NCBI GenBank assembly: GCA_947625535.1 | Contig: CANQOR010000011.1 | Location: forward strand, 1-43,611 | Direction of reading: 5' to 3' | DNA length: 43,611 nt | Source of the DNA: an uncultured Bacilli bacterium | Lineage (GTDB): Bacteria; Bacillota_I; Bacilli_A; RF39; UBA660 | Part shown: in pieces, positions 1-43,611 of the stretch | Numbering within the stretch: the first letter of the stretch is position 1 | Layout of the letters: each line of letters begins with the position of its first letter | Made by a program: the position numbers and the translations under genes | The notes under the pieces: model-generated | Databases searched by the model: none | Seen by the model: only the letters and a program-made list of their open reading frames with translations | Told to the model about the DNA's origin: nothing

Positions 1-36
1 AATAATACTCTAGATTATACTTTTTTATAAAAAAAA

Positions 37-105
37 GACAAATAAGTAAAAATATTTACCTATTTGTCAACAGTCTGTAGGTACTAAGTAGTACCTTTTA
101 TTTTG
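37..105 (+). terminator. Two hairpins upstream of der; second is an intrinsic terminator
   Basis: A 14-bp hairpin (arms 37-50 and 55-68, one G·T pair) is followed by a second hairpin, AGGTACT(A)/(T)AGTACCT at 79-96, running into TTTTATTTT at 97-105. The second has the form of a rho-independent terminator for whatever lies left of the window. The first lacks a + strand U-tract but has an A-run on its left, so it could also act on the minus strand. A TATACT hexamer at 16-21 could be the -10 of a short transcript spanning both hairpins, but its -35 would lie outside or at the edge of the window. Confidence 0.6.
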
Positions 106-195
106 GTCATTTATTTATTATAATTTAGATGTAAAAGATAATTTTACTTATTTTTTAAAATATGTTAAAATACCACGAGAAGTGGAGGGGTTAGT

Positions 196-1521
196 ATGAA
201 AAAGACTGTTTGTTTAATAGGAAAACCTAATGTTGGTAAAAGTACAATATTTAATCGTTTAATAAAAGAGAATAAAGCTATTATATTAGATACTCCTGGT
301 GTAACAAGAGATAGATTATATGGGGATGTTACTTATGATGATAAAACATTCTTATTAGTTGATACAGGAGGAATAGATTTAGGAGAGGGAGACTTTAATA
401 AAGATATTAAAGTTCAAGCTGAAATAGCAATACTTGAATCAGATGTAATAGTGTTTGTTTTAGATGGAAGAGAAGATATTACAAGTAATGATTTATATAT
501 TCGTGATATGCTTTTAAAAACTAATAAAAAAGTTATAGTAGCTTTAAATAAATTAGATAATTATAAAATGCAACAAGAAAGAATATATTATTACTATGAA
601 CTTGGTTTTCCATATGTAATTCCAATATCTGCCTCTCATAATTTAGGTTTTTCGGACTTACTTGATGAAATAACTAGAGATTTTAGTGAAAATGTTCAAG
701 AAGAAGAAAATATATTAAAATTTTCAATTATAGGAAGACCTAATGTTGGTAAAAGTAGTTTAGTAAATGCTATTTTAAATGAAGAAAGAACGATTGTTTC
801 CGATGTAGCTGGAACTACTAGAGATTCAATAGATACTAAATTTAGATATAATAATGAAGATTATATAGTTATAGATACAGCAGGAATGCGTAAACAAGGA
901 AGAATATTTGAATCAGTAGAAAAGTTTAGTTTACTTAGAAGTTTAAAAGCTATTGATAGATCTGATGTATGTGTTTTAGTTATTGATGCTAAAGAAGGTA
1001 TTATAGAACATGATAAACATATAGCTAGTTATGCTATTGAAGCTGGTAAAGGTTTAGTATTAGTAGTTAATAAATGGGATACTATTGAAGATAAAGATAA
1101 AGTTATTAAAGAATGGAAAGTTCTTTTAGAAAATGAATTTCAATTTATGACTTATGCTAAAGTAGTCTTTTTATCAGCTTTAACAAAGAAAAGATTACAT
1201 ACTTTAATGCCAGAAATTATTAGTGCTTATGAAAATAATCATCGTGAAGTTAAAACATCTTTATTAAATAATGTTATTAATGATGCAACTAAATTACATG
1301 AAGCTCCTGGATATAAAGGTAAAAAATTAAAAATATACTTTAGTAGTCAAACAGGTATTTGTCCACCTAAATTTACTTTTAGATGTAATGATAAAGGATT
1401 AGTACATTTTAGTTATGAAAGATATTTAGAAAATACAATAAGAAAGAACTTTGATTTTACTGGAACACCTATTATATTACAATTTAAAAATAGAGGTAGC
1501 AAAGATGAAGATAATGAATAA
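196..1521 (+). CDS. der: Ribosome biogenesis GTPase Der (EngA)
   Basis: Tandem-GTPase-domain protein that associates with the 50S subunit and is needed for its late assembly. Two P-loops are visible: GKPNVGKS near residues 9-16 and GRPNVGKSS at 180-188. Each is followed by its own switch and G4 motifs (NKLD near 118, NKWD in the second domain). The C-terminal KH-like domain begins around residue 350 (basic stretch after EAPGYKGKKLK). Length of 441 aa is typical. The ATG at 196 follows GGAGGGG with normal spacing. TATAAT at 119-124 could be its -10, though no good -35 sits 16-18 nt upstream. An intrinsic terminator overlaps its 3' end. It is first in a co-oriented run, and nothing about the gene looks unusual. 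Confidence 0.97.
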   Translation: MKKTVCLIGKPNVGKSTIFNRLIKENKAIILDTPGVTRDRLYGDVTYDDKTFLLVDTGGIDLGEGDFNKDIKVQAEIAILESDVIVFVLDGREDITSNDLYIRDMLLKTNKKVIVALNKLDNYKMQQERIYYYYELGFPYVIPISASHNLGFSDLLDEITRDFSENVQEEENILKFSIIGRPNVGKSSLVNAILNEERTIVSDVAGTTRDSIDTKFRYNNEDYIVIDTAGMRKQGRIFESVEKFSLLRSLKAIDRSDVCVLVIDAKEGIIEHDKHIASYAIEAGKGLVLVVNKWDTIEDKDKVIKEWKVLLENEFQFMTYAKVVFLSALTKKRLHTLMPEIISAYENNHREVKTSLLNNVINDATKLHEAPGYKGKKLKIYFSSQTGICPPKFTFRCNDKGLVHFSYERYLENTIRKNFDFTGTPIILQFKNRGSKDEDNE

Positions 1522-1534
1522 TTATCTTTTTTTT
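1508..1534 (+). terminator. Terminator at the 3' end of der
   Basis: AAGATAAT (1508-1515), loop GAATA, ATTATCTT (1521-1528), then a T-run to 1534. The stem contains the der stop codon. Confidence 0.8.
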
Positions 1535-1563
1535 GTTATACTATTGTTATAGTAGGTGAAGTT

Positions 1564-3432
1564 ATGAATATAGTACCTGGTTATTTAGTAGAAATGTGTA
1601 ATTCTAAAGTAATAGATATTAATTATGTAAAAGAACACTTTGATGAATTAGCTATTAAAGGTATATGTATAGATGAATATACTTTAATAAGTGATAAAAA
1701 AATTATTTATACTGATTTAGAACATCCTTTAGTAGTAGCAGATGTTATATTAAGTGAAAGAACTTTATGTATAGATTCTACTTATTATAATGAACATAAA
1801 AAAGAAATAGATGAATTAATATTATTTATTTGTCAAAATTATAAAGATGAAGAATTTAAAATATCTAGTAGTGATTTAATAAATATAGAAATGCTTAAAG
1901 TAATAGCTAGTAATCCTAATATTAAAAGAGTTAATTTAGGAGATAGAAATGATATAGTTTATTTAAGTAAAGAAATGTATGATATATTAAATAATGGCAG
2001 AATAGAAAAGATAGTTACTTATGGAGTAAATGATGATTTAAAAGATAATTTTGATCCTATTATAGGGTATAATGAACGTTTTATAGTTGAAAATTATACT
2101 TATGAAAGTTTAACAAAGACAGAGAATTGTTTTATAAATAAATCTTTAAAAGAAGATGAATTATATTATTTAAAATATTTAAATAAGAATAGTAAAATTA
2201 GATTATCTTCTAAAGATTATGAAAATGTTTTTTTAATTATTAATCGTTTAAGAGAATGTGGTTTTGAAGGACCTATAACAATTGAAATAGGACAAAAGAA
2301 TGATTTTAATGAATATTTATTTAGTCATTTAGATTTATTAAAAGATACGAGAAATATTAAAGTTTATTCTTTTTTAGTAACCGGTTTAAATAATGATTTA
2401 TTAACTTATATTAAGTATGAAAGAAGATTAATAGATATGGTATTACCAGCTATGAATTTAAGTCCTTTTGAAAAATATTTATATGCTTATAATATAGTTA
2501 AACAATTTAAGAAATATAAAGAAAGTGAAGATAAAACTAGTGCTAGGAATTTATATCAATTATTAGATAATGAATATATGGTATGTGTTGGTTATTCTAA
2601 TTTATTAGGTGATTTATTAGATAAGTTAGGTATAGAGAATTGTGAATATTCACAAGCTGTAGATGTAGGTCTTGATTATGTCCCAAAAGATGCTGTAGTA
2701 TTACCTGATAAAGTAGTTAATCCTCGTGATGGAAAAGAATATGAAGTAGAAACAAGAAGAGGAGATCATGCACGAAGAGAGATTCATTTAGTAGATCCAA
2801 AGTATGGAATAGATGGTTATTATTTAGCTGATCCTACTTGGGACAATGACATGCAAAATGATACTTATAATTATGCATTAATGACACAAGATGAATATAT
2901 TGGAACAGATCGTTATAACTATTTTAAAAGATGGGGAATTGATGAATTATTCTTTGTTCATAGTTTAGAAGAATTTTATTTAAAAATAAATATATTATTA
3001 GATAAGAATAAAAATAAAAAAGAAAAAGATATAATAGAGATGTTACTAAGTAAATTTAGTGATTTAGATAAAGAGTTTTATGAACAAATTATTGCAAAGT
3101 ATCCAAAGATTAATTCATTTAGATTTGATTATACAAAAGAAATTATTCAAGATGTATTCTTAATGATAGGAGAACATATTTTAGAAAAAACTAATAATTT
3201 AGTAGATGGTAATAAATTTAAGGAAGGTATTACGGTTTATTATCAAAAGATAAAAGGATTATCTTCAGAAGAATTAGAACGTAAAGTTGCTGAAGTAATG
3301 GAAGTTAATAAAAAAAGACATGCTATTTGTTTCCCAAAAAGATATAAAGTAGATAGAGATGAAAATACTTTAGCAGTATTTAATGCAACCAATAAGTTTG
3401 ATTTAGATGAAGAAGCAAAACTAGATATGTAA
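1564..3432 (+). CDS. Cytoplasmic protein with transglutaminase-like cysteine domain
   Basis: 622 aa, no signal peptide and no clear membrane span, so probably cytoplasmic. Residues ~325-430 resemble a transglutaminase-like papain fold: MVCVGYSNLLGDLLDKLGI places Cys341 at the head of a helix, REIHLVDP supplies His408, and ADPTWD supplies Asp423. That is the Cys-His-Asp order and spacing of the family. Whether it cross-links, cleaves or is inactive cannot be told. The N-terminal ~300 residues (mixed alpha/beta, leucine-patterned) and the C-terminal ~150 residues (helical, Lys/Glu-rich) are not recognised. Start ATG 1564 follows AGGTGA at short spacing. It lies between two terminators (after der and at 3431), so it may be a single-gene unit, but no convincing promoter is visible in the 40 nt before it. 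Confidence 0.6.
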   Translation: MNIVPGYLVEMCNSKVIDINYVKEHFDELAIKGICIDEYTLISDKKIIYTDLEHPLVVADVILSERTLCIDSTYYNEHKKEIDELILFICQNYKDEEFKISSSDLINIEMLKVIASNPNIKRVNLGDRNDIVYLSKEMYDILNNGRIEKIVTYGVNDDLKDNFDPIIGYNERFIVENYTYESLTKTENCFINKSLKEDELYYLKYLNKNSKIRLSSKDYENVFLIINRLRECGFEGPITIEIGQKNDFNEYLFSHLDLLKDTRNIKVYSFLVTGLNNDLLTYIKYERRLIDMVLPAMNLSPFEKYLYAYNIVKQFKKYKESEDKTSARNLYQLLDNEYMVCVGYSNLLGDLLDKLGIENCEYSQAVDVGLDYVPKDAVVLPDKVVNPRDGKEYEVETRRGDHARREIHLVDPKYGIDGYYLADPTWDNDMQNDTYNYALMTQDEYIGTDRYNYFKRWGIDELFFVHSLEEFYLKINILLDKNKNKKEKDIIEMLLSKFSDLDKEFYEQIIAKYPKINSFRFDYTKEIIQDVFLMIGEHILEKTNNLVDGNKFKEGITVYYQKIKGLSSEELERKVAEVMEVNKKRHAICFPKRYKVDRDENTLAVFNATNKFDLDEEAKLDM

Positions 3433-3454
3433 GGACTTTATAAGTCCTTTTTTT
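3431..3454 (+). terminator. Terminator after the transglutaminase-like gene
   Basis: AAGGACTT (3431-3438), 3-nt loop, AAGTCCTT (3442-3449), then T-run. It overlaps the preceding stop codon and directly abuts the next promoter. Confidence 0.85.
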
Positions 3455-3455
3455 G

Positions 3456-3484
3456 TTGACAAAGAAAGTTAAAACCTTTATAGT
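3456..3484 (+). promoter_or_regulatory. Sigma-A promoter of the AAA+ ATPase operon
   Basis: TTGACA (3456-3461), 17-nt spacer, TATAGT (3479-3484). Predicted transcription start is about 3491. That excludes the longer open frame starting at TTG 3453 and supports ATG 3507 as the first start codon of the operon. Confidence 0.85.
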
Positions 3485-3506
3485 AAACCATGCTATGGGT
3501 GATATT

Positions 3507-4829
3507 ATGCAATTGTATGGAATGGATAAAGAATTAATTGAGATATATAATCTTCATAATATTGAATCTATTAAGTTATGGGATTTAGTTCAAAATGGAA
3601 CTGGTAAGATGGTTGTTATACCTACTTTATTAGTAACTTATGATGGTGGCAAATACTTAAATATTGGAGCTAAAGATAAGAATTTTAGAGTCTTTGTGCA
3701 AAAAGTTGTTGAAGTTTATCATAATGAAAAAGATAATTTATTAGAAGATGGTTTAACAGATCCTTTTAGATTAAGACCAACTATTAATATTGATGAAAAA
3801 ACAAAGTCTATTTTAGAAAGTGGACGTTTAGAAGACTTAGAAGATATTTATAGTTTTTATGATAATAAAGATAGTTATGATAGTAGTTTATTATTTCAAA
3901 TTGATGAAATTAAAATGTTATTACCTATTATTAAGTATCATATTAAAAGTTTTTATAAATTTACTGATCGAGTTGTAACTTTTGATGAGGGAATTAATGG
4001 ATATAGAGATAATTATACTATAGGTGGTAAAATAGATGGAATATCAGTAAATATTAATTTACTATTTAATAAAATAGATACAAATGAATATGAAGTATAT
4101 GTTGGGGGACTTAATAAGAAAAATATACCTTTAAAAATACATATTAAGTTTAGTAAAGATGCAATTATGGTCGATGTTATTATTCCTTTATATGATGTTG
4201 TTAGTTCTCATAATTATCATATAACTAAAGGGGCACCTAAAGTAACACATGAAATAAGAAAAAAAAATCTACCAGTAGTTTTTGAAGATAGAGATTTAGA
4301 ATCAGGAGAAAATGAATGGCCGAATATTACTTCATTAGATTATGATAGTTCTTTAAGTTGGTATAAACTACCATGGAATGCTTTATATGGAGTAGATAAT
4401 AAAATTACAGAAGTTAGTGAAACAGAAAAAATAGTAGCAATTCATAATATGTATGTTGATGTTAATAGTGATAGTTTTATTAGAAGAGAGTATTATGCTA
4501 AAACATATATTAGAAATAAAACGGTAGCAGTAGATGCTAAGGAAATGGTTTTAGATGAAGTAAAAAAAGTAATAAGTGGTATTTGTTTATCAAAATCTAA
4601 TGGTTTATATGTAATAGAAACTTCTTTTGCTGATAAAGTACAAGGTGGTTCTGGTTACTATGATGATAAATTAAAAAATAGATATTTTTATCATATATGT
4701 TTAAGTAATAATGGTTTAAAAGGTATAAGAAAGGATAACTTAAAACCAGTAAGTAAGAATGATAATGTATTACAAGCTAGTGATATGTTAAATAAAGCAC
4801 AAATGTTAAAGTTAGTTAAAGGTGAGTAA
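3507..4829 (+). CDS. Unknown protein, first gene of the AAA+ ATPase operon
   Basis: 440 aa counting from ATG 3507. I chose this start because the frame further upstream runs through a terminator and the promoter itself, and because GGGTGAT sits just before 3507. The protein is not recognised. It has no signal peptide or membrane span. The middle (residues ~150-290) is rich in alternating beta-type stretches with conserved-looking PW and YDSSLSWYKLPW segments. The C-terminus is helical and lysine-rich. Its stop is 1 nt from the start of the ATPase gene, so the two are translationally coupled and the proteins probably act together. It may be a substrate-recognition or structural partner of the ATPase, but that is inferred from position only. 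Confidence 0.75.
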   Translation: MQLYGMDKELIEIYNLHNIESIKLWDLVQNGTGKMVVIPTLLVTYDGGKYLNIGAKDKNFRVFVQKVVEVYHNEKDNLLEDGLTDPFRLRPTINIDEKTKSILESGRLEDLEDIYSFYDNKDSYDSSLLFQIDEIKMLLPIIKYHIKSFYKFTDRVVTFDEGINGYRDNYTIGGKIDGISVNINLLFNKIDTNEYEVYVGGLNKKNIPLKIHIKFSKDAIMVDVIIPLYDVVSSHNYHITKGAPKVTHEIRKKNLPVVFEDRDLESGENEWPNITSLDYDSSLSWYKLPWNALYGVDNKITEVSETEKIVAIHNMYVDVNSDSFIRREYYAKTYIRNKTVAVDAKEMVLDEVKKVISGICLSKSNGLYVIETSFADKVQGGSGYYDDKLKNRYFYHICLSNNGLKGIRKDNLKPVSKNDNVLQASDMLNKAQMLKLVKGE

Positions 4830-4830
4830 G

Positions 4831-7128
4831 ATGGGTTTATTTAATGAAGAAACACAAGAAGAAAAAGATTTTAAAAGATTAATAAAAGTAATTAAAAATG
4901 CTAATTTAAATTATGAAATTATTAATTATTTAGTTAATTATGTTAGTGAAATAAGAGATAAAAAAAGAAATAATGATTTTTTTGAATTTGATTTTTTAGA
5001 AGGAATTATTTTAGAAATAGTTAATTCTTCTTTTGATAGTTATGATGAATTTTTAAATTTATATAAAAAGATATTAGAGACAGTTAATTTCTTATTACCA
5101 GAAGGAATGTTAACACCAGATTATGATGCTATTAAAAGAATGTTTATTTATAATTTTAGTGATAGTAGTAGTTTTATAGCTAAAGATGTTTTTGAACAAA
5201 AATTTTATAGTTTATTTGATTCGAGATTAGATTATCTTTATTTGATGAATTTAATAGCTAAAGATGAAGATTTAGTTAATAATTATCGTGTTATTTTAAA
5301 TTATGCTTTAGAAGTAGCACCTTATACAATTAATCAAAGCGTTTTAAAAAATGAAATATTATCTTTTATTAATGGTTTAAAAAATGAATTAGGGGATGTT
5401 ACATCTTTTAGTGAAAGAAGACTTATAGAAGCTAAGAAAAGAATGGGTGTTTATCCAATTGATGAAAAAACTTTAGCTATGATATCTGCTGAAGCAGTTA
5501 AAGCCCAGGGACTTATTACTAAATTAGAAGGAATGCAAAAAAAAGTTGATACTTATCAAGATAGAGTAACATCTTTAACTAAGGCTGGGACTAAGGAAAT
5601 TAATGATGCTTTAAAATTAGGTAAAAAAGATATTAGTGATTATGCTCAAAGTGCTATATCAGATATGAAACAAAGTATTGAAGAAGCTCGTAAAGAAATA
5701 ATAGCTAAATTAGATGAATATTTATTATCTTTAGAAAAAGCTTTAAAAGAAAGTAGTGATCAAGTATTTAAGCAATTACTTTTAGATGCCCAAGAAAAGA
5801 TAAATAGTATAAAAGTAATGGCTCAAGGATTATCTAGTACAACAACATCAGAATTACTACGTATTCAAAAAGCAACACAAGATAGTGTTGATAAATTAAA
5901 ATCTTATGTTGAAACAGAACCTCATTTACAAGAATATTTAAAGAGTGCAGCAGATAATGAACAAATAATGAGTGCTTTAAAGAAATTTAGTGAATTACAA
6001 ACAGGAGCTGCGACTCAAGCAGTTGTGGCTGCACCAACAGGAGGAATTATTATTCCAGGCAATGAACGTTTAGTAGTACCTGCTAATCCGCAAGTAATTA
6101 TTCCAAAAGAACAATCTTTAAGTATAGTAATACCTGCTTTTAATGAAAGTATTCCTTTTGATGTAAGAATGCAAAAAATTTTAGATGAGAAGAAACGTCG
6201 TGAAGAAGAAGGTGAATTCTTTCATGAGATGGTTGAAGAAGTTATTCGTTGTATTTTAGAAGGTGATTGGGTTTATCTATGGGGACCTTCAGGATGTGGC
6301 AAATCATTTGTTATTAAACAAGTGGCTGATTTAATAGGAATTGATTTAGTAGAAAATGGTAAGATAACAGATAAATACAGTGTTATGGCTTATAATGATC
6401 CACATGGTAATTTTAGAGCAACACAAGCTTTTGTTGCTTTAGTGTATGGTAAAATGTTATCTTTAGATGAATTTGATAATGGTAATACAGACACACAAGT
6501 TGTTTTAAATGAACTTTATTCTGGTCTTTTAGATGTATTAGCTAATCCAAGTAAACCTAGATATGTAACATTTGCTGAAGATATGACTGTACCTATAAAT
6601 CCTAATTTTAGAATGATAAGTGCAGGTAATACTAAAGGAGGAGGAGAAAATCAAATTTTCTCATCACGTGGTAAAATAGATGAAGCTGTTCAAGAACGTA
6701 TGACACCTAAAGAATTTAAATATGATAACTTAGTTGAACAAAAAATATTTGGTCAATATAAAGATTGGTATGAAATATTTGTTAAATTTAGAGAAGCTTG
6801 TGATATGTATGCAAAACAACATGGTTATGATACAGCACCTGGTATAGGTACAACTAGAGATGCTGCAGCTATTGTTAAATATATAAGACATAATAGTAAA
6901 TCAATAGATCAAATAATGCGTGAAAAATTTACGCAAACAAAAGAAAGAGATTATTTAAGTTTCTTAAGAAAACAATTTGGTCAATTTTATAGTTTAGATC
7001 CAGATGATTTAGATAGTTTTGATATTCCTAAAAAGTTAGATGAAGCTGATACTATGGTTTTAGCCAAATCATTTATAAAGGCTTGTAATAATAGTTTAAA
7101 TGGAACCGAGAAGAGGAAAAGAAGATAA
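4831..7128 (+). CDS. MoxR/CobS-like AAA+ ATPase with long N-terminal coiled coil
   Basis: 765 aa from ATG 4831, preceded by AAAGGTGAG. A GTG at 4822 is in frame but lacks a site. The C-terminal third is a dynein-related (AAA_5/MoxR-type) ATPase domain: Walker A GPSGCGKS at 485-492, Walker B LSLDEFDN at 543-550, then a sensor region around FRMISAGNT and an Arg-rich FSSRGKIDEAVQERM segment. Residues ~200-380 are a helical/coiled-coil region (many Lys/Glu/Gln/Ala heptads) and ~395-440 a short Ala/Val/Pro linker. Such ATPases usually remodel a partner protein and are often encoded beside it, and the flanking unknown genes fit that. No VWA domain with a clear MIDAS motif is visible next door. The last codons overlap an open frame that leads into the next gene (see findings). 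Confidence 0.85.
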   Translation: MGLFNEETQEEKDFKRLIKVIKNANLNYEIINYLVNYVSEIRDKKRNNDFFEFDFLEGIILEIVNSSFDSYDEFLNLYKKILETVNFLLPEGMLTPDYDAIKRMFIYNFSDSSSFIAKDVFEQKFYSLFDSRLDYLYLMNLIAKDEDLVNNYRVILNYALEVAPYTINQSVLKNEILSFINGLKNELGDVTSFSERRLIEAKKRMGVYPIDEKTLAMISAEAVKAQGLITKLEGMQKKVDTYQDRVTSLTKAGTKEINDALKLGKKDISDYAQSAISDMKQSIEEARKEIIAKLDEYLLSLEKALKESSDQVFKQLLLDAQEKINSIKVMAQGLSSTTTSELLRIQKATQDSVDKLKSYVETEPHLQEYLKSAADNEQIMSALKKFSELQTGAATQAVVAAPTGGIIIPGNERLVVPANPQVIIPKEQSLSIVIPAFNESIPFDVRMQKILDEKKRREEEGEFFHEMVEEVIRCILEGDWVYLWGPSGCGKSFVIKQVADLIGIDLVENGKITDKYSVMAYNDPHGNFRATQAFVALVYGKMLSLDEFDNGNTDTQVVLNELYSGLLDVLANPSKPRYVTFAEDMTVPINPNFRMISAGNTKGGGENQIFSSRGKIDEAVQERMTPKEFKYDNLVEQKIFGQYKDWYEIFVKFREACDMYAKQHGYDTAPGIGTTRDAAAIVKYIRHNSKSIDQIMREKFTQTKERDYLSFLRKQFGQFYSLDPDDLDSFDIPKKLDEADTMVLAKSFIKACNNSLNGTEKRKRR

Positions 7129-7250
7129 AGGATTATCTAATTAAATTAAAAGAATTAATAGATAAAATAAAAAAGTTATTTATAAATGATAATAGTTTTA
7201 GTATAGAAGAAGAAATAAAAGAGGAAGAGATAGAGGAAGAGGAGTTACCT

Positions 7251-8207
7251 ATGGAGTATCCACAAAATTATAAAAAATATAGTGACTTTATTTTTCCACC
7301 AGAAAAGGTCTTAGTTGGAGATGAAGATTATACATTATATAAAGCTCGTTTTAATAGTTTATATGATCTTTATGAATATTTAAAAAGTAATCCTCAAACT
7401 AATAGAAGAGTATTTACTACTTTACATAGTGCTGTAAAAGATAGTAGTTTTGCTGGTAAACCATATAAAGCAGCTGTTGAAGATTTAATAAATGATGTTG
7501 ATCCGGGGTATGAAGAATTTTTAACCTTACAAAGAGATTTAAATAATGTTGGTTTAAAAGAAATACATAAATATAAACTGGTTAGGACAGTAGCAGGAGG
7601 ACATTTAAATATACCTGCTTATAGTGCAGGAAACCCACTATGTTATGAAACAGAAGAAAAGATAAAGAAACCAAAATTTGTTAGAATACATGTTACTTTA
7701 TCTTATTATTGGGGAACATCTAAAAGACAAGTTTTAAATAGAGCAATTATTATAACTAATATTTTAAAAGCTTTAGAAAATGCTGGTTATAATGTTGATT
7801 TAAATACTTTTGAATTAAGTATGGAAGCTGATGAATTAATTTATATAGTAGTTCAAATTAAAAAATATGGTGAAAGAATGAATATGGCAGCTTTATATAA
7901 AACTCTTTGTCGTGTTGAATTTTTAAGAAGAATTTTATTTAGAATTCTTGAAACATTAGATGTTACTCGTGATTGGGAAGATGGATATGGAGTGACTTGT
8001 AGTGAAAGATTTACGAAAAGAGCTTTAAACTTTGGATCTAATGATATCTTCTTTGATCAACCTAGAGAAATGGGAATTACTGGGGAAGATTTAGCTGAAG
8101 ATTTTGAAGCAGCGGTTAAGCATTTAAACTTAGATGATAAAATAGATGTGGAAAAAGCTAAAGAAGAATTTAAGAAGGATGTTCAGTCTTTAAAATTAAA
8201 AAAATAA
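7251..8207 (+). CDS. Unknown protein, partner candidate of the AAA+ ATPase
   Basis: 318 aa starting at ATG 7251, behind AGAGGAG with 6-nt spacing. Not firmly recognised. Residues ~145-200 (VRIHVTLSYYWGTSKRQVLN followed by a helix and a beta strand) have the strand-helix-strand pattern, and TSKRQ after the first strand could sit where a VWA-like fold keeps its metal loop, but the DxSxS signature is absent. I have an impression of similarity to phage-encoded companions of CobS-like ATPases, which I cannot verify. The C-terminal 50 residues are acidic/lysine-rich and helical. The frame stays open for about 50 codons upstream of 7251. A strong promoter for thrS begins directly at its stop codon. 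Confidence 0.7.
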   Translation: MEYPQNYKKYSDFIFPPEKVLVGDEDYTLYKARFNSLYDLYEYLKSNPQTNRRVFTTLHSAVKDSSFAGKPYKAAVEDLINDVDPGYEEFLTLQRDLNNVGLKEIHKYKLVRTVAGGHLNIPAYSAGNPLCYETEEKIKKPKFVRIHVTLSYYWGTSKRQVLNRAIIITNILKALENAGYNVDLNTFELSMEADELIYIVVQIKKYGERMNMAALYKTLCRVEFLRRILFRILETLDVTRDWEDGYGVTCSERFTKRALNFGSNDIFFDQPREMGITGEDLAEDFEAAVKHLNLDDKIDVEKAKEEFKKDVQSLKLKK

Positions 8208-8208
8208 T

Positions 8209-8237
8209 TTGACAAATCAAATTATTGGTAGTAGTAT
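8209..8237 (+). promoter_or_regulatory. Sigma-A promoter of thrS
   Basis: TTGACA (8209-8214), 17-nt spacer, TAGTAT (8232-8237). Predicted start of the leader RNA is about 8244. The -35 lies 2 nt after the previous gene's stop, and there is no terminator between them. Confidence 0.85.
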
Positions 8238-8243
8238 TTAGTT

Positions 8244-8437
8244 AATTCAATGAGGAAGAACATGATTATTAATGATATTACTTAAAGAGAGTTCATGGTT
8301 GGTGGAAATGAATAGAATACTTAATAATTACTATCTTCTGAGAGGTTTAATAAAACCCGGTTAAGGCCGTTATCTAAATTAAGTTAAATAAAGGATGGTA
8401 CCGCATTATTTGCTCCTTGCAAATAATACGGTTTTTT
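8244..8437 (+). promoter_or_regulatory. T-box riboswitch controlling thrS
   Basis: The leader has the T-box parts in order. The Stem I distal region is AGAGAG...TGGTTGGTGGAAATGAA near 8286-8314. A GAAGA/TCTTC pairing closes Stem I. The conserved T-box sequence AAGGATGGTACCGC is at 8391-8404, overlapping a terminator. The specifier codon is most likely ACT (Thr) at 8330-8332, directly above the closing helix and followed by A; a second ACT at 8319-8321 is a weaker candidate. Uncharged tRNA-Thr would bind the T-box bulge and favour the antiterminator, letting RNA polymerase reach thrS. Exact pairings were drawn by eye. Confidence 0.93.
8400..8437 (+). terminator. T-box-controlled terminator before thrS
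   Basis: ACCGCATTATTTGC (8400-8413), loop TCCTT, GCAAATAATACGGT (8419-8432), then a run of T. The 5' arm shares ACCGC with the T-box sequence, so terminator and antiterminator exclude each other. Confidence 0.92.
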
Positions 8438-8462
8438 TATTTAGAAAGAAAGGATGTTTGAG

Positions 8463-10223
8463 ATGGTAAATTTTAAAGAAGATGAAAAATTAAATGTTTT
8501 AAATCATAGTTGTGCACATTTATTAGCACAAGCTGTTAAACATTTATATCCAAATGCGAAGTTTTGGGTAGGTCCAGTAGTAGAAGAAGGTTTTTACTAT
8601 GATATGGATTTAGGAGATGCTGTTATTACAGATGAAGATTTAGTAAAAATCGAAAAAGAAATGAAGAAATGTTCTAAAGATGCTAAAAATATTATTAGAA
8701 AAGAAATATCTAAAAAAGAAGCTTTAGAAATGTTTAAAGATGATGAATATAAGATTGACTTAATTGAAAGAATGGAAGATGGAACAATATCTTGTTATAC
8801 TCAAGGAGATTTTACTGATCTTTGTCGTGGACCTCATATGTCTAATACAAAAGAAGTTAAATACTTTAAATTAACGAAGTTTAGTGGAGCTTACTACAAG
8901 GGAGACGCTAATAATAAGATGCTTCAAAGAATTTATGGTGTATGTTTTCCAACAGAAGAAGAATTAGAAAATCACTTAAAAGAATTAGAAGAAATGAAGT
9001 TAAGAGATCATCGTAAGATAGGTAAAGACTTAGAAATATTTATGGTAAGTGATTTAGTAGGTAAAGGATTACCTATGTATTTACCTAATGGATATACTGT
9101 ATGGGAATTACTTGAAAATTATATTAAAGGTAAAGAAAGAGCATTAGGTTACCAACATGTTTTAACACCACCTATTGGAAATGTTGAACTTTATAAAACT
9201 TCTGGACATTGGGATCATTATAAAGATAATATGTTTCCTAAAATGGAAGTTGAAGGAGAAGAGTTTGTTCTTCGTCCAATGAACTGTCCTCATCATATGA
9301 TGATTTATAGTAATAATGTTCATTCATATCGTGATTTACCTATTAGAATAGGTGAAATAGCTCGTGATGCTCGTTTTGAAACTAGTGGTTCTTTAAAAGG
9401 AATTGAAAGAGTTAGAACATTCTGTCAAAATGATGCTCATTTATTTGTAACACCAGAACAAATAGAATCAGAATTTTCTTCTGTAGTTAATCTAATATTA
9501 GAAGTTTATAAAGAATTAGGAATTAAAGATTTTAGATTTGAATTATCTTTAAGAGATCCTAGCGATAAAGTTAAATATTATCCAGATGATGAAATGTGGA
9601 ATAATGCGGAAACAACATTAAGAAATGTTTTAAATGATTTAGGTTATGAATATGTAGAAAAAATAGGAGAAGCAGCTTTCTATGGACCTAAATTAGATGT
9701 TCAAGTTAAACCAGCTGTAGGACCAGAATATACTTTATCTACTTGTCAATTAGATTTCTGTTTACCTATGCGTTTTGATTTAGGATATATAGCTAGTGAT
9801 GGAAGTAAGAAAACACCAGTAGTTTTACATAGAGCAATATTTGGTAGTATAGATAGATTTATCGCTTATTACTTAGAAGAAACTAAAGGATATTTACCTA
9901 CTTGGTTAGCACCTGTTCAAATGCAAGTTGTTCCAGTAAATATTCAATATCATGAAGAATATGCTAAAGAAATATATGAAGCTTTAAAACAAGAAGGTTT
10001 TAGAGTAGAATTAGATGCTCGTAATGAAAAATTAGGATATAAATTAAGAGAATCTGTTATTAAGAAGATTCCATATATGTTAATACTAGGTCAAAAAGAA
10101 GTAGATAATAAAACTGTTTCTTATCGTCGTAGTGGAAGTGAAGAAACAACAACAGTATCTTTAGAAGAATTTATTAACTTAATTAAAGAAGATATAAAGA
10201 CTAAAAAAAGATATGATAAATAG
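8463..10223 (+). CDS. thrS: Threonyl-tRNA synthetase lacking the TGS domain
   Basis: Charges tRNA-Thr. 586 aa from ATG 8463, which sits 8 nt after AAAGGA; the ATG at 8454 overlaps that site and is unlikely. The sequence begins almost at once with the editing domain: HSCAH at 15-19 and later CTQGDFTDLCRGPH. The class II catalytic core follows, with RPMNCPHHM (zinc ligand Cys275), ARFETSGSLKGIERVRTF as motif 2 and VLHRAIFGS as motif 3. A C-terminal anticodon-binding domain is present. The usual bacterial enzyme is about 640 aa with an N-terminal TGS domain of roughly 60 residues, which is absent here and has no open frame upstream because the T-box terminator occupies that space. Regulation is by the T-box leader. 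Confidence 0.96.
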   Translation: MVNFKEDEKLNVLNHSCAHLLAQAVKHLYPNAKFWVGPVVEEGFYYDMDLGDAVITDEDLVKIEKEMKKCSKDAKNIIRKEISKKEALEMFKDDEYKIDLIERMEDGTISCYTQGDFTDLCRGPHMSNTKEVKYFKLTKFSGAYYKGDANNKMLQRIYGVCFPTEEELENHLKELEEMKLRDHRKIGKDLEIFMVSDLVGKGLPMYLPNGYTVWELLENYIKGKERALGYQHVLTPPIGNVELYKTSGHWDHYKDNMFPKMEVEGEEFVLRPMNCPHHMMIYSNNVHSYRDLPIRIGEIARDARFETSGSLKGIERVRTFCQNDAHLFVTPEQIESEFSSVVNLILEVYKELGIKDFRFELSLRDPSDKVKYYPDDEMWNNAETTLRNVLNDLGYEYVEKIGEAAFYGPKLDVQVKPAVGPEYTLSTCQLDFCLPMRFDLGYIASDGSKKTPVVLHRAIFGSIDRFIAYYLEETKGYLPTWLAPVQMQVVPVNIQYHEEYAKEIYEALKQEGFRVELDARNEKLGYKLRESVIKKIPYMLILGQKEVDNKTVSYRRSGSEETTTVSLEEFINLIKEDIKTKKRYDK

Positions 10224-10224
10224 T

Positions 10225-10254
10225 AAGGGATTTTATGAAAATAAAATCCTTTTA
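10225..10254 (+). terminator. Terminator after thrS
   Basis: AAGGGATTTTAT / ATAAAATCCTT with loop GAAA and one bulged G, followed by TTTTAT. Confidence 0.8.
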
Positions 10255-10256
10255 TA

Positions 10257-10285
10257 TTGTAATTATTTTGTATTTAAGATATAAT
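10257..10285 (+). promoter_or_regulatory. Sigma-A promoter of essC
   Basis: TTGTAA (10257-10262), 17-nt spacer, TATAAT (10280-10285). Predicted start near 10292, leaving a short leader before the ATG at 10314. Confidence 0.7.
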
Positions 10286-10313
10286 TACAAGAGAATATGG
10301 GAGTGTGGCAAGT

Positions 10314-13300
10314 ATGAAAATAATGTTAATGGATGCTGCAAAATTAGTTAATTTAGTACTTCCTAATGATGTCTTTGGTAACTATTGGGTTGTTAATGCT
10401 AATAGAGATAATCTAGTTAGTGTACAAGCTGTAGATGGTAATTGGGTGTTAAAAAGCAATAGTGATGTTAAAGTATTTAGAAATGGAGCAGCTGTAGATG
10501 AAACATTACTTGAATATGAAAAATTCTATACTTTAAAAAATATATTACTTAATGAAAGCTATGTTATTTATACTTGTCCTGTATATGATTCTAATGCTTT
10601 ACAATTAAATATTACATTAAATGGTACTAATAGTGCTTTAGTATGGTATGTAGGTAATAATGGAGCTCAAAATGCTGAAACTAATTTTCCTAATATTATT
10701 TCATATGAGCAACCTGGTATAGCTAAAAATCAATTAAAATTAGAATTTAATAATGGAGTTTATGCTGTTACTAATATTAATCCGCGTATTCCAATGTATG
10801 TTAATGGTTTACCATGTGTATCTACTAATTTAAGATATGGAGATACAATTTTTGTTCTAGGTCTTAAAATATCAATAATTAAAGATATATTTTATATAAA
10901 TAATCCAAATAAATTAGTTAAATTTGATTCCCAAGTATTTAATATGCGTATTGCTCCAACATTAGATTTTTCAAAGATTCCAACTGAACCAGATCCAGTT
11001 ATTGAAATGTATAAAAAAGAAGATTACTTCTTAAAACCACCTAGATTTGATGAAAGAATTGAAGAAAAAACTTTTGTTATAGATCCACCACCTGCGGCTC
11101 AAAAACAAGAAGATATGCCGGCTATTTTAACAATGGGTTCAATGTTAATGATGGGTATGAGTTCAATGATGACAGGGGTTATGACTTTAACCAATGTTTT
11201 AAATGGAAGTACACCTTTATCTTCAGCATTACCATCTTTATTAACAGCAGCAGCAATGCTTACTTGTATGCTTGTTTTACCAACTGTTACAAAAATGTAT
11301 AATAAACATAAAAAAGTAGTTTATGAAAGAAAAAGACAAGCTACATATAGTGCTTATGTTCAGAAAAAAAGAGAAGAATTCTTAACAGAAATAAAAAGAG
11401 AACAACAAATATTAATAGAGAAATATATTCCTCTTAAAGATGTTGGAGATATTATTCTTTATAAAAAACGTAATTTATGGGAAAAGAATGTTGATGATTA
11501 TGACTTCTTATCTTTACGTTTAGGTATTGGTTCTATACCACCATATTTTAATGTTAATTATCCAGATGAACATTTCTCTATGGAAGATGAAGATAATTTA
11601 ATGGAATATTTAAGAGTCTTAGAAAAAGAAACTAATGCTTTAGAAAATGTTCCAGTTACTTATTCTTTTGTTAATAAATATATAACAGCTGTAATAGGTC
11701 AAAAAAATGTAACTAATCCTTTCTTAAGAGGTTTATTATTACAAATATTTGCTTATCATGGATATGATTCATTAAAGGTTTGTGTTTTTACTAATAAAGA
11801 AAATGAAAAGTTCTGGGAAGATATTAAAGATTGTCCATATTTCTGGGATGATAATCGTACAATAAGATTCTTTGGAACAAATAGTGATGAAATAAATCAA
11901 ATTAGTTCTTATTTTGAAGAAATGCTTGCTAATGTTAAGGAAGCTAATGAACAAAGAGATGCTGTTAGTGGAGCTGCTAAAGCAACTATTAAATTATCTA
12001 CTAGATATATAATTATTACAGATGATATTGATTTAGTAAGAAATGTTAGTGTTATTAGATCATTAATAGAATCTGTTGAATATATTGGTATCAGTTTAGT
12101 TATCTTTACAGAGAAATTAAATTCTTTACCTAATGAAGTTGAACACTTTATAAGTGTTGATGAACGTACAGGTGGAGTATTTGAAAGAGTATTATCTGAT
12201 AGTAAAAGAATTAATTTTGTACCAGATTTTATGTATGGTTCATTAGAAAAATATACTTATGTTTTATCTAATATTCCAATTGCGTTAAATGGTGGTAAAT
12301 TCCAATTACCAGCTTCTTATTCATTCTTGGAAATGTATAATGTATCAAATGTTAACCAATTGAATGCTTTATCAAGATGGAAAGAAAGTGATCCGATTAA
12401 TTCACTAGCGGCACCAATTGGAATTAATGAATATGGTGATTTATTTAAATTAGACTTACATGAAAAAGCTCATGGACCACATGGCTTAATAGCTGGTATG
12501 ACTGGTTCTGGTAAATCAGAATTCATTATTACATTTATTTTAAGTACAGCAGTTAATTTCCATCCATATGAAGTTCAATTTGTTTTAATCGACTATAAAG
12601 GTGGTGGACTTGCTGGAGCTTTTGAAAATAGAGAAACAGGATTAAGATTACCACATTTAGCTGGTACTATTACAAACTTAGATGTTAGTGAAATTAATCG
12701 TAGTTTAGCTTCATTACAAAGTGAATTAAAACGTCGTCAAGCAGTATTTAATAAAGCAAGAGATAAAGTTGGTGAATCAACAATTGATATTTATAAATAT
12801 CAAAGATTATATCGTAATGGTCAAGTTGATGAACCAGTAGCACACTTATTTATTATTTCCGATGAGTTTGCTGAGTTAAAAGCTCAACAACCAGATTTTA
12901 TGAACGAACTTATTTCAACTGCTCGTATAGGTCGTTCTTTAGGCGTTCACTTAATCTTAGCAACACAAAAACCTAGTGGTGTAGTTAATGATCAAATTTG
13001 GTCAAATGCGAAGTTTAAAGTATGTTTAAAAGTTCAAGATAGATCAGATAGTCAAGAAATGATTAAAAGACCTGATGCAGCTTCTTTAAAAGAAACTGGA
13101 CGTTTCTTCTTACAAGTAGGTTATGATGAATACTTTGCAATGGGTCAATCAGCTTGGACAGGTGCACCTTATTATGAATCTGATGTTCGTAAGAAGAAAG
13201 TAGATAATTCTATTACTTTTGTTGATAATTTAGGAATGCCGATTAAAGTAGTAGAAGATGGACGTAATAGTGTTTCTGGTGTATTAAAAGGTGAAGAATT

Positions 13301-14981
13301 ACCTAATATTATGAAATATTTAGTAGATGTTTCTAAAAAAGAAAATATTAAAGTTAAACAATTATGGTTAAATGCTTTATCACCAATTATTTATATAGAT
13401 GCTTTAAAAGAAAAATATAGTTATAAAAAAGTATCTTGTGATATTAATCCAGTAATTGGTGAATATGATGCCCCTAATTTACAACAACAAGGCTTACTTA
13501 CTATGCCAATTACTAGAGAAGGTAACTGGATAGTTTATGGTATGTCTGATAGTGGTAAAGAAGAAATGATTAATTCATTTGTTTATTCTTGTATTACAAC
13601 ATATTCACCAGCAGAACTTAATCTATATTTATTAGATTTTGGTGGCGAGACATTAAAAATGTATCGTAAAGCTCCACAAGTTGGTGATGTTATTTTACAA
13701 AATGACGTTGATAAAGTTACTAACTTATGGAAAGTTATTAGTGATACTATAGCTAAACGTAAAAAGTTATTTGCTGATTTTGGTGGAGATTATATATCTT
13801 ATTCTAAAGCAACTGGTAAAGTTGTACCTAATATAATAATTATCATTAATGGTTTTGAGTTATATAATGAAAATTTTGGAGATAGTACTTTTGATTTGTT
13901 AGCAACTATTACAAGAGATTGTCAGAAATATGGTGTTTACTTTATTATGACATCTACTACTTCTAATGGTATTAGAAGTAGATTAGCACAATACTTACCA
14001 AATCACTTAGTATTCCAAATGAATGATAAGTATGATTACTCTTCATTATTAGCTAGAACTAAGATTGAACCAGCTGCTGTATCTGGACGTGGTTTAGTTA
14101 AATTAGATGCTGTATTTGAATTCCAAGCAGCTGTACCAACAGAAAAGGAAAATTTAAATACATTTGTCTTAGATAAGATTAATGAGTTATGTAAATTATA
14201 TCCAGAGAGTGCACCTAAGGTTCCTGTATTACCAGAAGTTGTTACAGTTTCTTATTGTTCTGATCAAATGATGGGACTTACTTCAGTACCTGTTGGTGTT
14301 GAAAAAGAATCATTACAAGTTAGAACTCTTGATGTTACTAAGAATACTGTTCATTTAATTACTGGTATGGAATTAAATGAAATTAAAACATTTGGTGAAA
14401 TGTTTATTAGAGAATTAGCTAAGTTAGTTGGCAAGAATTGTTTTGTATTTGACTTGGAAAAGTTATATAAAAATATTTCTGATATTACAACTTATTATGA
14501 TACTAATATTGTTGAAGAATTTAAAAAAGTTGGTAAAACAATATTTGATATGTATACGACATATAAAGATAATGGATTCGATGTCAATGCTTTAAAAGAT
14601 AAAGGTGATATCGTTTGTGTTATTGTTGGAATTGAGAAATTTAAGAACATGATGGGTTCAGAATTTGATGGCGCATACAGCGGATTACTTTCAATGATGA
14701 AAGGAATGCCAAAAGCATATTTTGTTTTAATTGATACTTGTGATAACTTCAAGAAACGTGAATTTGAACCTTGGTATAAAGATACTATTTCTGGTACTAA
14801 AGGTATTTGGGTTGGTAACGGAATGGGTACACAATACACTATTAAGTCAACATTAACTTCACGTGTTTTATCAGCTAAATTAGAGAAAAACTTTGGTTAT
14901 TACGTAGATGGAAATACGACAGTTTTAATTAAAGTAATCTCTGAAGTTGGTGAAGAGGAAGAAGTATATGAAACATTATGA
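10314..14981 (+). CDS. essC: T7SS membrane ATPase EssC (FtsK/SpoIIIE family)
   Basis: Motor and channel component of the Firmicutes type VII secretion system. 1555 aa from ATG 10314, ~10 nt after GGGAG; a GTG at 10305 is in frame but too close to that site. Order of parts: two FHA-like beta domains (residues ~1-95 and ~100-205), two adjacent membrane spans at ~266-290 and ~305-328, a linker domain, then three FtsK-type ATPase domains. The first is intact: Walker A GMTGSGKS at 728-735, Walker B FIISDEF with Asp850/Glu851. The second has GMSDSGKEE at 1076-1084, with the Walker A Ser/Thr replaced by Glu. The third (around ITGMELNEIKTF) has no P-loop lysine. This one-active, two-degenerate arrangement and overall length match Staphylococcus/Bacillus EssC/YukB. 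It has its own promoter and terminator, separate from the substrate cassettes downstream. Confidence 0.95.
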   Translation: MKIMLMDAAKLVNLVLPNDVFGNYWVVNANRDNLVSVQAVDGNWVLKSNSDVKVFRNGAAVDETLLEYEKFYTLKNILLNESYVIYTCPVYDSNALQLNITLNGTNSALVWYVGNNGAQNAETNFPNIISYEQPGIAKNQLKLEFNNGVYAVTNINPRIPMYVNGLPCVSTNLRYGDTIFVLGLKISIIKDIFYINNPNKLVKFDSQVFNMRIAPTLDFSKIPTEPDPVIEMYKKEDYFLKPPRFDERIEEKTFVIDPPPAAQKQEDMPAILTMGSMLMMGMSSMMTGVMTLTNVLNGSTPLSSALPSLLTAAAMLTCMLVLPTVTKMYNKHKKVVYERKRQATYSAYVQKKREEFLTEIKREQQILIEKYIPLKDVGDIILYKKRNLWEKNVDDYDFLSLRLGIGSIPPYFNVNYPDEHFSMEDEDNLMEYLRVLEKETNALENVPVTYSFVNKYITAVIGQKNVTNPFLRGLLLQIFAYHGYDSLKVCVFTNKENEKFWEDIKDCPYFWDDNRTIRFFGTNSDEINQISSYFEEMLANVKEANEQRDAVSGAAKATIKLSTRYIIITDDIDLVRNVSVIRSLIESVEYIGISLVIFTEKLNSLPNEVEHFISVDERTGGVFERVLSDSKRINFVPDFMYGSLEKYTYVLSNIPIALNGGKFQLPASYSFLEMYNVSNVNQLNALSRWKESDPINSLAAPIGINEYGDLFKLDLHEKAHGPHGLIAGMTGSGKSEFIITFILSTAVNFHPYEVQFVLIDYKGGGLAGAFENRETGLRLPHLAGTITNLDVSEINRSLASLQSELKRRQAVFNKARDKVGESTIDIYKYQRLYRNGQVDEPVAHLFIISDEFAELKAQQPDFMNELISTARIGRSLGVHLILATQKPSGVVNDQIWSNAKFKVCLKVQDRSDSQEMIKRPDAASLKETGRFFLQVGYDEYFAMGQSAWTGAPYYESDVRKKKVDNSITFVDNLGMPIKVVEDGRNSVSGVLKGEELPNIMKYLVDVSKKENIKVKQLWLNALSPIIYIDALKEKYSYKKVSCDINPVIGEYDAPNLQQQGLLTMPITREGNWIVYGMSDSGKEEMINSFVYSCITTYSPAELNLYLLDFGGETLKMYRKAPQVGDVILQNDVDKVTNLWKVISDTIAKRKKLFADFGGDYISYSKATGKVVPNIIIIINGFELYNENFGDSTFDLLATITRDCQKYGVYFIMTSTTSNGIRSRLAQYLPNHLVFQMNDKYDYSSLLARTKIEPAAVSGRGLVKLDAVFEFQAAVPTEKENLNTFVLDKINELCKLYPESAPKVPVLPEVVTVSYCSDQMMGLTSVPVGVEKESLQVRTLDVTKNTVHLITGMELNEIKTFGEMFIRELAKLVGKNCFVFDLEKLYKNISDITTYYDTNIVEEFKKVGKTIFDMYTTYKDNGFDVNALKDKGDIVCVIVGIEKFKNMMGSEFDGAYSGLLSMMKGMPKAYFVLIDTCDNFKKREFEPWYKDTISGTKGIWVGNGMGTQYTIKSTLTSRVLSAKLEKNFGYYVDGNTTVLIKVISEVGEEEEVYETL

Positions 14982-14983
14982 TA

Positions 14984-15012
14984 AAAAAGTTAATTAACGT
15001 TAACTTTTTTTT
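14984..15012 (+). terminator. Terminator after essC
   Basis: AAAAAGTTAA (14984-14993), loop TTAACG, TTAACTTTTT (15000-15009), continuing T-run. It begins 3 nt after the essC stop. Confidence 0.85.
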
Positions 15013-15019
15013 CATTTCG

Positions 15020-15048
15020 TTGACTTTACTTTTTTTTTAGAGTATTAT
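15020..15048 (+). promoter_or_regulatory. Sigma-A promoter of T7SS cassette A
   Basis: TTGACT (15020-15025), 17-nt spacer, TATTAT (15043-15048). Predicted start near 15055. It lies directly behind the essC terminator, so cassette A is independently transcribed. Confidence 0.85.
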
Positions 15049-15054
15049 GAGTAT

Positions 15055-15146
15055 ATAAGAGTGTAGTCGATAGTTAGGGGAATTGGTCGGAAATGGTAAG
15101 GCTATCATATATTCTTAAATCTACTTTTAAATAGGGAGGTTTTATT
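15055..15146 (+). promoter_or_regulatory. Leader of cassette A with box shared with cassette B
   Basis: About 90 nt untranslated. AGTTAGGGG at 15072-15080 followed by TTGGT at 15083-15087 recurs at the same distance from the promoter in the cassette B leader. GATAG and CTATC flanking this region could close a stem. The leader ends with the Shine-Dalgarno AGGGAGG for esaB. Confidence 0.45.
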
Positions 15147-15404
15147 ATGAACAATAATAAAGTCTGCGTAGATTTGATTGTACCTAGCATTGAAGAAAGA
15201 TACAATGTTTTTATTCCTGTTAATAAGAAGACTATTGAAATTATATTCTTATTAAATAAAGCGATTAATGATATGACATATGGAAGTTTTGTTATGTCTG
15301 AACAACTATCGTTAATTAATGCTGACACTGGTGCTGTTTATGATGTTAATAATACATTCTTGGAAAATAACATCTTAAATGGTGCAAAATTAATACTATT
15401 ATGA
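15147..15404 (+). CDS. esaB: EsaB/YukD ubiquitin-like T7SS protein
   Basis: 85 aa, the size of YukD/EsaB, a cytoplasmic ubiquitin-fold protein of Firmicutes T7SS loci. The sequence has the beta-grasp pattern. A first strand (KVCVDLIVPSIEERYNVFIP) leads to a helix (KKTIEIIFLLNKAIND), later strands follow around QLSLINADTGAVYDVNNT, and the protein ends LNGAKLILL. The glycine tail of ubiquitin is absent, as is usual for YukD. It is first in cassette A, preceded by AGGGAGG, and its TGA stop lies 13 nt before the next start. Cassette B has no copy, so this one probably serves both. Its exact role (cytosolic assembly or regulation) is not settled for the family. Confidence 0.9.
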   Translation: MNNNKVCVDLIVPSIEERYNVFIPVNKKTIEIIFLLNKAINDMTYGSFVMSEQLSLINADTGAVYDVNNTFLENNILNGAKLILL

Positions 15405-15417
15405 GGAGGTGGAATTA

Positions 15418-15741
15418 ATGGCTACAGGAGAAGGAGTTGCAGGTGCAGATTTAAACGTAAATCCAGCTGGTTTACAATCATTATCTGAAGAAATGTCTAA
15501 TGCTCAATCAGCATTTGAAGCTGCTATTGAATCTATTGATACTGAAGTTATGAATATTGCAGGTAACGCAATGGGTGCTGATAGTGTTGATTATCAAGCA
15601 TTTGTTCAAAAATACCAAAGTGAAATGAAACCATTAGCAGAAGAAATTTCTGAAACATTGGAAAGCCATGCTTCAAAAGCAGCAACAACTGCAAGTAATG
15701 CTGGCGATACTATTGCAGCAAATCTTAAAGTTATTGGTTAG
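15418..15741 (+). CDS. WXG100-like small helical protein without the Trp (cassette A, position 1)
   Basis: 107 aa from ATG 15418, 5-6 nt after GGAGGTGG; the GTG at 15409 lies inside that site. Predicted as a helix-turn-helix hairpin of WXG100 size: first helix around SLSEEMSNAQSAFEAAIESI, a turn at NAMGADSVDYQAF, second helix EMKPLAEEISETLESHASKA. The turn keeps the Gly and the later Phe of the family but has no Trp; there is no Trp in the whole protein. By position it matches the WXG100 protein that opens cassette B. It is likely a secreted T7SS substrate or a dimer partner of the next gene product, which does contain a Trp. Confidence 0.8.
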   Translation: MATGEGVAGADLNVNPAGLQSLSEEMSNAQSAFEAAIESIDTEVMNIAGNAMGADSVDYQAFVQKYQSEMKPLAEEISETLESHASKAATTASNAGDTIAANLKVIG

Positions 15742-15772
15742 TTATTAAAATTTATTATGAAAGAGGTGCAAT

Positions 15773-16090
15773 ATGGCAGAACAAACTACGTCAGTTAATG
15801 TCGAGGCATTAAGACAAGCTCAATCTAAATTAAACGAATCAGCTGATGAATCTTTTACACAATATAGTAATGCAGATTCTAGAATGCAAGAACGTGTAGG
15901 TAACTCAGGTGATGGTTCTTTGGGTGGTAAATTAGGTAATATGGTTAATAGTCAATGGTCTGAAGATACTGTTGAAGCAGTTAATAGATATAAAGAACAA
16001 GCTCAACATTTATTAAATGAAGCTTTATCTACTATTGGCCAAAATGCAGCTAATTTATCTGCTGAGACTGAGTCAGTATATAAAAATTAA
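15773..16090 (+). CDS. Small helical T7SS-associated protein (cassette A, position 2)
   Basis: 105 aa, all-helical, Gln/Asn/Ser/Glu-rich, with ATG 15773 behind GAGGTG. The first helix spans about residues 7-45. A glycine-rich turn (SGDGSLGGKLGN) precedes NSQWSED, and a second helix runs through EQAQHLLNEALSTIGQNAANL. It has a Trp but no W-x-G. Size and placement suit a WXG100-type partner, probably forming a four-helix heterodimer with the product of the preceding gene. Cassette B has a 103-aa protein in the same slot with the same SQW tripeptide but little other obvious identity. A pair of hairpins begins 7 nt after the stop. Confidence 0.75.
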   Translation: MAEQTTSVNVEALRQAQSKLNESADESFTQYSNADSRMQERVGNSGDGSLGGKLGNMVNSQWSEDTVEAVNRYKEQAQHLLNEALSTIGQNAANLSAETESVYKN

Positions 16091-16097
16091 TTATTGT

Positions 16098-16160
16098 ACT
16101 GTGTCTTTGACACAGTTCATTATAAGTGAAAGATAGAAATATCTTTTATTTATAATGAAC
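16098..16160 (+). other. Twin intercistronic hairpins, cassette A
   Basis: Hairpin 1: ACTGTGTC (16098-16105), loop TTT, GACACAGT (16109-16116). Hairpin 2: a 21-bp stem with two G·T pairs, arms 16115-16135 and 16140-16160, closed by a GAAA tetraloop. The two share bases 16115-16116. There is no U-tract, so neither is a normal terminator. They sit between the second and third genes, exactly where cassette B has the same two-hairpin arrangement. A likely role is processing, stability or partial attenuation that makes the upstream small proteins more abundant; this is inference. Confidence 0.85.
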
Positions 16161-16184
16161 TTGAAGTATAAGGAGGAATAAATT

Positions 16185-16568
16185 ATGTCATTACAATCGT
16201 TGGTTACAGCTCAAGCAGATATGGGTGGAGGAAGTGGATATAGTGATGACGTTTATAGCTTTGCTGTAGATGCTTCTCAAATAGAAGATTTGTGTGAATT
16301 TTTAACATCAAAAGCAGATGATTTGCAAACAGCCTTTGATGGTATTTTTAGTGAGATAGTTGCTATGGAAAGTGATGCGTGGTCCGGAACTTCTTACGAA
16401 ACTTTTAGAACTAAATGTTATGAATATAAACCTGCTATGGATGCTTTAGTTGCTATATTTAGGGCATATGTATCTCTTTATCAAAAAGAAGTAACTGATG
16501 CTAAACAAATTTTAGATGAAACGTTAGATAATGCTTTTGCAAATGCTTCTGATGATAGAGAATACTAA
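16185..16568 (+). CDS. WXG100 protein (cassette A, position 3)
   Basis: 127 aa from ATG 16185, preceded by AAGGAGGA. A clear WXG motif, W66-S-G68, sits between two long helices, in the pattern DAWSGTSYETF; the second helix runs through VAIFRAYVSLYQKEVTDAKQ. It is longer than a classic 100-aa EsxA because of a ~25-residue Gly/Ser-rich N-terminal stretch and an acidic tail. It aligns by eye with the N-terminal ~100 residues of the 423-aa protein in the same slot of cassette B: ADDLQ..F..IFSEI..ME.D.W.G..Y..F against ADKFD..V.DLYTEI..MG...WVG.DY.MF. Predicted to be secreted through EssC. Confidence 0.88.
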   Translation: MSLQSLVTAQADMGGGSGYSDDVYSFAVDASQIEDLCEFLTSKADDLQTAFDGIFSEIVAMESDAWSGTSYETFRTKCYEYKPAMDALVAIFRAYVSLYQKEVTDAKQILDETLDNAFANASDDREY

Positions 16569-16585
16569 TAATGAGGTGATAATAT

Positions 16586-18025
16586 ATGGGTGAACAAAAA
16601 GAAACGTTTGTTGTAGAAAGTGTTCAAAAACATTTAGATGTTATAAATGATTTATTTGAAAAAGTTGCAACACTTTTAAAAGAATCTAATGATAGAGTTT
16701 TTGAAGTTATACAAACTGGTCCAACTTCAGCTATGTTTGGTAATTTAGCATCACAACTATTATCAATATGGGATCAAAATGCTTCAACTTTTGGCGATTT
16801 TAAATTAAATTTTGAAGAATGGTCAAAAATGATTAGCATTATTACAGCAAATAACCTTCAATTTGAAGAAGAAACAATAGATTTATATAAAAATACAGGT
16901 AAAAATTTATCTGGTATTCAAGAAAAGCGTGAAGAACTAATGAGTTCGTCAGCTAAAACTACTGGTGATAGTACTAGGGGTGGAACTACTAGTGAATATT
17001 ATGATGAAAATGGTAATCTTGTAGTTATTGAAACTGATGAAGATGGCAATCAATATAAGAAAACTGTTACCGATAAAGATGGAAATATTGTAAATATTTA
17101 TTATGATGGTCAGGGAAATTATTCTGAAACTAAACTTGTAGATGGCAAAAGTGTTACAAAATTTTATGATGAAAATGGTAATGAAATTGAAAGACCTTAT
17201 ACATTTAGCCCTTCTGGTATATCTTATAGCGAAGAAGGAATTAAAAATGTTACTACACGAGAAGCTAATCAATTTATGACTGATCATGGATTAGATACTT
17301 CTAGTGCTGAATATGCTAACTTGTCACCTGAAGCTAAGGCAATTGTTGATGAAACATTACAAAAAGTTGAAGACTTGGGCTTACCAGATGGAAGTGTAGA
17401 ATGGCAAGAAAAATTCAATAGTTTACCTCCAGAAACTCAAGATATAGTTTTAGCTTCTGTTAGAGGAAACGTTTCACAAGATATACCAAAAACAAATAGT
17501 TATACAATCAGTAGTGAAGTTCCTACTGGTGAATATGACGGAAGAACTATTATTGTACCAAAACTAAATGAGAGTGATTTTAGTGGTTCAAATGCTAGTT
17601 CTGTAAGAAAAGATAATGCCCAAATTATTATTGATTCAGCTGGAGCTGTTCAAGAAACTCTAAGGGGAGAAAATACAGCTTTAACTTCACTTAAAGGCAA
17701 TTTAGAAAATAATGCAACTTATAATGCTTTACCTGCCGAATCCAGAGAAGCAATTAATCAATACCTTGATTCACAAATTGCTCAAAGATCTAGTTTGGAT
17801 ACTCAAATTACAGACGATTGTAAACGTCCTTGGAATGCAGATGATGGCGCAATTGGTGATGCTGTAAGTTGGTCTTTAAGTGATTCAGGATATGCAAATA
17901 AAGATTATGGTAATTATAAAGAAGCTGCTGATGCAGCAAATGCATGGAATGCAACGTTGAGTGAGATTGATTCTTTAAATGAAGTTACAGCTATGTTAAA
18001 TAGTTATGGTGTATTTATTAATTAA
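16586..18025 (+). CDS. T7SS substrate candidate with YD-like repeats (cassette A, position 4)
   Basis: 479 aa. Residues 1-115 are helical with two conserved tryptophan segments, NLASQLLSIWDQNASTFGDF and NFEEW. The same pattern (DLANQLMLDWENTASSFPNF...NFNNW) opens the 468-aa protein of cassette B, so this is a shared N-terminal domain, probably the WXG-like secretion or dimerisation part. Residues ~138-212 hold four to five imperfect ~17-residue repeats around YDENGN/DEDGN/DKDGN, resembling YD or MORN-type beta repeats. Residues 215-479 are helical, Asn/Ser/Glu-rich and not recognised. No nuclease, NADase, ADP-ribosyltransferase or deaminase motif is visible, and no immunity-type gene follows. 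Start ATG 16586 follows a GAGGTGAT site. Confidence 0.75.
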   Translation: MGEQKETFVVESVQKHLDVINDLFEKVATLLKESNDRVFEVIQTGPTSAMFGNLASQLLSIWDQNASTFGDFKLNFEEWSKMISIITANNLQFEEETIDLYKNTGKNLSGIQEKREELMSSSAKTTGDSTRGGTTSEYYDENGNLVVIETDEDGNQYKKTVTDKDGNIVNIYYDGQGNYSETKLVDGKSVTKFYDENGNEIERPYTFSPSGISYSEEGIKNVTTREANQFMTDHGLDTSSAEYANLSPEAKAIVDETLQKVEDLGLPDGSVEWQEKFNSLPPETQDIVLASVRGNVSQDIPKTNSYTISSEVPTGEYDGRTIIVPKLNESDFSGSNASSVRKDNAQIIIDSAGAVQETLRGENTALTSLKGNLENNATYNALPAESREAINQYLDSQIAQRSSLDTQITDDCKRPWNADDGAIGDAVSWSLSDSGYANKDYGNYKEAADAANAWNATLSEIDSLNEVTAMLNSYGVFIN

Positions 18026-18051
18026 TTTTTACTTATAAGTGAGGTGAAAAT

Positions 18052-18291
18052 ATGATAGATTATAATACTTTAGACGGAACTATAGATGCTCTTAATGACT
18101 TTAGAGATAAAATTAATGATTTTATTCTTCATAAAATGGATAGATCAATTTTAGAACGTGACGGAGAAAGTGATTGGGAACCAATAAAAGAATCTTTCAG
18201 ACAACTTCTTACGGAGATAGATGAAACAATTCAAGTTTGTAAAACTAATGGAAGCAGTATGAAGGTAATAGCTGATAAATTTAATGATTAA
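18052..18291 (+). CDS. Small helical protein (cassette A, position 5)
   Basis: 79 aa, ATG 18052 behind GAGGTGAAA. Two predicted helices: an N-terminal one around TIDALNDFRDKINDFIL and a C-terminal one, SFRQLLTEIDETIQVCKTNG. No family recognised. Its place between a WXG-like effector and a large substrate, 11 nt before the latter's start, is typical of small T7SS chaperones or targeting factors (Lap-type), but the sequence does not prove that. The cassette B slot holds a 135-aa helical protein without obvious identity. Confidence 0.7.
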   Translation: MIDYNTLDGTIDALNDFRDKINDFILHKMDRSILERDGESDWEPIKESFRQLLTEIDETIQVCKTNGSSMKVIADKFND

Positions 18292-18302
18292 GGAGGTGCT
18301 TT

Positions 18303-20819
18303 ATGAGGACTAAAGTAAAATATAGTGAAAGAAATGATAACCTGTTTGAGAATTCTGTAGAAAATTGCAAAGCTACTGAACTTAGTAAAATTTCTAGTAA
18401 ATTTAGCACTTTTGAAAGCACTACAAATACTGAATCTAATAAATGGCTTAGTAAATATGAAAATAATATTAGAACAGAAACACAAAAGACAGTATTATAT
18501 GAAGGAACTACATATGAAAGAACAGTTACTAATTATACTTATTATGCAAGTAATGTTCCTGGATATTATCCTGGATCTGGTTCCAGTGATCGTTCTCAAA
18601 TTGTAAGAAATATTAGAAGTTATATTGCTTCAGAAATTGAAAAATATAAGGGATATAGAAATACAGTTTCATTAAAACTTGATGATTTGATGGAACATGC
18701 AAATTTAAAAATAGATAAATTGTTAACTTTGTTAAATTCTATTTCAGAAGCTGTTAGAGTCTTTGAAGAAACGGGAGTTTCGTTAAAGGACTCATTAGAG
18801 AGATTAGCAAATGAAAGCAATTTAAGCTTAGATGGATTATCATTTAATAATGTTACTCTTGAAGATGGCAGTGTAGTTGAACAAGTAATGTTTACGTACA
18901 CTGATGAAAATGGTAACGAAGTAACAATTAGTATTGCAGAAGCAGTTAATGCTTTCTATACATATTATGGTACAGCAACAGATAGTTTAATATCATATGA
19001 ATTATTATATGATGAAATGGGATTATCAGAAGCTGATAGAGATAAACATCGTACTCTTGCTTTATTAGATACTGCAGGATTTGTTGATACATATTCGCAA
19101 CAAGGTGCTTATAAATTGGCTACAGAAGATAGTATACATAATGTGTATGCAGCAACAGTTGGTGATAATGCTGATTTAACTGGAGATATTGAAAAAGATT
19201 ATGAGTCAGTTTTACTTAATCTTAGTGACAAAATGAAAGATAATCAATATGCTGATACTTTAGGAAAAATCCTTGGTGGAGGTACTAATGCTGCATTAGC
19301 ATTAGGTATGACAATGGCAAGTGGAGTTGTGGATAATGAAAACTTCCCTTTAACTAGAGAATTATCTAAAGAAGACGAAGATAGAATTAAGAAACAAGAA
19401 GAGAAAAATGAAATAGTTAATCAACAAATTAATGAAGAAAATAAAGAAGAGGATACACCTGTTAAACCTGCTAGTATATCTGTAGATGAAAATCCTGAAG
19501 TAGTTGAAGGTGGTGGAGATGGTGAACCTGAAGAGGTATTACCTGAAGGCACTGAAGAAGAAACTGTTCCAGAAGAAGTAGTTCCTGAAGATACAGTTCC
19601 AGAACCTGAAGATGGCACTGATACTGAAGGTGGAGATGGTGGCGAAGGCGGCGACGATGAAGGTGATGGAGATGGAGAAACACCTCCTACTGGAGATGAA
19701 GAAACAGTTACACCACCTACAATAGAAGAACCTATTAGTGAAGAACCTCCATCAGCAATCGATGATACATTAACTAATGAAGATATCGATAGAATGGCTG
19801 AAGAAGAATTCTATAATCAATTTGATGATGAAGGATTAGCAGAATATAGACAAAATCATATAGAAGAATTTGATAATCTATATGAAAATGATAGAGAAGG
19901 ATTAGTAGATTACTTAGAAGAAAGTGGTTATAGTCCTTTAGAAGCATCATCTATAGCTGATGATAAAGCTTTAGGTATGGTAGCATTCTTAGCTGCTAAA
20001 CAAACTTCTGATATGGCTGGTATTTCAAATGGAATTGCTCAAAGTCATAATGTTGATATGTCAACATTTGATACTTCATATGATAACGGAGCTTCATATC
20101 AAGATTTAATGGATGGAAATGCAAATGCATTTATATCTAATCCAAATGAAAGTCCTAAAGTTAATGATGCTAAAGTTTCGATGAATGAAGCTAAGAGTAA
20201 TTATAATTCAGCTGTTAGTAGTGCAAATAGTTCTGTAGAAAAAGCTAATGAAGATAAAGAAAAATTAAATAATGTCAAGAAAGAAATCGTTTCTAAATCT
20301 GGTGAAGATACAGATGATTGGTCTGAAGAAGACATTGAAAAATATAATGATGCTGTTAAAGATTATAATGAATCTGTACAAAAAGCTAATGAAAATGTTA
20401 ATAAAGCTCAAGAAGCTAAGAATGCTTACGAAGATAGTAAGAAAGCTTATGACGATGCTAAAGAAGAATATTACAATGAAATTAAACAAGAAGTTCAAGC
20501 TGGAAGAGAAGACGAATATTATAATCCAACACCTGAACCAGAACAACCTGATACTACACCATCAAAACCACAAACACCACCTGATAGTGGCGGAGTTGTA
20601 CAAGACGATGATAGTTTAGGAATAGGAAGCGAAACTGGACAAGGTGATCAAGGTGGTAATACAGGAAATGTTACGCAAGACGATGATAGTTTAGGTATCG
20701 GAGGAGCTGGTTCAAGTGTTGAACCTGAACCTGATGCAACAACTCAACCTGTAAAACCACAAGAAGAAACACAAGATTCTGGTGGCGTTGTTACAAACCC
20801 TGATTCATTAGGATTTTAA
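18303..20819 (+). CDS. Large modular T7SS substrate candidate with C-terminal GVVxxDxxLG repeats (cassette A, position 6)
   Basis: 838 aa, ATG 18303 behind AAGGAGGTG. No signal peptide. Order of parts: a helical N-terminus (1-~190); a strand-rich segment with FTYTDENGNEVTISIAEAVN near 195-220; an Ala/Gly-rich hydrophobic stretch (~322-342); an acidic Pro/Glu/Gly linker (~360-485); a helical domain (~490-600); a coiled coil of Asn/Lys/Glu heptads (~619-735); and a Pro-rich tail with three copies of a short motif (VVQDDDSLGIG, VTQDDDSLGIG, VVTNPDSLGF), the last at the very C-terminus. The 742-aa protein of cassette B has the same architecture and matching segments in the IAEAVNAFYTY region, the helical domain, the coiled coil and the tail, so they are paralogs. 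Function unknown; a secreted surface or structural protein is my best guess. Confidence 0.75.
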   Translation: MRTKVKYSERNDNLFENSVENCKATELSKISSKFSTFESTTNTESNKWLSKYENNIRTETQKTVLYEGTTYERTVTNYTYYASNVPGYYPGSGSSDRSQIVRNIRSYIASEIEKYKGYRNTVSLKLDDLMEHANLKIDKLLTLLNSISEAVRVFEETGVSLKDSLERLANESNLSLDGLSFNNVTLEDGSVVEQVMFTYTDENGNEVTISIAEAVNAFYTYYGTATDSLISYELLYDEMGLSEADRDKHRTLALLDTAGFVDTYSQQGAYKLATEDSIHNVYAATVGDNADLTGDIEKDYESVLLNLSDKMKDNQYADTLGKILGGGTNAALALGMTMASGVVDNENFPLTRELSKEDEDRIKKQEEKNEIVNQQINEENKEEDTPVKPASISVDENPEVVEGGGDGEPEEVLPEGTEEETVPEEVVPEDTVPEPEDGTDTEGGDGGEGGDDEGDGDGETPPTGDEETVTPPTIEEPISEEPPSAIDDTLTNEDIDRMAEEEFYNQFDDEGLAEYRQNHIEEFDNLYENDREGLVDYLEESGYSPLEASSIADDKALGMVAFLAAKQTSDMAGISNGIAQSHNVDMSTFDTSYDNGASYQDLMDGNANAFISNPNESPKVNDAKVSMNEAKSNYNSAVSSANSSVEKANEDKEKLNNVKKEIVSKSGEDTDDWSEEDIEKYNDAVKDYNESVQKANENVNKAQEAKNAYEDSKKAYDDAKEEYYNEIKQEVQAGREDEYYNPTPEPEQPDTTPSKPQTPPDSGGVVQDDDSLGIGSETGQGDQGGNTGNVTQDDDSLGIGGAGSSVEPEPDATTQPVKPQEETQDSGGVVTNPDSLGF

Positions 20820-20840
20820 ATATAGAAGAGGAGGATAAAA

Positions 20841-21218
20841 ATGAGAGAAAAATATTTACCAATTGGAACAGTAGTTTTATTAAAGGGTGGAAAGAAAAGA
20901 GCGATGATTACAGGATTCTGTTCAGTAGCTCAAGAAAACCAAGAAAAAATCTATGACTATAGTGGTTGTGTTTATCCAGAAGGATACTTAAGTTCTAATC
21001 AAGTTTGTTTATTTGATCATGAACAAATCGAAAAAATATTCTTCTTAGGATTCGAAGACGAAGAAGAAAAAGTATTTAAAGACAAATTAAATAAAATTGT
21101 TGCTTCTATTGAAGATGAAAATAAAAATACTACTGCTAATGTTCAAGAAGCAGCTGTAGCTCAAAATAACAGTGCTACTCCTGTAACACCTTTTACACCA
21201 TTAGCTGAAGAAAATTAG
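20841..21218 (+). CDS. DUF4176 protein (cassette A, position 7)
   Basis: 125 aa. The first ~75 residues (KYLPIGTVVLLKGGKKRAMI, then DYSGCVYPEG and LFDHEQIEKIFFLGFEDE) match what I know as DUF4176, a small domain repeatedly found in Firmicutes T7SS loci. The fold looks like a compact beta barrel; function unknown. The last ~45 residues are a low-complexity Asn/Ala/Thr tail. Two further copies lie in cassette B and align throughout the domain. ATG 20841 follows GAGGAGGA. It is the last gene of cassette A; a terminator begins just after its stop. Confidence 0.88.
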   Translation: MREKYLPIGTVVLLKGGKKRAMITGFCSVAQENQEKIYDYSGCVYPEGYLSSNQVCLFDHEQIEKIFFLGFEDEEEKVFKDKLNKIVASIEDENKNTTANVQEAAVAQNNSATPVTPFTPLAEEN

Positions 21219-21220
21219 TA

Positions 21221-21248
21221 AAAATGGCCATTATTGGTCATTTTTTTT
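21221..21248 (+). terminator. Terminator ending cassette A
   Basis: AAAATGGCCA (21221-21230), loop TTAT, TGGTCATTTT (21235-21244, one G·T), with T-run to 21248. Confidence 0.87.
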
Positions 21249-21267
21249 CAAATTTACAAAATCGCTG

Positions 21268-21296
21268 TTGATTAATTGAAAAAATTTTTATATAAT
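21268..21296 (+). promoter_or_regulatory. Sigma-A promoter of T7SS cassette B
   Basis: TTGATT (21268-21273), 17-nt spacer, TATAAT (21291-21296). Predicted start near 21303. Confidence 0.87.
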
Positions 21297-21302
21297 TATT
21301 GT

Positions 21303-21404
21303 TATAAGGATATGATGAGTAAGTTAGGGGTGTTTGGTAGTCAAGCATTGTATTCTTTATTTTACTTGACTTATATTCTTATAAAAATTTATGGAGGTGT
21401 ATTT
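21303..21404 (+). promoter_or_regulatory. Leader of cassette B with box shared with cassette A
   Basis: About 100 nt untranslated. AGTTAGGGG at 21322-21330 and TTGGT at 21334-21338 repeat the cassette A leader at almost the same offset from the -10. AGTCAAG (21339-21345) can pair with CTTGACT further on to close a large loop. An ATG-less open frame runs through this leader into the first gene, but the GGAGGTG site just before 21405 fixes the start there. Confidence 0.45.
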
Positions 21405-21707
21405 ATGGGTGCATTAAAAATGGAAAGTAGTGAATTACGTAGTTTAGGTAACAACATTCTTTCTAATGCTGGTAGCTTTGATTCTTTAATTACTAGTTTC
21501 AAAACTGCTTATGAAGCAATTACTGCTGCTGGAACTTGGGATGGTGAAGATTCAAACAAGTTCAATGAAGCTGCAAGTAATTTCAGAGCTGATCTAGAAA
21601 AAGCTAGTACTATGGTTAGAGAAGTTGGTACTGACTTAGTTACTACTGCTAACGATTATGATGAAACACTATCAGGAGTTTCTTCTAACATCGGTTCTAT
21701 GTTATAA
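21405..21707 (+). CDS. WXG100 protein, EsxA-like (cassette B, position 1)
   Basis: 100 aa, the canonical family length. ATG 21405 has GGAGGTG 7 nt upstream; the same frame is open back to 21276, but that stretch is leader RNA. Two helices flank W45-D-G47 (AGTWDGEDSNKFNEAASNF), with the expected Phe after the turn. The second helix carries EKASTMVREVGTDLVTTAND. A small secreted T7SS substrate, likely acting as a homodimer or with the next gene product. It is the most canonical WXG100 in the window and therefore the best candidate for an EsxA equivalent needed for secretion, although it is not next to essC. Confidence 0.93.
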   Translation: MGALKMESSELRSLGNNILSNAGSFDSLITSFKTAYEAITAAGTWDGEDSNKFNEAASNFRADLEKASTMVREVGTDLVTTANDYDETLSGVSSNIGSML

Positions 21708-21737
21708 GAATCTAATAAATAAGAGAGGTGAATAAGA

Positions 21738-22049
21738 ATGAATACATTTGATTATGCTGCATTTAATGAACAATATGAAATTTTAAATAAGATTATTGGT
21801 GGAGCTGAAACTGATCCTTCTACAATAAATGGTGTTGTAGCTGCAAGTAATCGTTCAATATCAGAAGGACTAGAATATGCTTCAGATAGTCAATGGGCAA
21901 ATTCTAAATTAAATGAATGGAATGATTTAATGCCTAATCTAAAAACTCAACTTGATAATTTAGCAACTATGTTGCAACAAGCTAAAGCTGCTGCAGATGC
22001 TTATTATCAATTTGAACAAGCTCATACTGGAATTAAAGCTGGTAATTAA
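21738..22049 (+). CDS. Small helical T7SS-associated protein (cassette B, position 2)
   Basis: 103 aa, ATG 21738 behind GAGAGGTGA. It aligns by eye with the first ~105 residues of the 468-aa protein two genes downstream: both begin FDY, share a KI(I/T)G...DP(S/E)(T/S)I(N/A)GV segment and finish the domain with YYQFE/YQQFE. It is therefore a stand-alone version of the domain that heads that larger protein. Trp residues in DSQWANSKLNEW replace a W-x-G turn. Probably a WXG100-superfamily partner or chaperone. A pair of hairpins starts 10 nt after its stop. Confidence 0.8.
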   Translation: MNTFDYAAFNEQYEILNKIIGGAETDPSTINGVVAASNRSISEGLEYASDSQWANSKLNEWNDLMPNLKTQLDNLATMLQQAKAAADAYYQFEQAHTGIKAGN

Positions 22050-22059
22050 TAAAAATATA

Positions 22060-22116
22060 TGTACTACGATAAGTAGTACATTGTAAGTTGCTAAGGTATT
22101 AGCGATTTACAATGTA
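22060..22116 (+). other. Twin intercistronic hairpins, cassette B
   Basis: Hairpin 1: TGTACTAC (22060-22067), loop GATAA, GTAGTACA (22073-22080), 8 bp. Hairpin 2: arms 22078-22094 and 22099-22115, 17 bp with two G·T pairs plus a possible extra T-A pair, closed by GGTA. The hairpins share about 3 bases and have no U-tract. Same position, same two-part form and nearly the same distances to flanking stop and start codons as the pair in cassette A, with unrelated sequence. Confidence 0.85.
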
Positions 22117-22143
22117 TTATTTATACAGAAAGATGGTGTTGAA

Positions 22144-23415
22144 ATGGCAGGAAGTTGGGATTTTACAGCTGATAGCGATATACAAAGGACTCTTGCAAGT
22201 AATTTAAATACAGATGCGGATAAGTTTGATACGAGAGTAGGAGATTTATATACTGAAATTAATTCTATGGGATCAAACGGTTATTGGGTTGGCGAAGATT
22301 ATGATATGTTTGTAACAGGAACTGAAGGATACAAAAGTGCTCTTCAGGATTTATCTGATGGAATTAGAATGTTTGCTACTCATTTTGAAAAAGTTGCTGA
22401 AGGAACTGATACATTAGCTACAGAACTAATAGATATAATTATGAATGCTACTGGTACTGGTGGCGGAAATGGTGGAAACGGAAACGGTGGAAACGGAAAC
22501 AATGGCAATAACGGAAATAATGGCAACAATGGTAATAATGGAAACAATGGTAATAACGGCAACAATGGTAATAATGGAAACAATGGTAACAACGGTAATA
22601 ACGGCAACAATGGCAATAATGGTAACAATGGTAACAATGGTAACAACGGTAGTACAGGAGTAACAACTTTAAATAGTGGTGATTCTGTAAAAGTAAACGG
22701 TAAAGATTACAATTACTATGGTTCAGTTAGAAAAGCTAATGGTGCTATTGTAAATATGTTTGCTGATAATATTGGTCACTTATATTATCAAGATGAAAGT
22801 GGAAACGTAGTTAGTGTTAAAGCTTCTTATGTAAATAGTAATGGCCAAACAGTTACAAGTGATGCAACAATTAGTGATTTAGGTAGACAGATACCAATGG
22901 AAGCTCATGGTGCTAGATATAATGCTCCAGTTCTATTGAAAGTTGGAGATGACATTACATTATCTAATGATAATAATATAGCATCTTCAGTAACATTAAA
23001 TGGTGTTTCTAATGCTCCAGTATCTAATGGTACTAATGGAGGTGCTTATCTTCAAAATGATGTTTCTTATGAAACAGATGGTTCTGTTTTAGATTCGTAT
23101 GGTACTGGTCTTGATGGTGGAAGTGTAAATGGTGATACTTTAGTTAAAGCAATGGGAATGGATTATTTCCAACGTTATGCTCAAGAAGGAACAGTTATTC
23201 AAGTACCACAAGGAACTAAATTACAATGGGATCCAGCTTGGAATGTCACTGGTTATGACTTTGATGCAAGCAAAGGACCTATATATTTAAAATGGGATCC
23301 AAGTGCTGCTGATGGCAAGGGTGCTTATCATTTGGTTGATGAATATGGAAATGTAAGATTAAATAGAGATTTTACCTTAGATGGTTTTAATAATGACGCT
23401 GGTCATTGGAAATAG
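22144..23415 (+). CDS. WXG100 domain fused via Asn-Gly repeats to a C-terminal module (cassette B, position 3)
   Basis: 423 aa. Residues ~1-100 form a WXG100 domain with W48-V-G50 (GYWVGEDYDMF), paralogous to the 127-aa protein in cassette A. Residues ~106-169 are an almost pure Asn-Asn-Gly tract encoded by an in-frame 9-bp-type repeat, presumably a flexible spacer. Residues ~179-246 contain a module (GDSVKVNGKDYNYYG...GHLYYQDESGNVVSVKASYV) that recurs near the C-terminus of the next protein. The last ~170 residues (strand-rich, with FQRYAQEGTVIQVPQGTKLQ and many Asp/Gly) resemble the outline of a small toxin or extracellular enzyme domain (it ends LDGFNNDAGHWK), but I cannot name it. ATG 22144 has only a weak site (AGATGGTG). 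Confidence 0.8.
   Translation: MAGSWDFTADSDIQRTLASNLNTDADKFDTRVGDLYTEINSMGSNGYWVGEDYDMFVTGTEGYKSALQDLSDGIRMFATHFEKVAEGTDTLATELIDIIMNATGTGGGNGGNGNGGNGNNGNNGNNGNNGNNGNNGNNGNNGNNGNNGNNGNNGNNGNNGNNGNNGNNGSTGVTTLNSGDSVKVNGKDYNYYGSVRKANGAIVNMFADNIGHLYYQDESGNVVSVKASYVNSNGQTVTSDATISDLGRQIPMEAHGARYNAPVLLKVGDDITLSNDNNIASSVTLNGVSNAPVSNGTNGGAYLQNDVSYETDGSVLDSYGTGLDGGSVNGDTLVKAMGMDYFQRYAQEGTVIQVPQGTKLQWDPAWNVTGYDFDASKGPIYLKWDPSAADGKGAYHLVDEYGNVRLNRDFTLDGFNNDAGHWK
22459..22650 (+). repeat. Tandem 9-bp-type repeat encoding Asn-Asn-Gly
   Basis: About 190 bp of GGNAAC/T AAC/T units (for example GGTAACAAT, GGCAATAAC) in frame within the WXG fusion gene. Synonymous third-base changes break perfect identity. 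Copy-number change would keep the frame and alter only spacer length. Confidence 0.93.
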
Positions 23416-23445
23416 ATATTTATCTTTTTGAGAGGAAGATTATAG

Positions 23446-24852
23446 ATGGCGGAAAGAGTATTTGATTATCAAAATATTTCACAAGTATATAATAATATGC
23501 AAAAAATCACTGGTAATGAAGGAGATCCTGAATCTATTGCTGGTGTATTAACAAAAGCAGATAAAGATTATCATGATGTAGTTAGTGTTTGTGATGAAGC
23601 TTTATATGGTGATTTAGCAAATCAATTAATGTTGGATTGGGAAAATACCGCATCTAGCTTTCCTAATTTTGTTAATAATTTTAATAATTGGGCAACTTTG
23701 GTTGCACAAAGTGCAGGTCAATATCAACAATTTGAACAGGATGTTCAAGGATTTAGATCTAGTAATCCTTTGGGATCTGCTAGTAATGGTTTAAAAAGTA
23801 ATTATATAGATACTTCAATATATGCTAATGCACTTACAGTAGATCAATTAGATGATTTAGCATCATATGCTGAATTCCATCAATTGACTGGTGCAACTTA
23901 TGTAGATACTGGAATGATATCATATGCTAAGAAGAAAAAAGTTGCAAATATTGTAGATACAGTTCTTACAGTTGGAGCTGCAGCTGTAACGACTTTTAGT
24001 GCATTTAAATATATTAAACAGCTTAAAAATATGGAATCTTTAGGACATTCAATATCTAGACTTTCTTCTGCAGGAAGTAACGGTCGTGGTAAAGCAACTG
24101 TTCAATTTAAAGGTGTTCCTAAAAATGATCTTACACAATTTAGGAGAGGATTTGGACTTGCAGGAAAAAACGCTACTGCTGCTGCTGATAATTTGTTTGC
24201 TAATAATAAATTCTTTAGTCGCTTTGCAAATACAAAGTTTGCTAATTTCGTTACTTCAAAAGCTGGTACTTTGGGTAAAGTTTCCTATTTTACTAAAGCT
24301 TTAGCAACCAATTCTAGTAGTGGAGCAGCTAGAAAAATACTGGTACAATCTCTTAAAAATGCATCTGCTTCTCCTGGTATACTATGGGCAACTGGTGCAA
24401 CAGTATTATCGCCTGTTGCTAGAAAATTAGAAGGATTATCTTCATGGTCAACTTATTCGTTTGACTATTATGGAAGCGGAGGTTCTAACGGCTCTGTTGT
24501 AATGGGGGATGAAGTTACTATTAATAATCAACCATATTATTATATTGCTCATTCTACTGCTGGTACTGATTTATATAGTGATGATAATGGAAATTTATTC
24601 TATCAAAATGGTAATGGACAGTTAGTTAATGCATCATTCGTTGATGCTTCTGGAAAAAGTGTTAATGCTACTTTAGACAATGTGGATGATACTACAGTTA
24701 TATATGCTGGTGCTGAAAACATGGGTGCGATGGGAGACTTAGATGCATATAAAGACTCTCCAAATTCCGATGAAAATTATACAGAATATTATGATAATCT
24801 ATCTTCAAATTTTGATAGTTTAATGAATGAAACTGCAACAGCAAGTAATTAA
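23446..24852 (+). CDS. T7SS substrate candidate with shared N- and C-terminal modules (cassette B, position 4)
   Basis: 468 aa. Residues 1-105 are the helical domain with DLANQLMLDWENTASSFPNF and FNNW, shared with the 479-aa protein of cassette A and with the 103-aa protein two genes upstream. A short hydrophobic stretch (NIVDTVLTVGAAAVTTFSAF, ~168-188) could insert into a membrane. A basic, Gly/Ser-rich middle follows (~200-330). Residues ~353-415 carry the same module as the preceding gene product (GDEVTINNQPYYYI...GNLFYQNGNGQLVNASFV). The C-terminus is acidic. No catalytic motif is recognised. ATG 23446 follows GAGAGGAAG. Confidence 0.75.
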   Translation: MAERVFDYQNISQVYNNMQKITGNEGDPESIAGVLTKADKDYHDVVSVCDEALYGDLANQLMLDWENTASSFPNFVNNFNNWATLVAQSAGQYQQFEQDVQGFRSSNPLGSASNGLKSNYIDTSIYANALTVDQLDDLASYAEFHQLTGATYVDTGMISYAKKKKVANIVDTVLTVGAAAVTTFSAFKYIKQLKNMESLGHSISRLSSAGSNGRGKATVQFKGVPKNDLTQFRRGFGLAGKNATAAADNLFANNKFFSRFANTKFANFVTSKAGTLGKVSYFTKALATNSSSGAARKILVQSLKNASASPGILWATGATVLSPVARKLEGLSSWSTYSFDYYGSGGSNGSVVMGDEVTINNQPYYYIAHSTAGTDLYSDDNGNLFYQNGNGQLVNASFVDASGKSVNATLDNVDDTTVIYAGAENMGAMGDLDAYKDSPNSDENYTEYYDNLSSNFDSLMNETATASN

Positions 24853-24880
24853 AAAAAATATATAATAAGGAGGAATATGT

Positions 24881-25288
24881 ATGGGAACAGCTACTCAAAC
24901 TTCTACAAATGCAGATGGTTCAACAACAACGACTACTTATTCATGCAATAAAAAAGCCATGCAATATACAATAATCGGCGAAGATATTAAAGCTGATTTT
25001 GATTTTCTATTACCTACTGGTGAAATTGGAAATAAATTAGACGAAATGCTTTCTAATTTAAAGAATGCAGCAGATATTACCGATGCCTTTTATTTTGAAA
25101 ATGGTTCAACAGCAAGTGATATACAACATGTTTATGACGAGATTGATGCCGATGTTAAAAACTTGAAAAACACTTTAAATACTTTGCATAGTGCTTTTAT
25201 AACTGATATAGATAATATAAATGCTGAATTAGAGGTTAACTTTGGGCATTGGATTGGTTATAAATGTAACAAAGCTGAAAAACATTAG
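24881..25288 (+). CDS. Small helical protein (cassette B, position 5)
   Basis: 135 aa, ATG 24881 behind AAGGAGGA. A Thr/Ser/Asn-rich N-terminus of ~20 residues precedes a helical part that runs from about residue 45 to 120 (NKLDEMLSNLKNAADI, then VYDEIDADVKNLKNTLNTLH and ITDIDNINAELEVN). Near the C-terminus FGHWIGY has a lone Trp. Not recognised. It occupies the slot of the 79-aa protein of cassette A, just before the large modular gene, and may be a chaperone or partner of that product. Confidence 0.7.
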   Translation: MGTATQTSTNADGSTTTTTYSCNKKAMQYTIIGEDIKADFDFLLPTGEIGNKLDEMLSNLKNAADITDAFYFENGSTASDIQHVYDEIDADVKNLKNTLNTLHSAFITDIDNINAELEVNFGHWIGYKCNKAEKH

Positions 25289-25317
25289 TATATGTTATAC
25301 ATAGATGAGGTGAATTT

Positions 25318-27546
25318 ATGGCAAAAGTAAAAATAAATAGTGCTGAATATGAATCTGTTGAAGAAAATGTAAGAAAGGCTTTTACTTCATTAGAAGAAGC
25401 TGAAGATATTTGGGGTACAAATTTTGATAATTTGTATCACAATTTTGTTGAAAGCGGTTTCTTAGATTCTCTATATGAAGATGCTAAAAGTAATTTCTAT
25501 GATTTATTAAGAACTACAAGTGCTATCACATGTGGAGTAGGAATAGCTATTTTAGTTCCTGTAGGTGGTTGGATAGCAGCTGCTATTGGTTTGATTTTTG
25601 GTATAGTTGCATACAAATTACAAGGAGATCCTGATTGGATAACTGTATCAAGAGATACATTTATACAACTTTTAGCAGATTGTCGTGCTGGTAATGATGA
25701 TAATTACATACAGATGACTAATGAAGCAACTAAGTTGTACAATGTTCAAATAGCATTAGAAAGAATTAGATCAAAAGTTAATGAGTTTAACCAAATGTAT
25801 GCTAATATGACAGAAACAGCTGATTCTCTTGGTGTTAAAACTTCATTAGCTGATGATGGAATGACTGTTACTGGAATAGATACAACTGTTACAATAGATG
25901 GTCAAACTATAGAGATATCTACAGCTGAAGCAATGAATGCATTCTTTACTTATACAAATACTATTATGGATGCTGAAATTGCTGCTGATTATTTAAATAG
26001 AGAATATGGATATGATATAGACTTTAATGAAATAGTTAAAAATGCTAATTCATTTATGACTGATACTATTAATAGTGGTTTATATACTAATGAATTTATA
26101 AATCATTTATTACCATCTTATAATCCTGATGAGAATGCTGCTTATGATGCGGCTACACAAGCTACACAAATTGATAATGATAAGATTAGAACAACGTTAC
26201 AAAATTATCAACCAGGTGGTGGAGATTTAGCATTATATGGTGGATTACTTGGTATGGCTTTAATAGGACCTGTTGGTGGAGGTACTAATAATATTGATGA
26301 TCCAGGTAATACAGGTGGACCTGATGATACTGGTGATCCGAATAATACAGGCGATCCAAATAATACAAATAATACTAATCCAGGTGGTAACACAACTTAT
26401 CCAGATAATACTAACCCAGGTGGTAATACTAGTGGTGGAACAACACCTACAAATCCTGATCCAGGTGATACTGATGATGACGATGATGATAACACTGGAG
26501 AAGAACCAGAAAATCCTGAAGATGAAAATCCAGAAGAAGGCGTTGGAGAAGACTTCGAATATGAAGAAGTTGTGGAGGTTGAATTACCTGATGATGTAGC
26601 TCCTGACTTTGGAGAAGTTGATTATGATCAATTGGCTCGTGAACAATACGAATTTGATACTGATATAAATGAAATTGTTGAACATAGAAATCTTCTAATT
26701 GAAGAAATTCAAAAAGCTTATGAAACTGGAGATTTAACTAATCTTGAGCTTAAGCTTAGAGAATATGGTTATAACGAAGCTGAAATTGAAGCTATCTTAA
26801 ATGATAAGTTTATGTCATTTAAAGCAATTCTTGAAGGTGATGAAAAATCTATTCTTGCAGCTAGTGCTTTATCTTTAGCTCAAGCTGATGGTGTAACTGA
26901 TTTTGATACAGCGTGGGATAACAGACCTAACTTTGCTGATTTAAGTTATGATGGTCCAAGTGAACTATTAACTTTACCTAGTGAAGATGATGGTATTCGT
27001 CAATTAAGAACTGATGTTCAAACAGCTCGTGAAGATTATCAAAAAGTTTGTGATGAAACTAATGAAGTATTAAAAGATGTTTCTGCTAAGAAACAAGAAT
27101 TAGCTGATATTAAAGCTAAATACGAAGAACAATATGGTGAAGATTATTCTAAATGGTCTAAAGAAGCTGCTACGGAATATAATGATGCTGTTAAAGCTTA
27201 CAATGAAGCAGCAGATAAAGCTACTACACAATTAGAAGCCCTTGAAACTTCTAGAACAAATTATAATGAAACTCAATTAGCGTTTGAAAATGCTAAGAAA
27301 GAATATTATGAAAAATTAAAAGCTGAACATGATGCTTCAGCTGAGGCAGTCGATGAACAAACTGACTTCCCAGAAGGTGGAGATGTTGTTGCTGATGATG
27401 GAACATTAGGAATTAGTCTTGGTGATACTGGCTCTGTTGTTGTTGAAAACGGAGTTGAAGTTGAAACTGGCAATGAAGGTACTGGTACTAATGTAGATTC
27501 TGGTGGAGTAGTTGCTGATGATGGTGGCTTAGGATTTAATATTTAA
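25318..27546 (+). CDS. Large modular T7SS substrate candidate with membrane segment and C-terminal GVVxxDxxLG repeats (cassette B, position 6)
   Basis: 742 aa, ATG 25318 behind GATGAGGTGA. Parts in order: a helical N-terminus; a strongly hydrophobic Gly/Ala/Ile stretch at ~66-100, long enough for a membrane hairpin and absent from the cassette A paralog; a helical region; a segment with EISTAEAMNAFFTYT near 200 that matches the paralog; a low-complexity Asn/Pro/Gly/Thr then acidic linker (~297-427); a helical domain with LREYGYNEAEIEAILNDK; a coiled coil (~557-674); and a tail with two motif copies, VVADDGTLGIS and VVADDGGLGFNI at the C-terminus. Clearly paralogous to the 838-aa protein. Function unknown. 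Confidence 0.75.
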   Translation: MAKVKINSAEYESVEENVRKAFTSLEEAEDIWGTNFDNLYHNFVESGFLDSLYEDAKSNFYDLLRTTSAITCGVGIAILVPVGGWIAAAIGLIFGIVAYKLQGDPDWITVSRDTFIQLLADCRAGNDDNYIQMTNEATKLYNVQIALERIRSKVNEFNQMYANMTETADSLGVKTSLADDGMTVTGIDTTVTIDGQTIEISTAEAMNAFFTYTNTIMDAEIAADYLNREYGYDIDFNEIVKNANSFMTDTINSGLYTNEFINHLLPSYNPDENAAYDAATQATQIDNDKIRTTLQNYQPGGGDLALYGGLLGMALIGPVGGGTNNIDDPGNTGGPDDTGDPNNTGDPNNTNNTNPGGNTTYPDNTNPGGNTSGGTTPTNPDPGDTDDDDDDNTGEEPENPEDENPEEGVGEDFEYEEVVEVELPDDVAPDFGEVDYDQLAREQYEFDTDINEIVEHRNLLIEEIQKAYETGDLTNLELKLREYGYNEAEIEAILNDKFMSFKAILEGDEKSILAASALSLAQADGVTDFDTAWDNRPNFADLSYDGPSELLTLPSEDDGIRQLRTDVQTAREDYQKVCDETNEVLKDVSAKKQELADIKAKYEEQYGEDYSKWSKEAATEYNDAVKAYNEAADKATTQLEALETSRTNYNETQLAFENAKKEYYEKLKAEHDASAEAVDEQTDFPEGGDVVADDGTLGISLGDTGSVVVENGVEVETGNEGTGTNVDSGGVVADDGGLGFNI

Positions 27547-27572
27547 TCAAGAGACAATCAAGTCTCTTGATT
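27545..27572 (+). other. Hairpin overlapping the stop of the 742-aa gene
   Basis: AATCAAGAGAC (27545-27555), loop AATCAA, GTCTCTTGATT (27562-27572): 11 perfect bp whose 5' arm starts inside the TAA stop. It is followed by A-run rather than T-run, so it is not a + strand terminator. Probably a processing or stability element ahead of the DUF4176 genes. Cassette A has no counterpart here. Confidence 0.7.
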
Positions 27573-27601
27573 AAAAAAAATATAAATAGGTTGGTGAGAA
27601 T

Positions 27602-28012
27602 ATGAATAAAGAACTTTTACCTATAGGTACGGTTGTTTTACTTGAAGGTGGTACTAAAAAGGTTATGATTTGTGGATATTCATCAAAAGCAAAAGATGAA
27701 GACAAAGTATATGATTATAATGGTTGTGTATTCCCTGAAGGATTTTTAAATAATACATTTTGTTTATTTGATAAAAAACAAATTCAAGATGTTTGTTATA
27801 TGGGGTATATAGATAATGATTATAATAAACAAGTTGATAAGATATTATCTACTAATTTATCTTCTGCTGGTAATGGATTAACTTATGAATCTAATTCTAG
27901 TAGTAATGCTCCAACTAAACGTGGTAGGACACCTAAAGCTCCTACTAATCCAATGTCTAAATCTGAAATGCTTAGTAAATATGGTGTTACTAAGATGTCT
28001 AGGGATGATTAA
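27602..28012 (+). CDS. DUF4176 protein (cassette B, position 7)
   Basis: 136 aa. The DUF4176 domain spans residues ~3-75 (LLPIGTVVLLEGGTKKVMIC, DYNGCVFPEG, LFDKKQIQDVCYMGY). The remaining ~60 residues are a Ser/Asn-rich linker and a basic tail (TKRGRTPKAPTNPMSKSEML). It aligns with the copies at 20841 and 28024. A GGTGAGAA site precedes ATG 27602. Eleven nucleotides separate its stop from the next DUF4176 gene. Confidence 0.88.
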   Translation: MNKELLPIGTVVLLEGGTKKVMICGYSSKAKDEDKVYDYNGCVFPEGFLNNTFCLFDKKQIQDVCYMGYIDNDYNKQVDKILSTNLSSAGNGLTYESNSSSNAPTKRGRTPKAPTNPMSKSEMLSKYGVTKMSRDD

Positions 28013-28023
28013 GGAGGACTACT

Positions 28024-28293
28024 ATGAAAGAAAAATATTTACCAATAGGAACTGTTGTATTACTTAAGGGTGGTTCTCATAAAGTAATGATTAATGGTTA
28101 CTGTGCAAGAGCTGAAGAAAAAAAAGATAAAGTATTTGATTATAGAGGATGTCCTTATCCAGAAGGAATAATGGAAACTAATGGTGTTGCATTATTCGAT
28201 ATTGATCAAATAGAAAAAGTTTGTCATATGGGATTTAAAAATGATGAATCTTTAGATTTCTTAGATAAACTTGAAATTATTACAACTAAATAA
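28024..28293 (+). CDS. DUF4176 protein (cassette B, position 8)
   Basis: 89 aa, a minimal single-domain copy: KYLPIGTVVLLKGGSHKVMI, DYRGCPYPEG, LFDIDQIEKVCHMGF. It is closer in its first 30 residues to the cassette A copy (same KEKYLPIGTVVLLKGG opening as REKYLPIGTVVLLKGG) than to its neighbour, suggesting it is the original cassette member and the 136-aa copy an addition, or the reverse. ATG 28024 follows AAGGAGGA. It is the last gene of cassette B; a terminator overlaps the stop. Confidence 0.88.
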   Translation: MKEKYLPIGTVVLLKGGSHKVMINGYCARAEEKKDKVFDYRGCPYPEGIMETNGVALFDIDQIEKVCHMGFKNDESLDFLDKLEIITTK

Positions 28294-28316
28294 AATCTAC
28301 TTTTGTAGATTTTTTT
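28293..28316 (+). terminator. Terminator ending cassette B
   Basis: AAATCTAC (28293-28300), loop TTTT, GTAGATTT (28305-28312), T-run. Confidence 0.85.
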
Positions 28317-28326
28317 CTTTTTATTA

Positions 28327-28355
28327 TTGAAATTATAAAAAAATAATTGTATACT
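28327..28355 (+). promoter_or_regulatory. Sigma-A promoter of helD
   Basis: TTGAAA (28327-28332), 17-nt spacer, TATACT (28350-28355). Predicted start near 28362, giving a ~100-nt leader. Confidence 0.82.
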
Positions 28356-28396
28356 TGATTTAGCGTTTTACTTAGATATTAGTTTTCAAAGATTAA

Positions 28397-28446
28397 CCAC
28401 TATAGGATAATTCTCTTTAAAAAAGGATATAGTGGAGTTTTGTTTT
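28397..28446 (+). promoter_or_regulatory. Terminator-like hairpin in the helD leader
   Basis: CCACTATA (28397-28404) pairs with TATAGTGG (28428-28435) across a 23-nt loop, followed by AGTTTTGTTTT. It sits immediately before the helD Shine-Dalgarno, so it may attenuate transcription. The loop is large and the U-tract interrupted, so this is tentative. Confidence 0.45.
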
Positions 28447-28465
28447 GGAAAGAAGAGGTGGAACA

Positions 28466-30499
28466 ATGGCAATAACTGAGAGAGACTTTAAACTGGAGCA
28501 AAGAAGATTAAAGGAGGTATTAAAACTTTTAGATGACAAGTTAGCTCAAATGGGTGAAGACATTTTTGAAGATGAAGACAAGTATAAAGAATTTAGAAAA
28601 TATACTTGGGATAATATGAGAGCAATGGATGCCCAAGAACTTAATCAAGCTAATGCAGAATCAGAATTTGAAGCTAATAAAATATTGATGAAACAGGATT
28701 ATTTTAAAAAATTGTATCGGATTAAGGACAATCCTTATTTTGCATCAATAGTATTTGAAGATGATGAAACTAAAGAAAAGTATAGTATTTATTTAGGATT
28801 AACTTATTTAAAAGATGATGATTATGGAAACATTATATATGACTGGCGTAGTCCAATATGTAGTTTATTTTATGATTTTGAAGTAGGTAAAGCTGTTTAT
28901 GCTGCACCTGAAGGTCCTATTACAGGAAATTTACTTCGTAAAAGACAATATAAGATAGAAAAACGAAAATTATTAAGTGCTTTTGATAATTCAATGAATA
29001 TTGATGATGAATTATTACAAGAAGTATTAGCTAGTGATAGTAATGAAAAGATGAAAAATATAGTTAATACTATTCAACAAGAACAAAATAATGTTATACG
29101 TAATGTAAGAGATAAAACTTTAATAGTATCTGGTATAGCAGGTAGTGGTAAAACTAGTGTTGCTTTACATAGAATAGCTTTTTTACTTTATAAAATTAAA
29201 AATTTAACTAGTAATGATGTTTTAATATTTTCACCTAACCAAATATTTACAGAATATATTTCAAATGTTTTACCAGAGTTGGGAGAAGATAATACTTTAC
29301 AAACAACATTTAATGAATATTTAAGTAGTAGTATTAATGAATTTCAAGAAGTAGAACCTTTTATGGAATTTATTGGTAAATATTATTCAGAGAAAGTTAA
29401 GAATGTAGAATTAATTAGATATAAACAAAGTGATGAAATAATTAATGATATTAATTTATACTTAGAAGATTTTATTAGAAAAGCTAGAGTAGTTAGTGAT
29501 TTTACAGAAAATAAAATATATACAGTATATAAAGATGAATTAAATGATTTATTACATAATCGTTATAGTACTTTACCATTCTTTGAAAGAATTGATGTTA
29601 TTGCTCAGAAATTAAGTGAATCTAATTATAAGGGTAGTACAAAAAAGAAACCGACTTATAAAAAGATGATTTTAGAAAATAGTAGTTTTAGAAAAGATTA
29701 TAAAGATATTTATTTAGGATTCTTCTCTAGTGATTATTGTAAAATAAGAATGAATGATGAAGAGATTAGAGCTTTTAATAAAACAAAAGTAATTGGATAT
29801 GAAGATGCTTTATTATTTGTTTATATGAAAGGGGTTTTAGAAGGATTTCCTTATGAAAGAAATATAAGACAAGTAGTAATAGATGAAGCTCAAGATTATA
29901 GTTATTTACAATATTTAATAATTAGTAAAATATTTAGAAATAGTAATTTTACAATACTAGGTGATGTTAATCAAACTATTAATCCTTATTATAAATATGA
30001 TACTTTAGATATTATTGCTAGTTTATTTCCACAAAGTAAATGTATTAATTTAACTAAGACATATCGTTCTAGTCCGGAGATTATTGAATTTACTAATAAA
30101 ATATTGGGACTTAATCATGTATGTGCAATTAGAAAAACAGAAAGTGTACCATTAATTCATCGTACTGATGAAAGTTTATTATTAGAAGATATTAATTATT
30201 TGAAAGATAAATATAAATCAGTTGCTGTTATTACAAGAGATAGTAAGACGGCTTTAAGAATTTATGAAGAATTAAAAGAACAAATTCCAATATCTTTACT
30301 TAATAGTCAGACAGAAGAATTTAATAAAGAGTTAGTAGTATTACCAGCTTACTTAGCGAAAGGATTGGAATTTGATAGTGTTATAGTATATAGTGATAAA
30401 GATAGTAAATATTTAAAAGATGAAAAGAATTTATTATATGTTGCTTGTACGAGAGCACAACATGAATTAATTGTTTATTCAACTAAAAAGGGTGATTAA
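28466..30499 (+). CDS. helD: HelD-family RNA polymerase-recycling ATPase (UvrD-like)
   Basis: 677 aa from ATG 28466, 5 nt after AGAGGTGG; the TTG at 28445 in frame has no site. UvrD/Rep-like superfamily 1 motor: Walker A GIAGSGKT at 223-230, motif II DEAQDYS from Asp473, a QTINPYY segment, and CTRAQHELIV near the C-terminus. The ~200-residue N-terminus is highly charged and begins as a coiled coil (ITERDFKLEQRRLKEVLKLL), as in HelD, which inserts this arm into the secondary channel of stalled RNA polymerase. The RSPICSLFYDF segment before the motor is also typical of this family. It lacks the dense DNA-helicase motifs of UvrD/PcrA proper. It has its own promoter and a terminator over its stop. 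Confidence 0.88.
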   Translation: MAITERDFKLEQRRLKEVLKLLDDKLAQMGEDIFEDEDKYKEFRKYTWDNMRAMDAQELNQANAESEFEANKILMKQDYFKKLYRIKDNPYFASIVFEDDETKEKYSIYLGLTYLKDDDYGNIIYDWRSPICSLFYDFEVGKAVYAAPEGPITGNLLRKRQYKIEKRKLLSAFDNSMNIDDELLQEVLASDSNEKMKNIVNTIQQEQNNVIRNVRDKTLIVSGIAGSGKTSVALHRIAFLLYKIKNLTSNDVLIFSPNQIFTEYISNVLPELGEDNTLQTTFNEYLSSSINEFQEVEPFMEFIGKYYSEKVKNVELIRYKQSDEIINDINLYLEDFIRKARVVSDFTENKIYTVYKDELNDLLHNRYSTLPFFERIDVIAQKLSESNYKGSTKKKPTYKKMILENSSFRKDYKDIYLGFFSSDYCKIRMNDEEIRAFNKTKVIGYEDALLFVYMKGVLEGFPYERNIRQVVIDEAQDYSYLQYLIISKIFRNSNFTILGDVNQTINPYYKYDTLDIIASLFPQSKCINLTKTYRSSPEIIEFTNKILGLNHVCAIRKTESVPLIHRTDESLLLEDINYLKDKYKSVAVITRDSKTALRIYEELKEQIPISLLNSQTEEFNKELVVLPAYLAKGLEFDSVIVYSDKDSKYLKDEKNLLYVACTRAQHELIVYSTKKGD

Positions 30500-30512
30500 A
30501 AACCCTTTTTTT
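30487..30512 (+). terminator. Terminator at the 3' end of helD
   Basis: AAAGGGT (30487-30493), 8-nt loop containing the stop codon, ACCCTTT (30502-30508), T-run to 30512. Confidence 0.8.
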
Positions 30513-30513
30513 G

Positions 30514-30542
30514 TTGACAAATGATAGGTAAAAAATTAAACT
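30514..30542 (+). promoter_or_regulatory. Promoter of the metallophosphoesterase gene
   Basis: TTGACA (30514-30519), 17-nt spacer, TAAACT (30537-30542). The -10 is weak (4 of 6). Confidence 0.6.
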
Positions 30543-30567
30543 AGTTGTATTATGTGAGGGGATTATT

Positions 30568-32457
30568 ATGGCATTGTCAGCTTTTGAAAAAATTAAAGTA
30601 TTAAAATTTGTAAGAGAAAGACCGATGGGTAAGATATTTTATTATGATTTATGTAAGGTTTTACAAAGAAAAAGAAATGCTAATTATATAGAATTTATAG
30701 AATTTTTTACGCAATATTCTTTAGATAATTTAAAAAAAGATAATATATCATTTAATTTATTAAGTAAGTTTATTTCTTGTATAGATAGAATGCTTAATTG
30801 GTGTGCTAAAGAAAATATTGTTGTTGATGAAATATTAGTTGGTAAAATTAGATTAATTAATGAATATTATTTAAGTATGTTAAAACGTAGTGGTAAAGAG
30901 AATGATAAAGAAGTAGATATATTATTAAATTGTTTAAATAAGACTTTAGATAAGTTATATCCTTCTAAAGAAGATATAACACAAGTTAGTGCTTATGTTA
31001 AAGAGATAATGCATTTACAAGAACAAGTTAAAGAATTAAGTAGACAATTAGATGAAAAGACAAGATTATATGAATATTTAGAAAAAGAGTTAAAAGATAA
31101 AGATAAAGTAGTTAAGAAGAAACAAGATGATGTTAATTTAGCTCGTAATGAAGCTCAAAAATGTGTTAATGAATATAATAGATTAAAAAGAGAAATAGCG
31201 GATTTAAAAGAAGCTGTTAGTACTTTACAAAGACAAATTATGGAAATGAGTAAATTAAATGAGGAATTAAGAATGGAAAATACTAGTTTGAGTGAAGGAA
31301 GTGAACAACTTAGAATAAGTGTTAATTCTTTAGAACAAAAGATAGAAAGTATGGAGACTTTATTAGAAGAAAAAGAAAAAGTACTTAAAACTTATGAAGA
31401 AGTTGAAAGAAGAAGATCTATTGAAGAACAAAAACAAACAGAATGTGAAATAAGAGAACAAGAAATTATTGATATTATTTTAGCTAAGATAGCTTCTGAT
31501 GGAGCAACAATAGATGAGTTAATTAATAGTTTGGCTTTACAAGGTTATGATGAAGTAACTAAGGAAGCTATATATAATTATTTAATTAAGATACGTCAAA
31601 GTATTAATGTTAGTTCTTCTTTAGAAGAAACTAAACCTAAGTATGTAATAGTACCACCAGAGGTATTAACTGATGGAAGTTTTGATATAGTAATACCTGA
31701 AGGTTGTAAATGTTATGATATGTTGTTAACAGCTGATTATCATTTGGCAACTTTTAGTGAAGATGTTATAAAAGAGTTTGATAAACTTTTAGAATATTGT
31801 GATGCTAATAATATTAAGTTGGTTGTTAATGCAGGAGATTTCTTTTGCTTTAAGTATTCACATAAAACACCATTACTTAAAGGATTTACTACTAGTCAAA
31901 AAGTTGTTGATAGAGCAATTAGTAAGTTACCACATCATCCGGGAGTATATCATGCTGTAATGGGTGGCAACCATGATAAGGATGCTTTAAATTATGGGTT
32001 TGATCCAATTAAGAAATTAACTACTTATCGTGAGGATTTTATATCTTTAGGTTATGACCATGTAACGATAACATTTAATGGTCAAAAAAGTATGTTAGGT
32101 AGTTTTATGGTTCATCATCCATATACAAAGTTTTTAGATCCAGTTCAAGAAGATTGTTATAATAATGAATCTTTAATACAGTCTTTAAATAGTTATTATG
32201 CAAATAATAATAGACTTAGAGAAGATTCTTATCTTGATGTATTAGGACATTTTCATCGTAGTGGGTTAGATACAATGAATGGAATATGTACAATACCTTC
32301 TTATACACATGATAGATTTAATAATGGGGCATGGCATTTAAAGATTTATTTTGATGAAAAAACGCAGATTAAATATATGATATTTATTCCTTTAGATTTA
32401 AAGGATAAATTAGTTGCGACGACAGAAATTGCTTATCAAAGGTTAATACTAAAGTAA
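30568..32457 (+). CDS. Coiled-coil metallophosphoesterase
   Basis: 629 aa. The C-terminal ~250 residues have the calcineurin-like signature in order: D390-x-H392 (TADYHLA), NAGD424, GGNH469D, H516-H517 and GH561FH563. These are the two-metal ligands, so it should be an active phosphodiesterase or phosphatase. The N-terminal ~140 residues are helical and unrecognised; residues ~145-300 are a long continuous coiled coil; a small winged-helix-like part lies around 300-345. This layout differs from the short YfcE/MPE enzymes and from SbcD (no SbcC follows). No signal peptide, so cytoplasmic. ATG 30568 follows GTGAGGGG. No terminator is visible after the gene. Confidence 0.8.
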   Translation: MALSAFEKIKVLKFVRERPMGKIFYYDLCKVLQRKRNANYIEFIEFFTQYSLDNLKKDNISFNLLSKFISCIDRMLNWCAKENIVVDEILVGKIRLINEYYLSMLKRSGKENDKEVDILLNCLNKTLDKLYPSKEDITQVSAYVKEIMHLQEQVKELSRQLDEKTRLYEYLEKELKDKDKVVKKKQDDVNLARNEAQKCVNEYNRLKREIADLKEAVSTLQRQIMEMSKLNEELRMENTSLSEGSEQLRISVNSLEQKIESMETLLEEKEKVLKTYEEVERRRSIEEQKQTECEIREQEIIDIILAKIASDGATIDELINSLALQGYDEVTKEAIYNYLIKIRQSINVSSSLEETKPKYVIVPPEVLTDGSFDIVIPEGCKCYDMLLTADYHLATFSEDVIKEFDKLLEYCDANNIKLVVNAGDFFCFKYSHKTPLLKGFTTSQKVVDRAISKLPHHPGVYHAVMGGNHDKDALNYGFDPIKKLTTYREDFISLGYDHVTITFNGQKSMLGSFMVHHPYTKFLDPVQEDCYNNESLIQSLNSYYANNNRLREDSYLDVLGHFHRSGLDTMNGICTIPSYTHDRFNNGAWHLKIYFDEKTQIKYMIFIPLDLKDKLVATTEIAYQRLILK

Positions 32458-32483
32458 TAAAAGGACAAAATTGTTAATAGGGG

Positions 32484-32512
32484 TTGACAAACGGAATTAA
32501 TTAGTATATAAT
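32484..32512 (+). promoter_or_regulatory. Consensus sigma-A promoter of infC-rpmI-rplT
   Basis: TTGACA (32484-32489), 17-nt spacer, TATAAT (32507-32512): perfect match in both hexamers and spacing. Predicted start near 32519. Confidence 0.93.
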
Positions 32513-32518
32513 TCATTT

Positions 32519-32666
32519 TGTTATTGAAAAGAAAGCGATGTATCCACATCCACCTGATTGTAGTGAGTTATGATAGGTAAAGAGCTGAATAAAATTTTAT
32601 TTTATTTTGTTTTGATGGGTGGATACTAGGTGTTCGCCCTTTTTAATTGTGTGGAGGTGCTATTAT
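32519..32666 (+). promoter_or_regulatory. Structured leader of infC operon (L20-leader-like attenuator)
   Basis: Two exclusive pairings are visible. GTATCCAC (32540-32547) can pair with GTGGATAC (32619-32626). Alternatively GGGTG (32617-32621) pairs with CGCCC (32635-32639), followed by TTTTT, which is a terminator. The shared segment means only one can form. In Bacillus this operon is repressed by L20 binding its leader and favouring termination; position and gene content fit that, but the L20-binding structure itself was not identified. Confidence 0.7.
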
Positions 32667-33191
32667 TTGGCAAAGGATAAAAACGACATGCCTATCAATG
32701 AACAAATTAGAGTGGCAGAATTAATGGTAATTGGTCCAAATGGAGAACAAATGGGTGTTAAAAAATTAGAAGATGCTTTAACACTAGCTAACTATGCAGG
32801 TTTAGATTTAGTACTTATGAGTGGTAATTCTGTACCAGCAGTAGGTAAAATTATGGACTATAATAAGTATCGTTATGAGAAACAAAAGAAACTTAAGGAA
32901 TCACAAAAGAAACAAAGAGAAAGCAATAAAGATGTTAAAGAATATCAATTAAGTCCTAATATTGATATTCATGACTTTAATACTCGTAAAAAGAATGCTT
33001 ATGATTATCTAGTTAAAGGACATAAAATTAAAGTTTCTATTAGATTTAAAGGTAGAAGAATAGATCGCCCTGAATTAGGTAGAGATGTTATGCTTCGTTT
33101 TGCTGATGAATTAAGTGATGTTTCAATAATTGAGTCACAACCTAAATTAGAAGGTCGTACAATGATTATGCTATTAGCACCAAAAAAATAA
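32667..33191 (+). CDS. infC: Translation initiation factor IF-3
   Basis: Binds 30S and enforces correct start-site selection. 174 aa from TTG 32667, with GGAGGTG about 7 nt upstream; the longer open frame from 32619 runs back into the leader's terminator. The N-domain begins INEQIRVAELMVIGPNGEQM, a basic linker helix follows (KYRYEKQKKLKESQKKQR), and the C-domain has HKIKVSIRFKGRR and the terminal MLLAPKK. A rare start codon is a hallmark of infC, since IF-3 discriminates against non-AUG starts and so limits its own synthesis. It is first in the operon with rpmI and rplT. Confidence 0.96.
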   Translation: MAKDKNDMPINEQIRVAELMVIGPNGEQMGVKKLEDALTLANYAGLDLVLMSGNSVPAVGKIMDYNKYRYEKQKKLKESQKKQRESNKDVKEYQLSPNIDIHDFNTRKKNAYDYLVKGHKIKVSIRFKGRRIDRPELGRDVMLRFADELSDVSIIESQPKLEGRTMIMLLAPKK

Positions 33192-33212
33192 AAAAGAAAG
33201 AGGAAGTAGATT

Positions 33213-33407
33213 ATGGGAAAAAGTAAACAAAAAACACATAAAGCATCTAGTAAAGTTCTAAAAGCTAAAAAGAATGGTCAATTAGTTTATAAAAAATCAA
33301 ATGGTAATCATATAACTGGAAAAGATACAGCTAAAGCTGTAAGACAAAGAAGAAATAAGGGAGTATTAAGTAAAGGAGATACTAGACGTCTAAAAGACTT
33401 TATCTAG
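33213..33407 (+). CDS. rpmI: 50S ribosomal protein L35
   Basis: 64 aa, very basic, with the L35 pattern MGKSKQKTHKASSKVLKA and the C-terminal RRLKDFI. It lies between infC and rplT as in most Bacillota. ATG 33213 follows AGAGGAAG. The usual internal KRH segment is here YKKSNGNHITG. Confidence 0.95.
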   Translation: MGKSKQKTHKASSKVLKAKKNGQLVYKKSNGNHITGKDTAKAVRQRRNKGVLSKGDTRRLKDFI

Positions 33408-33428
33408 TAAAGAGAGGGGAAGTTCGAG

Positions 33429-33953
33429 ATGACAAGAGTTAAAGGCGGAAATATCGCTAAAAATAAAAGAAGAAAAGTATTAAAAAAAGCTAAAGGTTAT
33501 TTTGGATCTAAACATAGATTATTTAAAACAGCTCAAGAACAAACATTCCATAGTGGTGTTTATGCATTTAGAGATAGAAAAGCTAATAAGAGAAACTTTA
33601 GAAAATTATGGATTCAAAGAATTAATGCAGCTTGCCGTGAAAATGAAATTAGTTATTCTAAATTTATCAATGGTTTAACTAAAGCTGGTATTGAAGTTAA
33701 TAGAAAAATGTTAAGTACTATTGCTATTGATGATCCTGCTGCTTTCACTGAATTAGTTAATGTAAGTAAAGCAGCTTTAGAAGGTAAAGTAGTTGCTCCT
33801 AAAAAAGAAGTAAAAGAAGAAAAAGAAGTAAAAGAAGAAGTTAAAGATTATTCTAAAATGACTGTTGCTGAATTAAAAGAAGTAGCTAAAGAACAAGGTG
33901 TTGAAAATTATACTTCAATGAAAAAAGCTGAATTATTAGAAGCTATTAAGTAA
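33429..33953 (+). CDS. rplT: 50S ribosomal protein L20 with C-terminal Rho-N/SAP-like extension
   Basis: 174 aa against the usual ~118. Residues 1-118 are standard L20: [20 protein letters not shown], then [36 protein letters not shown] and [10 protein letters not shown]. Residues 119-140 are a Lys/Glu/Val linker, and 141-174 form a small helix-extended-helix domain ([20 protein letters not shown], then [10 protein letters not shown]) of the Rho-N/SAP/HeH type, which in other proteins binds nucleic acid. L20 assembles 23S rRNA early and in Bacillus autoregulates the operon via the leader. ATG 33429 follows GAGGGGAAG. A terminator overlaps the stop. Confidence 0.94.
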
Positions 33954-33975
33954 TCACTTGTGATTACTTTTTTTT
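33948..33975 (+). terminator. Terminator of infC-rpmI-rplT
   Basis: AAGTAATCA (33948-33956), loop CTTG, TGATTACTT (33961-33969), T-run to 33975. Confidence 0.9.
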
Positions 33976-34007
33976 GGCTTATAATCCGATAATTTTATTT
34001 CATTTTG

Positions 34008-34036
34008 TTGAAAACTAAAAAAGATTAAGGTATAAT
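34008..34036 (+). promoter_or_regulatory. Sigma-A promoter of ftsA-ftsZ
   Basis: TTGAAA (34008-34013), 17-nt spacer, TATAAT (34031-34036). Predicted start near 34043. Confidence 0.9.
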
Positions 34037-34065
34037 TAAGGTTAGTATAATATGGAGTGATGAAA

Positions 34066-35304
34066 ATGCGTAAGATAATGGCTTGTTTAGATGTTGGTTC
34101 AGATACTGTTAAACTAGTTGTTGGTGAAATGGTTAAGAAAAAACTTAATATATTAGCTGTTGCAGAAGCGCCATCAAGAGGAGTTAAGGAAGGTATAGTA
34201 GAAGATGCTAATAGTTTATTAGAACCCCTTAAAAATGTTATACAAAAATGTGAAGAAGTAATTGGGTTACCAATTAAACAAATGATAGTTAGTGTTCCAG
34301 CTATTAATGCTAAATATGCCGTAGTTACAGGGAGTGTTCATATTACTAATGATGGTAATTTAATAGAAGGACGAGATGTAATTCGCGTTGTTCAAAAGGC
34401 TGTTAAAAGTAAAAAAGAAGAGGGCATGGAATATATTTCAATGATGCCAACTAGCTTTGCTTTAGATGATAATAGAATTGTTAAAGATCCTAAAGGATTA
34501 ACTTCAAAAGAATTATCTGTTAGAGGAGTAATGGTATCAGCTCCTAAGAAAAATATTTATCCTGTGCTAGCTTGTTTAGAAAGATTAGGGGTAGATGTCT
34601 TAGATATTTCATTATCGACAATAGGAGATTATTTTGAATTTAAAAATAAAGATTATGATCGTAATGTTGGAGCTGTTATTAATCTAGGAGAAGATACTAC
34701 ATCAATAGGAATATTTAATAAAGGAGTACTAACTAATACAAGTGTTTTAAATTTAGGTGGTAAAAATATAGATAATGATATATCTTTTATATATAAAGTA
34801 TCTTTAGATGTTGCTAAGAATTTAAAAGAAAACTTTGCTTTAACTCATAAAAATATGGCACAAGCGAGTGATATTATGGAAGTAGAAAATAAATCTTCTT
34901 TAAAAATAAATATCAATCAATTTGAAATAAGTGAAGTTGTAATGAGTAGACTTGCTGAAATACTTAATATAGCTAAGAAAGAGATAAATGTCTTAACAAA
35001 AAAGGAAATAAGTTATATAATATTCACAGGAGGATTAACTGAGTTTAAGGATTTTAATATTATTTTACAAGAAATATATGGTAATGATGTTACAATAGGT
35101 AATATTATGGAAATAGGTGTTAGAAATAATAAATATAGTTCTTGTTTAGGATTACTTAAATTTTATGCGTATAATGCTAAGTTAAAAGATAAAGATTATT
35201 CAATCTTTTCCGTAGATGAACAACAAATATTAAGTGGAGCTAGTTATAATGAACAAGATGATAGTGTAATTGGTAAGTTGTTCGGATATTTATTTAATGG
35301 TTAA
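34066..35304 (+). CDS. ftsA: Cell division protein FtsA
   Basis: Actin-like ATPase that tethers FtsZ to the membrane. 412 aa from ATG 34066, 8 nt after GGAG; ATG 34060 and GTG 34057 overlap that site. The N-terminal phosphate-1 loop is LDVGSDTVKLVVGE; the 1C subdomain follows (VIGLPIKQMIVSVPAINAKY); the second phosphate loop is around VINLGEDTTSIGIF, and the adenosine motif is FTGGLTEF. The C-terminus, SVIGKLFGYLFNG, is a short amphipathic helix as expected for membrane binding. Its stop lies 15 nt before ftsZ. Confidence 0.93.
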   Translation: MRKIMACLDVGSDTVKLVVGEMVKKKLNILAVAEAPSRGVKEGIVEDANSLLEPLKNVIQKCEEVIGLPIKQMIVSVPAINAKYAVVTGSVHITNDGNLIEGRDVIRVVQKAVKSKKEEGMEYISMMPTSFALDDNRIVKDPKGLTSKELSVRGVMVSAPKKNIYPVLACLERLGVDVLDISLSTIGDYFEFKNKDYDRNVGAVINLGEDTTSIGIFNKGVLTNTSVLNLGGKNIDNDISFIYKVSLDVAKNLKENFALTHKNMAQASDIMEVENKSSLKININQFEISEVVMSRLAEILNIAKKEINVLTKKEISYIIFTGGLTEFKDFNIILQEIYGNDVTIGNIMEIGVRNNKYSSCLGLLKFYAYNAKLKDKDYSIFSVDEQQILSGASYNEQDDSVIGKLFGYLFNG

Positions 35305-35319
35305 TAAGGAGGATTTGAG

Positions 35320-36390
35320 ATGCAAGATTTAGAAAGAGATCAAATTGCTAAGATAAAAGTTATTGGTGTTGGTGGCGGTGGATGTAACGCTGTTAATAGA
35401 ATGATTGAATCAGGAGTTGGCGGAGTAGAATTCATTGTTGCAAATACTGATTTACAAGTATTAAATAATAGTAATGCTGAAACTAAATTACAAATAGGTA
35501 AAACTATTACTGAAGGTTTAGGAGCTGGAGCTAATCCAGAGATAGGAAGAGAAGCTGCTTTAGAAAGTAAAAAAGAAATTGAAGAAGCTTTAGCTGGAGC
35601 TGATATGATTTTCGTTACTTGTGGTTTAGGTGGAGGTACTGGTACTGGGGCTGCTCCAATTGTAGCTGAAATTGCTCAAGAACAAGGAGCATTAACAGTT
35701 GGTATTGTTACAAAGCCATTTAAGTTTGAAGGACGCAAAAGAATGGAACAAGCTGAAGTTGGTCTTGAAGAGTTAAAGAAACATGTTGATACAATAATAG
35801 TTATTCCAAATGATAGATTAAGAGATATGATAGATAGAACTACACCTATGTTAGAAGCATTTAAAGAAGTTGATAATGTTTTACGTAGAGGTGTTCAATC
35901 TATATCTGATTTAATTGCTGTTTCTGGTTTAGTAAACTTAGACTTTGCTGATGTTAAAGCAGTTATGCAAAATAGAGGTAATGCTATTATAGGTATTGGT
36001 ATAGGTGTTGGAGAAGATAGAGCTATTGAAGCTGCTAAACAAGCAGTTGCATCTCCTTTACTTGAAACAACTATAGATGGAGCAACAGATGCCATTATTA
36101 ATATTACTGGTGGTAATTCACTTACTTTATTTGAAGCTGAAGATGCTGCTGAAGTAGTTAGAAATGCTGCTAATACAGATATTAATACAATATTTGGTGC
36201 TGTTATTAATGAAAATTTAAATGATGAAGTAATCGTTACAGTTATTGCTACAGGATTTGATGATGCTAGAGAACAAATTGGTGGTGGCTTAGATAATGAT
36301 TTACCTAAAAATACTTCATATATGAGAGATGAAGATGATTTTGATAATGTGGATATTCCACCATTCTTAAGAAATAGAGATGATTTTTAA
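35320..36390 (+). CDS. ftsZ: Cell division GTPase FtsZ
   Basis: 356 aa. Forms the division ring at midcell. GTP-binding features: [14 protein letters not shown] at the N-terminus, the tubulin signature [10 protein letters not shown] near residue 105-115, and the T7-loop [11 protein letters not shown]. The C-terminal linker is short and acidic (about 25 residues) and ends with the conserved peptide DIPPFLRNR used to bind FtsA. ATG 35320 follows AAGGAGGA. Co-transcribed with ftsA. A terminator overlaps the stop. Confidence 0.98.
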
Positions 36391-36407
36391 AAAATCATCT
36401 TTTTTTA
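36378..36407 (+). terminator. Terminator after ftsZ
   Basis: AGATGATTTTT / AAAAATCATCT, with arms meeting around the ftsZ stop at 36388-36390, followed by seven T. Confidence 0.85.
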
Positions 36408-36451
36408 TTCTTTATATATGATATAATTATTAAGATAGGAAGTTGGCAATT

Positions 36452-38479
36452 ATGGTATGTAGAAGATGTGGAAATTTATTAGCTGATGGAACAACAATAT
36501 GTCCTCATTGTGGAGAAATAAATGAAGTACCTGTAGTTAAAGATGATTCAGCAAAATTAAAAATAATAATTATTATATTATTATCTATTTTACTTGTATT
36601 ATTAATTATAGCGACAGTTGTTGTAGTTAATAAAAAAGAAGATAAAGAAAAAGAATTTGTATTATCTGGTGGTAGTAGAACAGTAATGATTTATGCTAGT
36701 CCGACTAATCTTGAATCAGAAGTTATGTCATTTACAACTGATTTAAAGACGATTTCAGGAGAAGAAGTAGATTTAGATAATGTTAATATTTTAATATATA
36801 CAGGTGGAACTAGTTTATGGCATAATTTTGTTAAAAATGATGAAAATGCAATCTATATATTAAAAGAAGATGGTTTTGAAAAAATAGAAACTTATGATCA
36901 AAAGAATATGAGTGAAGCATCAACATTAACTAGTTTTTTAGATTATGCTTATAAAAATTATAAAACAGATTTTTATGACTTAGTTATTTATGATCATGGT
37001 AATGCTTTACAAGGAGCAGTTGTTGATGATTTTCATAAAAATGATTTGTTATCTTTAAGTGAATTTGATAAGGCTTTAGATGATAGTCCTTTTAGTGAAG
37101 ATAATAAATTAGAAATGGTTGTATTTAGAACTTGTTTAATGGGTACAGCTGAAGTAGCAGCCACTTTTGAACCTTATGCTAATTTCTTAATAGCTTCTGA
37201 AGAAGTAACTTGGTTAGGTAATTATCAAAGTGTTTTAGATTTTGTTAATGATGTTACAGTTGATGATACAGCAATTGATTTTGGTAAGAAGTATATTGCT
37301 TCTTATGGGGATTTTATGAAGTTAGCAGATCCTTTTGATGATGAACTTAGTTGTTATTCAATAATTGATTTAAATAAAGTTGATGAATTATTTGAAGAAT
37401 TAGATAAATTTGCTAAGGGAATAGATATTGATAAGAGTTATAGTGCGATATCTAAGATTAGATCAAGAATGTATCAGTTTGCTACTGCAGCTGGTAGTAA
37501 TGGTATTGATACAGTTGATTTATATCACTTAGTAGATAGTATTAAAAATTATTCATCTTATGATGTTTCTAATTTATTAAAAGCATTTGATGATGCTGTA
37601 GTATATAATTGGTCTAATACAGAAGATATTAATGGCTTATCAATATATTTTCCATATAATGGTTCAGCAACTGAAGTTAAATATTATTTAAATCTATATG
37701 ATAGTTTTACTTTTGGTAAAGATTATAATAAATTAATTGATTCTTTTTATAAAATTAAATCTACAGGAAGTAGTAATAGTTTAGTAGCAGGAGCAATTGC
37801 TAAGAAAGATTTAACTATGAAGAAGGGTGAATTTTCAATGCAATTAACACCTGAACAAATTAGTGATTTTGCTGGAGCTAACTACTTGGTTGTAAGAAAG
37901 ATGAATGATAATTATTATATGCCAGTATTTGTTTCTGATAATGCAACATTAACTGATGATGGCCTTTTACAAACAAATATTACTTATAAGATAATTAGAG
38001 TTAAAAATGTTACAGATGATGATGGTAAAGAACAAAAAGATAGTTATTTACAAATAATTGATAGATCAACAGAAGATGAAGAAAAATATATAACATATGG
38101 TGTTTTAACTGGTAGTAATAATTCAGCTGGTTGGGCGGTAGAAAGTGCAGAGATTACTTTTAAAGTTAAAGATGGTGTACCTTATGTTGCTAGTGCTAAG
38201 AGTATTGCATCTGACCAACCACAGGGAGTTTTATTAAATCCAAAAGATTTTAAATATTATGATTTAATGACTTATTGGTATAAGATGTTTGATGATAAAG
38301 GCAATTATACTTCTGATTGGGAAAGTTATTCAACATATTATGGATATGAAGAAGCAACTGATAAATTAGAGTTAGAATTTACTTCTTTAGATGGAACAGG
38401 AGAGTACTATTGTTTATTTAGAATTAAAGACATTTATGGTGGTACAACTGTTTCTAAATTGATTAAACTTGATTTATGA
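36452..38479 (+). CDS. Membrane-anchored clostripain-family (C11) protease with N-terminal zinc ribbon
   Basis: 675 aa from ATG 36452; a TTG at 36443 is in frame but overlaps AGGA. The first 25 residues are a zinc ribbon (CRRCG...CPHCG). A single strong membrane span (~residues 35-60, KIIIIILLSILLVLLIIATV) follows, so the rest is probably outside. Residues ~75-430 match peptidase C11/clostripain: catalytic His182 in YDHG and Cys228 in RTCLMGTAEVA, followed by IASEEV. The last ~230 residues are beta-rich and unrecognised. C11 proteases cleave after Arg or Lys and usually self-activate. TATAAT at 36422-36427 could be a -10, but no -35 is convincing. In Bacillus subtilis a different protease gene (bpr) lies at this position between ftsZ and spoIIGA. 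Confidence 0.85.
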   Translation: MVCRRCGNLLADGTTICPHCGEINEVPVVKDDSAKLKIIIIILLSILLVLLIIATVVVVNKKEDKEKEFVLSGGSRTVMIYASPTNLESEVMSFTTDLKTISGEEVDLDNVNILIYTGGTSLWHNFVKNDENAIYILKEDGFEKIETYDQKNMSEASTLTSFLDYAYKNYKTDFYDLVIYDHGNALQGAVVDDFHKNDLLSLSEFDKALDDSPFSEDNKLEMVVFRTCLMGTAEVAATFEPYANFLIASEEVTWLGNYQSVLDFVNDVTVDDTAIDFGKKYIASYGDFMKLADPFDDELSCYSIIDLNKVDELFEELDKFAKGIDIDKSYSAISKIRSRMYQFATAAGSNGIDTVDLYHLVDSIKNYSSYDVSNLLKAFDDAVVYNWSNTEDINGLSIYFPYNGSATEVKYYLNLYDSFTFGKDYNKLIDSFYKIKSTGSSNSLVAGAIAKKDLTMKKGEFSMQLTPEQISDFAGANYLVVRKMNDNYYMPVFVSDNATLTDDGLLQTNITYKIIRVKNVTDDDGKEQKDSYLQIIDRSTEDEEKYITYGVLTGSNNSAGWAVESAEITFKVKDGVPYVASAKSIASDQPQGVLLNPKDFKYYDLMTYWYKMFDDKGNYTSDWESYSTYYGYEEATDKLELEFTSLDGTGEYYCLFRIKDIYGGTTVSKLIKLDL

Positions 38480-38498
38480 TAGCTTAGTATGTTAAAAT
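38469..38498 (+). promoter_or_regulatory. Possible promoter of the second zinc-ribbon gene
   Basis: TTGATT (38469-38474), 18-nt spacer, TAAAAT (38493-38498). The -35 is inside the end of the previous gene. Confidence 0.5.
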
Positions 38499-38542
38499 TA
38501 TTAATAGAATAGAAGATATGTTTATATAAAATGGAGGTCAAT

Positions 38543-39661
38543 ATGAATTGTAGAAAATGTGGTAATGTCTTACCTGATGGCGTTACATTATGTTCAATAT
38601 GTGGGACTGATAATAGTTCTTTAAATAATGGAGTTGCTCCAGGACCAGTAGCTCCTGCACCTGTTGCTGGGGGAATGCCAGTAGAAAATAATATGGGAGG
38701 TATGAATAATCAACCTGTAGCACCTACACAACCTGTAGCTCCTACACCAGCACCTGCTCCTGCACCTACAGGGGAAGTGCCAGTAGCACCAGTTAATCCT
38801 GCACCACAACCAGTGGCACCAGCAGCACCAGTACAACAACCTATGCCACAACCTACACCTACGCAACCACAACCAATGGCACAACCTATGCCACAACCAA
38901 TGCCTGGTGTTAATATGCCAGCTGCACCAGCACCAGCTAATAAGAAAAATAATGTTTTAATGATTGTAATAGCTGTTTTAGTTATAGCTATTTTAGGAGT
39001 AGGTATTTTCTTAGTTACTAATTTAGGCAAAGATGATAATAAGGATGATACTAAGACAGAGGAAAAAGAAAATAAAAAAGATGATAATAAAGAAGAAGAA
39101 AAGGAAGAGGAAAAGGAACCTGAATCTGAAAAAGAAGATGATGATAACAAAGTTGTTGTTAATGAAGCAGATGTAATTGAATACCAAGGTTATAAATTTA
39201 AAAAGGTAGATGGTTATGATTATGCTAGTTCTGCTAATGCATTAGCAATTAAATCTTCTAAAACAAATATTGTTTATAATAATACAATCTTCCCATTTAC
39301 AGTTAGTACAATGAAAACAGAAGCTGATGAAATAGTTAGCACTTTAACTAGTCAAGGTCTTACTAATGTTAGTTATCGTGTTCAAAATTATGGTGGTAAA
39401 GAATTATTCTTATTAGGTTCTGATTCAGTTGTAATGATAACTGTTGATATTTCTACTAATTTATCAATGGCCTTTGCCTTTAATTCAACTGGTACAGCAA
39501 CAACTCCTGAACAAATTTATGATGATATTCTTGCTGTAGCTGGTGGTTATGATTCATCAACATATGCATCAGCAACTTGGGATGGAAAAGTTAAAATAGA
39601 TAGTAATAGTTATAAATGTGATACAGAATTAAATTTAGGTAAAATTGACTTTAGTAAGTAA
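38543..39661 (+). CDS. Zinc-ribbon single-span membrane protein with Pro-rich linker
   Basis: 372 aa from ATG 38543, 5 nt after GGAGG; the ATG at 38531 overlaps that site. Parts: zinc ribbon (CRKCG...CSICG, residues 3-20); a long Pro/Ala/Gln/Val/Met linker (~30-135); one membrane span (~140-162, VLMIVIAVLVIAILGVGIFL); a strongly charged Lys/Glu/Asp stretch (~165-210); and an outer domain of ~150 residues starting YQGYKFKKVDGYDY. That outer domain resembles the one in the next protein (YAGFKFKIPDGYDI). The topology places the ribbon inside and the domain outside. Function unknown. A terminator overlaps its stop. Confidence 0.8.
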   Translation: MNCRKCGNVLPDGVTLCSICGTDNSSLNNGVAPGPVAPAPVAGGMPVENNMGGMNNQPVAPTQPVAPTPAPAPAPTGEVPVAPVNPAPQPVAPAAPVQQPMPQPTPTQPQPMAQPMPQPMPGVNMPAAPAPANKKNNVLMIVIAVLVIAILGVGIFLVTNLGKDDNKDDTKTEEKENKKDDNKEEEKEEEKEPESEKEDDDNKVVVNEADVIEYQGYKFKKVDGYDYASSANALAIKSSKTNIVYNNTIFPFTVSTMKTEADEIVSTLTSQGLTNVSYRVQNYGGKELFLLGSDSVVMITVDISTNLSMAFAFNSTGTATTPEQIYDDILAVAGGYDSSTYASATWDGKVKIDSNSYKCDTELNLGKIDFSK

Positions 39662-39688
39662 GAATGATGTTAAGTCATTCTTTTTTTT
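39660..39688 (+). terminator. Terminator after the second zinc-ribbon gene
   Basis: AAGAATGA (39660-39667), 7-nt loop, TCATTCTT (39675-39682), T-run to 39688. Confidence 0.87.
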
Positions 39689-39752
39689 ACATTAAAAGTG
39701 TTAATATGTGATATACTTTTTATAGTAGGATGATTAGAAGGGAGTGAAGACG

Positions 39753-40739
39753 ATGAGATGTAAGATATGTGGTTCAGAGTTAGAACCTGGTGCAACACAA
39801 TGTCGTGTTTGCGGTGTTGTGGTAGATGTTCATGATTATGTTAATGATCCTTTTAGTTTGTCTTCAAATATTGCTTCTAATCAAATGGAAACAGGTGCCG
39901 ATATGGGTAGTAGTGTTTTCTTTCCAACATCTAATAAGTCTTCTAAAAAAGGAACTTTCTTTCAAAATACTGGTAATAATTCTAGTACTGAAATAAAACC
40001 AATATATGTATTAGTTGTTATTTTAGTATTAGCTATTTTAGTAAGTAGTGGTATTTTATTATCAAAAGTTATATTTAGTGAAGAAAAGCCTTATACACCT
40101 GATGATGAAATTATTTTTGGTTCTGGTGATGAGTTAGATCCTGGTAAAGAAGAACCAACAACTCCTGAACCAACTCCAAATCCTGAACCTGAACCTGATC
40201 CTACACCGAATCCTAATCCTGAACCAAATCCTAATCCAGAACCAGATCCTGAACCCGAGCCAGAAGAAGATATCGGTTATACGTCATATGCAGGATTTAA
40301 ATTTAAAATACCTGATGGTTATGATATAACAATAGATCCTGATGAAAAATATATTGCCTTAATTAATCAAAAAGATAAATTACAAATTATTATTTCAATA
40401 TATGAAAATAAACCATTTAGTGTTTATAAAAACCAAGTTTTAGAATTACAAAAACAATGGGAAGATAGAGGTTATACAATATATAGTAACGAAGTAAAAA
40501 CTATAGATAAATCAGAATGGTTAATCTTAGATTCAGATGTTAATGGAACTAAGTTAGGTATTATATATCGCTCTTTCTTAAATAAACATACAATGGAAAT
40601 GATGCTTTCTAACTATGGTAATTTAACAACCGAAGAATTCTATAGTAGAGTAGAAGAAATTATTGCTACTGGTAAAATTGATAATAATCCTACTAATGTA
40701 GAAACTAATCAAACAACTAATAATATAAGTAAAACTTAA
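39753..40739 (+). CDS. Zinc-ribbon single-span membrane protein with Pro-Glu repeat linker
   Basis: 328 aa from ATG 39753, with AAGGGAGTG 6 nt upstream. Zinc ribbon CKICG...CRVCG (residues 3-20); a polar Ser/Asn region; a membrane span at ~86-108 (IYVLVVILVLAILVSSGILL); a P-(N/D/E)-P-E repeat linker (~135-175); and an outer domain beginning YAGFKFKIPDGYDI. Same plan as the preceding protein, so a paralog with a different linker. TATACT at 39712-39717 may be its -10, but the -35 is poor. Function unknown; possibly an envelope sensor. Confidence 0.8.
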   Translation: MRCKICGSELEPGATQCRVCGVVVDVHDYVNDPFSLSSNIASNQMETGADMGSSVFFPTSNKSSKKGTFFQNTGNNSSTEIKPIYVLVVILVLAILVSSGILLSKVIFSEEKPYTPDDEIIFGSGDELDPGKEEPTTPEPTPNPEPEPDPTPNPNPEPNPNPEPDPEPEPEEDIGYTSYAGFKFKIPDGYDITIDPDEKYIALINQKDKLQIIISIYENKPFSVYKNQVLELQKQWEDRGYTIYSNEVKTIDKSEWLILDSDVNGTKLGIIYRSFLNKHTMEMMLSNYGNLTTEEFYSRVEEIIATGKIDNNPTNVETNQTTNNISKT

Positions 40740-40740
40740 G

Positions 40741-40770
40741 ACGATTTAGAAATATCTAAATCGTTTTTTT
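40741..40770 (+). terminator. Terminator before spoIIGA
   Basis: ACGATTTAGA (40741-40750), loop AATA, TCTAAATCGT (40755-40764), T-run to 40770: a perfect 10-bp stem. Confidence 0.93.
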
Positions 40771-40818
40771 ATGACTTTTTTCGGTAATAGTAAATGTTAA
40801 ATTATTTATGGTGATGAA

Positions 40819-41610
40819 ATGAAAATATATTTAGATGTGGTAATAATTATAAACTTTATCTTTGATTTAATTCTTTTAATGAGTGTTAATTATATATTAC
40901 GGAGGAATACTAGTTTAAAAAGACTTCTTTTAAGTAGTTTAATAGGGAGTATTACTTTATTTATTATGTTTATTAAGTTAAATATAATATTAATTATGAT
41001 ATATAAAGTAATAGTAGCAATAATTATGCTATTAGCAGCTTTTGGATATAAAGATTTTAATTATTTTAAAAAGAATATTACTTATTTTTATTTAGTTAGT
41101 ATGTTAATGGGAGGAGGTATATACTTTTTAAATAGTCAGTTTAGTTATACTAATAATGGTTTAGTATTTACAAATAATGGTTTACAAGTAAGTTATAGTA
41201 TTATTCTTATTATAAGTTTAATTATTTATTTTAAATATATAGTTTCATTTAAAGGATTTAAAAATAATTATAGTAATTACTATAAATGTAAAATTTATTT
41301 TAATGAAGATTGTTTTATTGTAGTTAATGCTTTTTTAGATACTGGGAATAAGTTAGTAGATCCTTATACATTAAAAAGTATTATTTTAATAGATAGAAAT
41401 AAGATTAAAGATATTAAAGTAGATAAACCTATTTATGTACCATATAATTCTTTAAATAATCATGGTTTATTAGAATGTATTAAAGCTTTAAGATTAGAAA
41501 TAGATGGTAAAACTTATAATAAGTTTTTAGTTGGGATTAGTAAACAGAATTTCTTTATGGATGGAATTGATTGTATTATAAATAGTAAAATTATGGAGGG
41601 ATTAAAATGA
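40819..41610 (+). CDS. spoIIGA: Sigma-E processing peptidase SpoIIGA
   Basis: 263 aa. Membrane-embedded aspartic protease that activates pro-sigma-E in the mother cell. The N-terminal half has about five membrane spans. The C-terminal half carries the catalytic motif FLDTGNKLVDP with Asp174, followed by VPYNSLNNHGLL. Family length is about 300, so this is slightly short. ATG 40819 follows GGTGATGAA, and its stop overlaps the sigE start by 4 nt (ATGA), a coupling seen in Bacillus. No clear sigma-A hexamers are visible upstream, as expected for a gene that depends on Spo0A, but I could not identify a 0A box with confidence. Confidence 0.9.
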   Translation: MKIYLDVVIIINFIFDLILLMSVNYILRRNTSLKRLLLSSLIGSITLFIMFIKLNIILIMIYKVIVAIIMLLAAFGYKDFNYFKKNITYFYLVSMLMGGGIYFLNSQFSYTNNGLVFTNNGLQVSYSIILIISLIIYFKYIVSFKGFKNNYSNYYKCKIYFNEDCFIVVNAFLDTGNKLVDPYTLKSIILIDRNKIKDIKVDKPIYVPYNSLNNHGLLECIKALRLEIDGKTYNKFLVGISKQNFFMDGIDCIINSKIMEGLK

Positions 41611-42296
41611 TTAATTTAATTAAAAAGATAATTTGTTTATTTAAAGAAAAATATAATCAATTTTTCTTTGTAGGTAGTAGTGATATTTTACCACCACCAT
41701 TAAAACAAGAAGAAGAGATAGCTTATTTAATAAAGGCTCAACAGGGAGATATTAATGCTCGTAATAAATTAATAGAACATAATTTAAGATTAGTTGTTTT
41801 TATAGCTAAGAAATATGAAAGTAGTTTAGATACTTTAGAAGACTTAGTAAGTATTGGTTCTATTGGTTTAATTAAAGGAATTTCTACTTATAAAATAGAT
41901 AAAAATATTAGATTAGCTACTTATGCTTCAAGATGTATATCTAATGAAATATTAATGTATTTAAGAAAGAATAAGAAAAGAGTCAATGATGTTAGTTTTG
42001 AAGAAGCATTAACATATGATGCTGAAGGAAATGAATTACATTTAGAGGATATAGTTGGAACACCAGAAGATATAACATATAAAGAATATGAAAAGAAGGT
42101 TGATATTGAATTACTTAAAGATTATTTAGATAAATTAAATGAAAGAGATAAACAAATTATGATAATGAGATATGGTCTTTATAATACTAATGAATATACG
42201 CAAAAAGAAGTAGCAGAAATATTAGGAATTAGTCAGTCTTATATATCAAGAATAGAGAAAAAGGTAATTAAAAAGTTGAAATTACATTTAGAATAG
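41607..42296 (+). CDS. sigE: Sporulation sigma factor Sigma-E (pro-form)
   Basis: 229 aa. Sigma-70 family factor for early mother-cell transcription. The pro-sequence is about 20 hydrophobic/basic residues (MINLIKKIICLFKEKYNQFF), followed by the conserved FVGSSDILPPPLKQEEE where SpoIIGA cuts. Region 2: HNLRLVVFIAKKYE, DLVSIGSIGLIKGISTY, LATYASRCISNEILMYLRKN. Region 4: LNERDKQIMIMRYGL and QKEVAEILGISQSYISRIEK. Sigma-E-specific VSFEEAL...DAEGNELHLEDI between the regions supports this over Sigma-K, as does the neighbouring spoIIGA. sigG, which follows sigE in Bacillus and Clostridium, is not next here. Confidence 0.94.
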   Translation: MINLIKKIICLFKEKYNQFFFVGSSDILPPPLKQEEEIAYLIKAQQGDINARNKLIEHNLRLVVFIAKKYESSLDTLEDLVSIGSIGLIKGISTYKIDKNIRLATYASRCISNEILMYLRKNKKRVNDVSFEEALTYDAEGNELHLEDIVGTPEDITYKEYEKKVDIELLKDYLDKLNERDKQIMIMRYGLYNTNEYTQKEVAEILGISQSYISRIEKKVIKKLKLHLE

Positions 42297-42305
42297 TGCT
42301 ATACT
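42276..42305 (+). promoter_or_regulatory. Promoter of the four-span membrane protein
   Basis: TTGAAA (42276-42281), 18-nt spacer, TATACT (42300-42305). It overlaps the end of sigE. Confidence 0.65.
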
Positions 42306-42330
42306 TTATGTGATAATAGGAGTTGGTTTT

Positions 42331-43020
42331 ATGGCATTATTAAATATTGAGAAAACTTCTAATAACCAAAATAATGTTGGTAATATGGATAGTATGAATA
42401 ATATGAATAATATTAGTTATAATCCAGTTGATGAAAATGATTATACAGGAGTTAAAGGGGATACTATAAAGAAAGAAACTACTTTATATAGTTCAATATT
42501 ATCGACAATTATAGAAGCAGTTATAGTTTTATGGATAATAGGTTTGTTAGTATTTATAGGATTAAATATATCAAAGTTTAAAATAGAATTATTTACTTTA
42601 TTAGATAGTTATACTTTAGAAGAATATAATGCAGCAATTAGAAGAAGTTTTGTTATGTTATCAGGTTCTCTTATTATAATGTGTTTTGTAATTAAATTTG
42701 TAATTAATACTTCTATAAGAGGGAGATTTCGTCGTTTATACTTAAATAAATTTAATATATATGCTTATGATGTATTTGTATGGGTATTTAATATTGTTGT
42801 ATATTTGGGAGTAGGTTTCTTTTTCTTTTATTTAATTAATGAAATACATGATACAATATTATTACAGAATTTTGTTGATGAAGTTAATAAAGAAACAATT
42901 AATTTATTAAAGTATGCTGTTGTTATTATAATAACTATATTTGGAATGTTAAATTCATTTTCAGGAGTTAGTATAGTTCATAAAAATAATAAATTTGTAT
43001 TAGATGATATAGATGTATAA
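42331..43020 (+). CDS. Four-span integral membrane protein, unknown
   Basis: 229 aa from ATG 42331, 8 nt after AGGAG; GTG 42310 lacks a site. An Asn/Met-rich cytosolic tail of ~45 residues (GNMDSMNNMNNISYN) precedes four membrane spans at about 55-80 (IIEAVIVLWIIGLLVFIGL), 108-130 (FVMLSGSLIIMCFVIKFVI), 150-175 (VFVWVFNIVVYLGVGFFFFY) and 198-218 (YAVVIIITIFGMLNSF). No family recognised and no catalytic motif. It occupies the place where sigG would be expected. It has its own promoter and terminator, so it need not be part of the sporulation unit. Confidence 0.8.
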   Translation: MALLNIEKTSNNQNNVGNMDSMNNMNNISYNPVDENDYTGVKGDTIKKETTLYSSILSTIIEAVIVLWIIGLLVFIGLNISKFKIELFTLLDSYTLEEYNAAIRRSFVMLSGSLIIMCFVIKFVINTSIRGRFRRLYLNKFNIYAYDVFVWVFNIVVYLGVGFFFFYLINEIHDTILLQNFVDEVNKETINLLKYAVVIIITIFGMLNSFSGVSIVHKNNKFVLDDIDV

Positions 43021-43044
43021 AACCAATTAATAATTGGTTTTTTT
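43021..43044 (+). terminator. Terminator after the four-span protein
   Basis: AACCAAT (43021-43027), loop TAATA, ATTGGTT (43033-43039), T-run to 43044. Confidence 0.87.
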
Positions 43045-43083
43045 GGTTATAAAATGTAAATTGATATGATAAGTTGTATTTTA

Positions 43084-43113
43084 TTGTTTATTTTTGAATA
43101 AATGTGATAAAAT
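43084..43113 (+). promoter_or_regulatory. Promoter of the terminal secreted-protein gene
   Basis: TTGTTT (43084-43089), 18-nt spacer, TAAAAT (43108-43113). Confidence 0.6.
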
Positions 43114-43139
43114 ATAGTTAGAGAGTAGGAGGAATTGTT

Positions 43140-43611
43140 ATAAAAACAATTAAAGGAATTGTAAATTATATTTTAGTATTTGCTTTGTTATTAGTAAATA
43201 TTGGAATGGTTAAGGCAGAAAATGTTTATACAGCAAATGATAAAACACAGAATGGGTATTATCAAAGAAGTCAACATACTTATTCTTATAAAGATTTGGA
43301 GGAAACAAATCATAATGACTATGCAGCCGGTTTATATATTTTATATGCTAATGAAAATGATGCTAAGGATGCAGGTAATTTTGACTTCAAAGAAAAATTT
43401 GGGGGAAAGTATACACTTACTGAAGATGCTTATTATTTAGCTTATTGTGCTGATATAAATGTTGCATTTATGGCACCAGCTACGTATAAGAGAATATTTA
43501 TTAAAGATTATGAAGGATTTAGTGATGAAACTAAAAGACATTTAAGTGGTATTGTTAAAAATGCATATCCTTTTATAAGTTATGATGAAATGGTTCAAAA
43601 GTTATTAGATG
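43140..43611 (+). CDS. Secreted protein, possible thioester-domain adhesin, 5' part only, apparent ATA start
   Basis: 157 codons, open to the window edge. AGGAGG at 43127-43132 points to an ATA codon at 43140 with ideal spacing. An in-frame TAG at 43119 excludes an upstream ATG, GTG or TTG, and the first in-frame ATG (43207) would delete the signal peptide. From ATA the protein starts with a clean signal peptide: Lys2, Lys5, hydrophobic IVNYILVFALLLVNIGMV, cleavage after VKA near residue 25. The mature part has YLAYCADINVAF, the Tyr-Cys-x-Asp pattern of Gram-positive thioester (TED/TQXA) domains, whose Cys forms a thioester with a distant Gln. That Gln would lie beyond the window, so the family call is tentative. 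Confidence 0.6.
   Translation, partial: MKTIKGIVNYILVFALLLVNIGMVKAENVYTANDKTQNGYYQRSQHTYSYKDLEETNHNDYAAGLYILYANENDAKDAGNFDFKEKFGGKYTLTEDAYYLAYCADINVAFMAPATYKRIFIKDYEGFSDETKRHLSGIVKNAYPFISYDEMVQKLLD

What the first reader, a model, noticed from the sequence alone, without database searches (positions are those of the whole stretch)
3456..8207. Compact three-gene AAA+ ATPase operon of unknown purpose
Own strong promoter, translational coupling of the first two genes, a MoxR/CobS-like ATPase with an unusual long coiled-coil N-terminus, and two unrecognised partners. MoxR-type ATPases nearly always act with a VWA or other partner on a specific target; here neither partner shows a MIDAS. A phage-derived or defence-like function is possible, but nothing in the sequence demonstrates it.
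Basis: partly seen in the sequence, partly recalled or inferred. Interest (0 to 1): 0.5.

Follow-up and report, generated by a model that had tools for sequence, protein, structure and literature searches.

The report
AAA+ motor operon with metal-less partner
Three neighbouring genes in an uncultured bacterium encode what looks like an ATP-driven protein-remodelling machine of the MoxR type, whose adhesion-domain partner appears to have lost its metal-binding grip; it is a new branch of a known kind of machine and its target is unknown.

Summary
The trio is real: its own conserved promoter, coupled genes A and B, then gene C. Gene B (765 aa) is an AAA+ ATPase of the midasin/CobS/CbbQ/NorQ clade with its catalytic residues kept. 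Gene C (318 aa) is Pfam DUF7192; its predicted fold (pLDDT 82) is a vWA domain, best matched by NorD's vWA domain bound to the ATPase NorQ. An AAA gene directly precedes DUF7192 in 28 of 29 genome loci; three phages opened carry the pair too. Gene A (440 aa) has no family or fold match; at all 21 testable places of its family a DUF7192 gene follows 2-3 kb downstream, and 8 of 22 clusters include TelA. So this is probably a MoxR/vWA remodelling machine whose vWA lost metal-dependent target binding, with gene A (and TelA where present) proposed to supply target recognition. The target is unknown; an envelope target is a guess. Nothing shown here makes it a defence system or prophage. New variant of a known kind.

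The parts
3456..3484 (+). operon promoter, TTGACA-17-TATAGT
   Evidence: 11 of 12 consensus match; identical boxes and spacing in 6 of 8 loci compared, 22-26 bp before gene A
3507..4829 (+). gene A, 440 aa, orphan family with a predicted beta-rich centre; proposed target-recognition adaptor
   Evidence: no match at E 0.001 or better in Pfam, NCBIfam, PHROGs or PADLOC; AlphaFold2 pLDDT 69, no clear fold match; 21 of 21 testable places have DUF7192 downstream
4831..7128 (+). gene B, 765 aa, MoxR/NorQ/CobS-clade AAA+ ATPase with long helical N-terminal part
   Evidence: AAA and AAA_5 above Pfam cut-off, phrog_249 E 1e-23, profile hits to midasin, CobS, CbbQ, NorQ structures
5400..6000 (+). long helical stretch of gene B, probable coiled coil (inferred from composition)
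   Evidence: weak, sub-threshold Apolipoprotein-like match at residues 232-376; no coiled-coil predictor or structure prediction run
6283..6306 (+). Walker A, GPSGCGKS
   Evidence: G485, G488, G490, K491 invariant in 10 sequences
6394..6432 (+). segment between Walker A and B, likely helix-2 insert facing the pore (inferred)
   Evidence: position only; not modelled
6454..6480 (+). Walker B, MLSLDEFDN
   Evidence: D546, E547 invariant in 10 sequences
6616..6639 (+). sensor 1 segment (N600)
   Evidence: N600 invariant in 10 sequences; coordinates; role recalled
7251..8207 (+). gene C, 318 aa, DUF7192: vWA-fold partner without an intact MIDAS
   Evidence: PF23822 71.6 bits, cut-off 27; AlphaFold2 pLDDT 82.3; NorD vWA best structural match
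7599..7637 (+). conserved segment GHLNIPAYSAGNP before strand beta-1; proposed pore-inserting finger tip
   Evidence: G116 and P129 invariant, G127 nearly, in 33 sequences; lies between strands 108-113 and 132-137; equivalence to the NorD finger is inferred
7695..7709 (+). decayed MIDAS motif 1 (TLSYY where DxSxS is expected)
   Evidence: position 149: N in 23, D in 0 of 37 sequences; position inferred from the modelled strand
7914..7952 (+). most conserved segment of DUF7192, VEFLRRILFRILE
   Evidence: lowest mean entropy of the family, 0.59 bits over residues 221-230
7125..7250 (+). open frame before gene C's ATG, possible N-terminal extension from a non-standard start
   Evidence: no ATG/GTG/TTG in frame; similar-looking extension in L023 (no ATG) and, with an ATG, in L024

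Best explanation
Genes B and C are the motor and adaptor of a MoxR-type AAA+/vWA remodelling machine. Shown or strongly indicated: B is a NorQ/CobS-clade ATPase with its catalytic residues kept; C has a predicted vWA fold closest to NorD; the two genes are near-constant neighbours. Inferred by analogy with NorQ/NorD: B forms a hexamer, and C plugs the ring with a conserved hairpin finger in the pore, so that ATP hydrolysis twists C against a bound target. C lacks the first MIDAS aspartate in every relative examined, so it probably cannot grip its target through a metal ion. I propose that gene A, encoded first and linked to the pair wherever that could be tested, is the target-recognition subunit, helped in sister systems by TelA. 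The target is unknown; a membrane or envelope complex is the likeliest guess because of TelA.
For: B: AAA and AAA_5 above cut-off; profile hits midasin 2.8e-29, CobS 9.5e-11, CbbQ 3.2e-8, NorQ 7e-4; Walker A and B residues, N600, R613, R623 and R654 invariant in 10 sequences. C: model from 33 sequences, pLDDT 82.3, pTM 0.78; NorD vWA in complex with NorQ ranks first and second (VIA Z 8.0, rmsd 5.4 A, 207 aligned; Z 7.8, 5.5 A, 196), then the Rea1 MIDAS domain (Z 6.2, 6.0 A, 165), and the further rows are mostly vWA-type domains (fold labels partly recalled); Foldseek E 2.4e-5 and 7.3e-4 against 0.085 for the next. Pairing: AAA directly upstream of DUF7192 in 28 of 29 genome loci, and within about 0.4 kb upstream in the three phages opened. 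MIDAS loss: D in 0 of 37 at position 149. In NorD, MIDAS changes spare NorQ binding but abolish target activity (passages of PMC9976466), so a MIDAS-less vWA can still dock on its ATPase. Gene A linkage: 21 of 21 testable places. TelA in 8 of 22 gene A clusters, one of the 8 under Pfam's cut-off.
Against: Whole-alignment TM-scores to NorD are low (0.26-0.32, rmsd 9.1-10.5 A), and Z near 8 is at the edge of what unrelated folds can give (note). No vWA family of Pfam matches any of 33 members by sequence at E 1, and no solved structure matches the C profile by sequence. MIDAS position 149 was placed from the end of the modelled strand, not from a residue-level structural alignment; the other two MIDAS motifs were not located. 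One of 29 loci (L048) has no AAA match in the roughly 825 bases before DUF7192. Gene A's adaptor role rests on linkage alone, and 9 of 30 DUF7192 places in the 19 genomes have no gene A beside them. The own genome, 88 percent complete, shows no TelA.
Confidence: 0.6

Rival explanations
1. A conflict (anti-phage or similar) system built like the published MoxR-vWA ternary systems: B and C are the NTP-dependent core and gene A the third, sensing or effector, component.
For: Patchy presence (DUF7192 in 7 of 98 genomes of the family, its own included; absent from the one other same-genus genome, 85 percent complete), swapped partners around an AAA-DUF7192 core, phage homologues of the core, and a published theme of MoxR + vWA + a third component (passages of PMC7159879).
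Against: PADLOC scan of the trio gave only weak matches, best E 3.7e-4; no effector domain recognised on C or A; several loci read lie among genes that look like housekeeping genes (murC/ssb, rpoB, thrS; gene names mostly by eye), though neighbours were not scanned systematically for defence genes; gene A is under ordinary purifying selection.
Confidence: 0.2
2. An assembly or metal-insertion chaperone for one specific enzyme complex, as NorQD, CbbQO or CobST are.
For: The closest solved relatives of B and C belong to these pairs.
Against: No enzyme gene was seen to travel with the trio: neighbours differ between the loci read (by eye); the first MIDAS motif, whose site serves target maturation in NorD, is gone.
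Confidence: 0.15
3. Phage-derived genes captured by the chromosome, now of no or cryptic use to the host.
For: phrog_249 and phrog_1909 matches; Kayvirus, mycobacteriophage and Rhizobium phage pairs.
Against: Phage copies are 24-29 percent identical over part of C in the 30 rows shown of 262 records; the named window neighbours are not phage genes, though neighbours were not scanned against PHROGs apart from the 622-aa one; the genes are intact, with pN/pS 0.18-0.43 and a conserved promoter.
Confidence: 0.05

Closest known systems
NorQ/NorD nitric oxide reductase maturation chaperone
   Same: MoxR-clade ATPase gene paired with a vWA-fold gene; C's best structural matches are NorD's vWA domain; a conserved loop precedes strand beta-1 where NorD's finger is expected (inferred)
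   Different: first MIDAS motif of C decayed; C is much shorter than the 70-kDa NorD; B has a long helical N-terminus; extra gene A; no nor genes noticed
CobS/CobT and CbbQ/CbbO (same clade)
   Same: profile relatives of B; AAA plus vWA partner
   Different: no cobalamin or RuBisCO genes noticed in the neighbourhoods read (by eye); MIDAS decayed
MoxR-vWA ternary conflict systems (VMAP, iSTAND)
   Same: three-component layout MoxR + vWA + third protein, patchy distribution
   Different: C carries no effector domain by Pfam; gene A not shown to be VMAP or iSTAND
Phage MoxR-vWA pairs (jumbo phages; phrog_249 + phrog_1909)
   Same: AAA gene with DUF7192 or vWA gene nearby
   Different: the jumbo-phage vWA described in print is fused to a metallopeptidase (passage); no gene A match within 5 kb of the match in the three phages opened
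Ter / TelA envelope-stress and anti-phage gene sets
   Same: TelA in 8 of 22 gene A clusters
   Different: no TelA found in the window genome; other Ter genes were not sought

Membership tests
MoxR/NorQ/CobS-clade AAA+ ATPase (gene B) | Walker A, Walker B, sensor 1 and arginine residues | tested here: met
   K491, D546, E547, N600, R613, R623, R654 invariant in 10 sequences, R676 in 90 percent or more; coordinates; roles of sensor 1 and the arginines recalled
MoxR/NorQ/CobS-clade AAA+ ATPase (gene B) | profile relationship to clade members | tested here: met
   midasin, CobS, CbbQ, NorQ
MoxR/NorQ/CobS-clade AAA+ ATPase (gene B) | helix-2 insert hairpin and hexamer | not tested
Pfam DUF7192 (gene C) | score over curated cut-off | tested here: met
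   71.6 bits against 27; all 33 members of alignment A4 match the family
vWA partner of MoxR ATPases (NorD type) | vWA fold | tested here: met
   model pLDDT 82.3; NorD vWA Z 8.0 and 7.8, rmsd 5.4 and 5.5 A, 207 and 196 aligned, Foldseek E 2.4e-5; TM-scores low, and a predicted model only
vWA partner of MoxR ATPases (NorD type) | vWA family match by sequence | tested here: inconclusive
   no Pfam vWA family among matches of 33 members
vWA partner of MoxR ATPases (NorD type) | MIDAS DxSxS motif | tested here: not met
   D in 0 of 37 at the inferred position
vWA partner of MoxR ATPases (NorD type) | gene next to a MoxR-type ATPase | tested here: met
   28 of 29 genome loci
vWA partner of MoxR ATPases (NorD type) | pore-inserting finger | tested here: inconclusive
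   conserved loop between two strands at 114-131; no residue-level overlay
MoxR-vWA ternary conflict systems | third component VMAP-C or iSTAND | not tested
   no such model was searched by name; gene A has no Pfam match over cut-off
MoxR-vWA ternary conflict systems | effector domain on the vWA protein | tested here: not met
   only DUF7192 above cut-off in gene C
Ter system | TelA present with the operon | tested here: not met
   no TelA found in the own genome, 88 percent complete; present in 8 of 22 gene A clusters elsewhere

The most novel reading that the evidence does not exclude
A previously undescribed lineage of MoxR machines in which the vWA partner has given up metal-dependent target binding and handed target recognition to a new protein family (gene A), often together with TelA: a modular, horizontally spread envelope-protection or defence machine whose core is also used by phages.
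Probability: 0.3. Interest if true: 0.7.

Novelty: new variant of a known kind. Interest (0 to 1): 0.5.

Why it matters
It proposes a fold and a partner for DUF7192, a name that appears in no paper of the library searched. If confirmed, it shows that the MoxR/vWA motor can work without the MIDAS that is thought to hold the target, which bears on how these machines choose and pull on targets. It also puts TelA in one gene cluster with an AAA+ motor, which makes a role of TelA testable.

Tried and rejected
Gene A by family and fold: no match at E 0.001 or better in Pfam, NCBIfam, PHROGs or PADLOC, none by profile in solved structures, only generic beta-sheet matches by fold (Z up to 7.5, rmsd 4.3 A, 114 aligned; Foldseek best E 0.018; viral library best 1.7e-3). 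The model is weak (pLDDT 69, pTM 0.59, 8 sequences), so its fold is left open and no known family is excluded. Gene C by profile in solved structures: none. Viral contigs with the DUF7192 pattern: 16 candidates, none confirmed. A sequence-profile test against CoxE-type vWA domains was started and dropped. Prophage origin and cofactor chaperone were considered and ranked low. A link to the type VII secretion-like locus downstream was set aside: a tRNA synthetase gene with its own leader lies between, and I saw no such locus beside the L012 and L013 trios in the ORF lists (by eye, no profile search). L021 and L022 do have a large unidentified ORF further downstream. Papers: PMC7824862, PMC7159879, PMC13036017 and PMC9976466 were seen as passages; all others only as search listings.

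Full report
What is there. Three genes lie on the + strand: A 3507-4829 (440 aa), B 4831-7128 (765 aa) and C 7251-8207 (318 aa). Longer ORFs start at TTG 3453 for A and GTG 4822 for B; I take the ATGs that match the relatives. A terminator-like stem at 3431-3449 ends the gene before, and a near-consensus promoter, TTGACA-17-TATAGT, follows at 3456-3484. Promoter-like sites as a class are not more frequent here than in shuffled sequence (25 found, 34.4 expected), so the match alone would be weak. But the same boxes and spacing stand 22-26 bp before gene A in 6 of 8 loci compared, with one near match (L025) and one miss (L042, where gene A is second after telA), and 13 of 2000 shuffles of the 120 bp reach 11 of 12. 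A and B are one base apart between stop and start. Against L021-L024, pN/pS is 0.28-0.43 for A and B and 0.18-0.28 for C.

Gene B. Pfam AAA and AAA_5 pass their cut-offs, and PHROG 249, the phage 'porphyrin biosynthesis' family, matches at 1e-23. A 10-sequence profile finds midasin, CobS, CbbQ and NorQ among solved structures. Walker A and B residues, N600 and arginines 613, 623 and 654 are invariant in those ten; R676 is nearly so. The N-terminal half looks helical and varies between relatives: coiled-coil-like here, with a weak, sub-threshold leucine-rich-repeat match in L016 and L034, and short in L031 (356 aa in all) and in a Kayvirus (359 aa in all).

Gene C. It is DUF7192 (71.6 bits, cut-off 27). 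A model from 33 relatives has pLDDT 82.3 and pTM 0.78. [quoted passage not shown] The Rea1 MIDAS domain follows (Z 6.2, 6.0 A, 165), then mostly vWA-type domains such as Ku and integrin I domains (fold labels partly recalled). Foldseek gives 2.4e-5 and 7.3e-4, against 0.085 for the next. Against this, TM-scores over the whole alignment are only 0.26-0.32, Z near 8 can occur without kinship (note), and no vWA Pfam family matches any of the 33 members by sequence. I take the fold as probable, not proven.

The missing metal site. In a vWA domain the first MIDAS motif, DxSxS, follows strand beta-1, which is residues 143-149 in the model. At position 149, 23 of 37 sequences (33 bacterial, 4 from three phages) have N, none has D, and the window has T. 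Patterns D-x-S/T-x-S/T occur elsewhere in 14 of the 37, but not at that place. In NorD, changes of two MIDAS residues left NorQ binding intact but abolished activity of the target (passages of PMC9976466). NorD's finger and C-terminus make the contact with NorQ (passages of PMC13036017). A vWA without MIDAS can therefore still be a docking partner, but must find its target another way. The loop 114-131, between two strands just before beta-1, holds the invariant G116 and P129 and is my candidate for the finger. That equivalence is by position only.

Neighbourhoods. The single genome-contig scan, made with one peptide pattern, gave 29 loci from uncultured Bacilli, Clostridia, Tenericutes and related MAGs. 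In 28 of 29 an AAA gene directly precedes the DUF7192 gene; in L048 the roughly 825 bases before it hold none. Gene A precedes the pair in 7 of 29 (L021-L026, L042); at least L027, L032 and L037 are cut by a contig end before gene A could show. Across 385 genomes of the order, a gene A profile finds 22 places in 19 genomes; in several genomes only 4 of up to 9 candidates were scored, so this is a lower bound. In 21 of the 22 a DUF7192 gene lies 2-3.1 kb downstream on the same strand, room for the AAA gene. I saw that AAA gene itself in 7 of the 21, those whose contigs I read or scanned. The last place ends 170 bases before its contig does and cannot be judged. TelA lies in the same cluster in 8 of the 22, seven times before gene A and once after the DUF7192 gene; one of the 8 scores under Pfam's cut-off. 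Nine of 30 DUF7192 places in those genomes have no gene A next to them; one of the nine (G268:C46) may be the other half of the place cut by a contig end. Neighbourhoods read in full include AAA-DUF7192 without gene A (L015) and AAA-DUF7192 followed by an unnamed protein (L016, L017, L019). So the constant core is AAA plus DUF7192, and the other partners are swapped around it. In phages, Kayvirus GH15 ORF047-046, a Rhizobium phage and mycobacteriophage Krypton555 carry the pair close together, in the last two with small genes between.

Distribution and place. DUF7192 occurs in 7 of 98 genomes of the family and 6 of 395 of the class, the own genome counted in both. The one other genome of the genus searched, 85 percent complete, lacks it. 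The trio is not in a fixed place: near der and thrS here, near murC and ssb in L012, elsewhere in L013 (murC, ssb and similar names are read from the sequences by eye). L021 and L022 appear to share the window's surroundings (by size and order). This patchiness suggests horizontal spread or frequent loss. I noticed no phage or defence genes beside the loci that I read, but I did not scan the neighbours systematically.

Mechanism. Most likely, B is a hexameric motor, C docks on it with a finger in the pore, and A, with TelA in some relatives, brings the target. The motor and docking steps rest on homology and predicted fold. The adaptor role of A rests on linkage and on the lost MIDAS. The envelope target is a guess from TelA, which a published overview places among sub-membrane components of Ter systems (passage of PMC7824862).

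Is it known? DUF7192 appears in no paper of the library. TelA, MoxR and AAA together appear in one, the jumbo-phage overview, whose passages treat TelA and MoxR-vWA separately. Searches for CobS/CobT in phages, ternary systems, TelA with vWA, Kayvirus MoxR, NorQ/NorD and Ter sets showed no description of this operon in the titles and abstract starts listed; two of these lists were cut at 12. Subscription journals are mostly not covered. I file it as a new variant of the MoxR/vWA kind, not as a member of the NorD family, because the MIDAS test failed.

Noticed in passing
window 8241-8420: T-box leader before the threonyl-type tRNA synthetase gene: RF00230 74.4 bits, E 1.4e-16, but under the family's gathering score of 93, so a default scan misses it.
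   Followed up: yes
window 7125-7250: Gene C's open frame runs 52 codons upstream of its ATG without ATG, GTG or TTG; L023 shows the same, and L024 has a similar-looking extension with an ATG right after gene B's stop. Gene C may start at a non-standard codon (ATA).
   Followed up: partly
window 3480-3496: Imperfect palindrome over the -10 box and start site (ATAGTA...GCTAT), nearly perfect in L022 (ATAGTAAATTTTACTAT); possible operator.
   Followed up: no
window 10305-27546: Locus resembling a type VII secretion set: 1558-aa FtsK/SpoIIIE protein, WXG100-like proteins at 15409 and 16185 under the family cut-off, then large ORFs, some with weak RHS or collagen matches.
   Followed up: partly
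window 1564-3432: 622-aa protein without a family match at E 0.001 or better; a C...H...D pattern in its middle part recalls transglutaminase-like proteins (by eye, not tested).
   Followed up: no
L021 8024-9652: A serpin gene (Pfam Serpin 6.7e-51) follows the trio; L022 has a protein of similar size there (549 aa), not scanned.
   Followed up: no
L036 6962-8766, L049 5819-7777: Two DUF7192 genes in tandem behind one AAA gene.
   Followed up: no
G110:C6, G080:C12, G236:C12: Open frames of 1374-1643 aa with a partial TelA match, far longer than ordinary TelA.
   Followed up: no

Follow-up and report, generated by a model that had tools for sequence, protein, structure and literature searches.

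Stoichiometry set by RNA is known from few operons. In the Rhodobacter puf operon, a hairpin lies behind a small gene pair needed in excess (pufBA) and ahead of its larger partners (pufLMX) on one transcript, and this hairpin shields the 3′ end of pufBA; when it is deleted, the ratio of LH1 to reaction centre is altered (PMC10253847). In the cip-cel operon of Clostridium (Ruminiclostridium) cellulolyticum, the type known as selective RNA processing and stabilisation (SRPS), intergenic stem-loops increase the abundance of the upstream transcript, the more so the more stable they are, as reporters confirm (PMC4423207); they stand at the 3′ end of the upstream gene, the more abundant one, those tested fall around -14 to -24 kcal/mol, and the stem-loops, most without a U-run, act as cleavage signals as well as protectors (PMC4423207, PMC10311766). 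In E. coli, differential-decay structures shape many operons, and in the malE-malF type a 3′ structure shields the upstream cistron of a polycistronic mRNA (PMC5927463). A fourth comparison is with the RNase III sites of polycistronic mRNAs, which are near-perfect intercistronic helices of 20 or more bp. Helices of 21-26 bp are of the size that RNase III accepts; malE-malF uses REP repeats, which are scattered over the genome.

The element described here is a pair of hairpins, P2 and P3, between genes of a type VIIb secretion (T7SSb) locus. It has the puf arrangement, although in another phylum and with other genes, and the effect proven by deletion in puf is here a proposal; we know of no conserved strand exchange in puf hairpins. 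The cip-cel loops, likewise mostly without a U-run, are those of one operon in a few clostridia, whereas here one homologous, covarying element with a fixed two-hairpin layout occurs in 15 genera. REP is found genome-wide; in the element's own genome, covariance model R2 (Table 1) finds only the two T7SS copies at E <= 0.01. P3 is a candidate RNase III site, and a gene for the enzyme is present in the genome.

The type VII secretion locus

The window, the whole stretch of DNA analysed (43,611 nucleotides), is one entire contig (C11) of an uncultured Bacilli genome that is 88% complete, 1.8 Mb in size and low in GC. Close relatives are MAGs placed in Bacillota, Bacilli incertae sedis, under the names uncultured Bacilli and "Candidatus Coprovivens". 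The locus encodes EssC and EsaB, followed by cassettes that combine small WXG100-like proteins with large ones (Table 1). Downstream of EssC come a terminator, a gene whose product we take, from gene order and general knowledge, to be EsaB/YukD-like, slots 1 and 2, the twin hairpin, and slots 3 and 4 (cassette A); cassette B follows the same plan. The slot 1 and slot 2 products of cassette A are each predicted, with moderate confidence (pLDDT 75 and 65, respectively), to form a two-helix hairpin. LXG effectors have WXG100-like targeting partners (PMC9600955, PMC10653861), which the small genes of the slots resemble, but no LXG domain was found and they are not filed as LXG partners.

Gene order suggests that the slots of a cassette lie on a single transcription unit; neither a terminator nor a plus-strand promoter match is listed in the gap between slots 2 and 3. 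At the start of cassette B (21219-21296) there are a terminator-like hairpin and a promoter-like match (21268-21296), so that the cassettes may be transcribed separately. The region from the essC terminator to esaB (14982-15146) likewise holds a promoter-like match (15020-15048), along with a leader that is long and structured.

Several other features of the genome were observed. Cassette A ends with a DUF4176 protein (Pfam match, 20841-21218), and a small protein that looks similar by eye follows cassette B (27602-28012). The same genome encodes a second EssC (G000:C21:7792-11325), with no twin hairpin in the part of its downstream region that was fetched (L144). The thrS leader (8208-8453) ends in GGATGGTACCGC and a terminator, and is T-box-like, with no Rfam family at cut-off. 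At 32458-33400, a structured leader, a 190-codon GTG gene and an L35-like small ORF resemble, by eye, an infC-rpmI-rplT leader.

Table 1. Features of the locus in window coordinates. R1 and R2 are covariance models built from five and 29 copies of the element, respectively.
Feature	Position	Strand	Evidence and remarks
EssC, T7SSb ATPase	10305-14981	+	TIGR03928, 975.7 bits
EsaB/YukD-like (presumed), 85 aa	15147-15404	+	Heads cassette A; kept in genus
Cassette A slot 1, WXG100-like	15409-15741	+	Pfam WXG100, 22.0 bits, below cut-off
Cassette A slot 2, 105 aa	15773-16090	+	No family match
Twin hairpin, copy A (cassette A, slots 2/3)	16094-16176	+	Fold z -7.3; R1 94.9 bits, R2 77.7 bits (both models trained on copy A)
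P2, copy A, 8 bp, loop UUU	16098-16116 (arms 16098-16105 / 16109-16116)	+	Fold; family covariation
P3, copy A, 22 bp with two G-U pairs, GAAA loop 16136-16139	16114-16161 (arms 16114-16135 / 16140-16161)	+	Fold; family covariation
Cassette A slot 3, 127 aa, WXG100-like	16185-16568	+	Pfam, below cut-off; first gene 3′ of the element
Cassette A slot 4, large protein, 479 aa	16586-18025	+	
Cassette B	21405-24852		
Cassette B slot 1, WXG100	21405-21707	+	Above Pfam cut-off
Cassette B slot 2	21738-22049	+	
Twin hairpin, copy B (cassette B)	22055-22124	+	R1 35.6 bits, E 3e-5 (copy B outside its training set); R2 60.5 bits (copy B in its training set)
P2, copy B, 9 bp, loop 22068-22072	22059-22081 (arms 22059-22067 / 22073-22081)	+	Fold
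P3, copy B, long form, 26 bp	22069-22124 (arms 22069-22094 / 22099-22124)	+	Excludes P2
P3, copy B, with P2 formed	arms 22079-22094 / 22099-22114		
Cassette B slot 3, 423 aa	22144-23415	+	

Structure of the two copies

The twin hairpin between slots 2 and 3 of cassette A is real, and lies where the sequence-only reading had placed it, 7 nt 3′ of the slot 2 stop (16090) and without a U-tract. That reading's 21 bp and two shared bases are the same structure counted one pair shorter; by the present count P3 shares three bases with P2 (16114-16116) and ends 23 nt 5′ of the slot 3 ATG (16185). The 94-nt gap has a folding energy of -33.2 kcal/mol, compared with -12.9 ± 2.8 in dinucleotide shuffles (z -7.3, 0 of 200), and the fold is therefore not one of chance; the P3 stretch alone gives z -9.6. 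On both strands of the 43.6 kb, the longest uninterrupted stems are the P3 helices of copies A and B, the next being 16 bp.

Copy B, also without a U-run, keeps the form, order and distances of copy A, as had been claimed. Its sequence had been called different; at 58% identity, and with a match to a model that had not been trained on it, copy B is instead a diverged homologue. Because its long P3 absorbs the whole 3′ arm of P2, the two helices compete far more in copy B than in copy A, where both hairpins largely coexist.

Distribution among relatives

Among 15 genomes of the genus, five matches to slot 2 were found. The divergent one in G012 (25% identity) has the same twin hairpin in the same spot, and so do G011, G004 and G005. 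With R1, the element is found in 12 of the 15 genomes, and in these the order EssC, EsaB, slot 1, slot 2, element, slot 3 recurs wherever the locus is readable that far. Among 291 genomes of the family, R1 finds the element in 21 and R2 in 31, over 15 genera; the R2 count is not independent of training, since part of these sequences was used for it, while operon position was not used. The strong model matches that were opened lie behind a pair of genes of ~100 codons and just ahead of the next Shine-Dalgarno sequence, and 44 of 46 copies have an open frame of 90-134 codons upstream and lie after its stop. EssC is present in 29 of the 31 genomes with the element and in 113 of the 260 others (Fisher p 3.5e-8).

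Absence from a close relative with the same genes, which the sequence-only reading had named as a refutation, was seen once: G013 (L162, reverse strand, about 2380-2420) has the complete gene order, with slots 2 and 3 separated by 15 nt and no hairpin. This is a natural loss, which could serve for a comparison of expression; as the gene order is kept without it, the element is useful, not indispensable. In G002 and G007 no such cassette was found behind EsaB in the DNA fetched, and no element. Most EssC-positive genomes of the family also have no detectable copy which, with G013, argues that the element is not required for the T7SS. Five T7SS loci missed by the model (L126, L129, L135, L148, and L156) have twin hairpins of other sequence in a comparable intercistronic place; of the EssC neighbourhoods without a model match, about 34 were opened, and most of these have none.

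Outside the family, no model match was found in the order. Four genomes of the class score, all at intercistronic positions with the P2/P3 layout. Three of these matches (L117, L118, and L119, around 1500-1580), from three species of one genus (f21/g271), lie behind a gene of ~490 codons. The fourth (L120 1500-1575, reverse strand), in the complete genome G502 of another family, lies between ilvC and leuC, as named from their translations; its E-value of 6e-4 is unimpressive alone, given about 400 genomes searched. These matches are suggestive, but possibly convergent, since no second case was found in the family of G502. A sample of the phylum added nothing. Weak model matches inside or beside unrelated genes (L032-L036, L066, and L067) were rejected as chance. 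Being palindromic, the element also scores on the antisense strand (seen at L065 in G172). A second copy in G269 (L053 2718-2778, reverse strand) is not immediately preceded by the end of a long open frame, and may mark a slot pair that has decayed.

In Rfam 15, no family matches the window at the gathering cut-off; there are sub-threshold look-alikes only, mostly microRNA precursors. No paper describing the element was found in the literature, although microbiome-wide catalogues of RNA motifs such as PMC8040213 could list it. The twin hairpin is real, a conserved cis-RNA that belongs to no Rfam 15 family.

Selection on the RNA structure

RNA identity within the genus is about 75%, compared with protein identities of 13-25% between divergent slot pairs. 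In an alignment of 29 copies, P2 pairs form in 92% of cells and P3 pairs in 99%, with both-sided changes in 21 of 26 pairs (11.9 in shuffles); the base of P3, whose pairing excludes the base of P2, is kept in 80% of the cells of nine pairs, and almost always where columns 31-35 meet 76-80. Covariation was assessed over 46 copies against a self-written, tree-aware null that follows the R-scape idea and uses the tree of the element itself, not a species tree. Significant pairs (two-set E < 0.05) make up 5 of 8 in P2, 10 of 15 in the top of P3, and 2 of 6 in its base. When all columns were tested against all, four pairs reached E < 0.05, including a co-change between S1 (the first P2 arm) and S3, in columns 16 and 70, which ties for the strongest among 3403 column pairs and is expected if both pair with column 32.

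With stems defined symmetrically, G-U pairs outnumber A-C pairs by 80 to 9 (p 2e-15), which points to selection on the sense transcript and not on the DNA duplex, with a possible contribution from strand-specific mutation bias. Selection on RNA structure had been proposed for this gap, with covariation across orthologous intergenic regions as the check; both that covariation and the G-U excess support it.

A strand exchange between mutually exclusive pairings is also conserved. The base of the P3 5′ arm has two possible partners in all 46 copies, the P2 arm and the P3 3′ arm, and at least five of the eight positions of this shared arm can pair with both of them in every copy (mean 6.3; in shuffles, mean 3.3 and highest of 1000, 3.8). 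Independent triple changes are few (none to two branches per triple in the tree-aware analysis of 46 copies), so that this line of evidence for the exchange comes from few events. Predicted energies of P2 and long P3 are within 3 kcal/mol of each other in 21 of the 46 copies, but far apart in the others; the average difference is 1.9 kcal/mol in favour of long P3, and the spread is 5.4. The suggestion that the abutting helices may be a switch gains from the conservation of both exclusive pairings with compensatory changes, but is weakened by copy A, which truly shares only three bases.

Possible functions

The element most likely sets the amount of the two small upstream proteins relative to the large downstream ones. 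The explanation that we favour, with somewhat better than even confidence, is that it is an intercistronic RNA of the puf/cip-cel type that processes or stabilises the mRNA, so that the two small proteins are made in excess. After transcription, P2 and the long perfect P3 would fold right behind the slot 2 stop, where they would block 3′-to-5′ exonucleases coming from downstream, mark a cleavage site, or both. The cassette transcript would thus be split into a slot 1-2 segment and a segment from slot 3 onward, with different fates: the upstream mRNA of the two small WXG100-like proteins, its 3′ end protected, would accumulate over the downstream mRNA. Exchange of the shared segment probably sets the folding while the ribosome ending slot 2 covers the first arm. 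We infer protection or cleavage, the excess and the part of the ribosome; position, stability, the missing U-run and RNA-level selection fit a stabilising or processing role, which is why it is favoured. The association with EssC also speaks for it, as does the recurrence of the layout, in other sequence, at further T7SS loci (L126, L129, L135 and L148) and between ilvC and leuC.

As in the SRPS type, a stable hairpin stands behind the upstream cistron, inside what gene order suggests is one unit, and it has no U-run and is not an intrinsic terminator. For RNase III, a substrate has about 20 or more bp in one helix, and P3 mostly spans 20-29 positions; with a P3 of 21-26 bp and the gene present, the enzyme is a plausible player. 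The lack of the element in G013 and in most EssC-positive genomes of the family counts against the stabilising or processing role, and so do two published results. LXG partner proteins in the systems studied form defined pre-secretion complexes with the effector (PMC9600955, PMC10653861), an arrangement for which slots 1 and 2 need not be in excess. The double stem-loop of M. smegmatis esxB did not stabilise a reporter (PMC11728522), although it lies at the 5′ end.

Translational control is the best placed of the alternatives, unlikely as it is. Here P2/P3 would be an insulator or coupling switch, controlling re-initiation at slot 3 or the accessibility of its start: a ribosome on the slot 2 stop would cover S1, P2 would not form, long P3 would, and the Shine-Dalgarno spacing would be altered. 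Over the 46 copies the first P2 pair lies at a median of 6.5 nt 3′ of the upstream stop, inside the footprint of a terminating ribosome, and P3 ends at a median of 9.5 nt ahead of the Shine-Dalgarno sequence; the conserved exclusive pairing also fits. However, the Shine-Dalgarno sequence is outside P2/P3 in the copies inspected. A closing helix reaching towards it, P1 (5′ UUGUACU with AGUAUAA), is seen when copy A and several members of the genus are folded, but is no better, and no longer, than in shuffled downstream sequence, and was dropped.

Since the first P2 pair sits where a terminating ribosome would be, gating of the P2/P3 exchange by the ribosome is a natural addition to the processing or stabilising role. 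In the resulting switch, which would be of a new class but is rather improbable, heavy translation of slot 2 would lead to long P3, and so to processing or protection, and light translation to P2.

A regulated switch, sensing unsecreted slot 1/2 protein or some other binder through the exchange, is more doubtful still. Both alternatives are conserved, with energies often close, and the co-change of columns 16 and 70 is as strong as any; but there is no aptamer-like conserved unpaired core, the loops vary freely in length and sequence, long P3 is favoured on average, and the overlap in copy A is slight. The two mutually exclusive conserved pairings of a riboswitch or attenuator are present, while no expression platform was seen in the copies inspected, neither a U-run nor a Shine-Dalgarno sequence within P2/P3. 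The switch readings are ranked below a stabiliser because the energies of the two forms vary so widely and the copy A hairpins largely coexist.

Transcription attenuation or partial termination, lowering expression from slot 3 onward, is highly improbable. The hairpin is strong and mid-operon, but U residues after P3 average 2.2 in 8 nt and exceed four in only one of the 46 copies (G095), and a terminator scan of the plus strand finds nothing at copy A, whereas terminators elsewhere in the window have clear U-runs; an intrinsic terminator was rejected on these grounds. Least credible of all is a DNA palindrome for recombination, integration or protein binding that exchanges slot 1-2 and slot 3-4 modules, for although the element persists where the genes around it turn over, its strand and operon place are fixed, and the G-U excess (part of which a strand-specific mutation bias could mimic) counts against it because a DNA palindrome gains nothing from G-T; an inverted-repeat site, which would tolerate G-T and A-C equally, was rejected.

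Implications

The class of mechanism is known; the homologous spread and the conserved strand exchange were new to us. As far as could be found, this would be the first conserved cis-RNA described for type VII secretion cassettes. It sets slots 1 and 2 apart, as one unit, from the genes downstream, and its conserved strand exchange makes the choice between protector and switch testable with reporters. If the translation-gated switch were true, the cassettes would tune the stoichiometry of small partner to effector through a fold that persists while the genes are swapped. Because the RNA is kept across genera while the surrounding proteins turn over, this homologous element offers a comparative, testable system for RNA-set operon stoichiometry.

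What the first reader, a model, noticed from the sequence alone, without database searches (positions are those of the whole stretch)
22060..22116. Same twin-hairpin element in cassette B with unrelated sequence
An 8-bp stem followed by a 17-18-bp stem closed by GGTA, sharing about 3 bases, 10 nt after the stop and 27 nt before the next start. Within a single genome this is the second independent instance of the element at the homologous position, so chance inverted repeats are unlikely.
Basis: seen in the sequence. Interest (0 to 1): 0.7.

Follow-up and report, generated by a model that had tools for sequence, protein, structure and literature searches.

The report
Conserved RNA switch after secretion-adaptor genes
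Between the two small adaptor genes and the effector genes of a bacterial type VII secretion operon sits a previously unlisted, strongly conserved RNA structure with two overlapping, mutually exclusive hairpins, which probably sets how much adaptor is made relative to effector.

Summary
In detail: an 8-bp hairpin (P2) overlaps a long hairpin (P3) at 22060-22124, between two type VII secretion (T7SS) genes. P3 can extend from 18 to 26 bp by displacing P2. It is not chance (z = -7.4; no other intergenic hairpin of 20 bp or more in a 443-kb scan). Covariance models found about 50 copies in at least 16 genera of one family of uncultured gut Bacilli. Every credible copy lies just after the stop codon (median 4 nt) of the second of two small WXG100-type genes, about 20 nt before the next start. 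Both helices covary massively (98% paired), with triple covariation at shared bases. G-U pairs outnumber A-C mismatches 63:3, so RNA on the coding strand is selected. It has no U-tract, Rfam match or conserved loop, so it is not a terminator, a known RNA or an evident riboswitch. Most likely it is an intercistronic mRNA processing and stabilising element that uncouples adaptor from effector expression. A ribosome-gated switch is the main rival. The mechanism is inferred, untested.

The parts
21738..22049 (+). Upstream gene: second small WXG100-type helical protein of cassette B (103 aa)
   Evidence: ORF. No Pfam hit alone. Profile of 27 such upstream proteins matches EsxA/EsxB structures at E 2e-5. 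Orthologues in genus.
22060..22080 (+). P2 hairpin: TGTACTAC-GATAA-GTAGTACA (8 bp), 10 nt after the stop codon
   Evidence: P2 98.2% paired in 43 sequences, 6 of 8 pairs changed on both sides.
22069..22124 (+). P3 long hairpin: 18-bp core 22077-22094/22099-22116, extendable to 26 bp (22069-22094/22099-22124), loop GGTA 22095-22098
   Evidence: P3 98.4% paired, 16 of 20 pairs changed on both sides.
22073..22080 (+). Shared middle strand: pairs either with 22060-22067 (P2) or with 22113-22120 (P3)
   Evidence: Triple covariation at shared columns. All five conserved shared columns pair in both helices in 35 of 43 sequences.
22135..22138 (+). Likely Shine-Dalgarno (GGTG) of the downstream gene, outside the hairpins
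   Evidence: Sequence. AGAAAGATGGTG conserved across genus B copies.
22144..23415 (+). Downstream gene: WXG-like N-terminus plus linker (423 aa)
   Evidence: N-terminus homologous to window:16185-16568.
16094..16171 (+). Paralogous element A: P2 16098-16105/16109-16116, P3 16114-16135/16140-16161 (22 bp), optional outer pairing 16094-16100 with 16165-16171 (three-way junction) next to SD 16171-16176
   Evidence: Same family by covariance model, 80.4 bits (A) and 80.0 bits (B).
15773..16090 (+). Upstream gene of element A: second WXG100-type gene (105 aa)
16185..16568 (+). Downstream gene of element A: WXG100 protein (127 aa)
   Evidence: Pfam WXG100 E 2e-5.

Best explanation
It is a conserved cis-acting intercistronic mRNA element at the junction between a pair of WXG100-type adaptor genes and the effector genes of a T7SS operon. 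Most likely it works by selective processing and stabilisation. The full P3 (21 bp or more, unbroken) is a double-stranded processing or blocking site. Once the message is cut or trimmed there, the shared middle strand is freed and snaps into P2, a hairpin a few bases after the adaptor stop codon, which caps the adaptor mRNA against 3'-5' decay. The effector part keeps a short leader with its own ribosome site. The result would be more adaptor (WXG100 pair) than effector from one transcript. Shown here by sequence: the two helices, their mutual exclusion, the RNA nature and strand, the position, the gene context. Inferred: that a nuclease (RNase III is encoded in this genome) cuts P3, that P2 protects, and the expression ratio.
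For: P3 is never shorter than 21 bp in 46 of 46 copies, whereas only 6-16 bp remain when P2 is intact in 45 of 46; bacterial RNase III generally prefers about two helical turns (own knowledge). P2 begins within 11 nt of the stop in 43 of 46. No U-tract after P3 (median 2 T in 10) and no room for a promoter, the next start being about 20 nt away. G-U versus A-C 63:3 means RNA of the coding strand. Loops are not conserved, so no aptamer is evident. RNase III gene present. Precedents: intergenic stem-loops without U-runs at 3' ends of processed messages set subunit stoichiometry in Clostridium cellulolyticum (PMC4423207); S. aureus RNase III cuts a long hairpin upstream of the cspA SD and improves its translation (PMC3386247).
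Against: No transcript data exist for these uncultured bacteria. A simple protective hairpin would not need a conserved overlap of P2 with P3, nor the conserved sequence inside P3 (UAARU.AAAG/CUUUUAUUUA). P3 is usually the more stable fold (median 3.4 kcal/mol), so P2 may rarely form unless P3 is cut. In M. smegmatis a double hairpin in the esxB 5' leader gave no mRNA stability (PMC11728522), although its position differs. In G012 a real terminator follows element B, so there the downstream gene need not share the transcript.
Confidence: 0.45

Rival explanations
1. Ribosome-gated bistable switch: the ribosome ending translation of the second adaptor gene covers the 5' arm of P2, frees the middle strand and lets P3 grow to full length; without it P2 forms and P3 stays short. 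The state then controls decay, processing or translation of the effector genes in response to adaptor translation.
For: Stop-to-P2 distance is short and conserved (median 4 nt, 43 of 46 at 11 nt or less), within a ribosome footprint. Overlap is conserved in 45 of 46 credible copies, with triple covariation. The two states lie within 3 kcal/mol in 15 of 47.
Against: The SD of the next gene is not sequestered in either predicted state. The seg3:seg4 mini-hairpin that would complete an attenuator is barely above shuffles (4.98 vs 4.49 bp). No terminator is attached in general.
Confidence: 0.27
2. Binding site of an RNA-binding protein (possibly a T7SS component) that feeds back on effector translation.
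For: Sequence is conserved inside the helix beyond pairing needs, e.g. columns 50-51 A-U in 43 of 43 and the column 52 A/G with invariant U. Strict confinement to WXG100-effector junctions.
Against: Loops and bulges, the usual specific protein contacts, are not conserved. No candidate protein is known.
Confidence: 0.12
3. DNA-level element: recombination or cassette-exchange site between adaptor and effector modules.
For: In L169 a 779-bp exact repeat holding both adaptors, the element and the SD ends at the SD, after which two different effector genes follow.
Against: G-U 63 versus A-C 3 (p 1e-15) shows selection on single-stranded coding-strand RNA. Fixed orientation and fixed distance to stop and start. 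One copy per locus. No match in the viral-contig collection for one narrow core pattern.
Confidence: 0.07
4. Intrinsic terminator or attenuator at the end of the adaptor genes.
For: Position after a stop codon; long stem. G012 has a separate U-tracted hairpin right after it.
Against: No U-tract, A+U-rich stem base, downstream SD about 20 nt away in the same orientation, Shine-Dalgarno within 22 nt of the start in 42 of 45 copies with a start called.
Confidence: 0.04
5. Generic inverted repeat or mobile palindrome (REP/MITE-like).
For: Near-perfect long inverted repeat.
Against: Single copy per locus, none elsewhere in the genome, covariation, strict gene context.
Confidence: 0.02

Closest known systems
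Selective RNA processing and stabilisation stem-loops (C. cellulolyticum cip-cel, PMC4423207)
   Same: Intercistronic stem-loops after highly needed subunit genes, mostly without U-runs, in operons for multi-protein complexes with unequal stoichiometry.
   Different: Those are not one homologous family and no pair of overlapping, mutually exclusive helices was reported in the parts read here. Processing was measured there and is only inferred here.
S. aureus cspA 5'-UTR hairpin cut by RNase III (PMC3386247)
   Same: Long hairpin just upstream of a Shine-Dalgarno; cleavage shortens the leader and aids expression.
   Different: A 5' UTR of a single gene, not an intercistronic junction; not homologous as far as tested (no Rfam hit).
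M. smegmatis esxB 5'-UTR double stem-loop (PMC11728522)
   Same: Pair of hairpins next to WXG100 (esx) genes.
   Different: Upstream of, not after, the esx pair. No homology tested here. Deleting the hairpins did not change stability there.
LXG effector operons with Lap1/Lap2 adaptors (PMC9600955)
   Same: Two small helical genes directly before a T7SSb effector, with DUF4176 genes nearby.
   Different: No intergenic RNA was reported in the passages found (0 occurrences of 'intergenic' or 'mRNA').
trp-type attenuators and bistable leaders (own knowledge)
   Same: A middle strand that pairs with either of two partners, beside a stop codon.
   Different: No terminator arm, no leader peptide; the middle and 3' strands are joined by a long hairpin.

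Membership tests
Rfam families (release 15) | Score at or above a curated gathering threshold | tested here: not met
   0 matches in the whole window.
Intrinsic terminator | G+C-rich stem followed by a U-tract | tested here: not met
   Median 2 T in the 10 nt after P3 in 46 copies.
Riboswitch | Conserved aptamer loops or junction nucleotides | tested here: not met
   P2 and P3 loops vary in sequence and length; conservation sits in helices.
Conserved cis-acting structured RNA | Covariation supporting a common structure, coding-strand bias | tested here: met
Selective RNA processing and stabilisation element | Intercistronic stem-loop without U-run after a gene needed in excess | tested here: met
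   Position and lack of U-run met; excess need is inferred.
Selective RNA processing and stabilisation element | Mapped processed 3' end and higher abundance of the upstream segment | not testable with these tools
   No transcriptome available.
RNase III substrate | Uninterrupted duplex of about 20 bp or more; enzyme present | tested here: met
   P3 21-32 bp in 46 of 46; RNase III gene in genome.
RNase III substrate | Cleavage in vitro or in vivo | not testable with these tools
   Needs experiment.
Ribosome-dependent attenuator | Mutually exclusive helices near a stop or leader codon | tested here: met
   Overlap in 45 of 46 credible copies, triple covariation, short stop distance.
Ribosome-dependent attenuator | One state carries a terminator or hides the SD | tested here: not met
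   No U-tract; SD unpaired in both predicted states of the copies shown.

The most novel reading that the evidence does not exclude
A ribosome-gated dsRNA switch dedicated to T7SS operons: translation termination of the adaptor pair decides whether a middle strand forms a short protective hairpin or completes a 21-bp-plus duplex that is processed, so that effector output is tied to adaptor synthesis. It would be the first regulatory RNA family tied to T7SS adaptor-effector junctions that I could find.
Probability: 0.25. Interest if true: 0.8.

Novelty: new variant of a known kind. Interest (0 to 1): 0.62.

Why it matters
T7SS effectors travel with small WXG100-like adaptors, and how cells set adaptor-to-effector ratios in these operons is, to my knowledge, not worked out. 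Here a single conserved RNA, found in at least 16 genera of one uncultured gut lineage, marks exactly that junction. Its structure (two helices sharing one strand beside a stop codon) makes clear, testable predictions with reporters in a harmless laboratory strain. The covariance model could also serve as a marker for such operons in metagenomes.

Tried and rejected
Terminator: no U-tract. Known RNA: no Rfam match. Promoter hidden in the element: no plausible -35/-10 spacing seen by eye and the covariation argues against it. Mobile repeat: one copy per locus. Phage origin: no viral contig matched one core pattern. DNA site: G-U asymmetry. Upstream/downstream small-hairpin (seg3:seg4) as a general third arm: only marginally above shuffles. 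Outer P1 helix (three-way junction): clear in genus A copies but absent in several B copies, so not a defining part. Hits outside the family, G686/L166/L201 and the in-family weak hit G392/L191, have no WXG100 neighbours and were set aside; weak hits L125 and L129 likewise. One Pfam call failed on wrong coordinates.

Full report
OBSERVATION. The element described at 22060-22116 is there as stated: stop at 22047-22049, P2 TGTACTAC/GTAGTACA, P3 with loop GGTA, next ATG at 22144. P3 extends to 26 bp without mismatch by taking the 3' arm of P2 (22069-22124). RNA folding gives -32.3 kcal/mol against -13.8 +/- 2.5 in dinucleotide shuffles (z -7.4; element A z -7.3). The two longest intergenic hairpins of the window are A and B. 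A scan of 443 kb including the window, with at most three G-U pairs allowed (so B itself, with four, is listed only), found no other intergenic hairpin of 20 or more pairs; it did pick up one hairpin that looks like the known CIRCE operator (TTAGCACTC..GAGTGCTAA type, by eye), a useful internal control.

FAMILY. The window is contig C11 of a 1.8-Mb, 113-contig genome. Orthologues of the gene before B, and of the genes after A and B, were searched in relatives. In the genus, B recurs at the same place nearly unchanged in six genomes and with compensatory changes in two more; a pattern for its first half hits once per genome, with zero hits for the reversed control. A also recurs, and A and B share the core AGTACATTRTAAGT...ATTTAYAATGTAYT. 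They are therefore one family, contrary to 'unrelated sequence'. A covariance model (R1) finds both copies in eight of 15 genomes of the genus and one copy in five; the other two are incomplete assemblies. In a sample of 291 genomes of the family it hits 27. A second model (R2) hits 18 of 337 in the order, 6 of 395 in the class and 4 of 392 in the phylum, all credible hits within the one family. A core-pattern scan of named genomes gave MAGs labelled uncultured Bacilli, Firmicutes, Tenericutes or Erysipelotrichaceae, several from rabbit gut; one contig of 26,360 bases matches G013 in length and position. The unrelated hits of that pattern score low with R1.

CONTEXT. In each credible locus the order is WXG100-type gene 1, WXG100-type gene 2, element, ORF3, often a longer effector-like ORF, all in one direction. 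WXG100 is found by Pfam in 16 of 24 first genes and 10 of 27 second genes, and the profile of the second genes matches EsxA/ESAT-6 structures (E 2e-5). In the family sample, 22 of 27 element-positive genomes have a WXG100 match versus 75 of 264 others (Fisher p 9e-8). Of the five exceptions two are weak non-T7SS hits and three have adaptor genes too divergent for the Pfam threshold. The element is not an attribute of every WXG100 gene: three other WXG100 clusters of the same genome have tight gene spacing and no element, and most WXG100-positive genomes of the family were not hit.

STRUCTURE. Forty-seven copies were measured; one (L166) was later rejected. Stop to P2: median 4 nt. P3 to start: median 20 nt. 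P2 and P3 overlap by 6 nt or more in 45 of the 46 credible copies. On 43 aligned sequences P3 is 98.4% paired with 16 of 20 pairs changed on both sides and a covariation score of 0.538 versus 0.218 in shuffles; P2 is 98.2% paired, 0.567 versus 0.292 (slid controls far lower). At shared column 43 the three strands change together (T-A-T 29, C-G-C 13, other 1), and 35 of 43 sequences keep all five shared columns paired in both helices. Departures from Watson-Crick are G-U in 63 cells and A-C in 3 (p 1e-15; cells are not independent events because of shared ancestry), which points to RNA of the coding strand rather than DNA. Some copies were found with a structure model, so the pairing percentages lean upward for those; the genus copies were found through proteins.

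MECHANISM. The sequence rules out an intrinsic terminator (no U-tract) and gives no sign of an aptamer (variable loops). The downstream gene has its own Shine-Dalgarno and starts about 20 nt after P3, so in general the element is transcribed within the operon. All 46 copies have a full P3 of 21 bp or more, and in 45 of 46 only 6-16 bp remain if P2 is intact. This is what a duplex processing site with an alternative form below the usual RNase III length would look like; the length preference of RNase III is own knowledge, and the genome encodes RNase III. I therefore favour selective processing and stabilisation: cut or block at P3, then P2 forms as a 3' cap of the adaptor message, giving more adaptor than effector. 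Precedents are in C. cellulolyticum (PMC4423207) and S. aureus cspA (PMC3386247). The conserved closeness of P2 to the stop codon equally suits a ribosome-gated switch, the main rival. Neither has been tested.

NOVELTY. No Rfam family matches. Literature searches joining WXG100, type VII secretion and RNA motif or hairpin terms found no description, within the limits of an open-access library; supplementary tables of metagenomic RNA surveys such as PMC8040213 were not searched. I class it as a new variant of a known kind: intercistronic regulatory mRNA structures are known, this homologous, bistable, T7SS-bound family seems not to be.

Noticed in passing
L169 (CANQIL010000007.1) 881-1659 and 4176-4954: A 779-bp exact repeat holds the adaptor region, the element and the Shine-Dalgarno and ends at AAGGAGG just before the start codon; two different effector genes follow. 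Suggests exchange of effector modules behind a constant adaptor-element module.
   Followed up: partly
L059 / G012:C17 near 1954: Element B is directly followed by a U-tracted terminator-like hairpin (AAGGAATTCATAATTCCTTTTTT) and a longer gap before the effector gene, unlike all other copies.
   Followed up: partly
window 16094-16100 with 16165-16171: Genus A copies can form an outer helix that closes a three-way junction right before the SD; missing in several B copies.
   Followed up: partly
window 10305-16090: FtsK/SpoIIIE-type EssC-like ATPase gene followed by an 85-aa gene, two WXG100-type genes and element A: the core T7SS locus, with element A inside it.
   Followed up: no
window 20841-21218, 27602-28293: Three DUF4176 genes close the two cassettes; in G332 and G108 a DUF4176-like gene directly follows the element instead.
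   Followed up: no
L141:10687-10734: CIRCE-like inverted repeat (HrcA operator) in the same genome, picked up as an internal control of the hairpin scan.
   Followed up: no
window 8208-8453: Long structured leader before the threonyl-tRNA synthetase gene (fold about -53 kcal/mol with terminator-like end), T-box-like in position, but below Rfam's gathering score.
   Followed up: no
A4 columns 50-52 / 79-81: Near-invariant AA(A/G)/UUU inside P3 beyond what pairing needs; reason unknown.
   Followed up: no
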